Below, one piece after another: positions 1-35,483 of a stretch of 35,483 nucleotides of DNA. Both the position numbers and the translations under genes were made by a program. The DNA comes from a virus. The notes under the pieces are model-generated. The model worked only from the letters and a program-made list of their open reading frames with translations. It was not told the DNA's origin and did no database searches. The stretch's first letter is position 1; each line of letters begins with the position of its first letter. The stretch is taken from IMG/VR virus record IMGVR_UViG_3300025674_000155, positions 1 to 35,483 of that record; one strand, given 5' to 3'.

Positions 1-1
1 A

Positions 2-199
2 CTAAACAAGGGCTTTTCAATCGTTCAAGCAATCGTTGATTCTTTTTCAGGAATCAATAAGGCAGTAATTATGGCACGTGGTGCTGAAGCTAATTACCAA
101 ATTGCCGAACAGTTACGACACGAGTATCCGGATATGAGTGTACCTGCAATTGCAGCTATGCTTAATGATCGTTTACGCAAGGAGGTTTATGGTGATTAA
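2..199 (+). CDS. C-terminal part of an unknown protein (5' truncated by window)
   Basis: The open frame runs from the window edge to a TAA at 197-199, giving the last 65 residues. The visible part is helical in character, with segments such as IVQAIVDSFSGINKA and MSVPAIAAMLNDRLRKE. I do not recognise a family. The stop overlaps the start of the next gene, whose Shine-Dalgarno (AAGGAGG, 179-185) lies inside this coding sequence, so the two are probably translationally coupled. The start codon lies outside the window. Confidence 0.6.
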   Translation, partial: LNKGFSIVQAIVDSFSGINKAVIMARGAEANYQIAEQLRHEYPDMSVPAIAAMLNDRLRKEVYGD

Positions 200-320
200 A
201 TTTATTAAAAAACTATTTACTCCTAAAGATCCTGTTGAACATTATCTAGCAAATGCACATGATGTGTATGATCTAGAAAATCGTTTAAAGGAACTTCGCC
301 GTAAAGGAATCTGGGTATAA
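189..320 (+). CDS. DUF3563-like small protein (43 aa)
   Basis: This 43-residue protein starts at ATG 189, three bases after a strong AAGGAGG. The stretch VEHYLANAHDVYDLENRLKE matches my memory of DUF3563, a short proteobacterial family built around YLxxAxDxxDLExRxxxL and of unknown function. The N-terminus (MVIKFIKKLF) is basic and hydrophobic, and the rest should form an amphipathic helix. The gene overlaps the end of the upstream gene and its stop overlaps the start of a 13-codon ORF. DUF3563 is mainly a bacterial chromosomal family, so its presence in a phage suggests acquisition from a host. The family call is from memory of the motif, not a search. Confidence 0.7.
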   Translation: MVIKFIKKLFTPKDPVEHYLANAHDVYDLENRLKELRRKGIWV

Positions 321-361
321 TGTGGCCGTATACAGAGGAAGAGGTTGAAGCCTTAAACTAA
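320..361 (+). CDS. 13-residue mini-ORF coupled to the DUF3563 gene
   Basis: The ATG at 320 shares its A with the stop of the DUF3563-like gene (TAATG arrangement) and opens a frame encoding MWPYTEEEVEALN before TAA. The peptide has a WPYT-plus-acidic pattern that I associate with very small ORFs next to DUF3563-type genes in alphaproteobacteria. That memory is not verified. Translation would depend on reinitiation, because no separate ribosome-binding site is visible. It could be a chance ORF, though the start-stop coupling is typical of real genes in this window. Confidence 0.4.
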   Translation: MWPYTEEEVEALN

Positions 362-369
362 AATAAATA
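362..369 (+). promoter_or_regulatory. Candidate late promoter (AATAAATA)
   Basis: The octamer AATAAATA fits the NATAAATA pattern of T4-superfamily late promoters. It lies upstream of the Cys-rich ORF and the lysozyme gene, which would be expected to be late. A start about 7 nt downstream would place the hairpin 371-394 at the very 5' end of the transcript. AT-rich DNA yields such octamers by chance, so position is the main support. Confidence 0.4.
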
Positions 370-370
370 G

Positions 371-394
371 ATGGGAGCGGGCAACTGCTCCCAT
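371..394 (+). terminator. Perfect 8-bp hairpin in the leader of the lysozyme operon
   Basis: ATGGGAGC (371-378) and GCTCCCAT (387-394) are exact reverse complements around an 8-nt loop. There is no following T-run, so it is not a classical intrinsic terminator. It could stabilise the late mRNA 5' end or attenuate read-through from the DUF3563 operon. The Shine-Dalgarno AGGAGGG (402-408) lies just outside the stem. Confidence 0.5.
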
Positions 395-412
395 TAACCA
401 TAGGAGGGTAAT

Positions 413-583
413 ATGATGAGTGAAGAACGTATCTGTGGAAATTGTAACCACCGTTGTCATTGTTATCAGCCAAGTTGTGAGGAATCAATTGGTGTTGGTA
501 TGTCAGACAAATACCAGCCTTGTGATTGCAAAAAGTGTGATTGCAGAAATGATATCCCATCAACTTTTACAAACAGGAATTAA
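413..583 (+). CDS. Cysteine-rich mini-protein, probable Zn binding (56 aa)
   Basis: ATG 413 (or 416) follows AGGAGGG at good spacing. The 56-residue product has a CGNCNHRCHC cluster near the N-terminus and a second CDCKKCDC cluster near residues 37-44. Paired CxxC/CxC clusters with an intervening His suggest a structural zinc site or a rubredoxin/zinc-ribbon-like knuckle. The family is not recognised. It lies between a late-type promoter with hairpin and the lysozyme gene, with 2 nt between its stop and the lysozyme ATG, so the two are probably expressed together. Confidence 0.65.
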   Translation: MMSEERICGNCNHRCHCYQPSCEESIGVGMSDKYQPCDCKKCDCRNDIPSTFTNRN

Positions 584-585
584 AA

Positions 586-1029
586 ATGAATATACATCAA
601 CTCAGAGAAGAATTAAAAATTGATGAAGGAGTAAAGTATGAAATATATCTCGACCATTTGGGTTTGCCTACTTTTGGCATCGGCCATTTGGTTATCGATA
701 GAGATCCAGAATTTGAAGCTCCAGTCGGCACTCCTGTCTCAGAAGATAGAGTCAATGAATGCTTCGACCAAGACGTTGAAATTATGCTTGGAGAGTGCAG
801 AAAACTCTACGAAGATTTTGATGACTTGCCTGAAGAAGCACAACTAATTATTGCCAATATGATGTTCAATATGGGCCGTCCTCGCCTGTCAAAATTTAAA
901 GGCATGAAACGTGGGGTAGATGCTCGCGATTGGAATGCTGCAGCAGATGAAATGGTAGATTCTAGATGGTATCGTCAGGTAACCAATCGTGCCGACCGTT
1001 TGGTACAAAGAATGAGAGCATTGGCATAA
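586..1029 (+). CDS. T4-type lysozyme / endolysin (GH24)
   Basis: The 147-aa product is a phage muramidase that cleaves the MurNAc-GlcNAc bond of peptidoglycan at lysis. The catalytic arrangement of T4 lysozyme (Glu11, Asp20, Thr26) is present as E14, D23 and T29 in DEGVKYEIYLDHLGLPTFGI, followed by GHL. The C-terminal helical lobe carries the expected NMMFNMG and WYRQVTNRADRLVQRM motifs. There is no signal peptide, so it should need a holin. Length is slightly below T4 gpe (164 aa). A second, secreted wall hydrolase is encoded at 15068-15610. Confidence 0.93.
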   Translation: MNIHQLREELKIDEGVKYEIYLDHLGLPTFGIGHLVIDRDPEFEAPVGTPVSEDRVNECFDQDVEIMLGECRKLYEDFDDLPEEAQLIIANMMFNMGRPRLSKFKGMKRGVDARDWNAAADEMVDSRWYRQVTNRADRLVQRMRALA

Positions 1030-1037
1030 AAAAACAC

Positions 1038-1066
1038 TTTACATTTCTCCGATAATGTATTATAAT
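1038..1066 (+). promoter_or_regulatory. Early-type promoter P1 (before DNA polymerase)
   Basis: TTTACA (1038-1043), 17 bp, TATAAT (1061-1066), with AAACAC immediately upstream and ATG-TAT before the -10. It belongs to a family of eleven near-identical elements in this window. The predicted start near 1073 lies 17 nt before the polymerase ATG, and the leader contains CGGAGG (1080-1085). Confidence 0.85.
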
Positions 1067-1089
1067 AGTACTATGTTGTCGGAGGTTTT

Positions 1090-3612
1090 ATGTCATTTTA
1101 TACATCAGTAGTTCGTTATTCTAACTATATGCTTTACCGTGGCTATGATAATAACGGTAAAAAAATATTCAGAAAAGATTTTTTCAAACCAACATTCTAC
1201 ATACCAGCCCAAAAAGATACGGGTTGGCGTGGACTGGATGGTACAGCAGTTGGACCTGTTGAATTTGAATCCATGCGCGAGGCCAAAGGATGGCTTGAGC
1301 AATATGAAGATGTAAAAGGATTTCAAGTTTATGGTTCAACTAACTATATTCACCAATACATTACGGAAAAATTTCCACGTGATATTGAATTTGATCGTGA
1401 CCTAATTAATGTAACCACAATTGATATTGAAACTGCATATGAAAATGGATTTCCTAATCCAGAAGATGCAGACCAAGAAATATTGGCCATCACAATGAAA
1501 AATAATATTGATGGCATTTATCACGTTTGGGGTTATGGTGACTTTGATACAGAGGCATCTCTTATCAAACCGGTTCAATATCGTAAGTGTAAGGACGAAG
1601 TAGAACTTCTAGTAAGTTTTCTTGATTTTTATTCCAGACAAGATGTAATACCAGACGTATTAACTGGTTGGAATGTTAGGTTCTTTGATGTGCCATATCT
1701 TGTAAACCGAGTGTCTCGCATACTTGGTCTTGATATGGTAAAAAAGTTCTCTCCTTGGGGTATGATTGAACATCGTAATATAACTCGTATGAATCGTAAG
1801 GAAATCACATACGATATCAGAGGTGTTCAGATCCTAGACTATCTGGAACTATTCCAAAAATTTGGTTACACATACGGAAAACAAGAATCATATAAACTTG
1901 ATCATATTGCCTATGTTGTCCTAGGGACAAAGAAACTATCCTTTGAGGAATCCGGCTCACTTCGTAATCTATATAAAGACGACCACCAAAAATATATTGA
2001 TTATAATATGAAAGATGTTGAATTGGTGGATCGTCTTGAAGATAAAATGGGTCTTATCACACTTGCCATGACCGTGGCATATAAAGGTGGTGTAAACTAT
2101 GGTGATGTGATGGGGACCGTTGCAATTTGGGAATCAATTATTTATCGAAAGTTGATTACCCAAAAATCAGTACCACTGGCATTTTCCGACAACGCAACAA
2201 AGACTAACTTTGCCGGTGGTTTTGTCAAGGATGTTCAGGTTGGAATGCATGACTGGGTTGTGTCATTTGACCTGAACTCCTTGTATCCTAATATTATTGT
2301 GCAATGGAATATGTCACCAGAGACATTGGTACGTGGTGTGCCTGGTGTAAAATCTGGCGTGGACCATTATCTTGGTTATTATGGTTCTGAATTGGATCCA
2401 CTTCATGAGGCTGTCCGTGACAAAAACTATACAGTTGCCACTAATGGATCCACATACCGTAAGGATATAGATGGGGTTGTTCCATCCATTATTGTTGACT
2501 ATTATGATGACCGACGGTCTGTTAAAAACCAAATGTTGGCAGCAGAAAAACAATATCAAAAAACAAAAACGTATGAACTTGAAAAAGAAATTAATCGGTT
2601 GCATAACCAACAGATGGCTATTAAAATTTTGATGAACTCACTTTATGGTGCTCTTGGTAATCAATATTTTAAATACTTTGACTTGCAGGTTGCCGAGGCC
2701 GTAACCTTAACAGGGCAGATGGTTATCCAATGGGCAGAAAAAGCCGTTAATGAAACTATGAATAAGGTAATGAAAACAAATGGAAAAGATTACGTTATTG
2801 CTATTGATACCGATTCTCTTTATATTAATTTCGGTCCTCTTATAGAGCAATTAAATCCAAAAAATCCAGTACAGTTTCTTGATAAGGTTTGCCAAGAACA
2901 TTTTGAACCTATTCTGAAAAAATCCTATGATGATCTATTCCATAAGATGAATGGTCACAAACCAAGAATGGAAATGTCAAGAGAGGTTATTGCAGACCGC
3001 GGAATCTGGACTGCCAAGAAACGCTATATACTTAATGTGCATAACTCAGAAGGTGTACAGTATGATGAACCTAAACTCAAAATTATGGGCATTGAGGCCA
3101 TCAAGTCGTCAACTCCCGAGGTTGTCCGAGGTAAATTCAAAGAGGCATTTCGGATTATCATTTCGCAAGGTGAAAAAGATACTCAGAACTTCATACAGAA
3201 ATTCAAATCGGATTTTAAATCGCTCCCACCCGAGGCAGTGGCATTTCCACGGGGTGTCTCGAATATTACAGACTGGCGCGATAGGAAAACTATATACAAG
3301 AAAGGTAGCCCTATTCACGTCCGAGGATCCTTGCTATATAATAAACACCTCAAAGATGGAAAACTCACACAAAAATATGAATTAATTGAAAATGGCAGTC
3401 GGATTAAATTCTGTTATCTAAAACTACCAAACAGAATTAAGGAAAACGTAATTGCATTCCCAGACCAATTACCAAAAGAATTACAACTTGACCGCTATAT
3501 AGATTATGAATTACAATTTGAAAAAACATTTATTGAACCACTCAGACTAATATTGGATGCAGTTGGTTGGACAGTAGAAGAACAACAGACACTGGAGGAT
3601 TTCTTTGTATGA
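1090..3612 (+). CDS. 43: DNA polymerase, family B (T4 gp43-like)
   Basis: This is the replicative DNA polymerase of a T4-like phage, with 3'-5' exonuclease and polymerase domains in 840 aa (T4 gp43 is 898 aa). Exonuclease motifs: Exo I DIET (D112, E114), Exo II GWNVRFFDVPYL, Exo III YNMKDVELV. Polymerase motifs: A SFDLNSLYPNII (D394), B KILMNSLYGALGN, C IAIDTDSLYI (D573, D575), then KKRYI. The N-terminal FYTSVVRYSNYMLYRGYD resembles gp43. It begins at ATG 1090 after GGAGG and has its own early-type promoter. Its stop overlaps the next gene as ATGA. No intein or intron is seen. Confidence 0.97.
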   Translation: MSFYTSVVRYSNYMLYRGYDNNGKKIFRKDFFKPTFYIPAQKDTGWRGLDGTAVGPVEFESMREAKGWLEQYEDVKGFQVYGSTNYIHQYITEKFPRDIEFDRDLINVTTIDIETAYENGFPNPEDADQEILAITMKNNIDGIYHVWGYGDFDTEASLIKPVQYRKCKDEVELLVSFLDFYSRQDVIPDVLTGWNVRFFDVPYLVNRVSRILGLDMVKKFSPWGMIEHRNITRMNRKEITYDIRGVQILDYLELFQKFGYTYGKQESYKLDHIAYVVLGTKKLSFEESGSLRNLYKDDHQKYIDYNMKDVELVDRLEDKMGLITLAMTVAYKGGVNYGDVMGTVAIWESIIYRKLITQKSVPLAFSDNATKTNFAGGFVKDVQVGMHDWVVSFDLNSLYPNIIVQWNMSPETLVRGVPGVKSGVDHYLGYYGSELDPLHEAVRDKNYTVATNGSTYRKDIDGVVPSIIVDYYDDRRSVKNQMLAAEKQYQKTKTYELEKEINRLHNQQMAIKILMNSLYGALGNQYFKYFDLQVAEAVTLTGQMVIQWAEKAVNETMNKVMKTNGKDYVIAIDTDSLYINFGPLIEQLNPKNPVQFLDKVCQEHFEPILKKSYDDLFHKMNGHKPRMEMSREVIADRGIWTAKKRYILNVHNSEGVQYDEPKLKIMGIEAIKSSTPEVVRGKFKEAFRIIISQGEKDTQNFIQKFKSDFKSLPPEAVAFPRGVSNITDWRDRKTIYKKGSPIHVRGSLLYNKHLKDGKLTQKYELIENGSRIKFCYLKLPNRIKENVIAFPDQLPKELQLDRYIDYELQFEKTFIEPLRLILDAVGWTVEEQQTLEDFFV

Positions 3613-3998
3613 CAAACTTTAAGGCCGTAGGCGAATTTATGAACACATTTGGTCAAGAGGTAAAGACAGAACCGGATTGGCCAGATGAGGACACCCAGAA
3701 ATTAAGACTTGAATTGATTGCTGAAGAACTAGAGGAGATGTGGGATGCGATTGAAAATAAAGACCTCGTCAGTGTTGCTGATGCTCTTACTGACATTCTG
3801 TACGTTACTTATGGTGCAGGTCATGCTTTCGGTATAGACCTTGATAAGTGCTTTGAGGAAGTACAAAGATCTAATATGAGTAAACTTGGTGAAGATGGTA
3901 AACCTATTTACCGTGAGGATGGTAAAGTATTAAAAGGTCCAAATTATTCGGAACCAGATCTAAAAAACACTTTACATTTTCCGAAAGATGTGATATAA
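3609..3998 (+). CDS. MazG-like NTP pyrophosphohydrolase
   Basis: The 129-aa product matches the all-alpha NTP-PPase fold (MazG/PRA-PH). An acidic metal-binding helix ELIAEELEEMWDAIE is followed by a second helix with DALTDILYVTYG, giving the ExxE...ExxD-type arrangement. A tail FEEVQRSNMSKLGEDGKP is typical of phage and bacterial homologues. Such enzymes hydrolyse nucleoside triphosphates to monophosphates, and phage versions are thought to adjust host nucleotide pools or ppGpp. The start at ATG 3609 overlaps the polymerase stop (ATGA), indicating coupling. Promoter P2 for the next gene is embedded in its last codons. Confidence 0.85.
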   Translation: MTNFKAVGEFMNTFGQEVKTEPDWPDEDTQKLRLELIAEELEEMWDAIENKDLVSVADALTDILYVTYGAGHAFGIDLDKCFEEVQRSNMSKLGEDGKPIYREDGKVLKGPNYSEPDLKNTLHFPKDVI

Positions 3999-3999
3999 T
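3971..3999 (+). promoter_or_regulatory. Early-type promoter P2 (before TAGT glycosyltransferase 1)
   Basis: TTTACA (3971-3976), 17 bp, TATAAT (3994-3999), with AAACAC before the -35 and ATG-TGA before the -10. It lies entirely inside the 3' end of the MazG-like gene. The predicted start is near 4006, followed by AAGGG and ATG 4025. Confidence 0.85.
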
Positions 4000-4024
4000 A
4001 TACAAAATACAATAAGGGTTTATT

Positions 4025-4984
4025 ATGCATTATCCACAGTATCCAATCTATATTATCTCTAAAGGCAGATGGGATTCACGTATGACACAACGTACGATGG
4101 AAGACCTAGGTTTGCCATACCGAATTGTCATTGAAGATTCTGAATATGACAAATACGCAGAAAATGTACCTAAGGAAAAAATCTTAGTTTTACCAGATGG
4201 TTTTCGTGATAATCCACTATATGCAAAAGTGGATGAAAACACTGGACTCATTGGTGGTTCAATTCCTGTCCGTAACTTTGTTTGGGAACATTCCATCTCT
4301 GAAGGTCATGATCGCCATTGGGTTCTAGATGATAATATGAGACACATTTATCGGCTACATCAAAACAAAAAAATTCGAATGGAATCCGGATCATCATTTA
4401 GGATCATTGAGGACTTTGTTAACAGATACGAAAATGTAAAATTGGCCGGTATGAATTATGCATTCTTTTGCCCATCAATGGTTAAACGGCCACCATATTA
4501 TGTGAACACTAGAATTTACTCTTGTATTCTAATTGATAACTCATTGCCATTCCGTTGGCGTGGCAGATTCAATGAGGATACTGATTTATCAATACGTGTA
4601 TTAAAAGAAAATGCATGTACCATGTTGTTTAATCAATTCCTTGTCGGCAAGGCCGCCACTATGACAATGAAAGGTGGTAATACCGAAGAGGTTTACAACA
4701 TCGATAAGGTTGGTGACCGAAACCATCGTGAAGGTGCCGATGACTTTGATAACCGTAGGGAATTTGCAGATTCACTTGTAACGCAACACCCTGACGTTGT
4801 TAAGGTTGCATTTAAATGGGGCAGATGGCATCACAATGTTGATTATTCAGTATTCTTACAAAAACCTAAAATGAAACCTGGACTAAATATACCACGTGGC
4901 ACTAATGAATACGGAATGGTATTAAAGGAAATTTCGCCAGACCAATTAGATGATGATAAAGGAGATGAGAACAGTGGCGACTAA
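4025..4984 (+). CDS. GREB1/TAGT-type glycosyltransferase, copy 1
   Basis: The 319-aa product resembles the TET-associated glycosyltransferase (TAGT) / GREB1 group, GT-A-fold enzymes found in phages and predicted to transfer sugars onto modified DNA bases. Visible features are the N-terminal IYIISKGRWDSR, the mid-protein acidic motif HWVLDDNM (DxD-like, binding nucleotide-sugar and metal), CILIDNSLPFRWRGRFNEDTDLSIR, and MTMKGGN. It shares this plan with the protein at 5257-6156, so the two are paralogues. It has its own promoter and lies next to the DNA polymerase. The DNA target is inferred from family knowledge; protein or glycan acceptors are possible. Confidence 0.75.
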   Translation: MHYPQYPIYIISKGRWDSRMTQRTMEDLGLPYRIVIEDSEYDKYAENVPKEKILVLPDGFRDNPLYAKVDENTGLIGGSIPVRNFVWEHSISEGHDRHWVLDDNMRHIYRLHQNKKIRMESGSSFRIIEDFVNRYENVKLAGMNYAFFCPSMVKRPPYYVNTRIYSCILIDNSLPFRWRGRFNEDTDLSIRVLKENACTMLFNQFLVGKAATMTMKGGNTEEVYNIDKVGDRNHREGADDFDNRREFADSLVTQHPDVVKVAFKWGRWHHNVDYSVFLQKPKMKPGLNIPRGTNEYGMVLKEISPDQLDDDKGDENSGD

Positions 4985-5267
4985 TAAAAACAATGTGGAT
5001 GATGTATCAAATAATTTGTTTATATTATCCGGTGATGAAGAAGAAAGGACTCCATACGAGTGGGACGGTATGCCAGCATTTGAACAACCAAAGGGTGAAG
5101 CAGAAATTAAAATGATTGTGCGATTCAGAACTTACGAAGATGTAAGAGAATTTGCAGAAAAAATTGGTCAGAATAATATTACTGACCGAACAAAGTCCAT
5201 TTGGTATCCAGCATTGGATAAAGGCCGAAACAGTTTATTACGCTGGATGGATGAGGATGATGCTTAA
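4974..5267 (+). CDS. Conserved phage protein with TKSIWYP motif, between the two glycosyltransferases
   Basis: Unknown 97-aa acidic protein. I favour GTG 4974 because AAAGGAG (4958-4964) sits 9 nt upstream; ATG 4965 in the same frame abuts that site too closely. The sequence contains WDGMPAFEQP, a central VRFRTYEDVREFAEKIGQ and then TKSIWYP, a pattern I have seen in many small phage proteins of unknown role. It overlaps both glycosyltransferase genes, so it probably belongs to the same pathway or complex. No catalytic motif is visible. Confidence 0.7.
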   Translation: MATNKNNVDDVSNNLFILSGDEEERTPYEWDGMPAFEQPKGEAEIKMIVRFRTYEDVREFAEKIGQNNITDRTKSIWYPALDKGRNSLLRWMDEDDA

Positions 5268-6156
5268 CCCAAAAAAATACTTAACGGAAACAACTGATAT
5301 ATTCCAAGATGTAGAAACACATTTTGATATTGAATCATATGTTTCTGATCTTATTTCGTCTTATGATCAACATACAAAAGTTGAAGAGCCAATTTATATT
5401 TTATCAAAGGGTCGACATGATTGTACATATACCAATTTAACCCTTGATAAGGATAATGTTTCCTATAAGTTTATTGTTGAACCTCAAGACTATGATGCCT
5501 ATGCAGAAAACCATGGTACTGAAAAATTAGTAAAGTTGGATAAAAATAATGGTGGTATTGATTACGCCAGAAATTTTGCAAAGGAATATTCCAGAAGTCA
5601 AGATGAAAAATGGCACTGGCAAATGGATGATGATATCCAAAATTTCAGAATCAGAATGAATGGTAAGAATGAAAAAATGCCAGCAAGGCATAATTTATCC
5701 ATAGTTGAAAATACCACAAAACTTTTTGATAATATTGCTATATCTGGAATCAGTAGTTCAGCATTTGCCTTTTCAAAGAAACAGCCAGTAAAGATTAATC
5801 AACTTGCATATTCATGTGTATTGATAAACAATTCGGTTGACCTAAAGTGGGATATTGGTGGCTGTGAGGATTGGCATTATACCTTATGTGCACTAGAAAA
5901 GAATTGGTGTACAATTGCCTTTTCACACGTTGTTTTTGATGCACCTACAACTGGTGTACAAAAAGGCGGCAATATGACCCATTGGGAATCAACCGAAAAA
6001 CGTAAACAATTATATGAACGGTTTGTAAAACACTGGCCAAATAACTTTGCTGTAAAACCTATGACTGGACCAAAGGGTTGGAAACTTCAACATAAGAGAA
6101 GATTCTTTACTGATTATAAACAGAAACCAATAATTAATGGTTTACATTTACAGTGA
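5257..6156 (+). CDS. GREB1/TAGT-type glycosyltransferase, copy 2
   Basis: Paralogue of the protein at 4025-4984. It has an extra N-terminal segment of about 45 residues, then IYILSKGRHD, a DYARNFAKEYS helix, HWQMDDDIQNF (acidic metal/nucleotide-sugar motif), SCVLINNSVDLKWDIGGCEDWHY and GVQKGGN. These align in order with IYIISKGRWD, LDDN, CILIDNSLPFRW, NEDTD and MKGGN of copy 1. The start is uncertain among ATG 5251, 5257 and 5260; all overlap the upstream gene. Divergence between the copies suggests different acceptors or sequential sugar additions. The enzyme class is reasonably secure; the substrate is inferred. Confidence 0.72.
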   Translation: MMLNPKKYLTETTDIFQDVETHFDIESYVSDLISSYDQHTKVEEPIYILSKGRHDCTYTNLTLDKDNVSYKFIVEPQDYDAYAENHGTEKLVKLDKNNGGIDYARNFAKEYSRSQDEKWHWQMDDDIQNFRIRMNGKNEKMPARHNLSIVENTTKLFDNIAISGISSSAFAFSKKQPVKINQLAYSCVLINNSVDLKWDIGGCEDWHYTLCALEKNWCTIAFSHVVFDAPTTGVQKGGNMTHWESTEKRKQLYERFVKHWPNNFAVKPMTGPKGWKLQHKRRFFTDYKQKPIINGLHLQ

Positions 6157-6169
6157 TATATGATATAAT
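6141..6169 (+). promoter_or_regulatory. Early-type promoter P3, predicting a leaderless mRNA
   Basis: TTTACA (6141-6146), 17 bp, TATAAT (6164-6169). Counting six bases from the -10, position +1 is 6176, the A of the downstream ATG. No Shine-Dalgarno precedes that ATG. The AAACAC extension is absent here. The promoter lies in the last codons of glycosyltransferase 2. Confidence 0.75.
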
Positions 6170-6175
6170 ACTATT

Positions 6176-7108
6176 ATGCAAATATCCGGTACTATATTCA
6201 AATCTTTATTTGACAACAAAACTCAAGGCAGATTCGATCTGGCAGACTTTGATGCATTTGAAAAAGTTCTATATGAACTGTCCGAAGTAAAACGTAAGGA
6301 CAAAAAAGATGCATCATTAATGTCACCTGCTACATATTTGGCAGATACCACACGTAAGAATGATAATGTCATTGAATGGTCTGGTTGGTGTTGTGTGGAT
6401 ATTGATGATTATAAACCAAATGGAGATTTGGAATATGATTTACTTAACCGTTTTGGTAATTATCGTTTTGTTTGCTATAGTACGGCAAGTAGTACAATCG
6501 ATCAACCAAAGTTCAGACTTGTGTTCCCACTTACGACATCGGTTGAACGAGACAAAATTAAGCACTTCTGGTATGCGCTTAACACAGAACTCGGAGACCT
6601 CGCAGATAAGCAGACTAAAGACTTATCTAGAATGTATTATATCCCTGCGACGTATGGTAATGCTCACAACTTTATTTTTAGTAATAGAGACAGTGATTTT
6701 ATTGATCCTAATGAATTAATGTTCAAACATGAATATCATCAGAAATCAAATCTTAATAATTTCTTTGATAGATTACCTGATGCCATTCAACAACAAATTA
6801 TCGAACACCGTAAACAGAAATTAGATAATACAAATATTGCCTGGACATCCTATAGAGATTGTCCATTCTTTCCTAAAAAACTTGAGGCAGAATATCGCCT
6901 TATTAATAATACTGGTTGGTACCATAAAATGTATCAGATTATGGTTGCCATTGCCGGTAATGCCATTAAAAGAAATTATCCAATTACGTCTGCAGAAATA
7001 TCCAAAATGTGCAGAGAACTTGATATGGAAACAGGTAACTGGTATGAGAACCGGCCACTGGATAAAGAAGCCGATAGAGCTCTAGAATACGTATACAAAA
7101 ATATGTAA
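6176..7108 (+). CDS. AEP/primase-like protein (BT4734-type N-terminal domain)
   Basis: The 310-aa product resembles archaeo-eukaryotic primase-like domains (BT4734/RepB-type). WCCVDIDDYKPNGD around residue 70 has the paired-acidic DID motif, then YSTASSTIDQPKFRLVFPLT, which resembles the FRLVxPL strand near the second active-site segment, and KDLSRMYYIPATYGN. The C-terminal half (ISKMCRELD, DKEADRALEYVY) resembles PriCT-like helical tails. If correct, it would make primers beside the gp43 polymerase, and no canonical gp61 primase is visible in this window. Promoter position predicts leaderless translation. The family call is moderate; a nucleic-acid-binding non-enzyme is possible. Confidence 0.55.
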   Translation: MQISGTIFKSLFDNKTQGRFDLADFDAFEKVLYELSEVKRKDKKDASLMSPATYLADTTRKNDNVIEWSGWCCVDIDDYKPNGDLEYDLLNRFGNYRFVCYSTASSTIDQPKFRLVFPLTTSVERDKIKHFWYALNTELGDLADKQTKDLSRMYYIPATYGNAHNFIFSNRDSDFIDPNELMFKHEYHQKSNLNNFFDRLPDAIQQQIIEHRKQKLDNTNIAWTSYRDCPFFPKKLEAEYRLINNTGWYHKMYQIMVAIAGNAIKRNYPITSAEISKMCRELDMETGNWYENRPLDKEADRALEYVYKNM

Positions 7109-7136
7109 TTTTTTTAATTTTTTTGTAAAAAAACAC

Positions 7137-7165
7137 TTTACATTATACTCTAGATGGTTTATAAT
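7137..7165 (+). promoter_or_regulatory. Early-type promoter P4
   Basis: TTTACA (7137-7142), 17 bp, TATAAT (7160-7165), with AAACAC upstream and ATG-GTT before the -10. Preceded by T-rich runs (7109-7124). The leader contains TAAGTGTTTT and then GGAGCTAAA before ATG 7200, both repeated in the leader of promoter P10 at 24540. Confidence 0.87.
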
Positions 7166-7199
7166 AGTATTATAAGTGTTTTTAATTTAGGAGCTAAAC

Positions 7200-7454
7200 A
7201 TGACAAATTTCGGAATCAACTTTGTAAGTGCACAAGATGCAGGTCTTACCCTTACTATTGAAACTTTAAATGGTGAAATCCAGCGTCGTGCAAAAGATGC
7301 ATACGATGTTGCAGATTGGATCAAAGAATTTGGTATTTCATCAAGATGTTTCTTTTCATCAACCATGGACTTTGCTGCAGAAGAAGGTTTTGCAGATGAT
7401 GATGGTGCAATGGAAATGTTTGATCGTGGCGCCAAAATTGCTGGAGTTGCATAA
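7200..7454 (+). CDS. Unknown early protein (84 aa)
   Basis: Small acidic protein expressed from promoter P4 with the shared GGAGCTAAA leader. The sequence includes GEIQRRAKDAYDVADWIKEF and a C-terminal acidic helix ending DRGAKIAGVA. No domain is recognised. Promoter class and position suggest an immediate-early gene, possibly a host-takeover factor. Its stop overlaps the start of the next gene (TAATG). Confidence 0.75.
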   Translation: MTNFGINFVSAQDAGLTLTIETLNGEIQRRAKDAYDVADWIKEFGISSRCFFSSTMDFAAEEGFADDDGAMEMFDRGAKIAGVA

Positions 7455-8140
7455 TGTACAGTAAAGAGTTTATGGCTACTTTAGGCCAATATGTTTATGG
7501 TTATCTACCAAATGGTCAACTCTTTGATCCTGAAAATGAATATTTGGGTAAAGGTGTTGATAAAAGATGCCTGGATCATGTAAAGGAAAAAGGCCTAAAT
7601 CCAGAAAATATTTGGATCGTTGGTAGAAATCTAGAAAAATACGCAGAGACAACTCCTGCGCATGAAATCGCATCATTTGCCGTTGAGGCATTAATGCTTG
7701 CCACACAGAAACCAAAACACAATACAGCAAGTGGCAGATACCAACAGGACTGTTGGATTAATACCAAACTATCTGACCTATACGCAGAGTGGCAAAAAAC
7801 ACAGATTAATATTTACAAAGAAATGAACAGATTTGTTTCTGAATATAATCTGGATGATACTCTTTCCTCTGGTTGGTGGAGTGGTTCATCATTTATGTTA
7901 TCTGCTGGTAGAGCAAACAGTATTGAGAAATACATTAACGTTACTCCACTTGTAGATGGTTATGAAAACTATGTCAGATTTGCATTTTCAAATTCTAAGG
8001 AAATGTCAAAGAAAGAAAGAGCTAAATCATGGGCAATAGATAATCCAGATTATGATATATCGTTCAATGATGCTGGAGATACAATTGACATTAAAGGTCT
8101 TTCCATAAATGATGCTCTTGATTTGTGGTCATCTCAATAA
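7454..8140 (+). CDS. Unknown early protein (228 aa)
   Basis: Coupled to the upstream early gene by a TAATG overlap. The 228-aa protein is soluble, with aromatic-rich patches (YVYGYLPNGQLFDPENEYLG, SGWWSGSSFMLSAGRANS). I recognise no motif or family. It is the last gene before the sugar-nucleotide module, and a poor -10-like TATAAT (8146-8151) follows it. Confidence 0.75.
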   Translation: MYSKEFMATLGQYVYGYLPNGQLFDPENEYLGKGVDKRCLDHVKEKGLNPENIWIVGRNLEKYAETTPAHEIASFAVEALMLATQKPKHNTASGRYQQDCWINTKLSDLYAEWQKTQINIYKEMNRFVSEYNLDDTLSSGWWSGSSFMLSAGRANSIEKYINVTPLVDGYENYVRFAFSNSKEMSKKERAKSWAIDNPDYDISFNDAGDTIDIKGLSINDALDLWSSQ

Positions 8141-8169
8141 TACTATATAATATCATAAGGAGAAATGAT

Positions 8170-8994
8170 ATGAAAAATATTGCAATCATTGGTCACGGCT
8201 ATGTTGGTAAAGCCGTAGACTATGGATTCAACACCAACGAAGTAAAGAAAATCCTTATTGATCCTGCACTGTATAATAACAGTCTTGAGGATCTACGAGG
8301 TACAAGAATTGATGCATCATTTGTTTGTGTTCCTACCCCTATGGGTAAGGACGGGTCAATTGATGCATCTATTGTTATCCAAACTGTAAAGGATTTAGCC
8401 TCAATTACTCAAGGAATGATTGTAATTAAATCAACTGTCGTTCCAAGTGTTGTGGAAGATTTATCCAATGTGCATCGTCACGTGATTTATAATCCGGAAT
8501 TTCTTACTGAAAAGAATGCATTGGATGATTTTATTAATCCACCTATGCATGTCTTTGGTGGTGATTCTAAAACCACAAAGGAACTCGAAAAACTTTATGA
8601 GAACCATTCACGGTGTAAACCCTGTCCTGTATTCCATATGACTGCCATGGAAGCATCATTTGTTAAATATGGTATTAATTCATTCCTTGCAACTAAGGTT
8701 CTATGGATGAATCAGTTCCAGGATATTTGTGATAACTATCATGCAAAATACAACGTGATTGCAAATGTCATTGGTTCGGATCCACGTATTGGCCACAGTC
8801 ATATGCAAGTACCTGGTCCAGATGGCCGTAAAGGATTTGGTGGTGCCTGTTTCCCTAAGGATACAAAAGCCTTTGCTCACTTTGCAGATAAAGAGTTTTC
8901 TATTCTGAACGAAGTCATTGAGCAAAATAACCATTACCGCGCACAATATGAACTTGACGACCGTGAAAAAGAACAAAATGTGGTTTACATTTAA
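8170..8994 (+). CDS. UDP-glucose/GDP-mannose dehydrogenase family protein
   Basis: The 274-aa product is a nucleotide-sugar 6-dehydrogenase that oxidises a UDP- or GDP-hexose to the uronic acid using NAD+. The N-terminal Rossmann motif IAIIGHGYVGKAV, VCVPTPMGKDG, KSTVVPS, YNPEFLTEKNA and the catalytic segment GFGGACFPKDTKAF (nucleophile C227) are present. It is shorter than bacterial Ugd (about 390-430 aa), lacking most of the C-terminal UDP-binding domain, as compact phage versions can. ATG 8170 follows AAGGAGAAATGAT. It heads a sugar-nucleotide module with the next two genes. Confidence 0.9.
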   Translation: MKNIAIIGHGYVGKAVDYGFNTNEVKKILIDPALYNNSLEDLRGTRIDASFVCVPTPMGKDGSIDASIVIQTVKDLASITQGMIVIKSTVVPSVVEDLSNVHRHVIYNPEFLTEKNALDDFINPPMHVFGGDSKTTKELEKLYENHSRCKPCPVFHMTAMEASFVKYGINSFLATKVLWMNQFQDICDNYHAKYNVIANVIGSDPRIGHSHMQVPGPDGRKGFGGACFPKDTKAFAHFADKEFSILNEVIEQNNHYRAQYELDDREKEQNVVYI

Positions 8995-9012
8995 CGGTAA
9001 ATGTGATATAAT
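8984..9012 (+). promoter_or_regulatory. Early-type promoter P5 (before epimerase)
   Basis: TTTACA (8984-8989), 17 bp, TATAAT (9007-9012), with ATG-TGA before the -10. The AAACAC extension is absent. It overlaps the end of the dehydrogenase gene. The leader carries TAGGAG before ATG 9036. Confidence 0.82.
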
Positions 9013-9035
9013 AATCAAAACGTTAGGAGTAAAAA

Positions 9036-9992
9036 ATGGCTAAAATTGCAATTACAGGCCTTGCTGGATTTATTGGATTTCATCTAGCACAAAAATTACA
9101 TGCCGATGGTCACCACGTTGTTGGTTTTGATAATTTTAATGATTATTATGATCCAGAGCTTAAAAAAGCTAGGGCTCGAAAACTTATAGACAGATGTGGT
9201 ATTGTGGTAGAGGATAGTGACCTTACTGATACCAAATATATGGATGATTGGTTTTATTATAAAAGACCTGATATTGTAATGCACCTTGCCGCATATGCAG
9301 GTGTACGCCATTCGATGGTTGACCCAGGTAATTATATCCAAAACAATGTTGTCGGTACTCATAATCTAATCGAGGCCTGTACCAAGGCTGGTGTTGACAA
9401 AGTTGTTTTTGCATCCACATCTTGTGTGATGGCTGGTAATCCATTACCTTGGAACGAATCAGAAAAACTTGGTTATCAGTTAAACCCTTATGGTTATACC
9501 AAGGCAACAAATGAATCACAGTTTATGGCATCAACAATACCTACGACTGTTGGTCTTAGATTCTTTACCGTGTATGGTCCATGGGGTCGGCCTGATATGG
9601 CTCTATTTGATTTTACCAAAAATATTATTGCCGGTAATTCAATTGATCTATTTAATAATGGTGATATGATTCGTGATTTTACTTATGTAGATGATATTGT
9701 AAATGGTATTCAAATTATATTAGAAAAAAGTTTGCAAGATTCCGAGGCAAAAGAAATATATAATATTGGTAATGGGAGACAAGTTCCACTTATGGAATTT
9801 GTTGAGAACATTGAAAAACAACTCGGTCGTACGGCAGAAAAAAACTATGTGCCAAAACATCCAGCAGATACTAGGGCAACCTGGTCCGATACCACAAAAC
9901 TTCAGGCGTTAGGTTACAAGGCAGAAACCCCTATTGAACAGGGTGTGGAAAAATTCGTTTCCTGGTATAAATCATATTATGGAGTAAATTAA
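9036..9992 (+). CDS. NAD-dependent nucleotide-sugar epimerase (UDP-glucuronate 4-epimerase-like)
   Basis: The 318-aa extended short-chain dehydrogenase has GLAGFIGFHLAQKL (GxxGxxG NAD site), then FDNFNDYYDPELKKARARKL, which is characteristic of UDP-glucuronate epimerases. MHLAAYAGVRHSM, a serine strand VFASTSCVMAG, and the catalytic YGYTK (YxxxK) follow. The RFFTVYGPWGRPDMALFDFT stretch strongly resembles the glucuronate-epimerase group. With the upstream dehydrogenase it would convert UDP-glucose to UDP-glucuronate to UDP-galacturonate. Its stop overlaps the start of the cytidylyltransferase gene. It has its own promoter P5. Confidence 0.9.
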   Translation: MAKIAITGLAGFIGFHLAQKLHADGHHVVGFDNFNDYYDPELKKARARKLIDRCGIVVEDSDLTDTKYMDDWFYYKRPDIVMHLAAYAGVRHSMVDPGNYIQNNVVGTHNLIEACTKAGVDKVVFASTSCVMAGNPLPWNESEKLGYQLNPYGYTKATNESQFMASTIPTTVGLRFFTVYGPWGRPDMALFDFTKNIIAGNSIDLFNNGDMIRDFTYVDDIVNGIQIILEKSLQDSEAKEIYNIGNGRQVPLMEFVENIEKQLGRTAEKNYVPKHPADTRATWSDTTKLQALGYKAETPIEQGVEKFVSWYKSYYGVN

Positions 9993-10411
9993 TGAAAGTC
10001 GGTTTGACTGCTTCAACATTTGATCTGTTACATGCAGGTCATATTGCAATGTTACGTGAAGCAAAGTCTCAGTGTGATCATCTAATTTGTGCATTACAAG
10101 TGGACCCATCCGTTGATAGGCCAGAAAAAAATGCACCAGTACAGTCCATCGTGGAACGATATGCACAACTCTCAGCAGTAACCTATGTTGATGAGGTATT
10201 GGTCTATTGTACCGAAGAGGATCTATTAGATATCATACAGATGTATCCCATTGACCTTAGGATTCTTGGTGAAGAATACCGAGACAAGGACTTCACCGGA
10301 AAGGATGAATGTCGCAGAAGAGGCATTCAATTATATTTCAACAAACGTGAACACAGATTTAGTTCTAGTGATTTACGCAAACGTGTAGCCTTAAAAGAAA
10401 AGGGGAAATAA
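9992..10411 (+). CDS. Cytidylyltransferase (glycerol-3-phosphate / sugar-phosphate type)
   Basis: The 139-aa nucleotidyltransferase has the signature TASTFDLLHAGHIAML (HxGH) and a C-terminal RFSSSDLRKR corresponding to the (I/Y)SSTxxR motif. Size and motifs match TagD-like glycerol-3-phosphate cytidylyltransferases and related sugar-phosphate enzymes, which form CDP-activated precursors. It is coupled to the epimerase (TAATG). With the two preceding enzymes it implies supply of activated sugars or polyols, plausibly for the two TAGT glycosyltransferases or for surface glycans. The exact substrate cannot be read from sequence. Confidence 0.87.
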   Translation: MKVGLTASTFDLLHAGHIAMLREAKSQCDHLICALQVDPSVDRPEKNAPVQSIVERYAQLSAVTYVDEVLVYCTEEDLLDIIQMYPIDLRILGEEYRDKDFTGKDECRRRGIQLYFNKREHRFSSSDLRKRVALKEKGK

Positions 10412-10412
10412 A

Positions 10413-10568
10413 ATGTCAGCAACTCAGGAATGGATTAAAGAACAATTCGCAAAAGAATCACCACGAATCATTACCGAATATTCATTACAGCAACAAGTTG
10501 ATGCGTTGACACAACGAGTCCGAACTCTTGAAGAGGATTTAGCTTGGAGACAAAAGGAACGCGGATAA
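10413..10568 (+). CDS. Small coiled-coil protein (51 aa)
   Basis: ATG 10413 follows AGGGGAA by a short spacer, one base after the cytidylyltransferase stop. The C-terminal half SLQQQVDALTQRVRTLEEDL has regular heptad-spaced hydrophobics typical of a short dimeric coiled coil. No family is recognised. It may be an adaptor. The gene ends just before promoter P6. Confidence 0.65.
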   Translation: MSATQEWIKEQFAKESPRIITEYSLQQQVDALTQRVRTLEEDLAWRQKERG

Positions 10569-10575
10569 AAATATA

Positions 10576-10604
10576 TTTACAAAATGGTTAGAATGTATTA
10601 TAAT
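10576..10604 (+). promoter_or_regulatory. Early-type promoter P6 (before uvsX)
   Basis: TTTACA (10576-10581), 17 bp, TATAAT (10599-10604), with ATG-TAT before the -10. The AAACAC extension is absent. The predicted start is near 10611. The leader contains TAGGAG before ATG 10636. It drives the uvsX-41 operon. Confidence 0.83.
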
Positions 10605-10635
10605 ACTATAATATACAAAACTCTAGGAGTGATTA

Positions 10636-11685
10636 ATGTCAATAATGGATAAACTCAAAAAGAATTCCAAGTTAAAAGCTACGGAAGTTCTTTCTGAGTC
10701 CAAATTTTTTAATGAAAAGGATATGGTACCGACAGATGTACCTATGGTAAATGTCGCACTATCCGGATCAACAGAGGGTGGACTTGCCCCGGGCCTTACA
10801 GTCCTTGCCGGTCCATCAAAACACTTTAAAACATCATTTGCCTTATTAATGGCAAGTGCATATATGAAAAAATACAAAGATGCCGTAATGCTCTTTTACG
10901 ATTCAGAGTTTGGTTCACCTCAGGCATACTTTGAACAATTTGAAGTTGACACATCTCGTGTATTACATACACCAATCACAAACGTAGAAGAACTTAAATT
11001 TGATTTAATTGGTCAACTTGAAGGTCTGGATCGTAATGATAAGGTTATTATTGTTATTGATTCAATTGGTAATCTTGCATCCAAGAAAGAAATGGAAGAT
11101 GCCATCAATGAAAAATCTGTGGCCGATATGTCACGGGCCAAGGCACTTAAAGGTTTGTTCCGTATGACAACACCTTATCTTGCCATGAAAGATATTCCAC
11201 TTCTTGCAGTAAATCATACCTATCAAGAAATTGGATTATTCCCTAAGGCAATTGTGTCTGGTGGTACTGGCATTTATTACTCAGCCGATAACATTTGGAT
11301 CCTTGGTCGTAGACAGAATAAAAAGGGTACAGAGGTTACTGGTTATGACTTCGTAATCAATGTGGAAAAATCCCGGTACGTAAAAGAAAAATCCAAAATT
11401 CCTATTACCGTATCATGGGAAGGTGGTGTTGAAAAATACTCTGGCCTTCTGGATGTGGCAATGGTTGGTGGTTATGCACAGAAACCAAGCAATGGTTGGT
11501 ATGAGGCAATTGATCCATCAACTGGTGAAGTACTTACTGGCAAAACTCGTGAGGCCGGGACACTTGAAGAAGAATTTTGGGATCCAGTATTTGCCAAAAC
11601 AGATTTCAAAGAATACATTAAAAAGGCATATACGATTGGTCATAAATCAGAAATCGATATGGATGCACTAGTCGATGAAGCATAA
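10636..11685 (+). CDS. uvsX: UvsX, RecA-like recombinase
   Basis: The 349-aa strand-exchange protein is the T4 UvsX orthologue, which forms filaments on ssDNA for recombination-dependent replication and repair. Walker A is AGPSKHFKTS (residues 58-67), matching the phage-specific GPSKxFKS form, and Walker B lies at VIIVIDSIGNL. MFYDSEFG-like and NHTYQEIG segments also match. The C-terminus is acidic, as in T4 UvsX. Its last codons overlap the next gene by 11 nt, and the operon continues to the gp41 helicase, as in marine T4-like phages. Confidence 0.95.
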   Translation: MSIMDKLKKNSKLKATEVLSESKFFNEKDMVPTDVPMVNVALSGSTEGGLAPGLTVLAGPSKHFKTSFALLMASAYMKKYKDAVMLFYDSEFGSPQAYFEQFEVDTSRVLHTPITNVEELKFDLIGQLEGLDRNDKVIIVIDSIGNLASKKEMEDAINEKSVADMSRAKALKGLFRMTTPYLAMKDIPLLAVNHTYQEIGLFPKAIVSGGTGIYYSADNIWILGRRQNKKGTEVTGYDFVINVEKSRYVKEKSKIPITVSWEGGVEKYSGLLDVAMVGGYAQKPSNGWYEAIDPSTGEVLTGKTREAGTLEEEFWDPVFAKTDFKEYIKKAYTIGHKSEIDMDALVDEA

Positions 11686-11980
11686 AGAAAATGTAACGTA
11701 TGAATTAGTTCCATCGCCTGAGGATGAACAGGCATGGAACGTTCGTATTCTTGATGGTATGTACAATGAAACTGTTGTGAAATATGGTGCAATTAGTTTT
11801 AATGAACATGATGGAACTGATGAACAACTTTCATTTAACTTTACTGTTGTTGAATCTCCAGATAATGATTTATCTGAATCTGATGAGGACTTACAAGAAT
11901 TTGCAGGTAGACTTTTAGAGCATATTATTGTAAAGGCCATAGAAGCAGGTGAAATTGAAATGCAAGAACGGGAAACATGA
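11675..11980 (+). CDS. Unknown acidic protein between uvsX and helicase (101 aa)
   Basis: The 101-aa protein is highly acidic, with DNDLSESDEDLQEF preceding a helix LLEHIIVKAIEAGE. The N-terminal part reads as a small beta-rich domain (NVTYELVPSPEDEQAWNVRI). It overlaps uvsX by 11 nt and gene 41 by 4 nt, so it is translated with them. I recall a gene of similar size in this position in cyanophages, but without known function. It may modulate recombinase or helicase loading; that is inference from position only. Confidence 0.8.
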   Translation: MKHKENVTYELVPSPEDEQAWNVRILDGMYNETVVKYGAISFNEHDGTDEQLSFNFTVVESPDNDLSESDEDLQEFAGRLLEHIIVKAIEAGEIEMQERET

Positions 11981-13356
11981 AAGCAAATTTAGAACAAACA
12001 ATCCTTCGGAATATTCTGACTGATGAAAATTATATGCGTAAGGTATTGCCTTTCATCAAACCTGATTATTTCGAAGGTATATACAGAATCCTATTTAAGG
12101 AAACTGGTAAGTTTGTAGCCAAATATAACAAACTGCCTACAGCAGAAACCTTTAAAATTGAATTGGATTCATCTGATAGGTTATCTGGTGAAAATTATAC
12201 AGTTGCAGTTGATATTATCCCACAGTTGTTTTCCAAAGAACCAATTGATGAGCAATGGTTACTTGACAGTACAGAAAAGTGGTGTCAAGATAGAGCAATT
12301 TATAATGCCATTATGGAATCCATTTCAATCATTGATGGTAAACACGAATCACTAACAAAAGGGGCATTACCTGATCTATTATCCAAGGCACTTGGTGTTG
12401 CCTTTGATACCAATGTGGGTCACGATTATGTGGAAAACTATGAGGACAGATACGACTTCTACCACAAGGAGGAGGAGAGAATACCTTTTGACCTTGATTA
12501 CTTCAACAAGATCACCAAAGGTGGAATTCCTAATAAAACACTTAATATTGCTCTTGCTGGTACCGGGGTTGGTAAGTCTTTATTTATGTGTCACGTTGGG
12601 GCAAGTGCTCTTGTGGATGGTAAAAACGTTCTTTATATTACCATGGAAATGGCTGAAGAGAGAATTGCGGAACGTATCGATGCGAATCTTCTAAATGTAC
12701 CTATTGACCAATTACCAAATATGTCACGTGAAATGTTCCGAACCAAGGTTGAGGATATTGCACGTAAGACTACTGGTAAACTAATTGTGAAAGAATATCC
12801 TACTGGTTCTGCTCATGCCGGACACTTCCGTGCACTCTTAAATGAACTGAAATTAAAAAGACAATTTGAACCAGATATTATCTTTATTGATTACCTAAAT
12901 ATTTGTGCAAGTTCACGTATGAAAGGAATGGGTGGTGCTATCAATTCTTACAATTATATTAAGGCGATTGCAGAGGAACTCCGTGGTCTTGCAGTCGAAT
13001 TCGATGTCCCTGTTTTTAGTGCAACTCAGACTACACGTTCTGGCTATTCGAACTCGGATGTTGGCTTGGAAGATACATCTGAATCATTTGGTCTCCCGGC
13101 AACGGCAGACTTAATGTTTGCTCTTATCTCAACAGAAGAGCTAGAAAATATGGGTCAGATGATGGTTAAACAATTAAAGAATAGATATAATGATCCAACA
13201 TATAATAAGAGATTTGTGATTGGAGTTGACCGGGGTAAAATGAGATTATTTGATGTTGATGAAAATGAACAAACACTCACAGACGATACACCTGTATTTG
13301 ATAAAACAGAAATGCAAGGCAACATGTCAAAATTTAAGGACTTCAATATAGTATGA
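11977..13356 (+). CDS. 41: Replicative DNA helicase (T4 gp41 / DnaB family)
   Basis: The 459-aa hexameric 5'-3' helicase has an N-terminal DnaB-like helical domain (about 1-150) and a RecA-type motor. Walker A is AGTGVGKS (residues 194-201), followed by ITMEMAEERIAERIDANLL, Walker B PDIIFIDYLNIC and VPVFSATQTTR. Length equals that expected for T4 gp41 (475 aa). It unwinds DNA at the fork, usually with gp61 primase and gp59 loader, neither of which is visible here. It overlaps flanking genes by 4 nt on both sides (ATGA). Confidence 0.95.
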   Translation: MKANLEQTILRNILTDENYMRKVLPFIKPDYFEGIYRILFKETGKFVAKYNKLPTAETFKIELDSSDRLSGENYTVAVDIIPQLFSKEPIDEQWLLDSTEKWCQDRAIYNAIMESISIIDGKHESLTKGALPDLLSKALGVAFDTNVGHDYVENYEDRYDFYHKEEERIPFDLDYFNKITKGGIPNKTLNIALAGTGVGKSLFMCHVGASALVDGKNVLYITMEMAEERIAERIDANLLNVPIDQLPNMSREMFRTKVEDIARKTTGKLIVKEYPTGSAHAGHFRALLNELKLKRQFEPDIIFIDYLNICASSRMKGMGGAINSYNYIKAIAEELRGLAVEFDVPVFSATQTTRSGYSNSDVGLEDTSESFGLPATADLMFALISTEELENMGQMMVKQLKNRYNDPTYNKRFVIGVDRGKMRLFDVDENEQTLTDDTPVFDKTEMQGNMSKFKDFNIV

Positions 13357-13574
13357 TAAAAGAAATGTATGATAATACGGTTCAAATAAATTGTACCGAT
13401 ACGGATAAAACCTCAGAGGCCGAAATTGGAGATTATAAAAAGGGTGTTGGTTTTAATGCCTATATTGCCAATACCAAAATTCCTTTTAGATGGAATGGTA
13501 AGGTTTACGTTGGTAATTCAGTAGGGTTGGAATTTACATCATCTGGCCCTAGATCATATGGAGTAAAAACATGA
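13353..13574 (+). CDS. Unknown protein (73 aa)
   Basis: Starts at an ATGA overlap with the helicase stop and ends at an ATGA overlap with the next gene, so it is clearly part of the operon. The 73-aa sequence has a probable beta-rich C-terminal half (IPFRWNGKVYVGNSVGLEFTS). No family is recognised. Confidence 0.7.
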   Translation: MIKEMYDNTVQINCTDTDKTSEAEIGDYKKGVGFNAYIANTKIPFRWNGKVYVGNSVGLEFTSSGPRSYGVKT

Positions 13575-13807
13575 AGTTACTTTCAGAATATTGGGGTGGG
13601 CCAGAATATCCTGGACGTAGGGCAGAGGTTTTTCATGATGATGATCGTGGATGTTTTGTTGTTAATTTTTACCAAGAAAAAACAACAGAGGAACTTATTG
13701 CCTCACGTGAAATGATTACAGATGGTGTTGCACATAGTGAACGTTATGCCGAAGATGCGGCCGAAAACTTTTGTCTCGGTTATATGCAAATTGATTTGGA
13801 TAAATAA
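13571..13807 (+). CDS. Unknown protein (78 aa)
   Basis: Overlaps the upstream gene as ATGA. The acidic 78-aa protein begins MKLLSEYWGGPEYPGRRAEV and contains FVVNFYQEKTTEEL followed by an amphipathic helix HSERYAEDAAENF. It looks like a small alpha/beta domain. I recognise nothing specific. Confidence 0.7.
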   Translation: MKLLSEYWGGPEYPGRRAEVFHDDDRGCFVVNFYQEKTTEELIASREMITDGVAHSERYAEDAAENFCLGYMQIDLDK

Positions 13808-13808
13808 A

Positions 13809-13943
13809 ATGAATAAAATATTTAAACGTCTAGGTCTTAAGGATCAATATGGTTGGGAGGAAACCAGTGTAGTTGGCTTTATTACTTTGTGGTCACTATA
13901 TGGTTATGGTTTATACATATTATTGATGGAATTATTTACATGA
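13809..13943 (+). CDS. Small membrane protein (44 aa)
   Basis: ATG 13809 lies one base after the upstream stop. After a basic N-terminus (MNKIFKRLGLKDQYGW) comes one hydrophobic segment, SVVGFITLWSLYGYGLYIL, long enough to cross the inner membrane. The stop overlaps the ThyX start (ATGA). No ribosome-binding site is visible, so coupling to the upstream gene is likely. Function unknown. Confidence 0.6.
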   Translation: MNKIFKRLGLKDQYGWEETSVVGFITLWSLYGYGLYILLMELFT

Positions 13944-14605
13944 ACGCTAGATTAATCAGTTACTCACAAACACCGGAGGATCTTTATGTCGGTCAGGATA
14001 TCCAAGAACTCATTGCGTATTGCGCCCGTGTCTCGAACCCCTCGAACCAAAATAACACCGAAACGTCCGAAAGACTGTTATCATATCTTGCAAAACACAA
14101 ACATTGGTCGCCTTTCGAAATGGTGTCTGCTTGCATAGAAATTGAAACCACAAGAGATATTGCCCGTCAGATCCTACGTCACAGGTCATTTTCATTTCAA
14201 GAATTTAGTCAACGATATGCAGATCCAACTGATGATTTAGGATTTGTATTACGCAAGGCTCGTTTACAAGATGAAAAGAATAGACAGAACTCTATTGACG
14301 TAGATGATGCAGCGTTACAACAAGCTTGGGAAAAGGTTCAAAAGAATGTGATCTCTGGTGCAGAGACGGCATATCAATGGGCCATTGAAAATGGTATTGC
14401 AAAAGAGCAAGCAAGAGCAGTATTACCTGAGGGTCTGACTGTATCGAGAATGTATATGAATGGAACCATTCGTTCATGGATTCATTTTATTGAATTACGA
14501 TCCGGTAATGGTACCCAAAAGGAATGCCAAGATGTTGCAATTGCATGTGCCAAAGCCATTATAGAAATATTTCCACTTACAGAGAAGTTTATTGCCAACC
14601 CATAA
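13940..14605 (+). CDS. thyX: ThyX, flavin-dependent thymidylate synthase
   Basis: The 221-aa enzyme makes dTMP from dUMP using FAD, NADPH and methylene-tetrahydrofolate. The diagnostic ThyX motif RHRSFSFQEFSQRY occupies residues 80-93, followed by a C-terminal RSWIHFIELRSGNGTQKECQ that matches the substrate-binding helix. The preceding HKHWSPFEMVSACIEIE is also typical. Length fits the family. It supports dNTP supply with the MazG-like protein. I chose ATG 13940, which overlaps the upstream stop and matches the expected N-terminus. Confidence 0.95.
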   Translation: MNARLISYSQTPEDLYVGQDIQELIAYCARVSNPSNQNNTETSERLLSYLAKHKHWSPFEMVSACIEIETTRDIARQILRHRSFSFQEFSQRYADPTDDLGFVLRKARLQDEKNRQNSIDVDDAALQQAWEKVQKNVISGAETAYQWAIENGIAKEQARAVLPEGLTVSRMYMNGTIRSWIHFIELRSGNGTQKECQDVAIACAKAIIEIFPLTEKFIANP

Positions 14606-14609
14606 ACAA

Positions 14610-14771
14610 ATGCACAGAGTCTTCTATATGGTCAAAGGTTGGATTGGGCCAGAACACTTGGTTAAAGACTGCTATGATGGCTACTGTAGAAGACTTTGGT
14701 ATGATGAGGAAACCTATTATAAAGAAGATGGTTTTGAAGAGGAATACCAAAAAAAGTTTAAAAAAAATTAA
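14610..14771 (+). CDS. Unknown small protein (53 aa)
   Basis: ATG 14610 begins 4 nt after the thyX stop. The 53-aa product is rich in aromatics and charge (WIGPEHLVKDCYDGYCRRLW) and ends in a Lys-rich tail encoded by A-runs that merge with promoter P7. No ribosome-binding site is obvious, so it may be read by coupling. Family unknown. Confidence 0.55.
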   Translation: MHRVFYMVKGWIGPEHLVKDCYDGYCRRLWYDEETYYKEDGFEEEYQKKFKKN

Positions 14772-14780
14772 AAAAAACAC

Positions 14781-14809
14781 TTTACATTATCTCGAGAATG
14801 GTATATAAT
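14781..14809 (+). promoter_or_regulatory. Early-type promoter P7
   Basis: TTTACA (14781-14786), 17 bp, TATAAT (14804-14809), with AAACAC upstream and ATG-GTA before the -10. The leader ends with GAGGAGCTAAA before ATG 14842, the same leader type as P4, P9 and P10. Confidence 0.87.
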
Positions 14810-14841
14810 AGTTATATGGATATTAACTGAGGAGCTAAACC

Positions 14842-15075
14842 ATGTCTAAACCAATTTCAAATTCTAAATTTCGTTCAATCATCAAGTCTATGCCTGCTGA
14901 AAAGCAACGTGAAACACTTGAACGTGAACTTCGTATCTTGCCACATTTTATTATGGAAGAAGCAGGTCGCATACCTCAGTTGCCTACTTCTGAAAAGTCA
15001 ATTAAGTTTCTTGAGTCTCGTTTGAAGTGTGCAAGACTTCTTTGGACAGAATATCTGATTGAAAACCATGCTTAA
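14842..15075 (+). CDS. Unknown early protein (77 aa)
   Basis: First gene behind promoter P7 with the GGAGCTAAA leader. The basic, helical 77-aa protein includes SIIKSMPAEKQRETLERELR and FLESRLKCARLLWTEYL. It resembles small DNA- or protein-binding early phage proteins, but I recognise no family. The SleB-like gene starts inside its last codons. Confidence 0.72.
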   Translation: MSKPISNSKFRSIIKSMPAEKQRETLERELRILPHFIMEEAGRIPQLPTSEKSIKFLESRLKCARLLWTEYLIENHA

Positions 15076-15610
15076 GTATTTTGTACCAATCTTTGCTCTG
15101 GCATTTATCGGTGGTTTAACTACCGGTAAATCTGCCTTTGGTGCCACTGCTCAGGCAGGTGAATACCATGCACCTAATGATGAACAGAAATGTCTTACCG
15201 ATAATATTTATTGGGAGGCAAGAAATCAAACCCCGAAAGGAATGATCGGTGTCGCTCTTGTTACTCGTAACCGGGTTCTTGATGATCGCTTTCCTCACTC
15301 ATATTGTGAAGTTGTTGAACAAGGACCTACAAAACCGTCGTGGAATGATATCAACGTTAACATCCCTATTCGCCACCGTTGCCAATTTAGTTGGTATTGT
15401 GATGGGAAGTCTGATGATATTCCTTATTATGATTTGGATGTCTATGAGTTTGCTAGAACCATTGCTTTCAAAATTTATCATGGACATATTGAAGATTTTA
15501 CTGATGGCGCAACTCACTATCATGCAACCTATGTGACGCCTGAATGGGCTAGTTCAAAAACCTTTATCATTCTGATTGATGAACATATATTTTATAGATG
15601 GGAAAAATAA
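15068..15610 (+). CDS. SleB-type cell-wall hydrolase with signal peptide
   Basis: The 180-aa product matches the Hydrolase_2/SleB family (spore-cortex-lytic enzyme type, peptidoglycan cleaving). Core motifs are CLTDNIYWEARNQ (likely catalytic Glu in WEA), GVALVTRNRVLD, YCEVVEQ, CQFSWYCDG, DFTDGATHYHATYVTPEWA and HIFYRW. An N-terminal signal peptide (YFVPIFALAFIGGLTTGKSAFG, cleavage near AFG or AQA) points to export. I chose ATG 15068 over an upstream TTG (15059). It overlaps the preceding gene by 8 nt. As an early-type, exported wall enzyme distinct from the T4-like lysozyme, it may act in lysis or host-envelope remodelling. Confidence 0.87.
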   Translation: MLKYFVPIFALAFIGGLTTGKSAFGATAQAGEYHAPNDEQKCLTDNIYWEARNQTPKGMIGVALVTRNRVLDDRFPHSYCEVVEQGPTKPSWNDINVNIPIRHRCQFSWYCDGKSDDIPYYDLDVYEFARTIAFKIYHGHIEDFTDGATHYHATYVTPEWASSKTFIILIDEHIFYRWEK

Positions 15611-15987
15611 TGAAAACTAAAAAAGAAAAAATTGACAGAAAAACAGTCCGTGAACACTTAGGGTTAGATGCAATGAAACTGACACCAAGTGACTACTTTG
15701 ATTCTAAAATTAATTATAAATTCAACGAAGCAAAGTTACTCGACGAGTTTAAAGTATATGTTGACTCCACTTACGATGCACACTATGCCAGTAATAATTT
15801 TCAGGCAACTGAATTTATTGTTGATGGTGGTCATGGTATGGGGTTCTGTATTGGTAATGTACTGAAATATGCACAGCGATATGGCAAAAAAGGCACCCAT
15901 GAGGATGCCAGAAAAGATTTGTTAAAAGTTTTACACTATGGTCTTATCGCCTTATCCGTCCACGATTCATCTCGTCCCACCGAGTAG
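15610..15987 (+). CDS. DUF3310-like protein (125 aa)
   Basis: Coupled to the SleB gene by TAATG. The C-terminal half resembles the DUF3310 (SaV-like) phage family: an FQATEFI strand/helix, then MGFCIGNVLKYAQRYGKKGTHEDARKDLLKVLHYG, which fits the GNVxKYxxRxxxK...EDLxKAxxY pattern. DUF3310 proteins are common in phages and of uncertain function; some are thought to interact with nucleotides. The N-terminal 50 residues are basic and probably unstructured. It is the last gene of this plus-strand operon and faces the convergent minus-strand gene. Confidence 0.72.
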   Translation: MKTKKEKIDRKTVREHLGLDAMKLTPSDYFDSKINYKFNEAKLLDEFKVYVDSTYDAHYASNNFQATEFIVDGGHGMGFCIGNVLKYAQRYGKKGTHEDARKDLLKVLHYGLIALSVHDSSRPTE

Positions 15988-16003
15988 GGACTTTATAATT
16001 ACA

Positions 16004-16073
16004 TTGGTCTGCCATATGCACATTATGGAATAACATTATAATCATTATAATTATCCATGCAATGACAGACCAA
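16004..16073. repeat. Long inverted repeat between convergent genes
   Basis: TTGGTCTG (16004-16011) and CAGACCAA (16066-16073) are exact complements. Pairing extends inward through CAT/ATG and TGCA/TGCA with one mismatch and one bulged base, giving about 15 paired positions around an AT-rich loop. It fills the 93-nt gap between convergent genes, so it may be a bidirectional terminator or RNA-stabilising structure. There is no T-run. The loop is rich in TTATAAT-like repeats. Confidence 0.6.
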
Positions 16074-16080
16074 AATAATA

Positions 16081-16566
16081 TCATCCTCCGGATACAGCCA
16101 TTATCATATAAATAAATGCTGCTGCCATTGCTCCAACTGCAAGAATGATTGTAATTCCTTGAGTGACTGCGTCTGACATTTCTTTTGCTTTACGTGCCTT
16201 TTCTTTCTTAGCCTGTAATGCTGCTTCCTTTGCTTCACGTATCCGTTTTGCTCTGAGGTCTACGATTGACTGCCATGTACCGACACCAAAACGATTATCA
16301 ATCATAACACGCATTTTTTGCATTTGCTCTTGAGCTAATTTGGCATCGATAACTTCTTGGGCGACTGACTTGATACCAAGTTGATCACCAACACCATGAC
16401 CTGCTTTTGCGGCACGTGCTTTTTGACACTCTTCCTCTCCTTTAAAGAGGTCTTCGATTGTATCACCAATCTCACTGATATCCTTTACGGTATCAATGTT
16501 GCTCTTAATAAAGTCCGTTGCTTGTTTGACAAGTGCAATACCTGTCAGCACTTCTGCGACTACCAT
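16081..16566 (-). CDS. Unknown membrane-anchored protein, possibly virion or lysis related (161 aa)
   Basis: Minus-strand gene with a Shine-Dalgarno-like TAAGGTAG upstream of its ATG. The 161-aa protein has an amphipathic N-terminus (EVLTGIALVKQATDFIKSNI), a charged coiled-coil-like middle rich in Lys/Ala/Glu (REAKEAALQAKKEKARKAKE), and a C-terminal transmembrane segment (ITIILAVGAMAAAFIYMIMA). I do not recognise the family; the layout suits a tail-anchored virion or lysis-associated factor. A TATAAATA on the minus strand at 16630-16637 could be its late promoter. Confidence 0.72.
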   Translation of the reverse strand: MVVAEVLTGIALVKQATDFIKSNIDTVKDISEIGDTIEDLFKGEEECQKARAAKAGHGVGDQLGIKSVAQEVIDAKLAQEQMQKMRVMIDNRFGVGTWQSIVDLRAKRIREAKEAALQAKKEKARKAKEMSDAVTQGITIILAVGAMAAAFIYMIMAVSGG

Positions 16567-16629
16567 TTCGATCTACCTTAAATAAGGGTTAGATATATGT
16601 CAAGGGAAAATATAGCTCACTTTCAGTAA

Positions 16630-16637
16630 TATTTATA
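16630..16637 (-). promoter_or_regulatory. Candidate late promoter on minus strand (TATAAATA)
   Basis: Read on the minus strand, this is an exact TATAAATA, the T4 late consensus. It lies 64 nt upstream of the ATG of the minus-strand gene at 16566. It directly abuts the -35 of plus-strand early promoter P8, so the two are divergent. Confidence 0.5.
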
Positions 16638-16666
16638 TTTACAATTGATGCAAAATGTATTATAAT
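16638..16666 (+). promoter_or_regulatory. Early-type promoter P8 (before BMP-family gene)
   Basis: TTTACA (16638-16643), 17 bp, TATAAT (16661-16666), with ATG-TAT before the -10. The last T of the -10 is also the first base of a TATAAATA (16666-16673), so a late-type element may overlap it. The leader contains AAAGGAGAA before ATG 16702. Confidence 0.82.
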
Positions 16667-16701
16667 ATAAATAAATTTTTAAAATCAAAGGAGAATGATT
16701 T

Positions 16702-17715
16702 ATGAATAAATTTTTAATTGCTGCAGCAGCAGTAATGACAGTAGCGTGGGCAACGGTTGCTCAGGCAGATCCGTTTAAGGTTGGTTTCGTATATGTGGGA
16801 CCAGTCGGCGATCACGGTTGGACATATATGCATGATAAAGGCCGTCAGCAAGTTGAAGAACACTTTGGTGATGCCGTTGAAACTATCTTTGTTGAATCAG
16901 TACCAGAAGGACCAGATGCAGAACGTGTAATGCGTAATATGATTGCAGAAGGTGTAGATATGATCTTTACCACATCATTTGGTTATATGGAACAAACTGT
17001 AAAAGTTGCCAAAGAGAATCCTGATGTACTCTTTGAACATGCAACTGGTTATAAAACTGCACCAAACCTTTCTGTATATTCCTCACGTTTTTATGAGGGT
17101 CGTTATGTACAGGGTGTGATTGCTGGTCATATGTCCAAAGCAGGTAAGGCTGGTTATATTGCATCATTTCCAATTCCAGAAGTGATTCGTGGAATTAATG
17201 CATTTTATCTTGGCGCAATCTCTGTAAATCCAGATTTTGATATTGATGTTGTATGGGTAAACACATGGTATGATCCACCAAAAGAAGCAGATGCAGCAAA
17301 AGTTTTGATGGCAGCAGGTGCTGATATTATTACTCAGCATACAGATTCTCCTTCACCATTGGCCGCGGCCTCTGCTAATGGCATTAAAGGTTTTGGTCAG
17401 GCATCAGATATGATTCAGTTTGCACCTGATACTCAGTTGACTGCTATTCTAGATGAATGGGGACCTTATTATATTGCTCGTGTACAAGCAGGAATTGATG
17501 GCACATGGAGTGAAACCAATACTTGGGGTGGTATGGATACAGGAATGGTTGATATGGCGCCAATGACAAATATGGATCCAGAACTTGCTGCACATGCCGA
17601 GCATATTGCACATCACATTAAGACAGGTCACTTCAAACCTTTTGGTGATCTTGACGATGGGGCACTTGCAACCATGATGGAATATGTTGACGGATTGGAT
17701 GCAGCAAAACCCTAA
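16702..17715 (+). CDS. BMP-family ABC-transporter substrate-binding protein
   Basis: The 337-aa secreted protein belongs to the Bmp/Med/PnrA group of periplasmic binding proteins, whose studied members bind nucleosides or purines. The signal peptide covers about residues 1-22 with cleavage after AQA; there is no lipobox Cys, so it should be a free periplasmic protein. Family features are KVGFVYVGPVGDHGWTYMHDKG, MIFTTSFGYMEQ, YKTAPNLSVYSSRFYEGRYVQG, ADIITQHTDSPSPL and ILDEWGPYY. The gene is full length and A+T-rich like its neighbours, so it is long resident. No permease or ATPase is nearby, so it would have to use a host transporter. It has its own promoter. Confidence 0.9.
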   Translation: MNKFLIAAAAVMTVAWATVAQADPFKVGFVYVGPVGDHGWTYMHDKGRQQVEEHFGDAVETIFVESVPEGPDAERVMRNMIAEGVDMIFTTSFGYMEQTVKVAKENPDVLFEHATGYKTAPNLSVYSSRFYEGRYVQGVIAGHMSKAGKAGYIASFPIPEVIRGINAFYLGAISVNPDFDIDVVWVNTWYDPPKEADAAKVLMAAGADIITQHTDSPSPLAAASANGIKGFGQASDMIQFAPDTQLTAILDEWGPYYIARVQAGIDGTWSETNTWGGMDTGMVDMAPMTNMDPELAAHAEHIAHHIKTGHFKPFGDLDDGALATMMEYVDGLDAAKP

Positions 17716-17716
17716 G

Positions 17717-17724
17717 TATAAATA
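17717..17724 (+). promoter_or_regulatory. Candidate late promoter (TATAAATA) before tmRNA
   Basis: Exact TATAAATA two nt after the BMP gene stop and just before the tmRNA acceptor piece. A start about 7 nt downstream (near 17731) would coincide with the apparent 5' end of the tmRNA precursor. That position makes it a credible promoter for the tmRNA and possibly for the following cassette. Confidence 0.5.
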
Positions 17725-17729
17725 GAATT

Positions 17730-17962
17730 GTTCGATGAAGCAAATCGAAAGGTAAACTGGACGGGGGTGCGATACCCCCCGCCTCCACCATAACATTATG
17801 GGGGCGAAATAGGATCGACAGGTATTGAATAGAGATGTGGAGAACAACGGCTGATCGCGTAATAGATCAATTAAGTAAATGCAAACGATAACTTTGCACC
17901 TGAGATGCGCCTAGCGGCATAATCTCTGGGCCCGCCGGAGCCTCGAAACAGAATCCGGCAAC
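17730..17962 (+). ncRNA. ssrA: Circularly permuted (two-piece) tmRNA
   Basis: The 3' acceptor piece comes first: a GGGGG TGCGATA CCCCC T-arm (17763-17779) and CGCCTCCACCA (17780-17790) including an encoded CCA. After a 9-nt spacer the coding piece begins with GGGGGCGAAATAGGATCGACA (17800-). GGGGGCG pairs with CGCCTCC to form a 7-bp acceptor stem with G3.U70, the alanine identity pair. The tag frame follows at 17881-17922, with a GAGAT/ATCTC stem around its stop and a terminal GCCGGA/TCCGGC hairpin (17934-17959). tmRNA rescues stalled ribosomes and tags proteins for proteolysis. This permuted order is typical of alphaproteobacteria. Outer ends are approximate. Confidence 0.93.
17881..17922 (+). 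other. tmRNA tag reading frame, ANDNFAPEMRLAA
   Basis: The resume codon GCA at 17881 opens a frame encoding ANDNFAPEMRLAA and ending in TAA. The ANDN start and the LAA end match tmRNA degradation tags; the C-terminal LAA is what ClpXP recognises. The FAPEMR middle is unusual to my eye and may be phage-specific. Confidence 0.9.
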
Positions 17963-17976
17963 TTTATGGATTTGAC

Positions 17977-18489
17977 ATGTTATTTTATTGGTACATTTTT
18001 TATTTTATCTTTGCGACAATCGGCGCAACATTAGGATTGCATAGATATTGGGCTCATAGAAAAGGCTCTAGAAATATCTGGTTTGAATGGATATCGTTAA
18101 TCTGTGCATTAATAATTGGCGTTTATAAACCCATAAGCTGGATAGGAATTCATAGACTACATCACAAATACAGTGATACCGCAAAAGATCCACACTCACC
18201 AAAATATCAAGGCTTTTGGAAAGTATTTTTATCTAGATGGGAAGGTCACATACCTTATCATTTGGTAAAGGACTGTGTAAGAAATCCTAGAATGAGATTC
18301 TTTCAGAGGTATGGCAAATACCTTATTTGGCCTGTAATTATTTTTTCTCCGTATACAATCATTCTAGGATATATTGGAATAGGAATATTAAATACTGCGG
18401 GACATTCGAATGGGCCAGCTAATCACTGGTGGATAAACATATTGGCACCATTTGAAGGGAATCATAAGGATCACCATGCAGGTTTATGA
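17977..18489 (+). CDS. Compact fatty-acid (acyl-CoA) desaturase
   Basis: The 170-aa membrane di-iron desaturase contains all three histidine boxes in order: LGLHRYWAHR, IHRLHHKYSD and GNHKDHH. Hydrophobic segments flank them (IFYFIFATIGATLG, WISLICALIIGVY, LIWPVIIFSPYTIILGYI). Bacterial acyl-CoA desaturases are usually 250-320 aa, so this is unusually short and ends soon after box three. It would introduce a double bond into membrane fatty acids. It begins 15 nt after the tmRNA with only a weak ribosome site, and the next gene starts inside its last codons. It heads the oxygenase cassette. Confidence 0.82.
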   Translation: MLFYWYIFYFIFATIGATLGLHRYWAHRKGSRNIWFEWISLICALIIGVYKPISWIGIHRLHHKYSDTAKDPHSPKYQGFWKVFLSRWEGHIPYHLVKDCVRNPRMRFFQRYGKYLIWPVIIFSPYTIILGYIGIGILNTAGHSNGPANHWWINILAPFEGNHKDHHAGL

Positions 18490-19474
18490 TATAAAAGGAG
18501 AATGTCCTCAGATTATAAAGGATATATTCCATGATGAGATAGAGTATATTGCAAACAGTGATTTACAATTAAAAGAAAATTATTCAATTACAAGATTAAA
18601 ATTGGATTCAATGATTTCCTTTGATGTTCTTATCGATGATGAGATGGACCTAGTTTGCTTTGGTGGATTACAAAAGATTAATGATGAAATTGCTAGAGTA
18701 TCCTCAAGACATTATATGTCACAAAAGTATATAAAGACTTGGAAACAAGATAGGTTTAGGCCAAACTGGCAGTATCTTGTACCAAAGCAAATTCAACACG
18801 CATATGATTTGGGATACAAGGGTTTATTTTGGTCTGCACACATCTACAAGAAAAAGTCTCTGTTTGATCTTACATGTAAGAATGCCGAAGAGTTTACCGA
18901 TATAAAATTTACACCTCTGTCTGGGCTATATAACATATATGGTGTAGGTCAAAGGGTGTGTCAGATTGGTGACCATGAATTAGGTTTTGCAAAAGAGAAT
19001 ATCTTTATGAATGATGATTATTTTTACCAATACAAAGATGAGCTATACACCTTGTTGAATAATCCACCAGCCAATGTAAACGTAGGTGGTTGGTTAGATC
19101 ATGATTCTGGTCTCATTGATATTGTAGAACTTGAATCACATCCCATAGTTAACTACCTTGGTAAATACTTTGATGACATAAAAAAAGTTATGGTTGGTAA
19201 AACAAAAGGTGGAGTAATACCACCACATCAAGACCAGAGTGAACGAGATGATAACATGCACATGAAGATTAGAGTAGACGGAGACTGGTCTAGTTTCTAT
19301 GTGCAAGATAAAACATACGGATGGAAAACATATTTCCCGAATACGGCAAACATAGCAATATTTGATAACGAAAAGAATGTGCATGGGGTAGACACAGATG
19401 AGTTTTTAATTCTGATACCCTATGGTAAATTGAAAAGAGAAATATATGAACGAGTTGATACAGAAAGTCGCTGA
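18476..19474 (+). CDS. 2OG-type oxygenase-like protein with N-terminal GNAT-like region
   Basis: 332-aa protein starting at ATG 18476 (AAGGA five nt upstream). The C-terminal third has a cupin-type Fe(II)/2OG core: PPHQDQ gives H251 and D253, MHMKIRVDGDW follows, and NVHGVD gives H303, then FLILIPYGK. The N-terminal ~170 residues, with an EIARVSSRHYMSQKYIK stretch and QIQHAYDLGYKGLFW, loosely resemble a GNAT acyltransferase fold; this half of the call is weak. A two-domain protein would be unusual. It overlaps the desaturase by 14 nt and the next gene by 29 nt. Confidence 0.65.
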   Translation: MQVYDIKGECPQIIKDIFHDEIEYIANSDLQLKENYSITRLKLDSMISFDVLIDDEMDLVCFGGLQKINDEIARVSSRHYMSQKYIKTWKQDRFRPNWQYLVPKQIQHAYDLGYKGLFWSAHIYKKKSLFDLTCKNAEEFTDIKFTPLSGLYNIYGVGQRVCQIGDHELGFAKENIFMNDDYFYQYKDELYTLLNNPPANVNVGGWLDHDSGLIDIVELESHPIVNYLGKYFDDIKKVMVGKTKGGVIPPHQDQSERDDNMHMKIRVDGDWSSFYVQDKTYGWKTYFPNTANIAIFDNEKNVHGVDTDEFLILIPYGKLKREIYERVDTESR

Positions 19475-20270
19475 AGAAGGAATTGTAGTACTCAAAAATC
19501 AGCATATGTCTGACGAAGAGTTCTACCAGAAAAATCTAACCTGGGGTAAACACCAAGCATCTGGCATCCATGCATGTCACGAAGATTATCCTATCATATT
19601 TCGCGTTACAAATAAAAAGTTACCTAACGGCAAACAAGGACTGTTTAGTCGTGGTTTTTTAGATTGGCACTGTAATAATATGTTCTGTGTGGATCCAGAA
19701 GAAGTTGTATGTCTGTGGGGTAAAAAGGTAATCAAGAATGCTCCTACCATCTGGGCACATTGTACCAATATGTACCGAGACCTACCAGAAACTTTGAAAA
19801 AAGAATTGGATGATGTTTGGGTTACAATGTCTAATATCCATAACATCAAAGATGGTGGTCGGATCTATACCGGCGCAGGTGATCTTGATATGGAAGATGT
19901 AATCAAACTTGATAAGTGGAACTTCCGTACACGTGAAGGATTAGAAGCAGGGCTCTTTGATCCAAACCTTAGTGCCAAACAATTAAAATCAGGTCGATAT
20001 CTAATCAAAGTAAAAAAGAAGCTTGTGAGGATTCACCCAGTGACCAGAGAGAAAGTTCTATACTTCCCATTCGGTCATATGTCAGATTTTCCACATAAGG
20101 ATGAGTTAGTCGAACGACTGATGCAACCACAATATATCTACACCCATGAATGGGAGGAGGGTGACATCGTGTTCTCGGATCAACTTATGACAATCCACAA
20201 GCGTGATGCCACACTTGATACAGAAGAGAAACGAGAACTGTACAGGACTACTTTTTATTATGATGTATGA
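19446..20270 (+). CDS. TauD/TfdA-like dioxygenase homologue with HxN triad variant
   Basis: The 274-aa protein follows the TauD/TfdA plan: an N-terminal EGIVVLKNQHMSDEEF (gVvvl..q.Ls.ee.), then LFSRGFLDWHCNNMF where the metal-binding HxD is expected, TIWAHCTNMYRDLP, and a C-terminal EGDIVFSDQLMTIHKRDA...YRTTF with distal His251 and Arg. The proximal motif reads His75-Cys76-Asn77, so the usual Asp ligand is Asn. That change could weaken iron binding or indicate altered chemistry. It overlaps both neighbours (29 nt and 11 nt). The family is clear; activity is uncertain. Confidence 0.8.
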   Translation: MNELIQKVAEEGIVVLKNQHMSDEEFYQKNLTWGKHQASGIHACHEDYPIIFRVTNKKLPNGKQGLFSRGFLDWHCNNMFCVDPEEVVCLWGKKVIKNAPTIWAHCTNMYRDLPETLKKELDDVWVTMSNIHNIKDGGRIYTGAGDLDMEDVIKLDKWNFRTREGLEAGLFDPNLSAKQLKSGRYLIKVKKKLVRIHPVTREKVLYFPFGHMSDFPHKDELVERLMQPQYIYTHEWEEGDIVFSDQLMTIHKRDATLDTEEKRELYRTTFYYDV

Positions 20271-20859
20271 TTATTTTAGATCTGCTAGGAAAAAGCAAAG
20301 AGCATCTCATTTAAGATATTTTCTAATGCACATGATGTACAAATACGGGTTTGACTTTGATACATATATTGATATTGGCGCATGCAATAGTGTTGAGTTG
20401 GATCAATACTGTGACTTATTTGATAATGTGGTTGCATTTGAGCCTAATCCAGAAGCTACCATTACACCTAGGGATAATCTGATACTGCATCAAAAGGCAT
20501 TATCTGACCTAGAAGAAGTCCGTAGTTTCCACATTGACATGACCATACCACATTACTCTACTTTGAACAGATGGGAAATGGACAAGTATATCCCAGAAGG
20601 TCACGATTGGAAAATCATGCAAGTCACTACAGCAAAACTTGATGATTACGAATTAAAGGCCAGTTGTATAAAAATTGACACAGAAGGTGAGGATGATGCC
20701 GTCGTGCGTGGCGCGTACAACACTATAGCAGAATGGAAACCTATACTTTACCTTGAGTTTATGAGCCAAGAAACAGAACAATTACTTATAGATATAGGGT
20801 ACACAGTTGAATATTCATCATGGATAGACAACTTTCTAATTCACGAGGATTACATATGA
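20260..20859 (+). CDS. FkbM-family SAM-dependent methyltransferase
   Basis: The 199-aa protein matches FkbM methyltransferases: motif I TYIDIGACNSVELDQY, acidic strand VVAFEPNPEA, ALSDLEEVRSFHID, TTAKLDDYELKASCIKIDTEGEDDAVVRGA and WKPILYLEF. Such enzymes O-methylate sugars or polyketide hydroxyls, and in bacteria often modify surface glycans. ATG 20260 or 20263 overlaps the TauD-like stop. The stop overlaps the next start as ATGA. Within this cassette it could cap hydroxyls created by the oxygenases; that is inference. Confidence 0.87.
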   Translation: MMYDYFRSARKKQRASHLRYFLMHMMYKYGFDFDTYIDIGACNSVELDQYCDLFDNVVAFEPNPEATITPRDNLILHQKALSDLEEVRSFHIDMTIPHYSTLNRWEMDKYIPEGHDWKIMQVTTAKLDDYELKASCIKIDTEGEDDAVVRGAYNTIAEWKPILYLEFMSQETEQLLIDIGYTVEYSSWIDNFLIHEDYI

Positions 20860-21476
20860 TTGATATGGTAAAAATTATTGATGACATTCCGTCCTTTCAG
20901 GATGCTTGTCAGGTATGTGCAGAATATGGAGAACTTGATTTAGAATTAGACTTAAAAAAAGTTACACAGGAAGAGGTTAACACCGTGCCTTTACAGACAT
21001 GGCACCAAGATGGCTCTCATGTTCGGTACTTTCCAAAATACAGTGCATTGTGGTGTGAAACAGCAGAGGAAAATGCACCCATTACTCAAATTATATCTAC
21101 TCGACTGCCAGATGTAATAGCTGAAAAATATCAAAATGAATCTGTGGTGATGGACTTTAAAAAAACAATCGATGAAGGTTCATTCTTTAAATTTAAAAAG
21201 GCTTCACACGCAAGATTATATGCAATGAAGGCCAATAAAACCCCTATGTCCTTAGTAGAGCAAGATGAAAAAGGATGGTTTACAAGGTGGTGTCCTTTCC
21301 TAAAAGATGCAGAAAAATATAAAGATCTTGAAAATATTATCTTGGCCAGAGATATCACAAGTATTAAATGGAAACCAAACAGACTTATAATAATGGAAAA
21401 TAAAGCTACATTACATAGACGTAAGCCTGGAACATATAATGGAGACAGAGTACTGTGGAGAGCCTATATAAGGTAA
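20856..21476 (+). CDS. TauD-like Fe(II)/2OG dioxygenase with intact triad
   Basis: 206-aa protein beginning at the ATGA overlap. QTWHQDGSH provides His50 and Asp52, RYFPKYSALWCETAEENAPI fits the TauD strand after the metal motif, and ATLHRRKPGTYNGDRVLWRAYIR provides His187 and the Arg pair for 2-oxoglutarate. The complete facial triad predicts a working hydroxylase of an unknown small substrate. It is shorter than TauD (283 aa). It is coupled to the SGNH gene by TAATG. Confidence 0.82.
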   Translation: MIDMVKIIDDIPSFQDACQVCAEYGELDLELDLKKVTQEEVNTVPLQTWHQDGSHVRYFPKYSALWCETAEENAPITQIISTRLPDVIAEKYQNESVVMDFKKTIDEGSFFKFKKASHARLYAMKANKTPMSLVEQDEKGWFTRWCPFLKDAEKYKDLENIILARDITSIKWKPNRLIIMENKATLHRRKPGTYNGDRVLWRAYIR

Positions 21477-22045
21477 TGATCATGGGGGCAAGTAACGCCG
21501 TCAATGATGATAAAACTTGGGTTGATTATCTTTCCTGCGATAACTATACCATACATAATGCAGCTGTAAGAGGAACATCTTGTGATGTTCTAATAGATCA
21601 ATGGGAGCAAAACAAGTGGTTTGCACCTGATCTTGTTTTGCTTGATACACCACCTCTTTTTAGATTTCATCTTTTTGATATTGCAATAGGTGGACTTGGT
21701 AAAGATGTTTTATATACAGACTGGTTAAAAGAATCAAAGCTTTATGCTTGGTATAAAAAGCAGTGGCCTTATAGAACCAGAGAATCGTTTGATATTGTTG
21801 TAAATTCGTTAAACGATGCCTTGAATGATACGCACAATAGAAGAGGTATGGAAACTTTATATCGCAGACAAAGACAGCACGTTGATCACTTAAAGTTATT
21901 GACCCATGTTATTGAGTTACCTCAACCTAATGGTGATCTTGACGAATTGCATTATACAGAAGAAAGACATCAGGAAATAGCAGACATAGCAGAGACCATT
22001 ATCAATGAACAAATACGCAATGAACTTGTATTACACACATCTTGA
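21476..22045 (+). CDS. SGNH/GDSL-like hydrolase
   Basis: The 189-aa protein opens with IMGASNAVNDD, where the Ser in the GAS turn would be the SGNH nucleophile (block I). NAAVRGTSCDVLIDQW looks like the block II Gly region, VLLDTPPLFRF stands at the block III position, and DELHYTEERHQEIADI supplies the Asp-x-x-His pair of block V. Members hydrolyse O-acyl esters on lipids or glycans. No signal peptide, so cytoplasmic. The start was chosen at ATG 21476 because it overlaps the upstream stop and places the nucleophile near residue 6. The next gene begins inside its 3' end. Confidence 0.7.
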   Translation: MIMGASNAVNDDKTWVDYLSCDNYTIHNAAVRGTSCDVLIDQWEQNKWFAPDLVLLDTPPLFRFHLFDIAIGGLGKDVLYTDWLKESKLYAWYKKQWPYRTRESFDIVVNSLNDALNDTHNRRGMETLYRRQRQHVDHLKLLTHVIELPQPNGDLDELHYTEERHQEIADIAETIINEQIRNELVLHTS

Positions 22046-23018
22046 TATCAATTATGATTCTGAATTATTAATAAAAGAGTCAAAGATTGCATCTTATAAA
22101 CCATTTGAAAGTGGTTATAACAATGGAACATTCTTTGCGTATGCACCAACTTGGCTACAAGGCCGCATAACAAACTTTGATAATTTTCCGGAAATTAAAA
22201 GACTTACTGAGTATATAGCTCACAAGATTAATTCGTCAGATGTCCGCCCAAGATTTTATAAGCAGGAAGCCAATACCGCAGTTCCTATGCACAGAGATCA
22301 AAATACAAAGTGCTGTGTTAATATAGTCCTATCCGAGAAAGCAGCTCCAATAACTTTTGAGGACATAGGTGATATAGATTATAAATGTGCTTTGTTAAAT
22401 ATTACCCAAAGTCATGAGGTAAAAGAATATCCTGAAGAAAGACTGCTCTTAAAATTTTCAATATTTGATGTTGATTACGAAGATGCTGTGGAAAGATGGA
22501 CCAGTCCTGTGATCAAGATTGATCAAGGAGTTGATGTCGAGAAAATTCTTTTAGAAACAAGTATAATAGACTACGATGGCCAAATATGTTTACAAGGAGT
22601 AAAAGGTAATCTTGACCCTCATCTTGGTATAGGTTGGTCTGGAGGTTCTAAAAGTTGGGAAAGACCTCAGACACATTCATATAAATCTCACGAGTTTGAT
22701 CAAAGCATATTTGACTGCAATTACACCAATTCAATATTAGAAAAATATGGTATGGTTCACACTAGACTGATGGACGTAAAACCAAAAAGTTGTTACTCGT
22801 ATCATACAGATATTAGAAAAAGATTGCATATACCACTTGAAACAAACGACCATTGTTGGTTCATAATTGACAAACAGTTACACCATTTGCCAGCTGATGG
22901 TTCCGTTTATTTGGTTGACACAATGTTGCCACATACGTTTATAAATTGCGGTTCAGAACCTAGAACACATATAGTGTCTCAGTCAATAATCAATCCAAAT
23001 TTATTTAATTTATCATGA
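22005..23018 (+). CDS. Tandem-domain 2OG-type oxygenase (two HxD...H cores)
   Basis: The 337-aa protein contains two consecutive double-stranded beta-helix-like cores. The first has PMHRDQNTKCCVNI (H96, D98) and TQSHEVKEY...RLLLKF (H137). The second has YSYHTDIRKRLHIPL (H267, D269) and MLPHTFINCGSEPRTHIV (H310 plus Arg), close to the aspartyl/asparaginyl beta-hydroxylase pattern. Two complete triads in one chain are unusual. ATG 22020 is an alternative start. It overlaps the SGNH gene by 41 nt and is 3'-overlapped by the minus-strand oxygenase gene by 40 nt. Confidence 0.75.
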   Translation: MNKYAMNLYYTHLDINYDSELLIKESKIASYKPFESGYNNGTFFAYAPTWLQGRITNFDNFPEIKRLTEYIAHKINSSDVRPRFYKQEANTAVPMHRDQNTKCCVNIVLSEKAAPITFEDIGDIDYKCALLNITQSHEVKEYPEERLLLKFSIFDVDYEDAVERWTSPVIKIDQGVDVEKILLETSIIDYDGQICLQGVKGNLDPHLGIGWSGGSKSWERPQTHSYKSHEFDQSIFDCNYTNSILEKYGMVHTRLMDVKPKSCYSYHTDIRKRLHIPLETNDHCWFIIDKQLHHLPADGSVYLVDTMLPHTFINCGSEPRTHIVSQSIINPNLFNLS

Positions 23019-23470
23019 ACTTCTTCCCAAGGATGCCTTAAACAGAATTTAAGGATCAATCTATGGTTTGGATCCTTTTCAACTCCATGCATCTTTTGTC
23101 CTACTTGAATAAATGCACATTCGTATGGATAAGGTTCATGCTCTATGTGAATCACTGGAATCGTGTCAAGTAAGTTAATGTTAATTGACACCATATTGTC
23201 TTCATCTTTATGATGTTGCAACAAAGTATTCGGAAATTGATAAGAGAATCTAGGGAAGTTATTCATACCATAGATATTCAAGTCCATCTCAACCTCTTTT
23301 GTAAGTTCCTTTAAAGGATTATCGTCCTTTATCATAAGCTGATACCAAAACAATTCTTGCCTTCTAGGCACAGACCAATGCCATTGACCTTGCTGAATAT
23401 TCTCGTAGAATATATCTCGCCATTTTTGTTTATTAATTTCGTAATCAAGGTGAATTAAATTTTTTTTCAT
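22979..23470 (-). CDS. Minus-strand 2OG-type oxygenase-like protein (163 aa)
   Basis: 163-aa protein with TLLQHHKDEDNMVSININL (H87, D89), a strand IPVIHIEHEPY, and VGQKMHGVEKDPNHRLILKF (H128, R137), fitting a short Fe(II)/2OG core like that of the first half of the neighbouring tandem protein. It is convergent with the cassette and shares 40 nt of 3' overlap. No Shine-Dalgarno is seen before ATG 23470. A GATAAATA on the minus strand (23527-23534) may be its late promoter, so it may be expressed at a different time from the rest. Confidence 0.7.
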   Translation of the reverse strand: MKKNLIHLDYEINKQKWRDIFYENIQQGQWHWSVPRRQELFWYQLMIKDDNPLKELTKEVEMDLNIYGMNNFPRFSYQFPNTLLQHHKDEDNMVSININLLDTIPVIHIEHEPYPYECAFIQVGQKMHGVEKDPNHRLILKFCLRHPWEEVHDKLNKFGLIID

Positions 23471-23487
23471 TTTATTTAAAAAAACAC

Positions 23488-23516
23488 TTTACATTATCTG
23501 TAGAATGGTTTATAAT
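23488..23516 (+). promoter_or_regulatory. Early-type promoter P9
   Basis: TTTACA (23488-23493), 17 bp, TATAAT (23511-23516), with AAACAC upstream and ATG-GTT before the -10. The leader has AAAGGAGCTAAAA before ATG 23548. It is divergent from the minus-strand oxygenase gene. Confidence 0.87.
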
Positions 23517-23526
23517 AGTATTATAA

Positions 23527-23534
23527 TATTTATC
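23527..23534 (-). promoter_or_regulatory. Candidate late promoter on minus strand (GATAAATA)
   Basis: Read on the minus strand the octamer is GATAAATA (fits NATAAATA), 57 nt upstream of the minus-strand gene's ATG. The arrangement mirrors that at 16630-16637: a late-type element for a minus-strand gene placed at a plus-strand early promoter. Confidence 0.4.
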
Positions 23535-23547
23535 AAAGGAGCTAAAA

Positions 23548-23859
23548 ATGATAAAATATACCGTTTACCAAATTGCAAAAAGTGAAAAAAGTGATCCACG
23601 TGGCTTTGATGCTATGATTGATGGTTCACTTGATGTATCATTTTTTAAATCAGCATATAAAGCTGTTTGTGAAATTGAGGCAGTTGACCTTAACCATGTA
23701 TTCGAAATCGGTAATATTGGTCCAGATGAAAAAATCAGACGTTTTGATTTTCAACCAATGCATTCAATTTCGGTTGGTGATGTGATCTATGATTCATTAC
23801 TTCGTGAATATCATGTTGTTCAAGGTCTTGGTTTTAAACGTTTGGAAGGAGTTGCATAA
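23548..23859 (+). CDS. Unknown early protein with YodL-like features (103 aa)
   Basis: First gene behind promoter P9. The 103-aa sequence starts KYTVYQIAKSEKSDPRGFDAM and ends with an HSISVGDVIYDSLLREYHVV segment followed by a GF motif, a pattern reminiscent of YodL-like domains in mobile elements. I hold that link loosely. The function of such proteins is unknown, although some occur among antirestriction genes. It is coupled to the next gene by TAATG. Confidence 0.7.
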   Translation: MIKYTVYQIAKSEKSDPRGFDAMIDGSLDVSFFKSAYKAVCEIEAVDLNHVFEIGNIGPDEKIRRFDFQPMHSISVGDVIYDSLLREYHVVQGLGFKRLEGVA

Positions 23860-24044
23860 TGAAAAATACATATGCATATAATTATGGTAAATTAAAAATT
23901 AACTCTGAGATTCTTGCTCGTGCAATATCCAATTATATTGAACTAGATGTTGATGGTCGTGGTATGGCTGAATCCAATTTAATGCAGATGGCAGTTAATA
24001 CCCTTAAATTGGTTAACCAATGTGAAGAAGATTTACAGAAATGA
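23859..24044 (+). CDS. Unknown small protein (61 aa)
   Basis: Coupled by TAATG upstream and ATGA downstream in a tight early operon. The 61-aa protein is mostly helical (INSEILARAISNYIELD, LMQMAVNTLKLVNQCEEDL). No family is recognised. Confidence 0.68.
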   Translation: MKNTYAYNYGKLKINSEILARAISNYIELDVDGRGMAESNLMQMAVNTLKLVNQCEEDLQK

Positions 24045-24241
24045 GATCACACAGTTCTGATATTATAAACACAAAAGGCCATCATCTTGTAGGTGTCCGC
24101 TGGCCAGTAACTGGTTCAAAGGGTGATACATACGAAGTCGAGATGACTGATTCTGGTTTTTCTTGTGACTGTATTGCTTTTGTGAAATGTAAACATATAA
24201 AATCTGTTGAGGCAAAATTTGATGAAGAATCCAATTGCTAG
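24041..24241 (+). CDS. SWIM-type zinc-finger mini-protein (66 aa)
   Basis: The 66-aa protein consists almost entirely of a SWIM-like motif: GDTYEVEMTDSGFSCDCIAFVKCKH gives C42-x-C44-x5-C50-x-H52 after a beta-hairpin. SWIM domains bind zinc and mediate DNA or protein contacts, and are usually part of larger proteins (SWI2/SNF2 ATPases, MuDR transposases). A stand-alone version is uncommon. It overlaps the preceding gene (ATGA) and the following gene by 20 nt. Confidence 0.72.
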   Translation: MRSHSSDIINTKGHHLVGVRWPVTGSKGDTYEVEMTDSGFSCDCIAFVKCKHIKSVEAKFDEESNC

Positions 24242-24521
24242 ATATTTAATGTGCGCATATGCGTATTACGTAGAGGATAAACCACTTATTGGTGATTATG
24301 AATTTGATATGTTGGCCAAATATATTATGCAAAACTATGATAAAATTGACCACTTTCATAAACACTTGGTCACAAAGGGAGACCTTGAGGCTGGTACGTA
24401 TCTAGGTAAATATCCAGAAAGGGTAAAGGGTGCTGTTAGCCACTGGAGAACCCTTAGGAAAAAACCAAAGTTGCGTCCAATGATGCCATATGAACCGAAA
24501 GGTCTTGAAAACTTTTTTTAA
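24222..24521 (+). CDS. Small protein resembling NAD-dependent DNA ligase N-terminal helices (99 aa)
   Basis: ATG 24222 follows the TTGATGAAG context inside the SWIM gene. The N-terminal stretch LMCAYAYYVEDKPLIGDYEFDMLAKYIMQNYD resembles the YYxxDxPxxSDxEYDxL signature of the NAD+-dependent DNA ligase Ia domain, which binds NMN. No adenylation domain follows, so it could only be a stand-alone mimic or NAD-binding module. The remainder is basic (HWRTLRKKPKLRPM). Function unknown; the resemblance is from motif memory. Confidence 0.6.
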   Translation: MKNPIARYLMCAYAYYVEDKPLIGDYEFDMLAKYIMQNYDKIDHFHKHLVTKGDLEAGTYLGKYPERVKGAVSHWRTLRKKPKLRPMMPYEPKGLENFF

Positions 24522-24539
24522 TTTTTTTAAAAAAAACAC

Positions 24540-24568
24540 TTTACATTATCCCTAGAATGGTTTATAAT
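24540..24568 (+). promoter_or_regulatory. Early-type promoter P10
   Basis: TTTACA (24540-24545), 17 bp, TATAAT (24563-24568), with AAACAC upstream and ATG-GTT before the -10. It follows T-runs as P4 does. Its leader repeats TAAGTGTTTT and AAGGAGCTAAAA from P4. Confidence 0.88.
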
Positions 24569-24605
24569 AGTAGTGTAAGTGTTTTCCAAATTAAGGAGCT
24601 AAAAA

Positions 24606-24770
24606 ATGGAAAAGAAAATTAATTATTTCAAAATTACAACCTATCTTGAAAATGGCGATGTATGGGAAACCATCCGTCACACTCGTGAAGGTTTATCTGC
24701 TGTTATCCAGTCTATCTGGCAGACAGACGATGTGATTCGTTTTACTGTTGAGGAGAAGCGTTATGCATAA
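24606..24770 (+). CDS. Unknown small early protein (54 aa)
   Basis: First gene behind promoter P10, with AAGGAGCTAAAA before ATG 24606. The 54-aa product (NYFKITTYLENGDVWETIRH...FTVEEKRYA) reads as a small alpha/beta fold. Its last 8 nt overlap the start of a membrane mini-protein. Not recognised. Confidence 0.68.
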   Translation: MEKKINYFKITTYLENGDVWETIRHTREGLSAVIQSIWQTDDVIRFTVEEKRYA

Positions 24771-24846
24771 GTCTACTGAAATTATTGCAGCAGTTTTAAC
24801 AACTGTTTTCTTTTCTGTTATTCTTGGTTATTCGTTAGTGGCATAA
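24763..24846 (+). CDS. 27-residue transmembrane mini-protein
   Basis: ATG 24763 lies within the end of the previous gene and encodes MHKSTEII followed by a hydrophobic helix (AAVLTTVFFSVILGYSLVA) to the stop. GAGGAGAAG (24750-24758) is a plausible ribosome site. Such single-span mini-proteins in early phage operons can modify membrane enzymes or exclude other phages, but this is speculation. It is followed 12 nt later by the DUF932 gene. Confidence 0.55.
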   Translation: MHKSTEIIAAVLTTVFFSVILGYSLVA

Positions 24847-24858
24847 GGAGATTATATA

Positions 24859-25815
24859 ATGGCACATCAAATTGAAACAATGGCATACGCAGGAGAAGTT
24901 CCATGGCATGGGCTTGGTGTTCCTGTATCTAATGATTTAACACCAGTACAGATGATGGAAAAGGCTGGTGTTGATTGGAGAGTTGATGAGGTTGAGTGTT
25001 TTATCAAGACTCGTAATGGTGAAGTCAAGACTGGTCAAAAGGCTCTGGTCCGTAGTACAGATGATAAGATCCTAACCACTGTTGGTGAAAATTGGAATCC
25101 TGTTCAGAATGAAGATGCATTCGATTTCTTTGCTGAATATGTAAATGCCGGCGATATGGAAATGCATACTGCTGGTTCCTTAAAGGATGGCCAAATTGTT
25201 TGGGCATTGGCAAAGGTAAAGGATTCATTTGAATTATTCAGTGGTGATCGTGTGGATTCATATCTTCTGTTCTCTAATCCTCATCAATATGGTAAATCAA
25301 TTGATATTCGTTTCACACCTATCCGTGTGGTATGTAATAACACGTTGACATTTGCATTGGACAGTATGTCTGATCGTCAAGTAAAGGTTGGTCATCGTAC
25401 TGTATTTGATGCATCTTCTGTAAAACAAACTCTTGGTATTGCAACAGATAAAATGCAACAGTATAAAGAAGTTGCAGCATTCCTTGGTTCAAAGAGGTTT
25501 ACTGCAGATACATATATTGAATATCTGAATACTGTATTCCCACGGACTTCAGATAAAAGAATCCGTAAAGGTATGGATCAGATTGAAATGTTATCACGGA
25601 ATGCAAAACTTTGTCATGATGCTTTGGAACAACAACCAGGTGCCGAGTTTGCAGAAGGTTCATGGTGGCAGGCATTTAATTCTGTAACCTTTATTACGGA
25701 TCATGTACAAGGTCGTAATCAGGAAAATCGTCTGGCAAACAGTTGGTTTGGTTATAATCAGTCACGGAAACGTGATGCACTTAAAACAGCATTGGAATTT
25801 GCGGAGGCAGCATAA
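24859..25815 (+). CDS. DUF932 phage/plasmid-like protein
   Basis: The 318-aa protein matches the DUF932 / phage-plasmid TIGR03299 family. It begins HQIETMAYAGEVPWHGLG, then VDWRVDEVECF, LTTVGENWNPVQNEDAFDFF, TAGSLKDGQIVWALAKV, YLLFSNPHQYGKSIDIRFTPIRVV and CNNTL, all typical landmarks. These proteins are widespread on phages and plasmids and their biochemical role is unknown. ATG 24859 follows AAGGAGATTATATA. It is coupled to the RHH gene (TAATG). Confidence 0.9.
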   Translation: MAHQIETMAYAGEVPWHGLGVPVSNDLTPVQMMEKAGVDWRVDEVECFIKTRNGEVKTGQKALVRSTDDKILTTVGENWNPVQNEDAFDFFAEYVNAGDMEMHTAGSLKDGQIVWALAKVKDSFELFSGDRVDSYLLFSNPHQYGKSIDIRFTPIRVVCNNTLTFALDSMSDRQVKVGHRTVFDASSVKQTLGIATDKMQQYKEVAAFLGSKRFTADTYIEYLNTVFPRTSDKRIRKGMDQIEMLSRNAKLCHDALEQQPGAEFAEGSWWQAFNSVTFITDHVQGRNQENRLANSWFGYNQSRKRDALKTALEFAEAA

Positions 25816-26006
25816 TGGAAAAAAATTCAACACTTATAAATTTCAACATGCCTAATCAGCTTAAAGAAAGAGTCGATTACCTAACCAAGGTAAAAAGTAT
25901 TTCACGGACATCTTTACTAAATATTATGATTGAGGATTGGGTTAGAAGTGAAGAGAAAGCTCTTTTGGATGATAGAATTAATTCAGAAAAGATAAGGCAG
26001 GCATAA
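25815..26006 (+). CDS. Ribbon-helix-helix DNA-binding protein (63 aa)
   Basis: The 63-aa protein fits the MetJ/Arc/CopG RHH plan: a beta strand LINFNMPNQLKERVDYL, helix, an ISRTSLLNIMIEDWVRSEEK second helix with the usual SRTxL turn. It would bind DNA as a dimer and probably regulate phage early transcription or host genes. Start and stop overlap both neighbours by 1 nt. Confidence 0.8.
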   Translation: MEKNSTLINFNMPNQLKERVDYLTKVKSISRTSLLNIMIEDWVRSEEKALLDDRINSEKIRQA

Positions 26007-26467
26007 TGAAAAAGATTAATTGGAAAGAAGTATGGAATGAATCCAAAAAACATGGCAATATAGAAGGGCCCGAAAAATGGGCCTTAATTCTAGTGTTTGG
26101 ATTTATGGCATTGATCTTATTAACAGGTTCTGCTCATGCCGAAACCACTCAGGATCACTATAAACAGGTTATTGTTCAGAAACCATACACTGTTCAAGTA
26201 TGCACAGAAGGTAATGGAAAATCTGACCTAAATAACTTTTTGGAAGGTGCTATTATAGGAGGCATTATTGGTAACAACATCCCTGGTGAAAAGGGTGGTG
26301 GTGCCTTAGGTGCACTTCTTGGTGGTGCTGTAAATACAGAAAATAACAAAGGCAACCGTTGCAGAATGGAAACACGTTATGAAGAAGAATATAAAGAAGT
26401 CTATTCCCATAGCACTGTTACTTTTACTCACAATGGTCGCACATATAGTTTGAGGTTTCAAAAATGA
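26006..26467 (+). CDS. Exported glycine-zipper protein (153 aa)
   Basis: The 153-aa protein has a charged N-terminal tail of about 24 residues, a hydrophobic segment (WALILVFGFMALILLTGSAHA, with possible cleavage after AHA at 45), then a glycine-zipper EGAIIGGIIGNNIPGEKGGG continuing GALLGGAVN as in Gly-zipper-2TM (Rick_17kDa-like) outer-membrane proteins, and a basic/acidic C-terminus. Position among early genes and export suggest action on the host envelope, for example superinfection exclusion; that is inference. It overlaps both neighbours. Confidence 0.7.
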   Translation: MKKINWKEVWNESKKHGNIEGPEKWALILVFGFMALILLTGSAHAETTQDHYKQVIVQKPYTVQVCTEGNGKSDLNNFLEGAIIGGIIGNNIPGEKGGGALGALLGGAVNTENNKGNRCRMETRYEEEYKEVYSHSTVTFTHNGRTYSLRFQK

Positions 26468-26664
26468 GTATGAGAAGTGTAGAGAGAGACGTTCGAGCAA
26501 TGTCTCTTGGATTGGATGTAGTGAATCAAGAAATTGATTTTTGGGAACAGAAACGAAGTACGGATCGTTCTTCTAAAAAGAGACTTGAAAGACTACGTGC
26601 TGCTCGTAAACATCTAATCGAAAATCCAAAAGAATCCCAGAAACTGATTGATAGGTTAAATTAA
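26464..26664 (+). CDS. Unknown charged helical protein (66 aa)
   Basis: ATGA overlap with the glycine-zipper gene and TAATG overlap with the next. The 66-aa protein is rich in Arg/Lys/Glu (EQKRSTDRSSKKRLERLRAARKH) and predicted to be helical throughout. No family is recognised. Confidence 0.66.
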   Translation: MSMRSVERDVRAMSLGLDVVNQEIDFWEQKRSTDRSSKKRLERLRAARKHLIENPKESQKLIDRLN

Positions 26665-26834
26665 TGAAAGCACATAAACCGGAAATGATTGCCGCTTGGG
26701 CACGTCAGAATAACATTGATGGATTCGAACAATACGATCCGAAATGGCAAGAGAAGAATCGTATGCGTGCATTAAAGTGGAGACAAAAGCAAGATGAGAG
26801 AAAGAACTCTGAAGCTCAAAGAACACAGTATTAA
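26664..26834 (+). CDS. Unknown small basic protein (56 aa)
   Basis: ATG 26664 shares its A with the upstream stop. The 56-aa product is hydrophilic and basic (MKAHKPEMIAAWARQNNIDG, then RMRALKWRQKQDERKN). It may bind nucleic acid. The assignment rests on coupling and codon pattern. The Na+/Pi transporter-like gene follows after 22 nt. Confidence 0.6.
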   Translation: MKAHKPEMIAAWARQNNIDGFEQYDPKWQEKNRMRALKWRQKQDERKNSEAQRTQY

Positions 26835-26856
26835 ACTCTTTAAGAAGGTAAGAAAA

Positions 26857-27294
26857 ATGGATCTAGGGAATCCCGTAATGACGGCACTTGTAGGACTTGT
26901 TATTTTCTACATTGGTCTCAAAACATTTTCAGGTGGCATGAAGTCTATGGGCAACATGGAACATCTTGCTTGGTTCACTGGTAACGTATTCTATATGTTT
27001 ATTGGTGGTATCATTATGACTTTACTTTGGCAGTCATCATCCCTCTCAACTACTGCCATTATTGCTCTTGTTGCATCAGGAGCGATACCATTACCTGCTG
27101 CAATTGCTGCAGTACTAGGTGCTAACATAGGAACGACCGGAACTATCTGGTTGGCAGGTTTGCTTGTCTCGGATGGTATGCCAAAGGGCGATACTTTACG
27201 AATAGCAATGGCACATACTGGTGTCAATCTATTGATGGCAATGGCACTCCTACCGTTCGTCGGGCGAATAGCTCAATTCTTAGGAAGATTTTAA
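26857..27294 (+). CDS. Half-length Na+/phosphate cotransporter-like membrane protein
   Basis: The 145-aa protein carries the SLC34/NptA (Na_Pi_cotrans) signature: WQSSSLSTTAIIALVASGAI (QSSS at 59-62), VLGANIGTT (GANIGTT at 88-94), and RIAMAHTGVNLLMA corresponding to the family's (A/a)H..FN segment. Family members contain two inverted repeats, each with QSSS, in 300 or more residues; this has one, most like the C-terminal repeat. Start chosen at ATG 26857 (AAGAAGG upstream); an in-frame ATG at 26794 would add 21 basic residues and overlap the previous gene. It could raise phosphate uptake for DNA synthesis. An intrinsic terminator follows. Confidence 0.82.
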   Translation: MDLGNPVMTALVGLVIFYIGLKTFSGGMKSMGNMEHLAWFTGNVFYMFIGGIIMTLLWQSSSLSTTAIIALVASGAIPLPAAIAAVLGANIGTTGTIWLAGLLVSDGMPKGDTLRIAMAHTGVNLLMAMALLPFVGRIAQFLGRF

Positions 27295-27317
27295 TTAAAA
27301 TAAAAAATAATTATTGG

Positions 27318-27346
27318 AAAAAAGGCGGCTCCGGTCGCCTTTTTTT
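27318..27346 (+). terminator. Rho-independent terminator
   Basis: AAAAAAGGCG (27318-27327) pairs perfectly with CGCCTTTTTT (27336-27345) around an 8-nt loop, followed by further T. It closes the early operon after the transporter gene and is the clearest intrinsic terminator of the window. Confidence 0.92.
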
Positions 27347-27347
27347 G

Positions 27348-27376
27348 TTTACAAAATATTATAAATAGTGTATAAT
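27348..27376 (+). promoter_or_regulatory. Promoter P11 with embedded late element
   Basis: TTTACA (27348-27353), 17 bp, TATAAT (27371-27376) directly after the terminator. Inside the spacer is TATAAATA (27360-27367), a T4 late consensus. The two elements would start transcription near 27383 and 27374 respectively. This is consistent with the switch to late virion genes here. Confidence 0.72.
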
Positions 27377-27410
27377 AAACATATAATAAAAATTTTATAA
27401 GGTAATCACT

Positions 27411-28355
27411 ATGGAATCCTTTTTACGACATTTGACAAATAAAGAATTTGCCACTATGCTTCAGAATGATAAAATTAATAGTGAATATGAAAACATAGTA
27501 GAAGCAAAAAATTCCTCATTTGATGCAATTATTGATGCGACATTAAAAGATGAGGAAAAAAAGGTTCAGGGTAGATACAGTTTGCAAAATAAAAGTTTTA
27601 AACTAAATATTGATCGAAGAGATCAAGATGCCTTTGTAAAACTATTTAAAAAGGCCCCTGATAAAACAGTGGGTAATGGAGAGGTTTCCCTATATTGGTT
27701 ATTTAATGGTGGTACAAGAAAAAGGGCATATGAAACAAGAGGTGGTAATGAACCTGATCTAAAAATTGATGGCAAGTCTGTTGAGGTAAAAGCATACCCT
27801 TATCATGACCCTATCAGTCTAGGTAGATTTCAAGATCGTAGAGCATTCCGTAGTCTTGTCAATACTCTGTTTGGTGTTTCCAACTTGGCGCAAGCATTTG
27901 AAGGCGGCGAAGGTAGAGGTGAACAAAGTTTCAAAGGTGAATTATCATTTAAATATGATGACCTTCTAGCCAGTGCTCAGAAATTTTTGGACTTACAAGA
28001 TGTTTTAGCTGGTAATAAAAAAATCTTAGGTAAGTTTCCCGTATTTAAACAAATGGATAGAACAATAACCCAATTTAATACTGCAATGAAAGCAATTGGT
28101 CTAAATGCAAGAAACCCAAATGCAAATGATATTGCAATTCAATTAATGAAACATCTCATTGAAGTTTCTGTTGGTGATAAACCAGGTGATAAAGGATATA
28201 TTGCAAACCTTAAGGATAAGGATCCACTTGACATATATTTCCATTATATTGATTTTGCAAATATGACAGATGATGAAAAGATATTATCACAAAGGGGTAC
28301 ATTCTCAATTAATGGTGGTGTATTTAAAGCCAATTTCTCAAGGTTGTTTGGATAA
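27411..28355 (+). CDS. PD-(D/E)xK-like nuclease-fold protein, late gene
   Basis: The 314-aa protein contains NEPDLKIDGKSVEVKAYP, in which D116 and E125-V-K127 fit the PD-(D/E)xK metal-dependent nuclease core. The N-terminus (MESFLRHLTN) partly resembles capsid-targeting segments seen in the neighbours, and IVE31-A32 is a potential gp21-type cleavage site. No other domain is recognised. It could act in DNA processing during packaging or, if packaged, on host DNA after injection. It is first in the late operon behind P11 and is coupled to the next gene by TAATG. Confidence 0.65.
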   Translation: MESFLRHLTNKEFATMLQNDKINSEYENIVEAKNSSFDAIIDATLKDEEKKVQGRYSLQNKSFKLNIDRRDQDAFVKLFKKAPDKTVGNGEVSLYWLFNGGTRKRAYETRGGNEPDLKIDGKSVEVKAYPYHDPISLGRFQDRRAFRSLVNTLFGVSNLAQAFEGGEGRGEQSFKGELSFKYDDLLASAQKFLDLQDVLAGNKKILGKFPVFKQMDRTITQFNTAMKAIGLNARNPNANDIAIQLMKHLIEVSVGDKPGDKGYIANLKDKDPLDIYFHYIDFANMTDDEKILSQRGTFSINGGVFKANFSRLFG

Positions 28356-29056
28356 TGGCAATTAATCAGTACATAGACAATGACGCAATTAATATCGCAT
28401 CTGGTCGTGCAGTAAATCATAGGCATGTTCATAAGTTTGGATATAATCCTGATGCTAGTAATAATTATGAAGACATTTGGGCACAGGGTGGTCAGATTAC
28501 TTTTGCTACAGCAGGTCATGTTGCCACTATCGCTAGTAATTTAGCAAATGCTGGTTCTGAAATCACCATTCAAGGACTTGACGAAAATTATGATGAAATT
28601 GAAGAAGTATTATTAATTGATGGTTCGGGTAATGCTACTGGAACAAAAGAGTTTCTTAGAATCAACCGTGCCTTTGTTTCAAACGATACTCCAACCGAAG
28701 CAGTCATGCGTATACAACTCAATAGTGTGAATACTGCACGTATTGAAGTTGCCCATCAACAAACTATGCAAAACATTTATACAGTTCCGAGAGGTCATAC
28801 TGCATATCTTCTTCAGTTAAGTGTTGGAATTCAATCAAAGGATAAAGATGGTGAGTTTAGACTTTATGTGAGAGAACATGGTGGTTCTTTCAGAACAAGA
28901 GACTTCTTAACTATGCAGACTAATTTTATAGAAAAGCACTATCCTATTCCATTAAAGTTTCCTGAAAAGACCGACATAAAGTTACAATGTAAACTTACTG
29001 GTGCTGATGCTGGTGTATCAGGAACTTTTGACTTAATATTGGTAAAAGGCAGATGA
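28355..29056 (+). CDS. Probable virion structural protein (233 aa)
   Basis: The 233-aa protein is dominated by short beta-strand segments (ASNLANAGSEITIQGLDENY, RIEVAHQQTMQNIYTVPRGH) and ends in SGTFDLILVKGR, resembling beta-sandwich/jelly-roll virion proteins seen in marine phages. I cannot assign it to a specific T4 gene. It overlaps both neighbours (1 nt and 4 nt) in the late operon. Alternatives are a tail or head decoration protein. Confidence 0.62.
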   Translation: MAINQYIDNDAINIASGRAVNHRHVHKFGYNPDASNNYEDIWAQGGQITFATAGHVATIASNLANAGSEITIQGLDENYDEIEEVLLIDGSGNATGTKEFLRINRAFVSNDTPTEAVMRIQLNSVNTARIEVAHQQTMQNIYTVPRGHTAYLLQLSVGIQSKDKDGEFRLYVREHGGSFRTRDFLTMQTNFIEKHYPIPLKFPEKTDIKLQCKLTGADAGVSGTFDLILVKGR

Positions 29057-30282
29057 GAAATTTTAACGAATTCATAACAGAAAACAAGAATACACATATG
29101 ACCCATATCGAGGATAAAGTCCTATATGGGGGTGTAAACGGAACTAGAGAAGCAATAATGGCCTTAAGGTCATTAAGAGATATGCTAGGAGGAGTCAAAG
29201 ATGGTAATGTATCTGTTAAGTGGGACGGTGCTCCTGCTATCTTTGCTGGGACTGATCCTAGGGATGGCAGATTCTTCGTGGCGAAAAAGGGGATCTTTAA
29301 CAAATCTCCCAAAGTATACAAGAGCGATGCTGATATCGATGATGATACTAGTGGCGATCTTGCTGACAAACTTAAACTTGCTTTACAATATCTACCTGCT
29401 CTAGGAATAAAGGGTGTAATTCAAGGAGACTTTCTATATGGTCCAGGAGATGTTAAGAGGAAAAAAATTAAAGGTAAAACTTATATTACCTTTCACCCTA
29501 ATACGATCGTATATGCGTTACCTATTGGAACAGAAGCGGCCAATAAGGTCACAACAGCAAAAATCGGTATCGTATGGCACACCACATATACAGGCGAAAC
29601 ATTTGAATCTATGAAAGCATCTTATGGTGTTGATGTCAGTAAATTAAGACCATCAAAAGACGTATGGTCACAAGATGCGATGCTTCGTGATATGACGAAT
29701 TTTACCATGTCAAAGACAGATACAGAAGAAGTTAATGGTTATCTTTCAACAGCAGGTGTATTATTTAATCAAATCAGTGGCACAACACTTCGCCAATTAG
29801 AGGCAAACCCTAAACTTGCTCAAATGATTGAAACATATAATAATACGTTTGTCCGTAAAGGTCAAGTCATTACAAACACTCGTACGCATGTAGCCGGTCT
29901 TATTCGTTATATTAAAGGTAAATATAAAAAGGAAATTGATACACGTAAGACTTCTGCAGGTAAAGCAACTCAACAGGCTAAACTTGATGAACTTCTTGCA
30001 TTCTTTTCAAATTCCAATAAAAGATCATTACAAAGAATGTTCGATTTACAAAAAGTTATTGTATTAGCAAAACTAAAACTTATAAATATATTAAACAAAT
30101 TGTCAACAACTGATACTTTCTTAAAAACCAGTAATGGTTATAAAGTAACTGGAGAGGAAGGATATGTTGCAATTGACAAACTTGGTGGTGATGCAGTGAA
30201 AATTGTGGACCGTATGGAATTCTCATACGCAAACTTTTCACCCGATATATTAAAGGGATGGGATAAACCAGGAAGGAAGTGA
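29053..30282 (+). CDS. Polynucleotide-ligase-like nucleotidyltransferase with capsid-targeting-type N-terminus
   Basis: The 409-aa protein has VSVKWDGAPAIF with KxDG (K56, G59), the nucleotide-accepting motif I of ATP ligases and RNA ligases, then FFVAKKG (motif III-like) and IQGDFLYGP. A C-terminal EGYVAIDKLGGDAVKIVD could supply motif IV/V (EGxV, KI). The N-terminus MRNFNEFITEN mirrors T4 internal proteins (MKTYQEFIAEA) in spacing, with E10 as a gp21-type cleavage site. It may therefore be an enzyme packaged in the head. Enzyme class is fairly secure; packaging is inference. Confidence 0.75.
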   Translation: MRNFNEFITENKNTHMTHIEDKVLYGGVNGTREAIMALRSLRDMLGGVKDGNVSVKWDGAPAIFAGTDPRDGRFFVAKKGIFNKSPKVYKSDADIDDDTSGDLADKLKLALQYLPALGIKGVIQGDFLYGPGDVKRKKIKGKTYITFHPNTIVYALPIGTEAANKVTTAKIGIVWHTTYTGETFESMKASYGVDVSKLRPSKDVWSQDAMLRDMTNFTMSKTDTEEVNGYLSTAGVLFNQISGTTLRQLEANPKLAQMIETYNNTFVRKGQVITNTRTHVAGLIRYIKGKYKKEIDTRKTSAGKATQQAKLDELLAFFSNSNKRSLQRMFDLQKVIVLAKLKLINILNKLSTTDTFLKTSNGYKVTGEEGYVAIDKLGGDAVKIVDRMEFSYANFSPDILKGWDKPGRK

Positions 30283-30284
30283 TA

Positions 30285-30659
30285 ATGGCAAAACCATTGT
30301 CTTTTAAACTGTTTTCAGTAGACGAGGCTCTTACTGTACAGCAACGCATTCAGCGTGGCCGTCAGATGAAGAAGATCAAACATAAAATTGCTCTTGGTCG
30401 TAAAAAAGCGGCTCGTCGAATGGCCTCCAAAGACACTCTCGAAAAAAGATCCCTCCGACAAGCTCGAATAAATATCTTTAAGAAACTTACAAAAGGTATG
30501 GAAAAAAGTGAGCTTTCATTTTCACGTCGTGCAGAAATTGAAAAGAGACTTGGTTCTCCTACGATGAAAAGAAAGATTGCTACCATGGCCAAAAGAATGT
30601 TTAAAGATGTTAGGAAAAAAGAAATTGACCGTAAACGTGGACCAAAAAAGGAAACCTAG
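30285..30659 (+). CDS. Very basic late protein (124 aa)
   Basis: ATG 30285 was preferred over GTG 30279 because AGGAAG lies upstream. The 124-aa product is Lys/Arg-rich and helical (RIQRGRQMKKIKHKIALGR, KRKIATMAKRMFKDVRKKE). FSVDE14-A15 near the N-terminus fits a gp21-type cleavage site. It probably binds DNA and could be an internal head protein. Family unknown. Confidence 0.68.
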   Translation: MAKPLSFKLFSVDEALTVQQRIQRGRQMKKIKHKIALGRKKAARRMASKDTLEKRSLRQARINIFKKLTKGMEKSELSFSRRAEIEKRLGSPTMKRKIATMAKRMFKDVRKKEIDRKRGPKKET

Positions 30660-30662
30660 TCA

Positions 30663-31181
30663 ATGAAATTGTTTAGACAAATAAGACAAGAATTAGCAGA
30701 AGGTCGTGAGGATACAAACAAATTAATCAAAACTGCAATTCAAAACTTATCACACGGCCGAGGTAGTGATCACAGTGGTCATGAAGGTATGTCACGATAC
30801 CATTCATCTATGGCTGATGAGCATAAAGGCACTGAAGCTGCAAAACACCATAAACGTGCAGCAGATCACCATGCCCGAGCTATGGCCGCGTTGAAAAAAG
30901 GTAATTTAAAGGGTGGATTAACTCACGCAAAGAATGCCGCAGATGCTGCCGATGCCGCCAATAAAGCGCAGGGTAATAAAAGTAAATCCACTAGGGCAGG
31001 TAAAGCTGATTCCATGGCACTTTATAAAGACCATGAAAGAGAGACAAACTTCACTCAGCGCGCACGAGACCGTGATGATGAAAATTTAAGCAGAGGTAAG
31101 CCAAAAAGAAGTGACAAACCTATTCAACGTGCAATTGGTAAAACTAAAAGCAGAATTAGAAGAATGATAGGCAAACGTTAA
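30663..31181 (+). CDS. His/Lys/Ala-rich late protein with capsid-targeting-type N-terminus (172 aa)
   Basis: The 172-aa protein starts MKLFRQIRQELAEG, where F4, I7 and E10 match the spacing of T4 capsid-targeting segments, and LAE13-G14 is a gp21-type site. The middle is His/Ala-rich with repeated HHKRAADHHARAMAALKKGN, and the C-terminus is Arg/Lys-rich. It looks like a basic DNA-compacting or injected protein. No enzyme motif is seen. Confidence 0.66.
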   Translation: MKLFRQIRQELAEGREDTNKLIKTAIQNLSHGRGSDHSGHEGMSRYHSSMADEHKGTEAAKHHKRAADHHARAMAALKKGNLKGGLTHAKNAADAADAANKAQGNKSKSTRAGKADSMALYKDHERETNFTQRARDRDDENLSRGKPKRSDKPIQRAIGKTKSRIRRMIGKR

Positions 31182-32426
31182 GTGACAATTAATTCTTTTA
31201 AAAATTATCTTATTGAAGAAGAAAAGACGGTTTATTTTACCTTTGGTAGAATGAATCCACCTACTATTGGGCATGAAAAACTTTTGGATAAATTATCACA
31301 AAGTGCTGGTAAAAATCCATATAAGGTTTATCTTTCCCAAACTCAAGACGCAGACAAAAATCCCCTGTCATATAGAGATAAAGTAAAGTTTGCCCGTAAA
31401 ATGTTTCCAAGACATGCACGGCAAATTATGATGGACACATCAGTTAAAAATATCTTTGACATAGCAGTAAAGTTATATAACGAAGGATTTAAAAATGTGG
31501 CTATGGTTGTTGGTTCTGATCGTATTCGTGAGTTTGATATTCTATTAAAAAAATATAATGCCAAAAAAGGTAAACATGGGTTTTATAATTTTGCAAAAAT
31601 CACTGTAGTATCTGCAGGTGATCGTGACCCAGATGCCGAAGGTGCTGAAGGAATGTCTGCATCTAAGATGAGGGCAGCTGCCTCATCAAATGATTTCTCT
31701 CAATTCTCTCAAGGGTTACCAAAGGCCGTTGGTAATGCTGACGCCAAAAAGATTTATAATTCAGTTCGGTCTGGTATGGGTCTTACAGAACAAACACAAT
31801 TTAAAAATCATATTCAACTTGAACCAATTTCAGAAATAAGAGAATCCTATATGGATGGTAAATTATTTGAAATTGGTGACGAGGTAGTAATTAAAGGACA
31901 AGGTGTAGTTGCTGAAATAAAACACTTAGGCACAAATTATGTCATTGTGGAATCCAAGGGTGAAATTTATAGAAAGTGGCTAACAGACGTAGAAAAAGTT
32001 GATCCTAATGAAGAATTTGAATATGATGTAGTTGATTTTATAAAATTGGATGAGGCAAAGAAATCCGAAAGAAAACCTGGAGAGGATCCGGACATTGGAG
32101 ATCGTAAAGGATCACAACCTGCTGGATATTATAGAGGCCTTAAAAAATCCACAAAGCAAAAACGTGCAGCACATTTTGCCAAACACGGTAAAAAAGATGA
32201 TGATGACGATTCTGCATATAAACCAGCGCCTGGTGATAAAACCGCAAAAACCAAACCTTCTGTGCATACTAAAAAATTCAAACAAATGTTCGGCGAACAA
32301 GACAGAGTTGATATTGCTAAAAAAAGAATTAAAAGACAAAAGGCAGCTGCAGCTAAACGTCACGACAGTATGATGGACAGAGCTCGTATTAGAGATGCTA
32401 AGAAAAAAAATAGGGAAACATCATGA
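31182..32426 (+). CDS. Nucleotidyltransferase (TxGH) fused to KOW-like and basic C-terminal region
   Basis: GTG 31182 follows the upstream stop directly. The 414-aa protein has an N-terminal segment INSFKNYLIEEE with capsid-targeting-like spacing, then FTFGRMNPPTIGHEKLL (T28-x-G-H31), AMVVGSDRIREF and MSASKMRAAA, equivalent to HxGH and ISSTxxR of NMNAT/NadR/cytidylyltransferases. Residues about 220-270 resemble a KOW-type beta barrel (EIGDEVVIKGQGVVAEIKHL). The C-terminus (YYRGLKKSTKQKRAAHFAKH and beyond) is Lys/Arg-rich. LDE-A motifs near 285-290 could be protease sites. It might act on NAD or nucleotides in the host after injection. Confidence 0.72.
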   Translation: MTINSFKNYLIEEEKTVYFTFGRMNPPTIGHEKLLDKLSQSAGKNPYKVYLSQTQDADKNPLSYRDKVKFARKMFPRHARQIMMDTSVKNIFDIAVKLYNEGFKNVAMVVGSDRIREFDILLKKYNAKKGKHGFYNFAKITVVSAGDRDPDAEGAEGMSASKMRAAASSNDFSQFSQGLPKAVGNADAKKIYNSVRSGMGLTEQTQFKNHIQLEPISEIRESYMDGKLFEIGDEVVIKGQGVVAEIKHLGTNYVIVESKGEIYRKWLTDVEKVDPNEEFEYDVVDFIKLDEAKKSERKPGEDPDIGDRKGSQPAGYYRGLKKSTKQKRAAHFAKHGKKDDDDDSAYKPAPGDKTAKTKPSVHTKKFKQMFGEQDRVDIAKKRIKRQKAAAAKRHDSMMDRARIRDAKKKNRETS

Positions 32427-32674
32427 TTAAATTTAATCAATATATCGAAGAAAAGGCTGATGCTGGTCTAAAGAAAAAGGCCGAAAAATCTGGTATGCCA
32501 CTTGGTATCCTACGCAAGGTATATAATCGTGGTGTTGCCGCTTGGAGAACAGGCCATCGCCCAGGTACAACACCACAGCAATGGGGAATGGCTCGTGTCA
32601 ATTCATTTGTAACTAAGTCCTCAGGTACTTGGGGTAAAGCAGATAAAGATTTAGCAGCAAAGGTAAGAGGATAA
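32423..32674 (+). CDS. DUF5824-like small protein (83 aa)
   Basis: The 83-aa protein contains KSGMPLGILRKVYNRGVAAW, then RTGHRPGTTPQQWGMARVNSF, a highly conserved phage motif I associate with DUF5824 (from memory). The N-terminus MIKFNQYIEEK has F4, Y7, I8 and E10 at capsid-targeting spacing. Function unknown. It overlaps the upstream stop (ATGA). Confidence 0.72.
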   Translation: MIKFNQYIEEKADAGLKKKAEKSGMPLGILRKVYNRGVAAWRTGHRPGTTPQQWGMARVNSFVTKSSGTWGKADKDLAAKVRG

Positions 32675-32675
32675 A

Positions 32676-33413
32676 ATGAAAACATTAGATGAAATAAAAT
32701 CAGAACTTGATGAAGGTATTATTGGTGCAGTAGGTAAAGGTATTAAGAAAGTTGCAAGTCCTGTAACTAATCGTTTGACAACCACAGGTCGTGCTAAAAT
32801 TGCTCAAAAGAAAATTGATAAACACAATACCAAGGTGCAACAAAAAGATACAATTGCAAAAGCAAATGCGGCTGGTAAATCTGCCTTTGGACTTACTCAA
32901 AAATCAAGAGCAGCAAATGCTAAAAAGAAATTAGATAAAATTGCTCAGAAAAAAGCGGCCCAAGATACTATTGCTCGCGCCAAACAATTAAAAAAAGGTG
33001 TAACTGCTGGTATGGAATATGAAGGCAAGAAAATGGATTCCGCTGCTATGAAAAAGGCAATGGATGTTTTCAAGAAACGTGGTGGTAAAATTAAAAAGGT
33101 TGCTCCTGGTAAGGCAGCAGGATATCACGGTAAAGATGATCCTGGTGCAAATATGCATGGTATGATGGATCGTGGTGACACTAAGGGGTTCAATCGTAAG
33201 AAAAAAGTAAAGTCAATGGGTCGTGAACAAGTTGATGAGATCTCTAAGAAAACTGCAGGATCATATATCAAAAAGGCTTCAGATAATATGAGTAGACAGG
33301 CAGACAAAATGGCTAGAGCTCAACGCGCCGATGGTCCACCGGACAAGGCAGTTAATAAGTTTGTTAATCGTCGCACAGGTATTGCTCGAGCGGTAAATCG
33401 GTTGACTAAGTAG
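32676..33413 (+). CDS. Lys/Ala-rich basic late protein (245 aa)
   Basis: The 245-aa protein is strongly basic with heptad-like Lys/Ala repeats (IAQKKIDKHNTKVQQKDTIA, AKKKLDKIAQKKAAQDTIAR). It starts MKTLDEIKSELDEG with L4, I7, E10 and an LDE13-G14 site. VDEISKKTAGSYIKKASD near the C-terminus is a motif I recall from marine T4-like head or core proteins. It probably binds DNA in the head. No enzymatic motif is seen. Confidence 0.67.
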   Translation: MKTLDEIKSELDEGIIGAVGKGIKKVASPVTNRLTTTGRAKIAQKKIDKHNTKVQQKDTIAKANAAGKSAFGLTQKSRAANAKKKLDKIAQKKAAQDTIARAKQLKKGVTAGMEYEGKKMDSAAMKKAMDVFKKRGGKIKKVAPGKAAGYHGKDDPGANMHGMMDRGDTKGFNRKKKVKSMGREQVDEISKKTAGSYIKKASDNMSRQADKMARAQRADGPPDKAVNKFVNRRTGIARAVNRLTK

Positions 33414-33422
33414 GAGTATGAG

Positions 33423-33644
33423 ATGAAAAAGTTTAAAGGATTTTACGAGGCAATGAAATTTGAAGTAGACATTGAAGGTTTACCAAAAGTCTATATGGAT
33501 GGTAATTCACCATCTGAGGTAAAGGCACATCTTCGTAAATTAGTTAAACAACCATCTATGATCAAATCAGTAAATCGGATGACAAAACATGACGTTAAAA
33601 AAGTCTACAGAGACAAAGCCCAAGGCAAAGACCAAAGTTCTTGA
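33423..33644 (+). CDS. Small conserved late protein (73 aa)
   Basis: ATG 33423 follows GGAGTATGAG. The 73-aa protein reads KFEVDIEGLPKVYMDGNSPS, then EVKAHLRKLVKQPSMIKSV and a basic tail. It starts MKKFKGFYEAM, matching F4/F7 capsid-targeting spacing with FYE9-A10. I recall close relatives in marine T4-like phages of unknown function. The next gene begins 56 nt before its stop. Confidence 0.68.
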   Translation: MKKFKGFYEAMKFEVDIEGLPKVYMDGNSPSEVKAHLRKLVKQPSMIKSVNRMTKHDVKKVYRDKAQGKDQSS

Positions 33645-34245
33645 TTACGGAACTCCTGAAGCTACAGCAAAGGCAATTGCAATGACACCAGGACAGAAAA
33701 TGATTAAGTTTAAAGAACATTTACAAAATCAAGACCTTTTATATCATGCAGAAAATGATATTCCTCTGGGTGAGCTTTATCGTGTTGGGTCACAATCCTA
33801 TTATAGGGTATTCCGTGAGGCCAGAGAATTATATTCTGACGGAAAGGTTGAACTTTCTGGATTAAATCTTCATTTAATTGAAAATACGGATATTGGCGAA
33901 TTTGGTCAATATGAAGGAAACCCTGTCCCATTAGATTCTCCAATGGTTATGGAATCTGAATATGATGGTCGGGATGTTGAATTGAATAAACCCAAAAAGG
34001 GTGGACCAAAAAAGTATTATGTGTATGTTAAGGACCCATCAACTGGTAATATTAAAAAGGTTACGTGGGGTGATACCACTGGATTAAAAGTCAAATTAAA
34101 TGATAAAGGTGCTCGGGCATCATTTGCTGCAAGACATAAATGTGATACGAGAAAAGATAGAACAAAGGCTTCATATTGGGCATGTAATTTACCAAGATAT
34201 GCAAAACAATTGGGGTTAAGTGGAGGAGGCAACTTCTTTTGGTAG
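33589..34245 (+). CDS. Conserved late protein with Cys-containing C-terminal motif (218 aa)
   Basis: The 218-aa protein begins at ATG 33589, overlapping the previous gene by 56 nt. The C-terminal third (KYYVYVKDPSTGNIKKVTWG, FAARHKCDTRKDRTKASYW, ACNLPRYAKQLGLSGGG) resembles a block widely conserved in marine T4-like phages, with two Cys that might bind metal. The middle, GELYRVGSQSYYRVFREARELY, is separate. Probably a virion component. A GGAGGAGG near its end serves the next gene. Confidence 0.67.
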   Translation: MTLKKSTETKPKAKTKVLDYGTPEATAKAIAMTPGQKMIKFKEHLQNQDLLYHAENDIPLGELYRVGSQSYYRVFREARELYSDGKVELSGLNLHLIENTDIGEFGQYEGNPVPLDSPMVMESEYDGRDVELNKPKKGGPKKYYVYVKDPSTGNIKKVTWGDTTGLKVKLNDKGARASFAARHKCDTRKDRTKASYWACNLPRYAKQLGLSGGGNFFW

Positions 34246-34514
34246 AACCTTATATTGATCGGTTCGAAGAGGATGGGTCAAGAACTAGGACATTTTCTTC
34301 GGACATAGACAGTGATGAGTTAATTTGGCATAGGGATAAAAAGGACAGAGAAATAACCATTTTATCCGGTGTAGGTTGGAAATTACAAATGGAAGATAAA
34401 TTACCAAAAGAATTAGAATTAGGAAAACTATATCACATACCTAAAATGGAATATCATAGAGTAATTAAAGGTAAAGATAATTTAATAATAAAGATATGGG
34501 AAAATGGCAGCTAA
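34239..34514 (+). CDS. Small cupin-like protein with TTG start (91 aa)
   Basis: TTG 34239 lies about 10 nt after GGAGGAGG (34221-34228), so a TTG start is credible. The 91-aa sequence has SDELIWHRDKKDREITILSG, then GWKLQ, LELGKLYHIPKMEYHRVIKG and LIIKIWENG, the plan of a single-domain cupin (HxD plus a later His). It could bind metal, but lacks an obvious catalytic role. Overlaps both neighbours. Confidence 0.68.
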   Translation: MVEPYIDRFEEDGSRTRTFSSDIDSDELIWHRDKKDREITILSGVGWKLQMEDKLPKELELGKLYHIPKMEYHRVIKGKDNLIIKIWENGS

Positions 34515-34962
34515 ATTAAGTGAAAATACAGAAGTAGCATTGCCGCTACGTAATATCATCAGTATGATTGCTGGCGCATCGCTTGCGACATGGGCATACT
34601 TTGGTATCGTAGAAAGATTAAACACACTCGAGACAAACATCACTATGATGAAGTCTGATCTCGAAATGAATACAGAGTTTCGCATTAAATGGCCGCGAGG
34701 AGAAATGGGTTCACTACCTGCGGACAGTGAGCAGTTTATGTTGATTGAACACGTTGCAACCGAACTGGAAAAATTAACAGACGAAATAGAGGGTGGTCAA
34801 GCACCATTCGATCAACAACAAAAACTGCAGATCGAGTTTATGTTACAAAGAATTGAGCAGTTGGAAGCGGCACACGAAAAGATCAGAGGCGATATTATGG
34901 ATCTGATTCATTCAAATAGTCAAATTTCATTGCCATCTGCAAATAAACATGAAGGACACTAG
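34504..34962 (+). CDS. Membrane-anchored coiled-coil protein (152 aa)
   Basis: The 152-aa protein has an N-terminal leader (MAAKLSENTEVALPLRN), one transmembrane helix (IISMIAGASLATWAYFGIV), and a long periplasmic or cytoplasmic helical region (ERLNTLETNITMMKSDLEMN, then EFMLQRIEQLEAAHEKIR) with heptad spacing. Size and position suggest a lysis (spanin- or holin-like) or tail-associated protein, but the family is not recognised. It overlaps the cupin-like gene by 11 nt. Confidence 0.68.
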   Translation: MAAKLSENTEVALPLRNIISMIAGASLATWAYFGIVERLNTLETNITMMKSDLEMNTEFRIKWPRGEMGSLPADSEQFMLIEHVATELEKLTDEIEGGQAPFDQQQKLQIEFMLQRIEQLEAAHEKIRGDIMDLIHSNSQISLPSANKHEGH

Positions 34963-34964
34963 AT

Positions 34965-35222
34965 ATGATTGTAGGGGAGTTTATCATATTATTAATGTTT
35001 TTTGGCGATCCGATTGGACTCAAAGAATATACTGTAAGGGATAGTTTGGGCGAGTGTATGAAGGCAAAAAGAACTATCGAAAGAAATATACGTGGTGGCA
35101 AATCAAAAGAGCATAAGAGCGCATTGATGTTATCATGCCGTAAAATGGAAGTCGTCGTTGACGCAGATTATAGAATACTTGAATTCGTTAATACAGAAAC
35201 CAATAAGATTAGGGTCAAATAA
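34965..35222 (+). CDS. Unknown small membrane-associated protein (85 aa)
   Basis: ATG 34965 begins two bases after the upstream stop. An N-terminal hydrophobic segment (VGEFIILLMFFGDPIGL) is followed by a soluble domain with two Cys (C31 and C57) and a C-terminal strand region. It may be a small exported or anchored protein. Family unknown. Confidence 0.6.
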   Translation: MIVGEFIILLMFFGDPIGLKEYTVRDSLGECMKAKRTIERNIRGGKSKEHKSALMLSCRKMEVVVDADYRILEFVNTETNKIRVK

Positions 35223-35224
35223 TA

Positions 35225-35483
35225 ATGGCAGATGGTAATACCAACGTTAGACTAGATAGAATTGAACAAAAGCTAGATAGTCTTGCAGATGCGCTAGTAA
35301 TGATGGCTAGAGCAGAAGAAAAACTCATAGGGAAAGAAGACCATGATCGAGCATATGAAAGAATGAATAGATTATCTAAAAAGATTGACGAAATTGAAAA
35401 GAAAGTAGATGATAATGCCCACACTGTTGGGATTATAAATAAATTAGTATTAGCAGCGATAGTCGCTGCCGTTGGCGCAGTAG
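35225..35483 (+). CDS. XhlA-like coiled-coil/membrane protein (3' truncated by window)
   Basis: ATG 35225 begins 2 nt after the upstream stop and the frame runs to the window edge (86 codons). An N-terminal amphipathic coiled coil (VRLDRIEQKLDSLADAL and RLSKKIDEIEKKVDDNAHTV) precedes a hydrophobic segment (LVLAAIVAAVGAV), the arrangement of XhlA-type haemolysin/holin-associated proteins. A role in lysis next to the preceding membrane proteins is plausible but not shown. The C-terminus is outside the window. Confidence 0.62.
   Translation, partial: MADGNTNVRLDRIEQKLDSLADALVMMARAEEKLIGKEDHDRAYERMNRLSKKIDEIEKKVDDNAHTVGIINKLVLAAIVAAVGAV

Follow-up and report, generated by a model that had tools for sequence, protein, structure and literature searches.

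A TAGT glycosyltransferase and its constant partner gene in a probable DNA-hypermodification slot of a marine T4-like phage

The interval between the DNA polymerase and uvsX genes of a marine T4-like phage is probably an exchangeable DNA-hypermodification slot, here in a variant built on the glycosyltransferase TAGT1 and a 105-aa partner protein. We favor this reading because of the position of the locus and because kin exchange TAGT1 cassettes with gp42 and TET/JBP cassettes at the same place. The purpose is most likely to sugar-coat the phage's own DNA against bacterial defences, and the encoded enzymes suggest that the sugar is probably a uronic one.

We analyzed a 35,483-nt fragment of the phage genome (the window), assigning domains by Pfam and PHROG profile matches; all genes described from polB to uvsX lie on the + strand. 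The left landmark of the slot is a T4-type family B DNA polymerase (polB, gp43-like; 1090..3612; phrog_262, 1035 bits) and the right landmark is the UvsX recombinase (10636..11685; phrog_97, E 8e-87), so that the TAGT locus, between the polB end at 3612 and the uvsX start at 10636, has the position of a T4-like DNA-modification slot. Base-modification genes of Tevenvirinae generally sit in this interval (PMC8056088). A PRA-PH/MazG-like nucleotide pyrophosphohydrolase (3609..3998; PF01503, E 8e-23; phrog_671) is the sole gene separating the polymerase from TAGT1, and such a gene holds the equivalent position in many TAGT1 loci. The slot also includes a replication gene, a T4-type DNA primase (6176..7108; phrog_9765, E 1e-54). 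Two further small genes (7200..8140) encode proteins of 84 and 228 aa to which the window profile scans assigned no function. Distant homologs of both small genes adjoin the TET gene in the related locus L264, as does that of the 84-aa one in L265. A sequence-only reading of this DNA had omitted the 105-aa gene, the primase and uvsX.

That reading had placed two TAGT enzymes near the polymerase, and profile searches confirmed both. TAGT1 (4025..4984; PF20691, 146.8 bits, E 1e-42), a predicted DNA glycosyltransferase, and TAGT2 (about 5251..6156; PF20691, 97.6 bits, E 1.2e-27) score far above the curated Pfam cut-off of 27.5 bits, and both fall in PHROG 842, 'beta-glucosyl-HMC-alpha-glucosyltransferase'. 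The called TAGT2 start, TTG 5152, is probably wrong, with better sequence context at ATG 5251/5257/5260. On its AlphaFold2 model (pLDDT 84.9), TAGT1 is a GT-A-fold enzyme with an acidic metal motif: its best PDB matches are GT-A enzymes, with E values down to 9e-6 at a low TM-score of about 0.4, and D102 and D103 of the motif HWVLDDN are invariant, as is D185. The WQMDDD motif of TAGT2 aligns with WMIDDD of T6 ggt, a characterised TAGT that acts on glucosyl-hmC (PMC13216743). In the tree, which has long branches, T6 ggt and gp42-linked marine ggt stood opposite both window TAGTs with support of 100/99, and TAGT2 formed a clade of its own; hhalign matched T6 ggt only weakly to the TAGT1 profile (62%). 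Thus neither window TAGT shares the T6 ggt clade, and neither has gp42 alongside it in the slot or in 177-kb kin, the window itself being a fragment.

The nearest PDB folds to the TAGT1 model are protein or collagen glycosyltransferases (TM about 0.4), which would fit TAGT1 and its partner acting on a host or phage protein rather than on DNA. GREB1, a TAGT relative, has been reported to glycosylate protein, and we counted this for protein modification, as we did the existence of solitary TAGTs in phages lacking a hydroxylase; the TAGT relatives of the small phages 1.076.O and 1.124.O are solitary. The slot, however, is a DNA-modification slot, and to our knowledge all characterised phage TAGTs act on DNA. 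We therefore regard a protein target as very improbable indeed.

The partner gene (4950..5267) overlaps the end of TAGT1 and is a new fact from this analysis: it is the constant partner of TAGT1, adjoining it in all 20 of the dereplicated TAGT1 loci that we compared with 37 other loci. Its phage matches occur at TAGT genes only, and in PTm1, Aeh1 and locus L077 the partner domain is fused in front of the TAGT. Pfam and PHROG searches with the 105-aa protein gave no match, and its structure model (pLDDT 58) is too poor for a fold to be read.

Three sugar-nucleotide genes, recognized in the sequence-only reading as a uronate-forming dehydrogenase, a glucuronate-type epimerase and a cytidylyltransferase, were verified at 8170-10411. 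The first encodes a mini UDP-glucose 6-dehydrogenase (8170..8994; 274 aa from ATG 8170) that matches PF03721 and PF00984 only, that is, the NAD and central domains, and keeps the catalytic Cys motif GFGGACFPKD. The C-terminal UDP-binding domain (PF03720) gave no match in this protein; its PDB alignment stops before domain 3, its sequence ends past the central domain, and its homologs are mostly 260-300 aa long. The second product (9036..9992) is, judged by its nearest solved relatives, an SDR enzyme of UDP-glucuronate 4-epimerase type, predicted to convert UDP-GlcA to UDP-GalA. Its top PDB match was 5u4q (E 1.5e-77), titled dTDP-glucose 4,6-dehydratase, followed by 6zl6; we take both to be UDP-glucuronate 4-epimerase-type enzymes. 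UDP-xylose synthase was rejected as an assignment, since UXS structures score far under 5u4q. The third (9992..10411; PF01467, E 2.7e-14) is a TagD/HldE-C-like HIGH-family nucleotidyltransferase with PDB matches to ECT/TagD and a TIGR02199 score under the cut-off.

Surface polysaccharides are built by the same enzyme classes, and cyanophage clusters of epimerases, HIGH-family nucleotidyltransferases and glycosyltransferases have been proposed to serve glycans (PMC7824862), so these genes might instead act on the host capsule or O antigen or on glycans of the virion. This is very unlikely in our view: the locus is embedded among polymerase, primase and uvsX, the TAGT members of T2/T6 are DNA enzymes, and kin swap the module with gp42 and TET. 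Moreover, the slot contains no flippase, glycan-type polymerase or membrane transferase, and the locus proteins have no transmembrane-like stretch.

The slot of kin is occupied by gp42, by TET/JBP or by TAGT1, and in each case the accompanying glycosyltransferases and sugar-nucleotide enzymes are exchangeable. By locus counts, whose p-values ignore kinship and search anchoring, a UDP-glucose dehydrogenase with an epimerase accompanied 18 of the 20 TAGT1 loci vs. 11 of the 37 others (p 1.6e-5), and gp42 or TET was present in none of the 20 vs. 22 of the 37 (p 2.8e-6; neutral sample only, 0/4 vs. 19/34, p 0.1). The 18 dehydrogenases comprise two non-orthologous kinds, 11 mini and 7 full-length, which strengthens the earlier suggestion of a UDP-uronic donor. 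In kin sampled by uvsX or primase, gp42 occurs with the same dehydrogenase/epimerase/nucleotidyltransferase set (L187, L199, L280, L316), with ggt (L179, L203, L207, L233) or with a glycosyltransferase and UDP-galactopyranose mutase (L173, L225), and TET is found in L264 and L265. The gp42 copies of kin retain the dCMP-specific Asp.

These gp42 genes in the equivalent slot, together with the known T6 ggt substrate glucosyl-hmC (PMC13216743), could point to a T-even route in which a hydroxymethylase encoded outside the 35-kb fragment makes 5-hydroxymethyl-dCMP and the TAGTs glycosylate the product as in T6. We consider this quite unlikely. Against it stand the counts above, the separate clade of ggt from gp42 loci and the absence of gene 42 from phages Aeh1 and 65 (PMC2993671). 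In addition, a 177-kb TAGT1-type relative, G001, contains all 14 core genes tested and gave no PF00303, gp42 or TET match. The earlier proposal of hypermodification with a phage-made donor gained from the slot position and from the exchange with gp42 and TET in kin; the hydroxymethylcytosine route that it implied found no support, given the 0/20 count.

In agreement with that proposal, the scanned window proteins included no recognisable hydroxymethylase or TET enzyme; the scanned slot proteins likewise gave no domains of a gp42-family 5-hydroxy-dCMP synthase or an RB69-type isomerase/NTase-kinase. A wider search, with PF00303, PF12851, gp42 and TET proteins, found no hydroxymethylase or TET in TAGT1-type marine records, G001 included, and neither gp42 nor TET, as a source of the hydroxylated base, is present in the slot or in TAGT1 kin. 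Aeh1 and Kuja do have PF00303 proteins, but the Asn that these carry marks them as thymidylate synthases (those of PTm1 were left untyped). The suggestion that an oxygenase at 18-23 kb fills this role did not hold: the cassette is near-intact in the gp42-type L225 (tauD1 98%) and missing from the 177-kb TAGT1 relative, and we therefore place it outside the TAGT1 system. Other candidates were also rejected. TAGT1-type genomes have no common 2OG oxygenase (PF13640, PF05721) or C5-methyltransferase (PF00145), and ThyX is single-copy, shared with kin of other types and without sign of a second function.

If the locus serves DNA hypermodification, the dehydrogenase and epimerase would convert host UDP-glucose to UDP-glucuronate and UDP-galacturonate. 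TAGT1 and its partner, made with the replication proteins, would then glycosylate phage DNA during or after replication, the donor probably being the uronic sugar or a derivative, and TAGT2 would add a second sugar much like T6 ggt. The pyrophosphohydrolase may deplete the pool of a canonical dNTP, and activation of a further phospho-group may be the task of the nucleotidyltransferase. The phage DNA would be shielded from restriction and CRISPR-Cas nucleases. We counted several points against hypermodification: TAGT1 phages have no known base hydroxylase, the mini dehydrogenase lacks a UDP-binding domain, some loci have the sugar module but neither a TAGT nor gp42 nor TET, two TAGT1 loci (L067, L069) lack the module, and the small-phage TAGTs are solitary. 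It is conceivable, if unlikely, that TAGT1 and its partner need no dedicated hydroxylase (gp42, TET/JBP) and place a phage-made uronic sugar directly onto an ordinary base; this would be an interchangeable alternative, in the same slot, to gp42- and TET-based hypermodification.

A recognized puzzle is posed by the solitary, distant TAGTs of phages that have neither an alpha- nor a beta-glucosyltransferase, 288 of 753 phages (PMC13216743). The locus and its kin contribute a partner gene and a likely pathway to the donor, and they allow gp42, TET and TAGT1 versions of one slot to be compared cleanly. The predicted outcome is new DNA chemistry, with uronic or galactofuranosyl bases, that would be common in marine T4-like phages and relevant to restriction, CRISPR, base-specific DNA glycosylase defences and virome sequencing bias.

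Among known systems, the T2/T6 ggt locus shares the PF20691 family, the acidic metal-binding motif and the polymerase-uvsX position, T6 carrying gp42 and ggt in that interval (PMC13216743). T6, however, relies on gp42, an alpha-glycosyltransferase and host UDP-glucose, whereas the window has no gp42, two TAGTs of a clade apart from ggt, a partner gene and a predicted phage-made UDP-sugar. RB69 and Mosigvirus resemble the window in having phage sugar-nucleotide genes, those for arabinosylation in RB69, in the polymerase-uvsX interval (PMC6024577), but these are an isomerase and an NTase/kinase, joined by a GT-B transferase and the gp42-family 5-hydroxy-dCMP synthase that the window lacks. Bacillus phage SP-15 offers a precedent in that it links a phage UDP-glucose dehydrogenase, near glycosyltransferases as here, to glucuronate-bearing DNA (PMC5977210); it is an unrelated phage with a full teichoic-type cluster and a modified uracil bearing phosphoglucuronolactone. 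The nearest annotated relatives of TAGT1 (41-44%) are the TAGTs of Aeh1, 65 and PTm1, that of Aeh1 being labelled 'unknown base' (PMC8056088); they have the fused partner domain and no gp42, but lie outside the polymerase-uvsX slot, and Aeh1 and PTm1 have no adjoining UDP-uronate module. Finally, the primase-uvsX interval of phage C48C1 encodes an epimerase 53% identical to that of the window and a mini dehydrogenase of the same kind (42-43%), but there TET/JBP replaces TAGT and an adenine methyltransferase sits at the TAGT place, the TET being paired with the same glycosyltransferase and UDP-galactopyranose mutase as in L173 and L225.

The window is a linear virus record of 35,483 bases from a T4-like phage, as judged from its T4-type polymerase, primase, UvsX and DnaB-like helicase; ThyX is also encoded. 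Two TAGT genes near the polymerase, proposed in the sequence-only reading, both matched Pfam TAGT (PF20691) far over the cut-off: TAGT1 (4025-4984) with 146.8 bits and TAGT2 (called at 5152-6156, with the ATG at 5251-5260 as the more likely start) with 97.6 bits. The dehydrogenase, glucuronate-type epimerase and cytidylyltransferase of that reading correspond to a putative UDP-glucose dehydrogenase (8170-8994) that keeps the catalytic GFGGACFPKD motif without the C-terminal UDP-binding domain (mini dehydrogenase), an SDR enzyme (9036-9992) and a TagD/HldE-C-like nucleotidyltransferase (9992-10411). The top solved relatives of the SDR enzyme were 5u4q (E 1.5e-77) and 6zl6, which we take to be of the UDP-glucuronate 4-epimerase type (the title of 5u4q says dTDP-glucose dehydratase). 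Together with a PRA-PH nucleotide pyrophosphohydrolase between the polymerase and TAGT1, all six genes are enclosed by the polymerase-uvsX interval. Most mini dehydrogenase homologs in the fetched loci were 260-300 amino acids long, retaining the catalytic motif without the UDP-binding domain. Elsewhere, the window encodes a Bmp/PnrA-like nucleoside-binding protein (16702-17715; PF02608, E 4e-49), with homologs upstream of the polymerase in L012, L075 and L250, and a 166-amino acid Na/Pi cotransporter fragment (26794-27294; PF02690), with 83-87% homologs in L098, L194, L223 and L236.

We sampled related IMG/VR contigs via UvsX and primase, without selection for modification genes, and mapped their genes by tblastn. 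Besides the TAGT1 types, the interval held gp42 (dCMP hydroxymethylase) with the window-type nucleotidyltransferase, epimerase and mini dehydrogenase (L187, L199, L280, L316), gp42 with a ggt-type TAGT (L179, L203, L207, L233, L305), gp42 with a glycosyltransferase candidate and UDP-galactopyranose mutase (L173, L225, L266, L272), or a TET/JBP base oxygenase (L264, L265). The gp42 copies carry the motif MRSNDVVxGYKND, with Asp at the position of the thymidylate synthase Asn. In this interval, the cultured phage C48C1 has counterparts of the window's epimerase (53%) and mini dehydrogenase (42-43%); its TET lies elsewhere, adjoining the same glycosyltransferase candidate and mutase as in gp42-type kin. 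The same tailoring genes thus accompany either of two unrelated base-oxidising enzymes, gp42 and TET, and to us nothing speaks more strongly for DNA bases as the target of these genes. We consider DNA the probable target of the locus; the rival explanations, in which it would serve surface glycan synthesis or protein glycosylation, seem unlikely.

Several gene arrangements in kin were also observed. A cassette of gp42, the glycosyltransferase candidate (no Pfam match), mutase and an SDR gene in the primase-uvsX slot (L173, L225, L266, L272, L310, L339) predicts galactofuranosyl-hydroxymethylcytosine DNA; the same glycosyltransferase-mutase pair lies behind TET in C48C1. Two contigs closely related to the window have a TET/JBP gene in the same slot (L264:7019-8302 and L265:5736-7019), 44-45% identical to the C48C1 TET. 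Their substrate may be thymine, since no C5-methyltransferase was found in the short contigs L264 and L265 or the complete C48C1 genome. The place of TAGT1, between polymerase and primase, is taken by a 367-amino acid gene encoding a DruA-like domain (PF14236, E 5e-8) in L108, L109, L111 and L102, and by a Dam-type methyltransferase in L098/L100 and C48C1.

A 105-amino acid ORF (4950-5267) has a homolog directly after TAGT1 in kin, in 20 of 20 dereplicated intervals. Phages Aeh1 and PTm1 and contig L077 encode this segment and TAGT as one protein, with the segment in front, and among annotated phages it matched at TAGT genes only. From this constant association we infer a dedicated partner subunit of TAGT1. 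Its fold model was poor (pLDDT 58). The TAGT1 model (pLDDT 84.9) had Mn/UDP-sugar GT-A enzymes as its top solved matches, in agreement with the placement of TAGT in the GT-A fold (PMC13216743). In a tree, TAGT1 and TAGT2 were separated from T6 ggt and the gp42-linked marine ggt copies with support 100/99, although long branches advise caution.

A putative UDP-glucose dehydrogenase and an epimerase-type SDR occurred in 18 of 20 TAGT1 intervals vs. 11 of 37 others (p 1.6e-5), some of the latter having been picked for the epimerase. Eleven of the 18 combine the mini dehydrogenase with the UDP-GlcA-4-epimerase type, and seven a full-length dehydrogenase (top solved match E 8e-128; only ~28% identity to the mini form) with a different SDR. 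That one predicted function recurs in the form of different genes suggests a donor sugar that would be made from UDP-glucuronate; we regard the use of such a uronic-type donor for DNA as slightly less likely than not. A precedent comes from SP-15, in which a UDP-glucose dehydrogenase encoded by the phage serves DNA that bears glucuronate (PMC5977210).

Neither gp42 nor TET was found in any of 20 TAGT1 intervals, compared with 22 of 37 others (p 2.8e-6), or, in the neutral sample alone, 0 of 4 vs. 19 of 34 (p 0.1), both tests ignoring kinship. A gene missing from the window carries little weight alone because the window is a fragment, and a rival explanation, which we hold unlikely, has a hydroxymethylase encoded at a distant site. 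On this point, the 177-kb TAGT1-type relative G001 contains both TAGTs, the epimerase, the dehydrogenase and 14 of 14 tested core genes; searches of it for PF00303, gp42, TET, C5-methyltransferase, PF13640 and PF05721 gave no match. An oxygenase at 18-23 kb had been put forward as the base hydroxylase, a candidate we rejected because the cassette is near-identical in gp42-type L225 (tauD1 98%) and absent from G001. The cassette (18452-23018) encodes two TauD-type oxygenases, an FkbM methyltransferase, a weak GDSL-like protein and an Asp/Asn hydroxylase-like protein. That the system needs no dedicated hydroxylase at all seems unlikely to us.

Our preferred interpretation is a new type of T4-like hypermodification locus, made up of TAGT1 plus partner, TAGT2 and genes for a predicted supply of UDP-uronate. 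Two phages with TAGT1-type genes, Aeh1 and phage 65, lack gene 42 (PMC2993671); the Aeh1 TAGT enzyme is listed with 'unknown base' as target (PMC8056088). Aeh1 resembles the window in its TAGT1-type gene, but has the partner segment fused. In T6, the polymerase-uvsX interval is occupied by gp42 and ggt, a characterised TAGT (PMC13216743); a TAGT gene is common to the T6 and window intervals, whereas of these two gp42 was recognised in that of T6 alone. Base-modification genes clustered in this region in a Tevenvirinae survey (PMC8056088), and the interval that houses the arabinosylation module in RB69 (PMC6024577) houses the TAGT and sugar genes in the window.

Follow-up and report, generated by a model that had tools for sequence, protein, structure and literature searches.

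A phage-borne two-piece tmRNA gene directly behind a putative T4-type late promoter

Introduction

At what stage of infection would a phage transcribe its own copy of tmRNA, and to what use would it be put? The question is raised by a gene at positions 17729 to 17963 of a stretch of 35,483 bases (hereafter the window), which is the whole of a linear IMG/VR record and a fragment of a phage genome. Two-piece tmRNAs are described, in the portions of the paper available to us, for Methylophilales phage Melnitz and Pelagibacter phage Mosig; the same portions count 53 two-piece forms among 133 unique phage tmRNAs, with 50 of the 53 marine or aquatic (PMC9004378). A tmRNA database of 2025, the source of Rfam model RF04321, holds 79 phage sequences according to the available part of its description (PMC11915505). 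Phage two-piece tmRNA is already published as a kind, and the window gene is a further member.

The published proposal, as the accessible text of PMC9004378 gives it, places the action of the phage tmRNA early in infection, with early expression proposed for the Melnitz gene, which lies downstream of an early promoter. We find a box of the T4 late-promoter type at the tmRNA genes of about half of the sampled phage lineages and of the cultured phage Melnitz, and late-phase timing is thus directly testable. We put the probability that the window encodes a functional phage two-piece tmRNA that is expressed late at roughly 70%.

Results and Discussion

A complete permuted tmRNA gene

A cmscan search of the whole window returned the Rfam model RF04321 (tmRNA_permuted) at 121 bits against a gathering threshold of 47 (E = 2.4e-23, 17729 to 17922) and, overlapping it, RF01849 (alpha_tmRNA) at 94.9 bits against 50 (E = 8e-25, 17691 to 17963). 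This is the single RNA gene above Rfam threshold in the window. The candidate STnc40 was rejected at 30.1 bits, under its threshold of 45, and no riboswitch in the window matched Rfam. ARAGORN reported nothing anywhere in the window, so genes of this kind can escape a survey that uses no other tool.

The gene, like the other features of this locus described below, lies on the plus strand. Its acceptor piece (17729 to 17790, delimited by sequence reading, Rfam and phage alignment) precedes the coding piece and opens with the outer P2 5' strand UGUUC (17729 to 17733), which pairs with GAACA (17842 to 17846) in the P2 3' strand. There follow the T arm (17763 to 17779, with its stem at 17763 to 17767 and 17775 to 17779), the acceptor 3' strand CGCCUCC (17780 to 17786), A73 (17787) and CCA (17788 to 17790). 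A spacer of 9 nt (17791 to 17799) separates it from the coding piece (17800 to 17963, the 3' end being approximate), which holds the 5' strand GGGGGCG (17800 to 17806), the D-arm region, the P2 3' strand, the tag region and, 3' of the tag, a hairpin GCCGGA...AACAGAA...UCCGGC (17934 to 17959) recognized by sequence reading and by the RF01849 match. The acceptor stem is 7 bp long, joining 17780 to 17786 with 17800 to 17806, and G17802.U17784 is its G3.U70 pair. The tag frame, ANDNFAPEMRLAA, occupies codons 17881 to 17919 and a TAA stop at 17920 to 17922, with an alanine resume codon and a hydrophobic C-terminus.

These results confirm a complete permuted, two-piece tmRNA of the alphaproteobacterial type at 17729 to 17963. 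The initial annotation had described a phage-borne, circularly permuted tmRNA with its CCA-bearing acceptor piece first, a 7-bp acceptor stem with G3.U70, the tag ANDNFAPEMRLAA and an adjacent TATAAATA element, and had named a low covariance-model score as one outcome that would overturn it. Both Rfam models scored far above threshold, every one of these readings is borne out, the phage origin by the T4-like genes of the record, and the limits of 17730 and 17962 given there are correct to within one base.

In an alignment of 25 phage tmRNAs, 10 of the 18 consensus pairs have changed on both sides with pairing kept; the covarying helices are the inner P2, the T stem and one acceptor-stem pair, and all 25 have G-U as the third acceptor-stem pair. 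Because the pattern used to collect relatives fixed some acceptor-stem bases, that stem is no independent test of covariation; the inner P2 and the T stem are backed by covariation, the outer P2 by the position test described below and by that only.

The phage and its relatives

The record's DNA polymerase (1090 to 3612) is T4-like, with an identity of at most 52.6% to any of 2600 matching phage records, and its UvsX is 76.2% identical to that of C48C1 (Kyanoviridae), the nearest named relative of the window phage. These two matches give the T4-like context of the source, a marine phage. A permuted tmRNA, sought with RF04321, is absent from C48C1 and present in Mosig, Melnitz and HTVC008M, and the absence from C48C1 means that phages of the group can do without the gene. 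SmpB genes were sought in 16 phage records, that of the window among them, and none was found; the protein would thus have to come from the host.

When the 1301 bases around the tmRNA were compared by blastn with 50,697 phage records, nothing matched, and relatives therefore had to be collected by pattern (loci and records carry our L numbers). A pattern of acceptor end plus coding start with a 1-to-31-nt spacer gave at least 119 IMG/VR stretches, and patterns with spacers of 70 to 100 nt and 101 to 131 nt gave at least 120 each. As a cellular control, the short-spacer pattern gave at least 120 stretches of bacterial genomes, a sample confined to that pattern and skewed to cultured terrestrial alphaproteobacteria. 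Loci whose upstream sequence was too short were left out (2/120, 3/120 and 1/120 viral; 5/120 cellular). The three viral samples were taken without regard to promoters and the window is one of the 118 loci of the first; near-identical contigs occur inside the samples, and counts by lineage and by distinct sequence are hence also given.

A predicted late start at the first base of the tmRNA

Among the matches listed, TATAAATA stands 60 to 88 nt before the CCA end at 55/118, 76/117 and 84/119 viral loci, where the remainder of those contigs predicts 0.43, 0.29 and 0.43, and at 0 of 115 cellular loci. Counted by lineage (75% identity over the 110 nt before the CCA end, a lineage being boxed when at least half of its members have the box), this becomes 53 of 106 viral vs 0 of 32 cellular lineages among the matches listed. 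The box is found at 19 of the 27 listed loci with 45 to 55% G+C and at 0 of the 15 above 55%, and the former count indicates that AT content alone does not explain it. A leader motif that precedes P2 in the cellular genes (108/115) is nearly absent from the phages (4/118, 2/117 and 7/119), all among the matches listed; the motif expression was derived by eye from these cellular genes.

In T4, roughly one helical turn separates a late box from the transcription start downstream of it (PMC2988020, in part). In the window the box occupies 17717 to 17724, and the start that it predicts at +12/+13, 17729/17730, falls on the base that opens the first (P2) helix, the spacing of a late promoter. The same register recurs in the relatives: counted from the first T of the box, the outer helix begins 11 to 13 nt downstream at 131 of 215 boxed loci, vs 33 and 43 of 215 in controls with the coding segment shifted by 40 or 80 nt (among the matches listed). 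The analysis thus shows the gene structure, covarying helices and a promoter position conserved in many phages.

The nearest named relative uses the same word in a manner consistent with late transcription. C48C1 has 23 TATAAATA sites in 150 kb, 18 of them within 100 nt before the start of a same-strand CDS or tRNA; the boxed genes include those for tail sheath, tail tube, head-tail adaptor, baseplate and head-closure proteins, and the phage encodes homologues of gp55, gp33 and gp45. A gp55 match is found in C48C1, Mosig, Melnitz and HTVC008M, and the gp55 family (phrog_234) is represented in 11 of 15 boxed records of at least 90 kb, the four lacking a match to the family being L349, L351, L391 and L407. 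L537 and L508 have gp55 and lack the exact box. As a separator of boxed from unboxed records, gp55 presence failed, with exceptions both ways, a failure that we attribute to most records being fragments. A late-transcription coactivator gene of the gp33 type adjoins the tmRNA or lies a few genes from it in Melnitz (L478), Mosig (L479) and HTVC008M (L480).

Early or late transcription

The strongest competing explanation follows the timing published for Melnitz: the tmRNA would be an early gene, and TATAAATA a mere sigma70 -10 box with no late transcription. We consider this unlikely. In its favour, five or six of the six bases of TTGACA, 16 to 18 nt upstream, are present at 35/55, 54/76 and 55/84 boxed loci (among the matches listed), vs 3.4% at random positions with 15 to 19 nt allowed, and Melnitz itself has TTGACA-N17-TATAAATA right before the acceptor piece, its authors placing the tmRNA downstream of an early promoter (PMC9004378, in part). 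The choice of -10 sequence, however, speaks against a plain sigma70 promoter. At tmRNAs, TTGAC(A/T)-N16-18 is followed by TATAAATA in 59 distinct sequences and by TATAAT in 1, whereas elsewhere in the same contigs it is followed by TATAAATA in 5 and by TATAAT in 107 (among the matches listed; Fisher p = 6e-39, with related contigs not fully independent). Some loci, moreover, hold both a -10 box and a displaced late box (TATAATATAAATA), and the box of the window tmRNA stands without a -35 box, the best match to one being 3/6.

The window does contain a putative overlapping early-late promoter, placed not at the tmRNA but one gene upstream. Directly before the tmRNA lies a gene for a Bmp/PnrA-like ABC-transporter substrate-binding protein of 337 aa (16702 to 17715; PF02608, E = 4e-49), and before that gene, at 16638 to 16673, a promoter-like element combines TTTACA-N17-TATAAT with an overlapping TATAAATA (16666 to 16673), the sequence reading TTTACA-N17-TATAATATAAATA. 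TTTACA-N17-TATAAT is repeated before other window genes. With such an element at Bmp and a late box at the tmRNA, the tmRNA could be reached by early read-through and could also be initiated late. The tmRNA adjoins Bmp downstream in 5 of the 20 best Bmp loci (L262, L270, L271, L272 and L276). The late box is intact in L262, from the same population, and in L276; it is lost at the same locus in two of the nearest lineages (L270; L271/L272), which retain only TAAATA. Relatives of the Bmp/PnrA-like protein were found in 214 IMG/VR stretches.

Late expression of a functional tmRNA thus has evidence to contend with: the window promoter is of the late type only, the lineages L270 and L271/L272 no longer have the box, C48C1 has no tmRNA, and 4 of the 15 long boxed records have no gp55 family match.

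Likeness to known systems

With Melnitz and Mosig, and by RF04321 also with HTVC008M, the window shares a permuted tmRNA of the alphaproteobacterial type in a T4-like marine phage; it differs in the Bmp gene upstream. Melnitz shares the TATAAATA box right before the acceptor piece, but there the box is fused to a -35 box and the promoter is called early by the authors, whereas the window has the late box only. For Melnitz they also describe a riboswitch in the 3' domain (PMC9004378, in part); the window gave no Rfam riboswitch match. The Mosig and HTVC008M sequence inspected showed no TATAAATA at the corresponding position, the Mosig stretch being printed on the other strand. Cellular ssrA (RF01849) resembles the window gene in piece order, acceptor stem, T arm, P2 and an ANDN...LAA tag, and differs in its leader motif and in lacking TATAAATA at all 115 loci among the matches listed.

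Cyanophage late boxes read NATAAATA, and overlapping early and late promoters are reported for RB49, S-PM2 and Syn9 (PMC2984593, in part). The likeness lies in a sigma70-type promoter plus a NATAAATA late box at one gene. The available text treats phage genes in general, whereas here the box addresses the 5' base of a stable RNA; of the two parts, the window tmRNA has the late one only and the window Bmp gene both. A late box set for a start at the first base of a tmRNA appears to be a new promoter design, and no description of this arrangement at a phage tmRNA was found in the literature searched.

A proposed role in ribosome rescue

From these features we infer promoter activity, processing, charging, tagging and a benefit to the phage. 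For trans-translation the phage tmRNA would draw on SmpB, alanyl-tRNA synthetase and RNA-processing enzymes of the host, and stalled products would be tagged for host proteases that read LAA. An RNA initiated from the late box would have the opening base of the first P2 helix as its 5' end, so that the acceptor piece would need little or no 5' trimming; it would be made late in infection, on top of whatever early read-through the Bmp promoter supplies. Ribosome rescue could in this way be kept running after the phage stops host transcription. The initial suggestion that the phage tmRNA replaces host trans-translation is possible.

A quite different role is conceivable, that of a decoy which would block trans-translation in the host by titrating SmpB or ribosomes, a role reported for the tag-less tmRNA-like RNA of mycobacteriophage DS6A (PMC11915505, in part). 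DS6A is a precedent, its RNA being a phage-borne tmRNA relative, and the lack of SmpB in all 16 phage records would suit a decoy. The DS6A RNA has no tag frame, however, while that of the window is intact, open and closed by a stop; ANDN...LAA is kept across diverse phages, and acceptor pair 3 is invariably G-U in the 25 aligned tmRNAs. A decoy needs neither tag nor G-U, and we hold this explanation to be improbable.

The tag peptide

The initial annotation had called the tag distinct and proposed that host proteolysis might handle it differently. It is distinct in one respect: its first nine residues occur in 0/9, 0/385 and 0/197 alphaproteobacterial cellular genomes (overlapping sets), and the search for a host by tag failed. 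The Pelagibacter cell loci in our sample have other tag sequences, and the same tag, with some codons different, recurs in L054, L068 and L422. Otherwise the tag is of the ordinary alphaproteobacterial type. Its ANDN start is common to phage and cellular alphaproteobacterial tags, and its LAA end is the commonest ending in phages (48/53 and 54/61 distinct tags) and also in cells (21/47), among the matches listed; 6/120, 13/120 and 9/120 loci of the three sets were unparsed, and one odd 19-aa tag (set B) and the 28- and 31-aa tags of the cellular set may be parser errors.

That tagged proteins would meet a fate other than that given by the host tag is therefore a poor fit to these data, and we rate it as slightly less credible still than a decoy. 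The absence of the tag from the cellular genomes searched lends it something, as do the rare phages with 29- and 31-aa tags, but an ordinary ANDN...LAA composition points to ordinary proteolysis, and phage tags end in LAA, if anything, more often than cellular ones (among the matches listed). The longer tags are a 29-aa form, ANDNALSNVTFVDFSAPVTAVNEDFALAA (L022, L025, L038, L043, L085, L087, L102 and L103), and a strongly basic 31-aa form, ANDNVAQPKFMKKRNTFARKVGFTKGMALAA (L029, L097 and L115).

The notion of a passive remnant of host ssrA, taken up by prophage excision at what is a known integration site (PMC9004378, in part), is scarcely tenable for a gene that is complete in both pieces, has compensatory changes in its relatives and carries a phage-type promoter with no cellular leader.

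Spacers and microprotein frames

The spacer of the window gene is merely 9 nt long and holds no microprotein frame, but the spacers of related phages can be far larger. L272, at the same locus as the window, has a ribosome-binding site and a 26-aa frame in its tmRNA spacer (2095 to 2175); other such frames occur in L271 (4095 to 4175), in the spacers of L481 to L600 and in Melnitz (L245, 1584 to 1712). Among the matches listed, 33 of 100 distinct spacers of 101 to 131 nt contain a frame of at least 25 aa with a start and a Shine-Dalgarno-like stretch, where 100 dinucleotide shuffles gave 2.4 on average and never more than 7. The 70-to-100-nt spacers have no such excess (2 vs 2.5 expected, among the matches listed).

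The microproteins fall into recurring families, one ending in KYLG, one ending in MGAK with its stop inside the coding piece, and one QKL family. A relative of the QKL family stands free of any tmRNA in L325 (728 to 817), and a tmRNA-free relative of a spacer microprotein, a likeness judged by eye, lies near 3955 to 4025 of L297; such relatives suggest that small phage genes were captured as spacer frames. In four groups dN/dS in frame is 0.20, 0.53, 0.24 and 0.23, and higher in the other frames, the signal being weak in the group of 29-aa microproteins (0.53 vs 0.76 and 1.65). If real, the spacer microproteins would be protein genes nested inside a tmRNA gene, an arrangement of which no description was found in the literature searched.

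We offer, at about even odds, a broader proposal: that phage two-piece tmRNAs form a distinct, organized class. Its members would have lost the cellular leader, would start at the first paired base and would use a promoter readable by both host sigma70 and the phage late sigma, sustaining rescue through the whole takeover. In about one-third of the genes with 101-to-131-nt spacers, the discarded spacer would be a messenger for a conserved microprotein, so that one transcript would yield a protein besides its tRNA-like and mRNA-like pieces. The window gene would be a stripped member, with a late box and a 9-nt spacer.

Many of the 70-to-100-nt spacers (L342 to L461) have complementary ends, for example GGATACAC...GTGTATC, with varied inserts between them, as if they folded into a long hairpin. 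Two further genes of the window deserve mention. Just beyond the tmRNA, 17977 to 18489 encodes a short protein with histidine-rich boxes, which has no Pfam match and a weak match to phrog_35201 (function unknown) and which we take to resemble a fatty-acid desaturase. At 26794 to 27294 lies a Na+/Pi-cotransporter-like domain (PF02690), possibly a host-derived nutrient gene.

Follow-up and report, generated by a model that had tools for sequence, protein, structure and literature searches.

Desaturase and 2OG oxygenase genes behind a permuted tmRNA gene are one form of a mosaic island that recurs in marine phages

Introduction

What does a virus do with a run of genes that combines several 2OG-type oxygenases with a desaturase, a methyltransferase and a putative hydrolase? 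The question is raised by positions 17,977 to 23,470 of the IMG/VR virus record IMGVR_UViG_3300025674_000155, of which positions 1 to 35,483, the whole stretch of DNA that was analysed, are called the window here. A sequence-only reading had proposed that these genes function as a unit, hydroxylating, methylating and deacylating one lipid or glycan, or else acting on DNA or virion proteins.

Results

The gene set and order given by the sequence-only reading were reproduced, all eight ORFs (8/8) and their overlaps being present: seven plus-strand genes lie end to end and are met by one convergent minus-strand gene. With better start codons the overlaps are smaller than in the ORF list, amounting to 14 nt between the desaturase and GNAT-AspH genes, 29 nt between GNAT-AspH and TauD1, 11 or 8 nt between TauD1 and FkbM, and 26-41 nt between the SGNH and tandem AspH genes. 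FkbM and TauD2 are joined by a 4-nt ATGA, TauD2 and SGNH by a 1-nt TAATG (22 nt if a GTG start is used), and the minus-strand AspH gene overlaps the 3′ tail of the tandem AspH gene by 40 nt. All eight genes are under purifying selection. The five oxygenase homologues reported earlier stand as a count of proteins, but they contain six oxygenase domains.

The leading gene (17977..18489, plus strand) is predicted to encode a membrane fatty-acid-desaturase-like protein which, with 170 aa, is unusually short. All ligand motifs could be aligned (HRYWAH, HRLHH, NTAGH, HKDHH), nine His and the NxxxH being kept. What is missing is the C-terminal part beyond the third His box; in the window and the related loci L002 and L011 the protein ends three residues past the last His pair, while the desaturase of the Pelagibacter phage Mosig, to whose FA_desaturase it is 38% identical, has about 30 residues more. 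Apart from Mosig, no isolate phage gave a tblastn match. The cluster-linked desaturases, including that of the window, form one (starred) group; bacterial relatives differ in the third His box and mostly lack 2OG-type neighbours.

Directly upstream lies a permuted two-piece tmRNA gene of the alphaproteobacterial type (17691..17963, plus strand; Rfam RF04321, 121 bits; RF01849, 95 bits), which the sequence-only reading had not mentioned. Its tag, ANDNFAPEMRLAA, was located at 17881-17922 and translated. The element is the constant left neighbour of the cassette and precedes the desaturase gene in 8/8 relatives with enough upstream sequence.

The second gene (18476..19474, plus strand; ATG start instead of the listed TTG at 18452) encodes a fusion of a GNAT fold and an AspH-type 2OG oxygenase. 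The N-terminal domain did not match any Pfam family. Its AF2 model was of moderate quality (pLDDT 60-80), and GNAT structures headed the Foldseek list (best 5jq4, E 8.5e-4, prob 1.00), which bears out the GNAT-like N-terminus assumed before. A clear R/QxxGxG/A acyl-CoA binding loop was not seen by eye. GNAT homologues occur as separate genes in other clusters, and tblastn with the fusion protein against isolate phages gave no match. Since the AF2 model left the C-terminal oxygenase fold unresolved, this half was assigned from its motif: HxD..H is kept, and the usual 2OG-binding Arg after the distal His is absent.

The tandem AspH-type oxygenase (22005..23018, plus strand) possesses two HxD..H..R domains. 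Its C-half matched PF05118 (E 7.8e-11, 42.5 bits, cut-off 22.6) and the Cpz10 beta-hydroxylase (PDB 7v4f; E 1.8e-14, 77 residues aligned), and its N-half is homologous (30% identity) to the convergent AspH-type oxygenase of 163 aa (22979..23470, minus strand). In the latter, HxD..H..R is conserved in 14/14 relatives, and dN/dS is 0.03-0.05. Because the tandem N-half, the GNAT-fused domain and the minus-strand domain lack a direct Pfam match, their assignment to AspH is based on homology and motifs. Both tandem domains and the minus-strand domain combine the HxD..H iron site with the 2OG Arg, and HxD is retained in the AspH families. The AspH, TauD2 and SGNH proteins did not match any NCBIfam model.

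Two TauD-like proteins complete the oxygenases. TauD2 (20856..21476, plus strand; Pfam TauD E 2e-8, 35 bits, cut-off 27) has the canonical motif WHQD, HxD being present in 8/8 rows of its family; tblastn against isolate phages gave no match. TauD1 (19446..20270, plus strand; E 6.4e-25, 89 bits, same cut-off) carries WHCN, i.e. HxN without the HxD/E carboxylate ligand, while the distal His and the 2OG Arg are kept. This site had escaped the sequence-only reading. HxN, HxH or HxA occurs in 35/36 rows of the family, whose iron carboxylate ligand is thus lost. 2OG halogenases have Ala or Gly in place of the carboxylate and bind a halide; TauD1 has Asn, and one relative, L014, has Ala. The best NCBIfam match was ScoE, an oxygenase acting on a fatty-acyl amine; the score lay far below the cut-off of that model. 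Scans for HxN-TauD proteins, run without a positive control, yielded 0/398 in the phylum of G008 and 0/247 in that of G002.

The FkbM-family methyltransferase (20260..20859, plus strand) exceeded the cut-offs of PF05050 (39.6 bits, E 8e-10) and TIGR01444 (41.9 bits); in viruses beyond the close relatives, matches reached 28% at most. For the putative SGNH/GDSL-type hydrolase (21455..22045, alternative start 21476; plus strand) the earlier assignment is weakly supported: GxSN and DxLH motifs are conserved, but the Lipase_GDSL_2 match in Pfam (E 0.0097, 16.9 bits) falls below the cut-off of 32.9. Ser and DxxH are visible, the block III Asn is not evident, the AF2 model reached a pLDDT of 41 from only three sequences, and tblastn against isolate phages gave no match.

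Compared with the sister phage L002, the block from 17717 to 23792 is 92.0% identical at the DNA level, whereas the flanks reach 67-84%; the block has been exchanged between phages as a unit. Gene order is conserved among sister phages. In close relatives the permuted tmRNA and the short desaturase are constant and the remaining genes are shuffled, gene content downstream of the desaturase being highly variable. This mosaic replacement is an addition to the earlier description. Within 4 kb of the cassette-type desaturase, a 2OG oxygenase was found in 55/57 non-redundant viral loci (202 ORFs), compared to 8/80 Bmp-centred marine viral control loci (p 6e-27). Recurrent companions in many marine phages, and in three bacterial genomes described below, are several 2OG oxygenases, TauD, GNAT, methyltransferase, aminotransferase and radical-SAM proteins. 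The cassette is thus one variant of a mosaic island that recurs and can be swapped between phages. Genes carried singly in unrelated places would have spoken against a unit; the neighbourhoods found, together with block exchange, sister-phage gene order, purifying selection and the recurrent gene kinds, agree with the proposal that the genes function together.

Variable gene content after the desaturase, and separate recombination histories inside the block (e.g. TauD1 and the minus-strand AspH gene), might also be expected if unrelated auxiliary genes had simply accumulated downstream of the tmRNA gene and shared no pathway. Such accretion at a hotspot is improbable in view of whole-block exchange, the strong 2OG enrichment and the occurrence of the same enzyme kinds at unlinked sites of other phages as well as in bacteria.

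Three genomes of Bdellovibrionota, relatives of predatory bacteria, also contain related clusters, and the contigs concerned carry chromosomal genes. A near-complete Mosig-type cluster adjoins aro genes and an RND pump, with no virion genes nearby; further clusters lie on contigs of 349 kb and 505 kb. The bacterial clusters include PP-loop/Asn-synthase-like and HTTM genes. The sequence-only reading did not include this cellular counterpart. Because chromosomal copies exist in bacteria, tailoring of a small molecule or lipid is favoured over modification of DNA or virion proteins, two of the targets named before that become less likely.

DNA bases as substrates of the oxygenases and the methyltransferase are suggested by two TET-associated glycosyltransferase (TAGT) genes in the window, at 4025 and 5152. 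These genes, however, lie about 12 kb away beside the DNA polymerase gene and outside the exchanged block, and a TET/JBP match was absent among the ORFs scanned. As neither the membrane desaturase nor the bacterial chromosomal clusters fit, DNA hypermodification was judged highly improbable. Hydroxylation of virion proteins, tail fibres among them, or of the host's translation machinery by the AspH and TauD proteins has slightly more in its favour, since protein hydroxylases exist in the AspH family, several clusters adjoin genes for tail-fibre-like Mtd_N proteins and the tmRNA gene is directly upstream. Nevertheless, it is quite improbable given that the constant partner is a membrane desaturase, that the near-complete bacterial cluster stands apart from virion genes and that the closest PDB match of the tandem AspH protein is a small-molecule hydroxylase.

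Discussion

Hypervariable islands of accessory genes are already known from marine T4-like phages, and the cassette belongs with them. Like the pelagimyophage host recognition cluster (PMC7029224), it is part of a large nonsyntenic accessory island in which cassettes are gained and lost. That cluster, however, lies between VrlC and gp14 and contains tail fibres, whereas the island of the window follows the tmRNA gene and is situated between cell-wall-hydrolase and TIGR03299 (DUF932-like) genes, with no tail fibre gene among the ORFs annotated. Judged by these annotated flanks, it is not a host recognition cluster of this type. A permuted two-piece tmRNA of the alphaproteobacterial type is also found in another marine myophage, the OM43 phage Melnitz, together with a glutamine riboswitch and upstream of a transcription coactivator (PMC9004378); in the window it forms the left boundary of an oxygenase cassette that can be swapped.

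The gene run of Mosig EXVC030M (MT647606, about 54.7-62 kb) also unites desaturase, HxN TauD, GNAT, AspH and methyltransferase genes. On the other hand, its GNAT and AspH genes are separate, it includes peroxiredoxin, FMN reductase and aminotransferase genes, it lacks FkbM and a tandem AspH gene, and it adjoins tail fibres. This neighbourhood, with its DegT/NodU-type genes, and the Mtd_N-domain proteins (tail-fibre-like) that adjoin the desaturase in many loci are compatible with remodelling of the host surface for superinfection exclusion: LPS or another surface glycan would be decorated so that competing phages could not bind. The hypervariable islands of pelagimyophages, where glycosyltransferases and radical-SAM cassettes adjoin tail fibre genes and for which an O-chain change has been proposed (PMC7029224), point in the same direction. 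This explanation overlaps with a tailoring pathway but names a glycan as the target. It is unlikely, though far from implausible, as a glycosyltransferase was not identified in the cassette, the desaturase and AspH proteins have no obvious glycan role, and chromosomal copies in bacteria would hardly serve as phage-exclusion devices.

We would give an even chance to the view that, in this cassette, the virus carries its own form of a cellular pathway for tailoring or biosynthesis, which is exchanged horizontally and acts on a small acyl-containing substrate. The constant element of the clusters, a membrane desaturase, argues for such a pathway. Membrane desaturases as such are not new to phages: cyanophages encode lipid desaturases (vFAD). 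The type found in the window is much shorter and is accompanied by 2OG oxygenases. Among cellular systems, the ornithine-lipid enzymes OlsB (GNAT), OlsC (AspH family) and OlsE (di-iron) offer a similar mix acting on an aminolipid, a likeness of enzyme class that may serve as a lead. Cpz10, a caprazamycin beta-hydroxylase, hydroxylates a small nucleoside-amino-acid intermediate (PMC9814697); it shares the AspH-type family with the tandem protein but is a single-domain enzyme of a streptomycete nucleoside-antibiotic pathway, and the likeness to Cpz10 and ScoE holds at the family level only.

We infer that during infection the proteins work on a small acyl compound, both in the cytoplasm of the host and at its membrane. 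The simplest candidates for this compound would be a membrane amphiphile, for example an aminolipid or a lipid-linked precursor of the envelope, or a metabolite resembling an acyl amino acid. Since no gene of the cassette itself was recognised as coding for an assembly enzyme (carrier protein, ligase or glycosyltransferase), the substrate must be supplied by the host. The desaturase would change the acyl chain, the AspH proteins and TauD2 would hydroxylate the chain or the head group, and the positions so made could be capped by the GNAT domain and the methyltransferase, while TauD1, deprived of the carboxylate iron ligand, might carry out a non-standard oxidation. The phage may benefit from an altered host membrane or surface, or from a released compound, and exchange of the later enzymes would vary the product. 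The formerly suggested sequence of hydroxylation, methylation and deacylation is not supported: with FkbM-like genes in only 5/57 desaturase loci and the SGNH gene in 3/57, both are optional, and the pathway of the window may differ from the core pathway.

It is conceivable, though doubtful, that these clusters represent a modular secondary-metabolite or aminolipid pathway of marine phages, common to them and Bdellovibrionota, in which a new clade of TauD-like proteins, its carboxylate replaced by Asn, His or Ala, performs a non-hydroxylating oxidation (such as halogenation, desaturation or isonitrile-type chemistry) and the phages diversify the product by swapping cassettes behind a tmRNA gene. 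The tailoring pathway to which the cassette is assigned would be widespread and is apparently undescribed; a search of mostly open-access literature did not find a described desaturase-AspH-TauD cluster, an absence that does not prove novelty. For marine phages, the finding means that 2OG oxygenases, usually listed singly as auxiliary genes, are now tied to a defined recurrent set in which one desaturase is constant; this set is represented in culture by Mosig, grown on Pelagibacter HTCC1062, and has copies on bacterial chromosomes. Within this set, the TauD1 clade provides a natural test of iron-enzyme chemistry without a carboxylate ligand.

Cassette genes and the adjoining tmRNA

The window derives from a T4-like marine myophage (35.5-kb record) encoding a DNA polymerase, UvsX and a DnaB-type helicase, the latter 70% identical to that of Phage C48C1, which is placed in the Kyanoviridae. 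The eight ORFs which the sequence-only reading recognized at 17977-23470 (genes for a desaturase, GNAT-AspH, TauD1, FkbM, TauD2, SGNH, tandem AspH and a minus-strand AspH) are all real and follow the order it gave. They are flanked by replication genes on one side and by a TIGR03299 gene at 24859 on the other. TauD1, FkbM, TauD2 and the C-terminal half of the tandem AspH passed the Pfam cut-offs; this half also matched the caprazamycin beta-hydroxylase Cpz10 (E 1.8e-14). No Pfam family matched the N-terminal part of the GNAT-AspH protein, and GNAT structures filled the top of the Foldseek list for the predicted fold of this domain. Assignment of the sixth ORF as an SGNH hydrolase is weakly supported. 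The desaturase retains nine of nine His ligands, but its chain ends just past box three, as it does in every close relative in the alignment. With the best start codons, gene overlaps are short, and the junctions include ATGA and TAATG, which are typical of translational coupling.

Thirteen bases separate the desaturase ATG from the 3′ edge of a permuted alphaproteobacterial-type tmRNA (17691-17963, plus strand; Rfam RF04321 and RF01849) with the tag peptide ANDNFAPEMRLAA. ARAGORN did not report this tmRNA. The same element precedes the desaturase in 8/8 relatives with sufficient sequence. Melnitz is a known case of a marine myophage with a permuted tmRNA (PMC9004378); no description of a tmRNA bordering a swappable cassette was found there.

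A PnrA/Bmp-type ABC transporter substrate-binding protein with a signal-peptide-like start is encoded at 16702-17715 (plus strand; Pfam 168 bits). Its gene adjoins the tmRNA in the window phage and the viral loci L001 and L009, not in L002 or L011; relatives are encoded on 214 viral contig stretches. A conserved minus-strand gene (16081-16566, 161 aa) with a C-terminal hydrophobic stretch lies directly upstream of the tmRNA/desaturase hotspot in nine loci. Beside the DNA polymerase, two PF20691 TET-associated glycosyltransferases (4025-4984 and 5152-6156, plus strand) lie near UDP-glucose dehydrogenase and epimerase genes, a set suggesting hypermodified DNA; no TET gene was seen among the window ORFs scanned.

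Recurrence and exchange of the gene block

Scanning IMG/VR with a desaturase alignment yielded 194 related loci. Eighty were retained and, together with loci from other searches, dereplicated at 95% identity to 57 representatives, 53 of which contain AspH-family genes within -7/+8 kb. At least one 2OG oxygenase ORF within 4 kb was detected at 55/57 desaturase loci (202 ORFs), compared to 8/80 marine viral loci centred on the unrelated gene Bmp (Fisher p 6e-27, with phylogenetically non-independent representatives and with profiles built from the same desaturase neighbourhoods, which biases detection towards them). The comparison with bacterial desaturase relatives (see below) provides another control. 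Among the nearest viral relatives (60-93% identity), the short desaturase is followed by shuffled AspH, TauD, GNAT, NodU-type, nitroreductase and radical-SAM genes. The desaturase leads the set in most loci, although a single gene separates it from the tmRNA in L025 and L026.

Compared with L002, the stretch from the tmRNA to 23792 shows 92% DNA identity and the flanks 67-84%, while with L065 only the desaturase and two flanks align, the cassette being replaced. The block has therefore been exchanged as a module. Within the block, additional recombination is evident from the patchy dS of two genes, those for TauD1 and the minus-strand AspH. Against two relatives, dN/dS was 0.02-0.14 for every cassette gene with estimable dS.

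Two side observations concern other viral loci. Four related phages (L022, L023, L032 and L065) have a glutamine riboswitch (RF01739) located approximately 2-3.6 kb ahead of the desaturase gene. On the viral contig L014 (IMGVR_UViG_3300030333_006922), many radical-SAM/SPASM-like genes follow one another; the contig also encodes one SGNH-like protein, one aminotransferase-like protein and a TauD whose motif is HxA.

The iron site of TauD1

Among 36 TauD1-type rows, the iron motif is HxN in 27, HxH in seven, HxA in one and HxD in one; the distal His and the 2OG Arg are kept in all 36. HxN also occurs in five further TauDs of two Bdellovibrionota genomes other than the Bacteriovoracaceae MAG described below. 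HxD was found in 8/8 rows of the TauD2 family and in all three unrelated cellular TauDs with a readable motif, and HxD..H is kept almost without exception in the AspH families. The D101A exchange in TauD abolished hydroxylation without a gain of halogenation (PMC2767507), and human AspH functions with two His and water (PMC13168262). Because of its conservation, TauD1 is probably active, and we infer that its chemistry is unusual.

Bacterial counterparts and possible function

Cassette-type neighbours occurred at only two loci among 80 bacterial-genome desaturase relatives. At one of the two, in a Bacteriovoracaceae MAG, the contig bearing the cassette-type genes has a chromosomal character, with aromatic-amino-acid and RND-type genes among others (recognized by eye); this contig also encodes homologues of most cluster genes of the cultured Pelagibacter phage Mosig. 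Related clusters were present in two more Bdellovibrionota genomes (291 sampled), on contigs of 349 kb and 505 kb. MAG misbinning is possible, but unlikely, since three genomes and chromosomal neighbours are involved. The third desaturase box reads EGWHNNHH in ordinary bacterial relatives and mostly EG[N/Y]H in viral ones. In a FastTree phylogeny with long branches, the viral desaturases and two cluster-linked sequences (L105 and L106) form one starred group. The clusters of genomes G099 and G135 have the EGWH type; hence, the association extends beyond the short clade to the enzyme class as a whole. The Bdellovibrionota loci L105, L207 and L215-L217 are chromosomal clusters that combine oxygenase, radical-SAM and desaturase genes with PP-loop and HTTM genes; no carrier protein was recognized among the ORFs scanned. 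Such loci may constitute a bacterial gene-cluster type that has not been described.

The core idea of the sequence-only reading, a tailoring unit, is supported by the cassette's coherence, selection, exchange, recurrence and chromosomal relatives. The cassette enzymes may sequentially tailor a small acyl-bearing substrate. Ornithine-lipid modification combines GNAT, AspH-type and di-iron membrane enzymes, a combination which the cassette would resemble at the level of enzyme class. The main rival explanation is surface-glycan remodelling, which was proposed for pelagimyophage islands (PMC7029224). Mosig is a cultured relative: its desaturase (38%), TauD (25%), GNAT, AspH and methyltransferase genes are grouped together, GNAT and AspH being adjacent but separate there and fused in the window. 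Since a single experiment on the cultured phage could identify the product, the finding is of high value.

Follow-up and report, generated by a model that had tools for sequence, protein, structure and literature searches.

Several dissimilar genes in a 35-kb fragment from a virus of ocean bacteria (IMG/VR record IMGVR_UViG_3300025674_000155, positions 1 to 35,483; hereafter the window) start with similar short peptides, which poses the question whether these act as head-targeting signals. In T4, the first 10 residues suffice. Targeting runs mainly via positions 4 and 7, processing depends on positions 8 and 10, and gp21 cleaves after L/I-x-E, as described in a T4 review (PMC9026906). An earlier note on this DNA had proposed that a consecutive series of very basic late proteins, some of them enzymes, carries tags of this type and is packaged and delivered with the DNA. 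The genes and tags concerned are as follows.

27411..28355, + strand: 314-aa protein with a nuclease-like motif and a putative variant propeptide (IMG/VR homologues)
28355..29056, + strand: acidic protein without a tag, pI 5.9 (homologue of S-CREM2 gp176, 34% identity, E 2e-42)
29053..30282, + strand: DUF6267 protein, candidate ligase-type nucleotidyltransferase (K56WDG), whole gene (PF19782, E 2.8e-104)
29053..29082, + strand: capsid-targeting-type tag MRNFNEFITE of the DUF6267 protein (conservation in 108 distinct relatives)
30285..30659, + strand: short, strongly basic protein of pI 11.6 with the variant tag SFKLFSVDE-A (relaxed pattern, pI)
30663..31181, + strand: basic protein, variant N-terminus MKLFRQIRQELAE-G (few homologues)
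31182..32426, + strand: NMN-type adenylyltransferase-like protein (TIGH; SASKMR), whole gene (phrog_3041, E 5.6e-81; Foldseek)
31182..31217, + strand: capsid-targeting-type tag (M)TINSFKNYLIE (F, L and E fixed in 106/106 distinct relatives)
32423..32674, + strand: DUF5824-type basic protein of 83 aa with its own tag MIKFNQYIEE (PF19141, E 8.6e-19)
32676..33413, + strand: basic protein, variant N-terminus MKTLDEIKSELDE-G (LDE-GII kept in homologues)
33423..33644, + strand: basic protein of 73 aa, variant N-terminus MKKFKGFYE-A (relatives' N-termini)
33700..34245, + strand: gene listed at 33589, probable true start 33700 (phrog_7595 match; sequence re-reading)

T4-type N-termini are concentrated in one gene cluster

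The cluster under study comprises the 13 genes from 27411 onward; the 35 genes upstream served for comparison. A strict pattern with T4 spacing (hydrophobic residues at i, i+3 and i+4, then Glu at i+6, corresponding to residues 4, 7, 8 and 10) matched 3 of the 13 cluster genes, where shuffles gave 0.20 on average (p=0.00065), and 0/35 upstream genes. The matches are 29053 (FNEFITE), 31182 (FKNYLIE) and 32423 (FNQYIEE), which score 18.4, 21.5 and 9.9, respectively, with a matrix trained on the tags of relatives. A spacing-relaxed pattern, picked post hoc with the data already seen, matched 6/13 cluster genes (null 0.32; 0/2000 shuffles as high) and again 0/35 upstream. It adds 30279/30285, where we chose the ATG at 30285 as start over the GTG at 30279, and misses 33423. 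The C48C1 homologue of 30285 starts MLSFKQFVSEV.

All six N-termini quoted in the earlier note are present at the named positions, with 31182 reading (M)TINSFKNYLIEEE from a GTG start. The pattern they were said to share is strong in 29053, 31182 and 32423 and weaker in 30663, 32676 and 33423. The series is also less continuous than had been described: the tag is absent from 28355 and from the genes from 34239 onward, and probably from 33700 too, whose N-terminus MIKFKEHLQNQ is tag-like and has no Glu.

The tags of 27411, 30663, 32676 and 33423 are variants, accepted only after the fact. In 30663 (MKLFRQIRQELAEG) and 32676 (MKTLDEIKSELDEG), hydrophobic residues occupy positions 4 and 7, and LxE-G positions 11-14. 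The few homologues of 30663 begin MKSFFQIREELEEG and MKTFDQIREELSEG, and those of 32676 retain LDE-GII while the preceding residues differ. A second conserved tag class (MKxFxxIRxELxEG) for these two proteins was considered and rejected: homologues are few and none occurs in C48C1, S-CREM2, G001 or G002, so both are treated merely as variants. In 33423 the Glu is at position 9 (relatives: MKSFKSFYEAMTF, MYKFKAFYEAMTF). In 27411, I-x-E-A appears only at residues 29-32, within the border IVE-AKNSSF (residues 29-37), which reads LNE-A, INE-A, LYE-A, LKE-A or IVE-A in relatives.

The proteins are indeed very basic, with pI values of 8.9-11.6 in the eight tagged or tag-like ones against an upstream median of 5.74. 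Late expression, by contrast, found no backing in promoter-like sites. ATAAATA occurs 14 times in the window (18.3 expected), and TATAAATA lies upstream of DUF6267 genes at 3/74 loci (5.1 expected). One TATAAATA is located at 27360, just after a terminator-like hairpin; alone, this is not evidence.

The tag is conserved where T4 needs it and can be separated from its protein

The product of 29053 matches Pfam DUF6267 (PF19782) with 349.9 bits (cut-off 27). Among 108 distinct relatives, the tag F is present in 107, the I in 103 and the E in all 108, while the residues between them vary. Entropies over 67 distinct DUF6267 N-termini are 0.11 (F4), 1.44 ([FY]7), 0.11 (I8) and 0.00 (E10), compared with 2.46 and 1.88 at the intervening positions 5 and 6. 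The Glu is equally constant in the 106 distinct adenylyltransferase relatives of 31182, whose fixed Leu is encoded by six different codons; silent codon changes thus lie beneath fixed tag residues. In these alignments the tag is conserved as its functions in T4 would demand: aromatic or hydrophobic at 4 and 7, Ile or Leu at 8, Glu at 10.

Some homologues begin directly behind the tag. The untagged DUF6267 proteins of S-SZBM1 and S-PM2 start MAKNTH.. and MATQNKH..; the corresponding stretch in the window reads ITEN-KNTH. Stand-alone DUF5824 homologues of 32423 carry the tag in 49/81 distinct N-termini, whereas 0/5 fused copies have it internally. The comparison thus presents the tag as a separable unit.

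A similar motif might arise from a plain helix at the N-terminus or from part of each fold, with virion detection then explained by abundant late proteins being carried over. In the predicted model of 31182, residues 4-13 indeed form a helix, and some proteins undetected in virions also match the pattern. However, tag-free homologues, the difference between stand-alone and fused DUF5824 and the restriction of conservation to T4-critical sites all argue for a signal, as do the sharing of one tag by unrelated families and its enrichment among virion-detected proteins (below). We regard the helix and carry-over explanation as very improbable.

Unrelated families share the tag

A matrix built from two families retrieved, from 171 loci, another 72 tagged proteins falling into 16 clusters. 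In total, 455/2775 plus-strand ORFs of these loci passed, against 14.6 in shuffles, and 7/3006 minus-strand ORFs. Without their first ten residues, the protein cores mostly form separate clusters; the adenylyltransferase and DUF5824 groups merge via fused proteins.

The tag could be a leader inherited from one tagged ancestor and spread by duplication within a single locus, and the families would therefore not be independent evidence. In C48C1 (203 CDS, four having been left out; an upstream re-reading of CDS89 stands outside the counts), the five best matrix scorers all lie within the cluster, as duplication would predict. The mostly separate cores speak against it, and so do the distant sites of the tagged S-CREM2 genes (gp6-14, gp136 and gp154). 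Duplication seems a decidedly unlikely origin.

Tagged proteins are found in the virions of related phages

The matrix selects 7 of 215 S-CREM2 proteins (gp85 and gp217-219 left out), five of which were detected in virions by published mass spectrometry. Among non-structural proteins, 5/28 detected ones pass, compared with 2/164 undetected ones (p=8e-4); without gp154, the orthologue of 31182, the detected fraction is 4/27 (p=0.004). Pattern and matrix were settled after some S-CREM2 N-termini were already known. The S-CREM2 authors themselves name carry-over as a possible source of virion detections. Untagged 28355 also has a virion-detected homologue, S-CREM2 gp176 (published virion Table 3).

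Orthologues of 31182 have been reported in virions of several cyanophages, and detected ones start MKNFSSFLTEA, MKSFLQFLKEA and MRFRQFIIEA; the HTVC008M homologue starts MKTLKELLRKK, with no Glu. S-SZBM1_139 is a virion protein that lacks the tag. In S-SCSM1, NMNAT-like gp281 alone is tagged among 16 virion-labelled proteins compared (a set that omits most named structural proteins and gp145), and five undetected proteins fit the pattern at their annotated starts. The tag is therefore neither required for every virion protein nor proof of packaging.

The predicted processing machinery is present in relatives. C48C1 encodes T4-type prohead protease, scaffold and capsid genes, and the protease occurs in 3/6 relatives' records, including both near-full ones. 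An S77 protease search of the window's own record gave no match, and neither did its control.

The tag thus occurs on several unrelated proteins within a single locus and, in the related S-CREM2, singles out virion proteins. T4-critical conservation, separability, unrelated carrier families, the relatives' protease and published virion data together lend good support to the capsid-targeting proposal and to packaging through T4-type propeptides.

The predicted cargo includes enzyme-like proteins

The folds that had been suggested hold to different degrees. For 31182, membership of the NMN/phosphopantetheine adenylyltransferase-like superfamily is well supported by the structural model. T, G and H of its TIGH motif are invariant in relatives, and the best Foldseek hits are PPAT, NaMNAT and NMNAT (E 2e-4), with target TM scores of 0.71 to PPAT and 0.63 to NaMNAT/NMNAT; the Pfam match is below cut-off. 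Relatives carry the annotation 'cytidyltransferase'.

A ligase-like fold is moderately supported for 29053, a candidate ligase-type nucleotidyltransferase. K56WDG is invariant among homologues, and residues 52-213 of the model (pLDDT 68) align with the RNA/DNA ligases 6vtd, 6imj, 8uci and 7rpx (Z 5.2-5.7). These ligase matches come from a second aligner, in which most remaining hits match the helical part; Foldseek with the DUF6267 model returned nothing under 0.001.

27411 contains D116...E125-V-K127, which by eye resembles PD-(D/E)xK. The three residues do not vary among 3 aligned homologues, and most distant homologues keep VEVKAYP, which was itself among the patterns used to search for them. 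The protein has no Pfam match, and no homologue was found in the phage isolate collection. Sequence searches against solved structures gave only weak, implausible matches, which we set aside.

Might the tagged proteins simply be parts of the prohead core or help to pack DNA, being cut as in T4 with no task in a new host? T4 IPIII influences head assembly (PMC9026906), and the small window proteins are strongly basic (pI 9.8-11.6). Against this, 29053, 31182 and the kinase-like protein L115:830 retain enzyme motifs and folds, and one of the tagged S-CREM2 proteins is a SAM lyase (PF23780, E 2.3e-19), which is hard to picture as scaffold. A purely structural role is unlikely.

A model for tagged cargo

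We consider it probable that these N-termini act as T4-type capsid-targeting propeptides on cargo that is packaged in the head and delivered to the host. The tag would bind a gp22-type prohead core, and a gp21-type protease would cleave after (I/L)xE. The freed basic proteins would remain in the head beside the DNA and exit with it at infection. Given the likeness to T4, the enzymes probably travel inside the virion and reach the host together with the phage DNA. Packaging and processing of the tagged proteins is very likely on this analysis, and their ejection into the host rather likely. There they may act before phage transcription, with nucleic acids or nucleotides as their most likely targets. 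The proposed cargo comprises the nuclease-like 27411, the candidate ligase-type nucleotidyltransferase 29053, the NMN-type adenylyltransferase 31182 and, besides these, small basic proteins. That the tagged enzymes serve in counter-defence or repair is a tentative suggestion; the ten cluster proteins scanned matched no PADLOC anti-defence family, and the open-access literature on NAD and anti-defence offered no direct lead.

More broadly, there is perhaps an even chance that marine T4-like phages can make almost any protein injectable with a head tag of 10-13 residues that the protease removes, fed from an exchangeable cargo locus. This locus, which would sit between replication genes, may also include a zeta-toxin/polynucleotide-kinase-like protein; the tagged SAM lyase and kinase of a cyanophage would lie elsewhere in the genome. 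If this is true, sequence alone is enough to recognise the tag, and the injected proteome could therefore be listed from genomes. T4-like phages abound in the ocean, and the role of most of their proteins is not known; a tag that predicts packaging would pick out those that encounter the host first. Such a tag also offers a testable explanation of why NMNAT-like enzymes, SAM hydrolase and kinases occur in cyanophage virions.

Comparison with known systems

Our comparison draws on PMC3037559, PMC10665884, PMC9602691, PMC9146016, PMC9964418, PMC9026906 and PMC5512222, as far as their text was available. In the open-access literature, only the T4 review (PMC9026906) joined 'capsid targeting sequence' with cyanophage, and none of the matches listed paired capsid targeting with pelagiphages or cyanomyoviruses.

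The ejection proteins of jumbo phages (SPN3US, phiKZ) are packaged in the head and cut by a prohead protease after Glu, as predicted here; a short common T4-type tag is not described for them in the text available. T4 Alt is likewise a packaged enzyme whose propeptide is cut by gp21; unlike the cluster proteins, it is an ADP-ribosyltransferase, and its propeptide has 7 residues (PMC9026906). The Alt family gave no match among the ten cluster proteins scanned.

The closest parallel to the tag itself is that of T4 IPI-IPIII, which likewise has about 10 N-terminal residues with hydrophobics at 4, 7 and 8 and Glu at 10; in both cases the cargo is basic and a gp21-type protease is encoded, here by relatives. 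Unlike IPI-IPIII, the proteins tagged here include enzyme-like ones of 314-414 aa and span many unrelated families, and some tags, known here from sequence, have longer spacing ahead of (I/L)xE.

Cyanophage virion enzymes include the T4-GC190 citidylyltransferase, NMNAT-like proteins and the SAM hydrolase and APH-like kinase of S-CREM2. The papers propose virion carriage and, in the text available, name no packaging signal or mechanism. 31182 is homologous to the virion-detected cytidylyltransferases, and several of these enzymes share the same tag.

Occurrence and genomic setting of the tag

According to PMC9026906, the first ten residues of the T4 capsid-targeting propeptide (the tag) are sufficient, residues 4 and 7 mainly govern targeting and 8 and 10 processing, and the prohead protease gp21 cleaves after L/I-x-E. 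A search pattern with these spacings (targeting 4/7, processing 8/10) matched 3 of the 13 window genes from 27411 on (the cluster) vs 0 of the 35 before (shuffling expects 0.20). Among isolates, Phage C48C1 is closest to the window, with Melnitz and then HTVC008M next; all three are filed under Kyanoviridae. In C48C1, 5/19 cluster genes match vs 3/184 elsewhere, giving 8/203 genes overall where 1.66 are expected; a further gene, annotated with the start MNPPTIGH, has a possible upstream start, giving VIKNFSQYLLEEE. Two near-full IMG/VR relatives, with simple gene calls, yielded 4/245 (2.3 expected) and 7/216 (2.36 expected). The genome-wide excess is thus small and mainly confined to the cluster locus. 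Outside the counted C48C1 cluster, CDS102 (L081:19833-20009, 58 aa) has MKTFQEFMKQFEEE, which resembles a degenerate tag.

The window is a viral record of 35,483 bases and, from its ORF list, contains T4-type replication genes. In S-PM2, HTVC008M, Melnitz, S-SZBM1 and S-SCSM1, the genes homologous to the cluster lie between that for a gp41-type helicase and those for primase/ribonucleotide reductase. Immediately before the window cluster, at 27330-27411, there is a terminator-like hairpin with a T run, then TATAAATA. Within 33423-33700, the start listed at 33589 would place that gene across the end of 33423-33644; its true start is therefore probably 33700, giving MIKFKEHLQNQ.

Nature of the cluster proteins

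The protein at 29053 matches DUF6267, and residues 52-213 of its structure model, which is of middling quality (pLDDT 68), find RNA and DNA ligases as structural matches. The 31182 protein is predicted to adopt an adenylyltransferase fold, nearest to PPAT, NaMNAT and NMNAT. A single family, phrog_455, is matched in one part by the ligase-type protein and in the next by the adenylyltransferase, which suggests from sequence that some phages encode the two as a fusion and that they act jointly. A D...EVK motif is present in the 27411 protein and all three aligned relatives; the other cluster proteins are small and basic.

Constraint on the tag and its separability

Among 67 distinct N-termini of DUF6267 relatives, entropies at positions 4 to 10 are 0.11, 2.46, 1.88, 1.44, 0.11, 0.92 and 0.00. 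Of 108 distinct DNA sequences of DUF6267 relatives, 107 retain F, 103 retain I and all 108 retain E; the 106 sequences compared for the adenylyltransferase preserve F, L and E without exception, Leu being encoded by six codons. As exceptions, some DUF6267 relatives have His or other residues at position 7. The constraint therefore acts on the protein and not on the DNA.

In S-SZBM1 and S-PM2, the DUF6267 protein is untagged and begins directly with the core which, in the window, follows the Glu. Stand-alone DUF5824-type genes (as at 32423) have their own tag: of 81 distinct N-termini, 49 reach a score of at least 6; among 25 listed of the other 32, F4 and F/Y7 are mostly retained and E is shifted. 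Where the DUF5824-type part is fused to the adenylyltransferase, 0/5 copies have a tag in front. Closer relatives of the 27411 protein keep (I/L)xE-A at the core border, preceded by a variable length; this border was not seen in the distant members (L225-L230).

Range of tagged proteins

A scoring matrix built from the tags of two protein families in relatives picked 455/2775 plus-strand ORFs over 171 related loci, vs 14.6 per shuffle, and 7/3006 minus-strand ORFs. Of the 357 distinct proteins picked, 285 come from the two families used for training or from the DUF5824 group merged with them, and follow by construction or nearly so. The remaining 72 form 16 clusters; judged by starts or sequence, at least three resemble chance matches. 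These 72 take in the L115 protein listed below as well as several encoded upstream of DUF6267 in which nuclease-like motifs were seen by eye. The tagged proteins occupying this slot are unrelated from one phage to another, and D...xK is among the motifs in several.

Tagged proteins in related loci and the window
L115:830-1483, P-loop protein starting MLGFKSYIEEG; zeta-toxin/AAA_33, polynucleotide-kinase-like (Zeta_toxin 7.3e-12, polynucleotide kinase PHROG)
L007:2691-3536, slot upstream of DUF6267
L004:349-1170, same slot
L055:1111-2175, same slot
L016:1718-3112, same slot
L001:6973-7992, same slot
Window 27411-28355, same slot

Link to virions

Proteins of the cyanophage S-CREM2 were compared with its published virion list (PMC10665884 Table 3). 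Among non-structural proteins, 5/28 detected in virions pass the matrix (gp6, gp13, gp14, gp136 and gp154) vs 2/164 undetected. A hand-made pattern gave the same counts, and a broader one 5/28 vs 4/164 (p=0.004). A rank test on all matrix scores was weaker (AUC 0.65, p=0.006) because most virion proteins are untagged. By Pfam, gp6 is a SAM lyase; it and the kinase-like gp14 (L085:3837-5081 and 10579-12846) are virion proteins whose N-termini are T4-type tags, which may explain how both are packaged. The untagged gp156 (L084:6013-6726) is also virion-detected, with an NTP_transf_2 match barely above the Pfam cut-off.

Orthologues of the 31182 protein are reported from particles of S-SM1, S-SCSM1, S-SZBM1 and S-CREM2, and the tag is present on all three whose N-terminus was examined (the latter three phages). 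The S-SZBM1 virion table includes the tagged adenylyltransferase, while the untagged DUF6267 protein is absent; the untagged proteins 139 and 136 are also in it. In S-SCSM1, only 1/16 virion-labelled proteins examined has the tag. The tag is thus one way into the particle and not the sole one. The untagged 28355 protein (28355-29056) is a homologue of the S-CREM2 virion protein gp176 (L084:19309-20019), so that untagged virion proteins also occur inside the cluster.

Taken together, T4-type propeptide packaging is the best reading for the tagged proteins, which the earlier note had proposed to be packaged and injected; we infer that they would be cleaved, ejected and perform a task in the host. 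PMC9026906 already suggests that the tag serves T4-like phages for cargoes of various kinds. Our analysis extends the tag to marine phages, adds enzymes as cargo and finds agreement with a published virion list.
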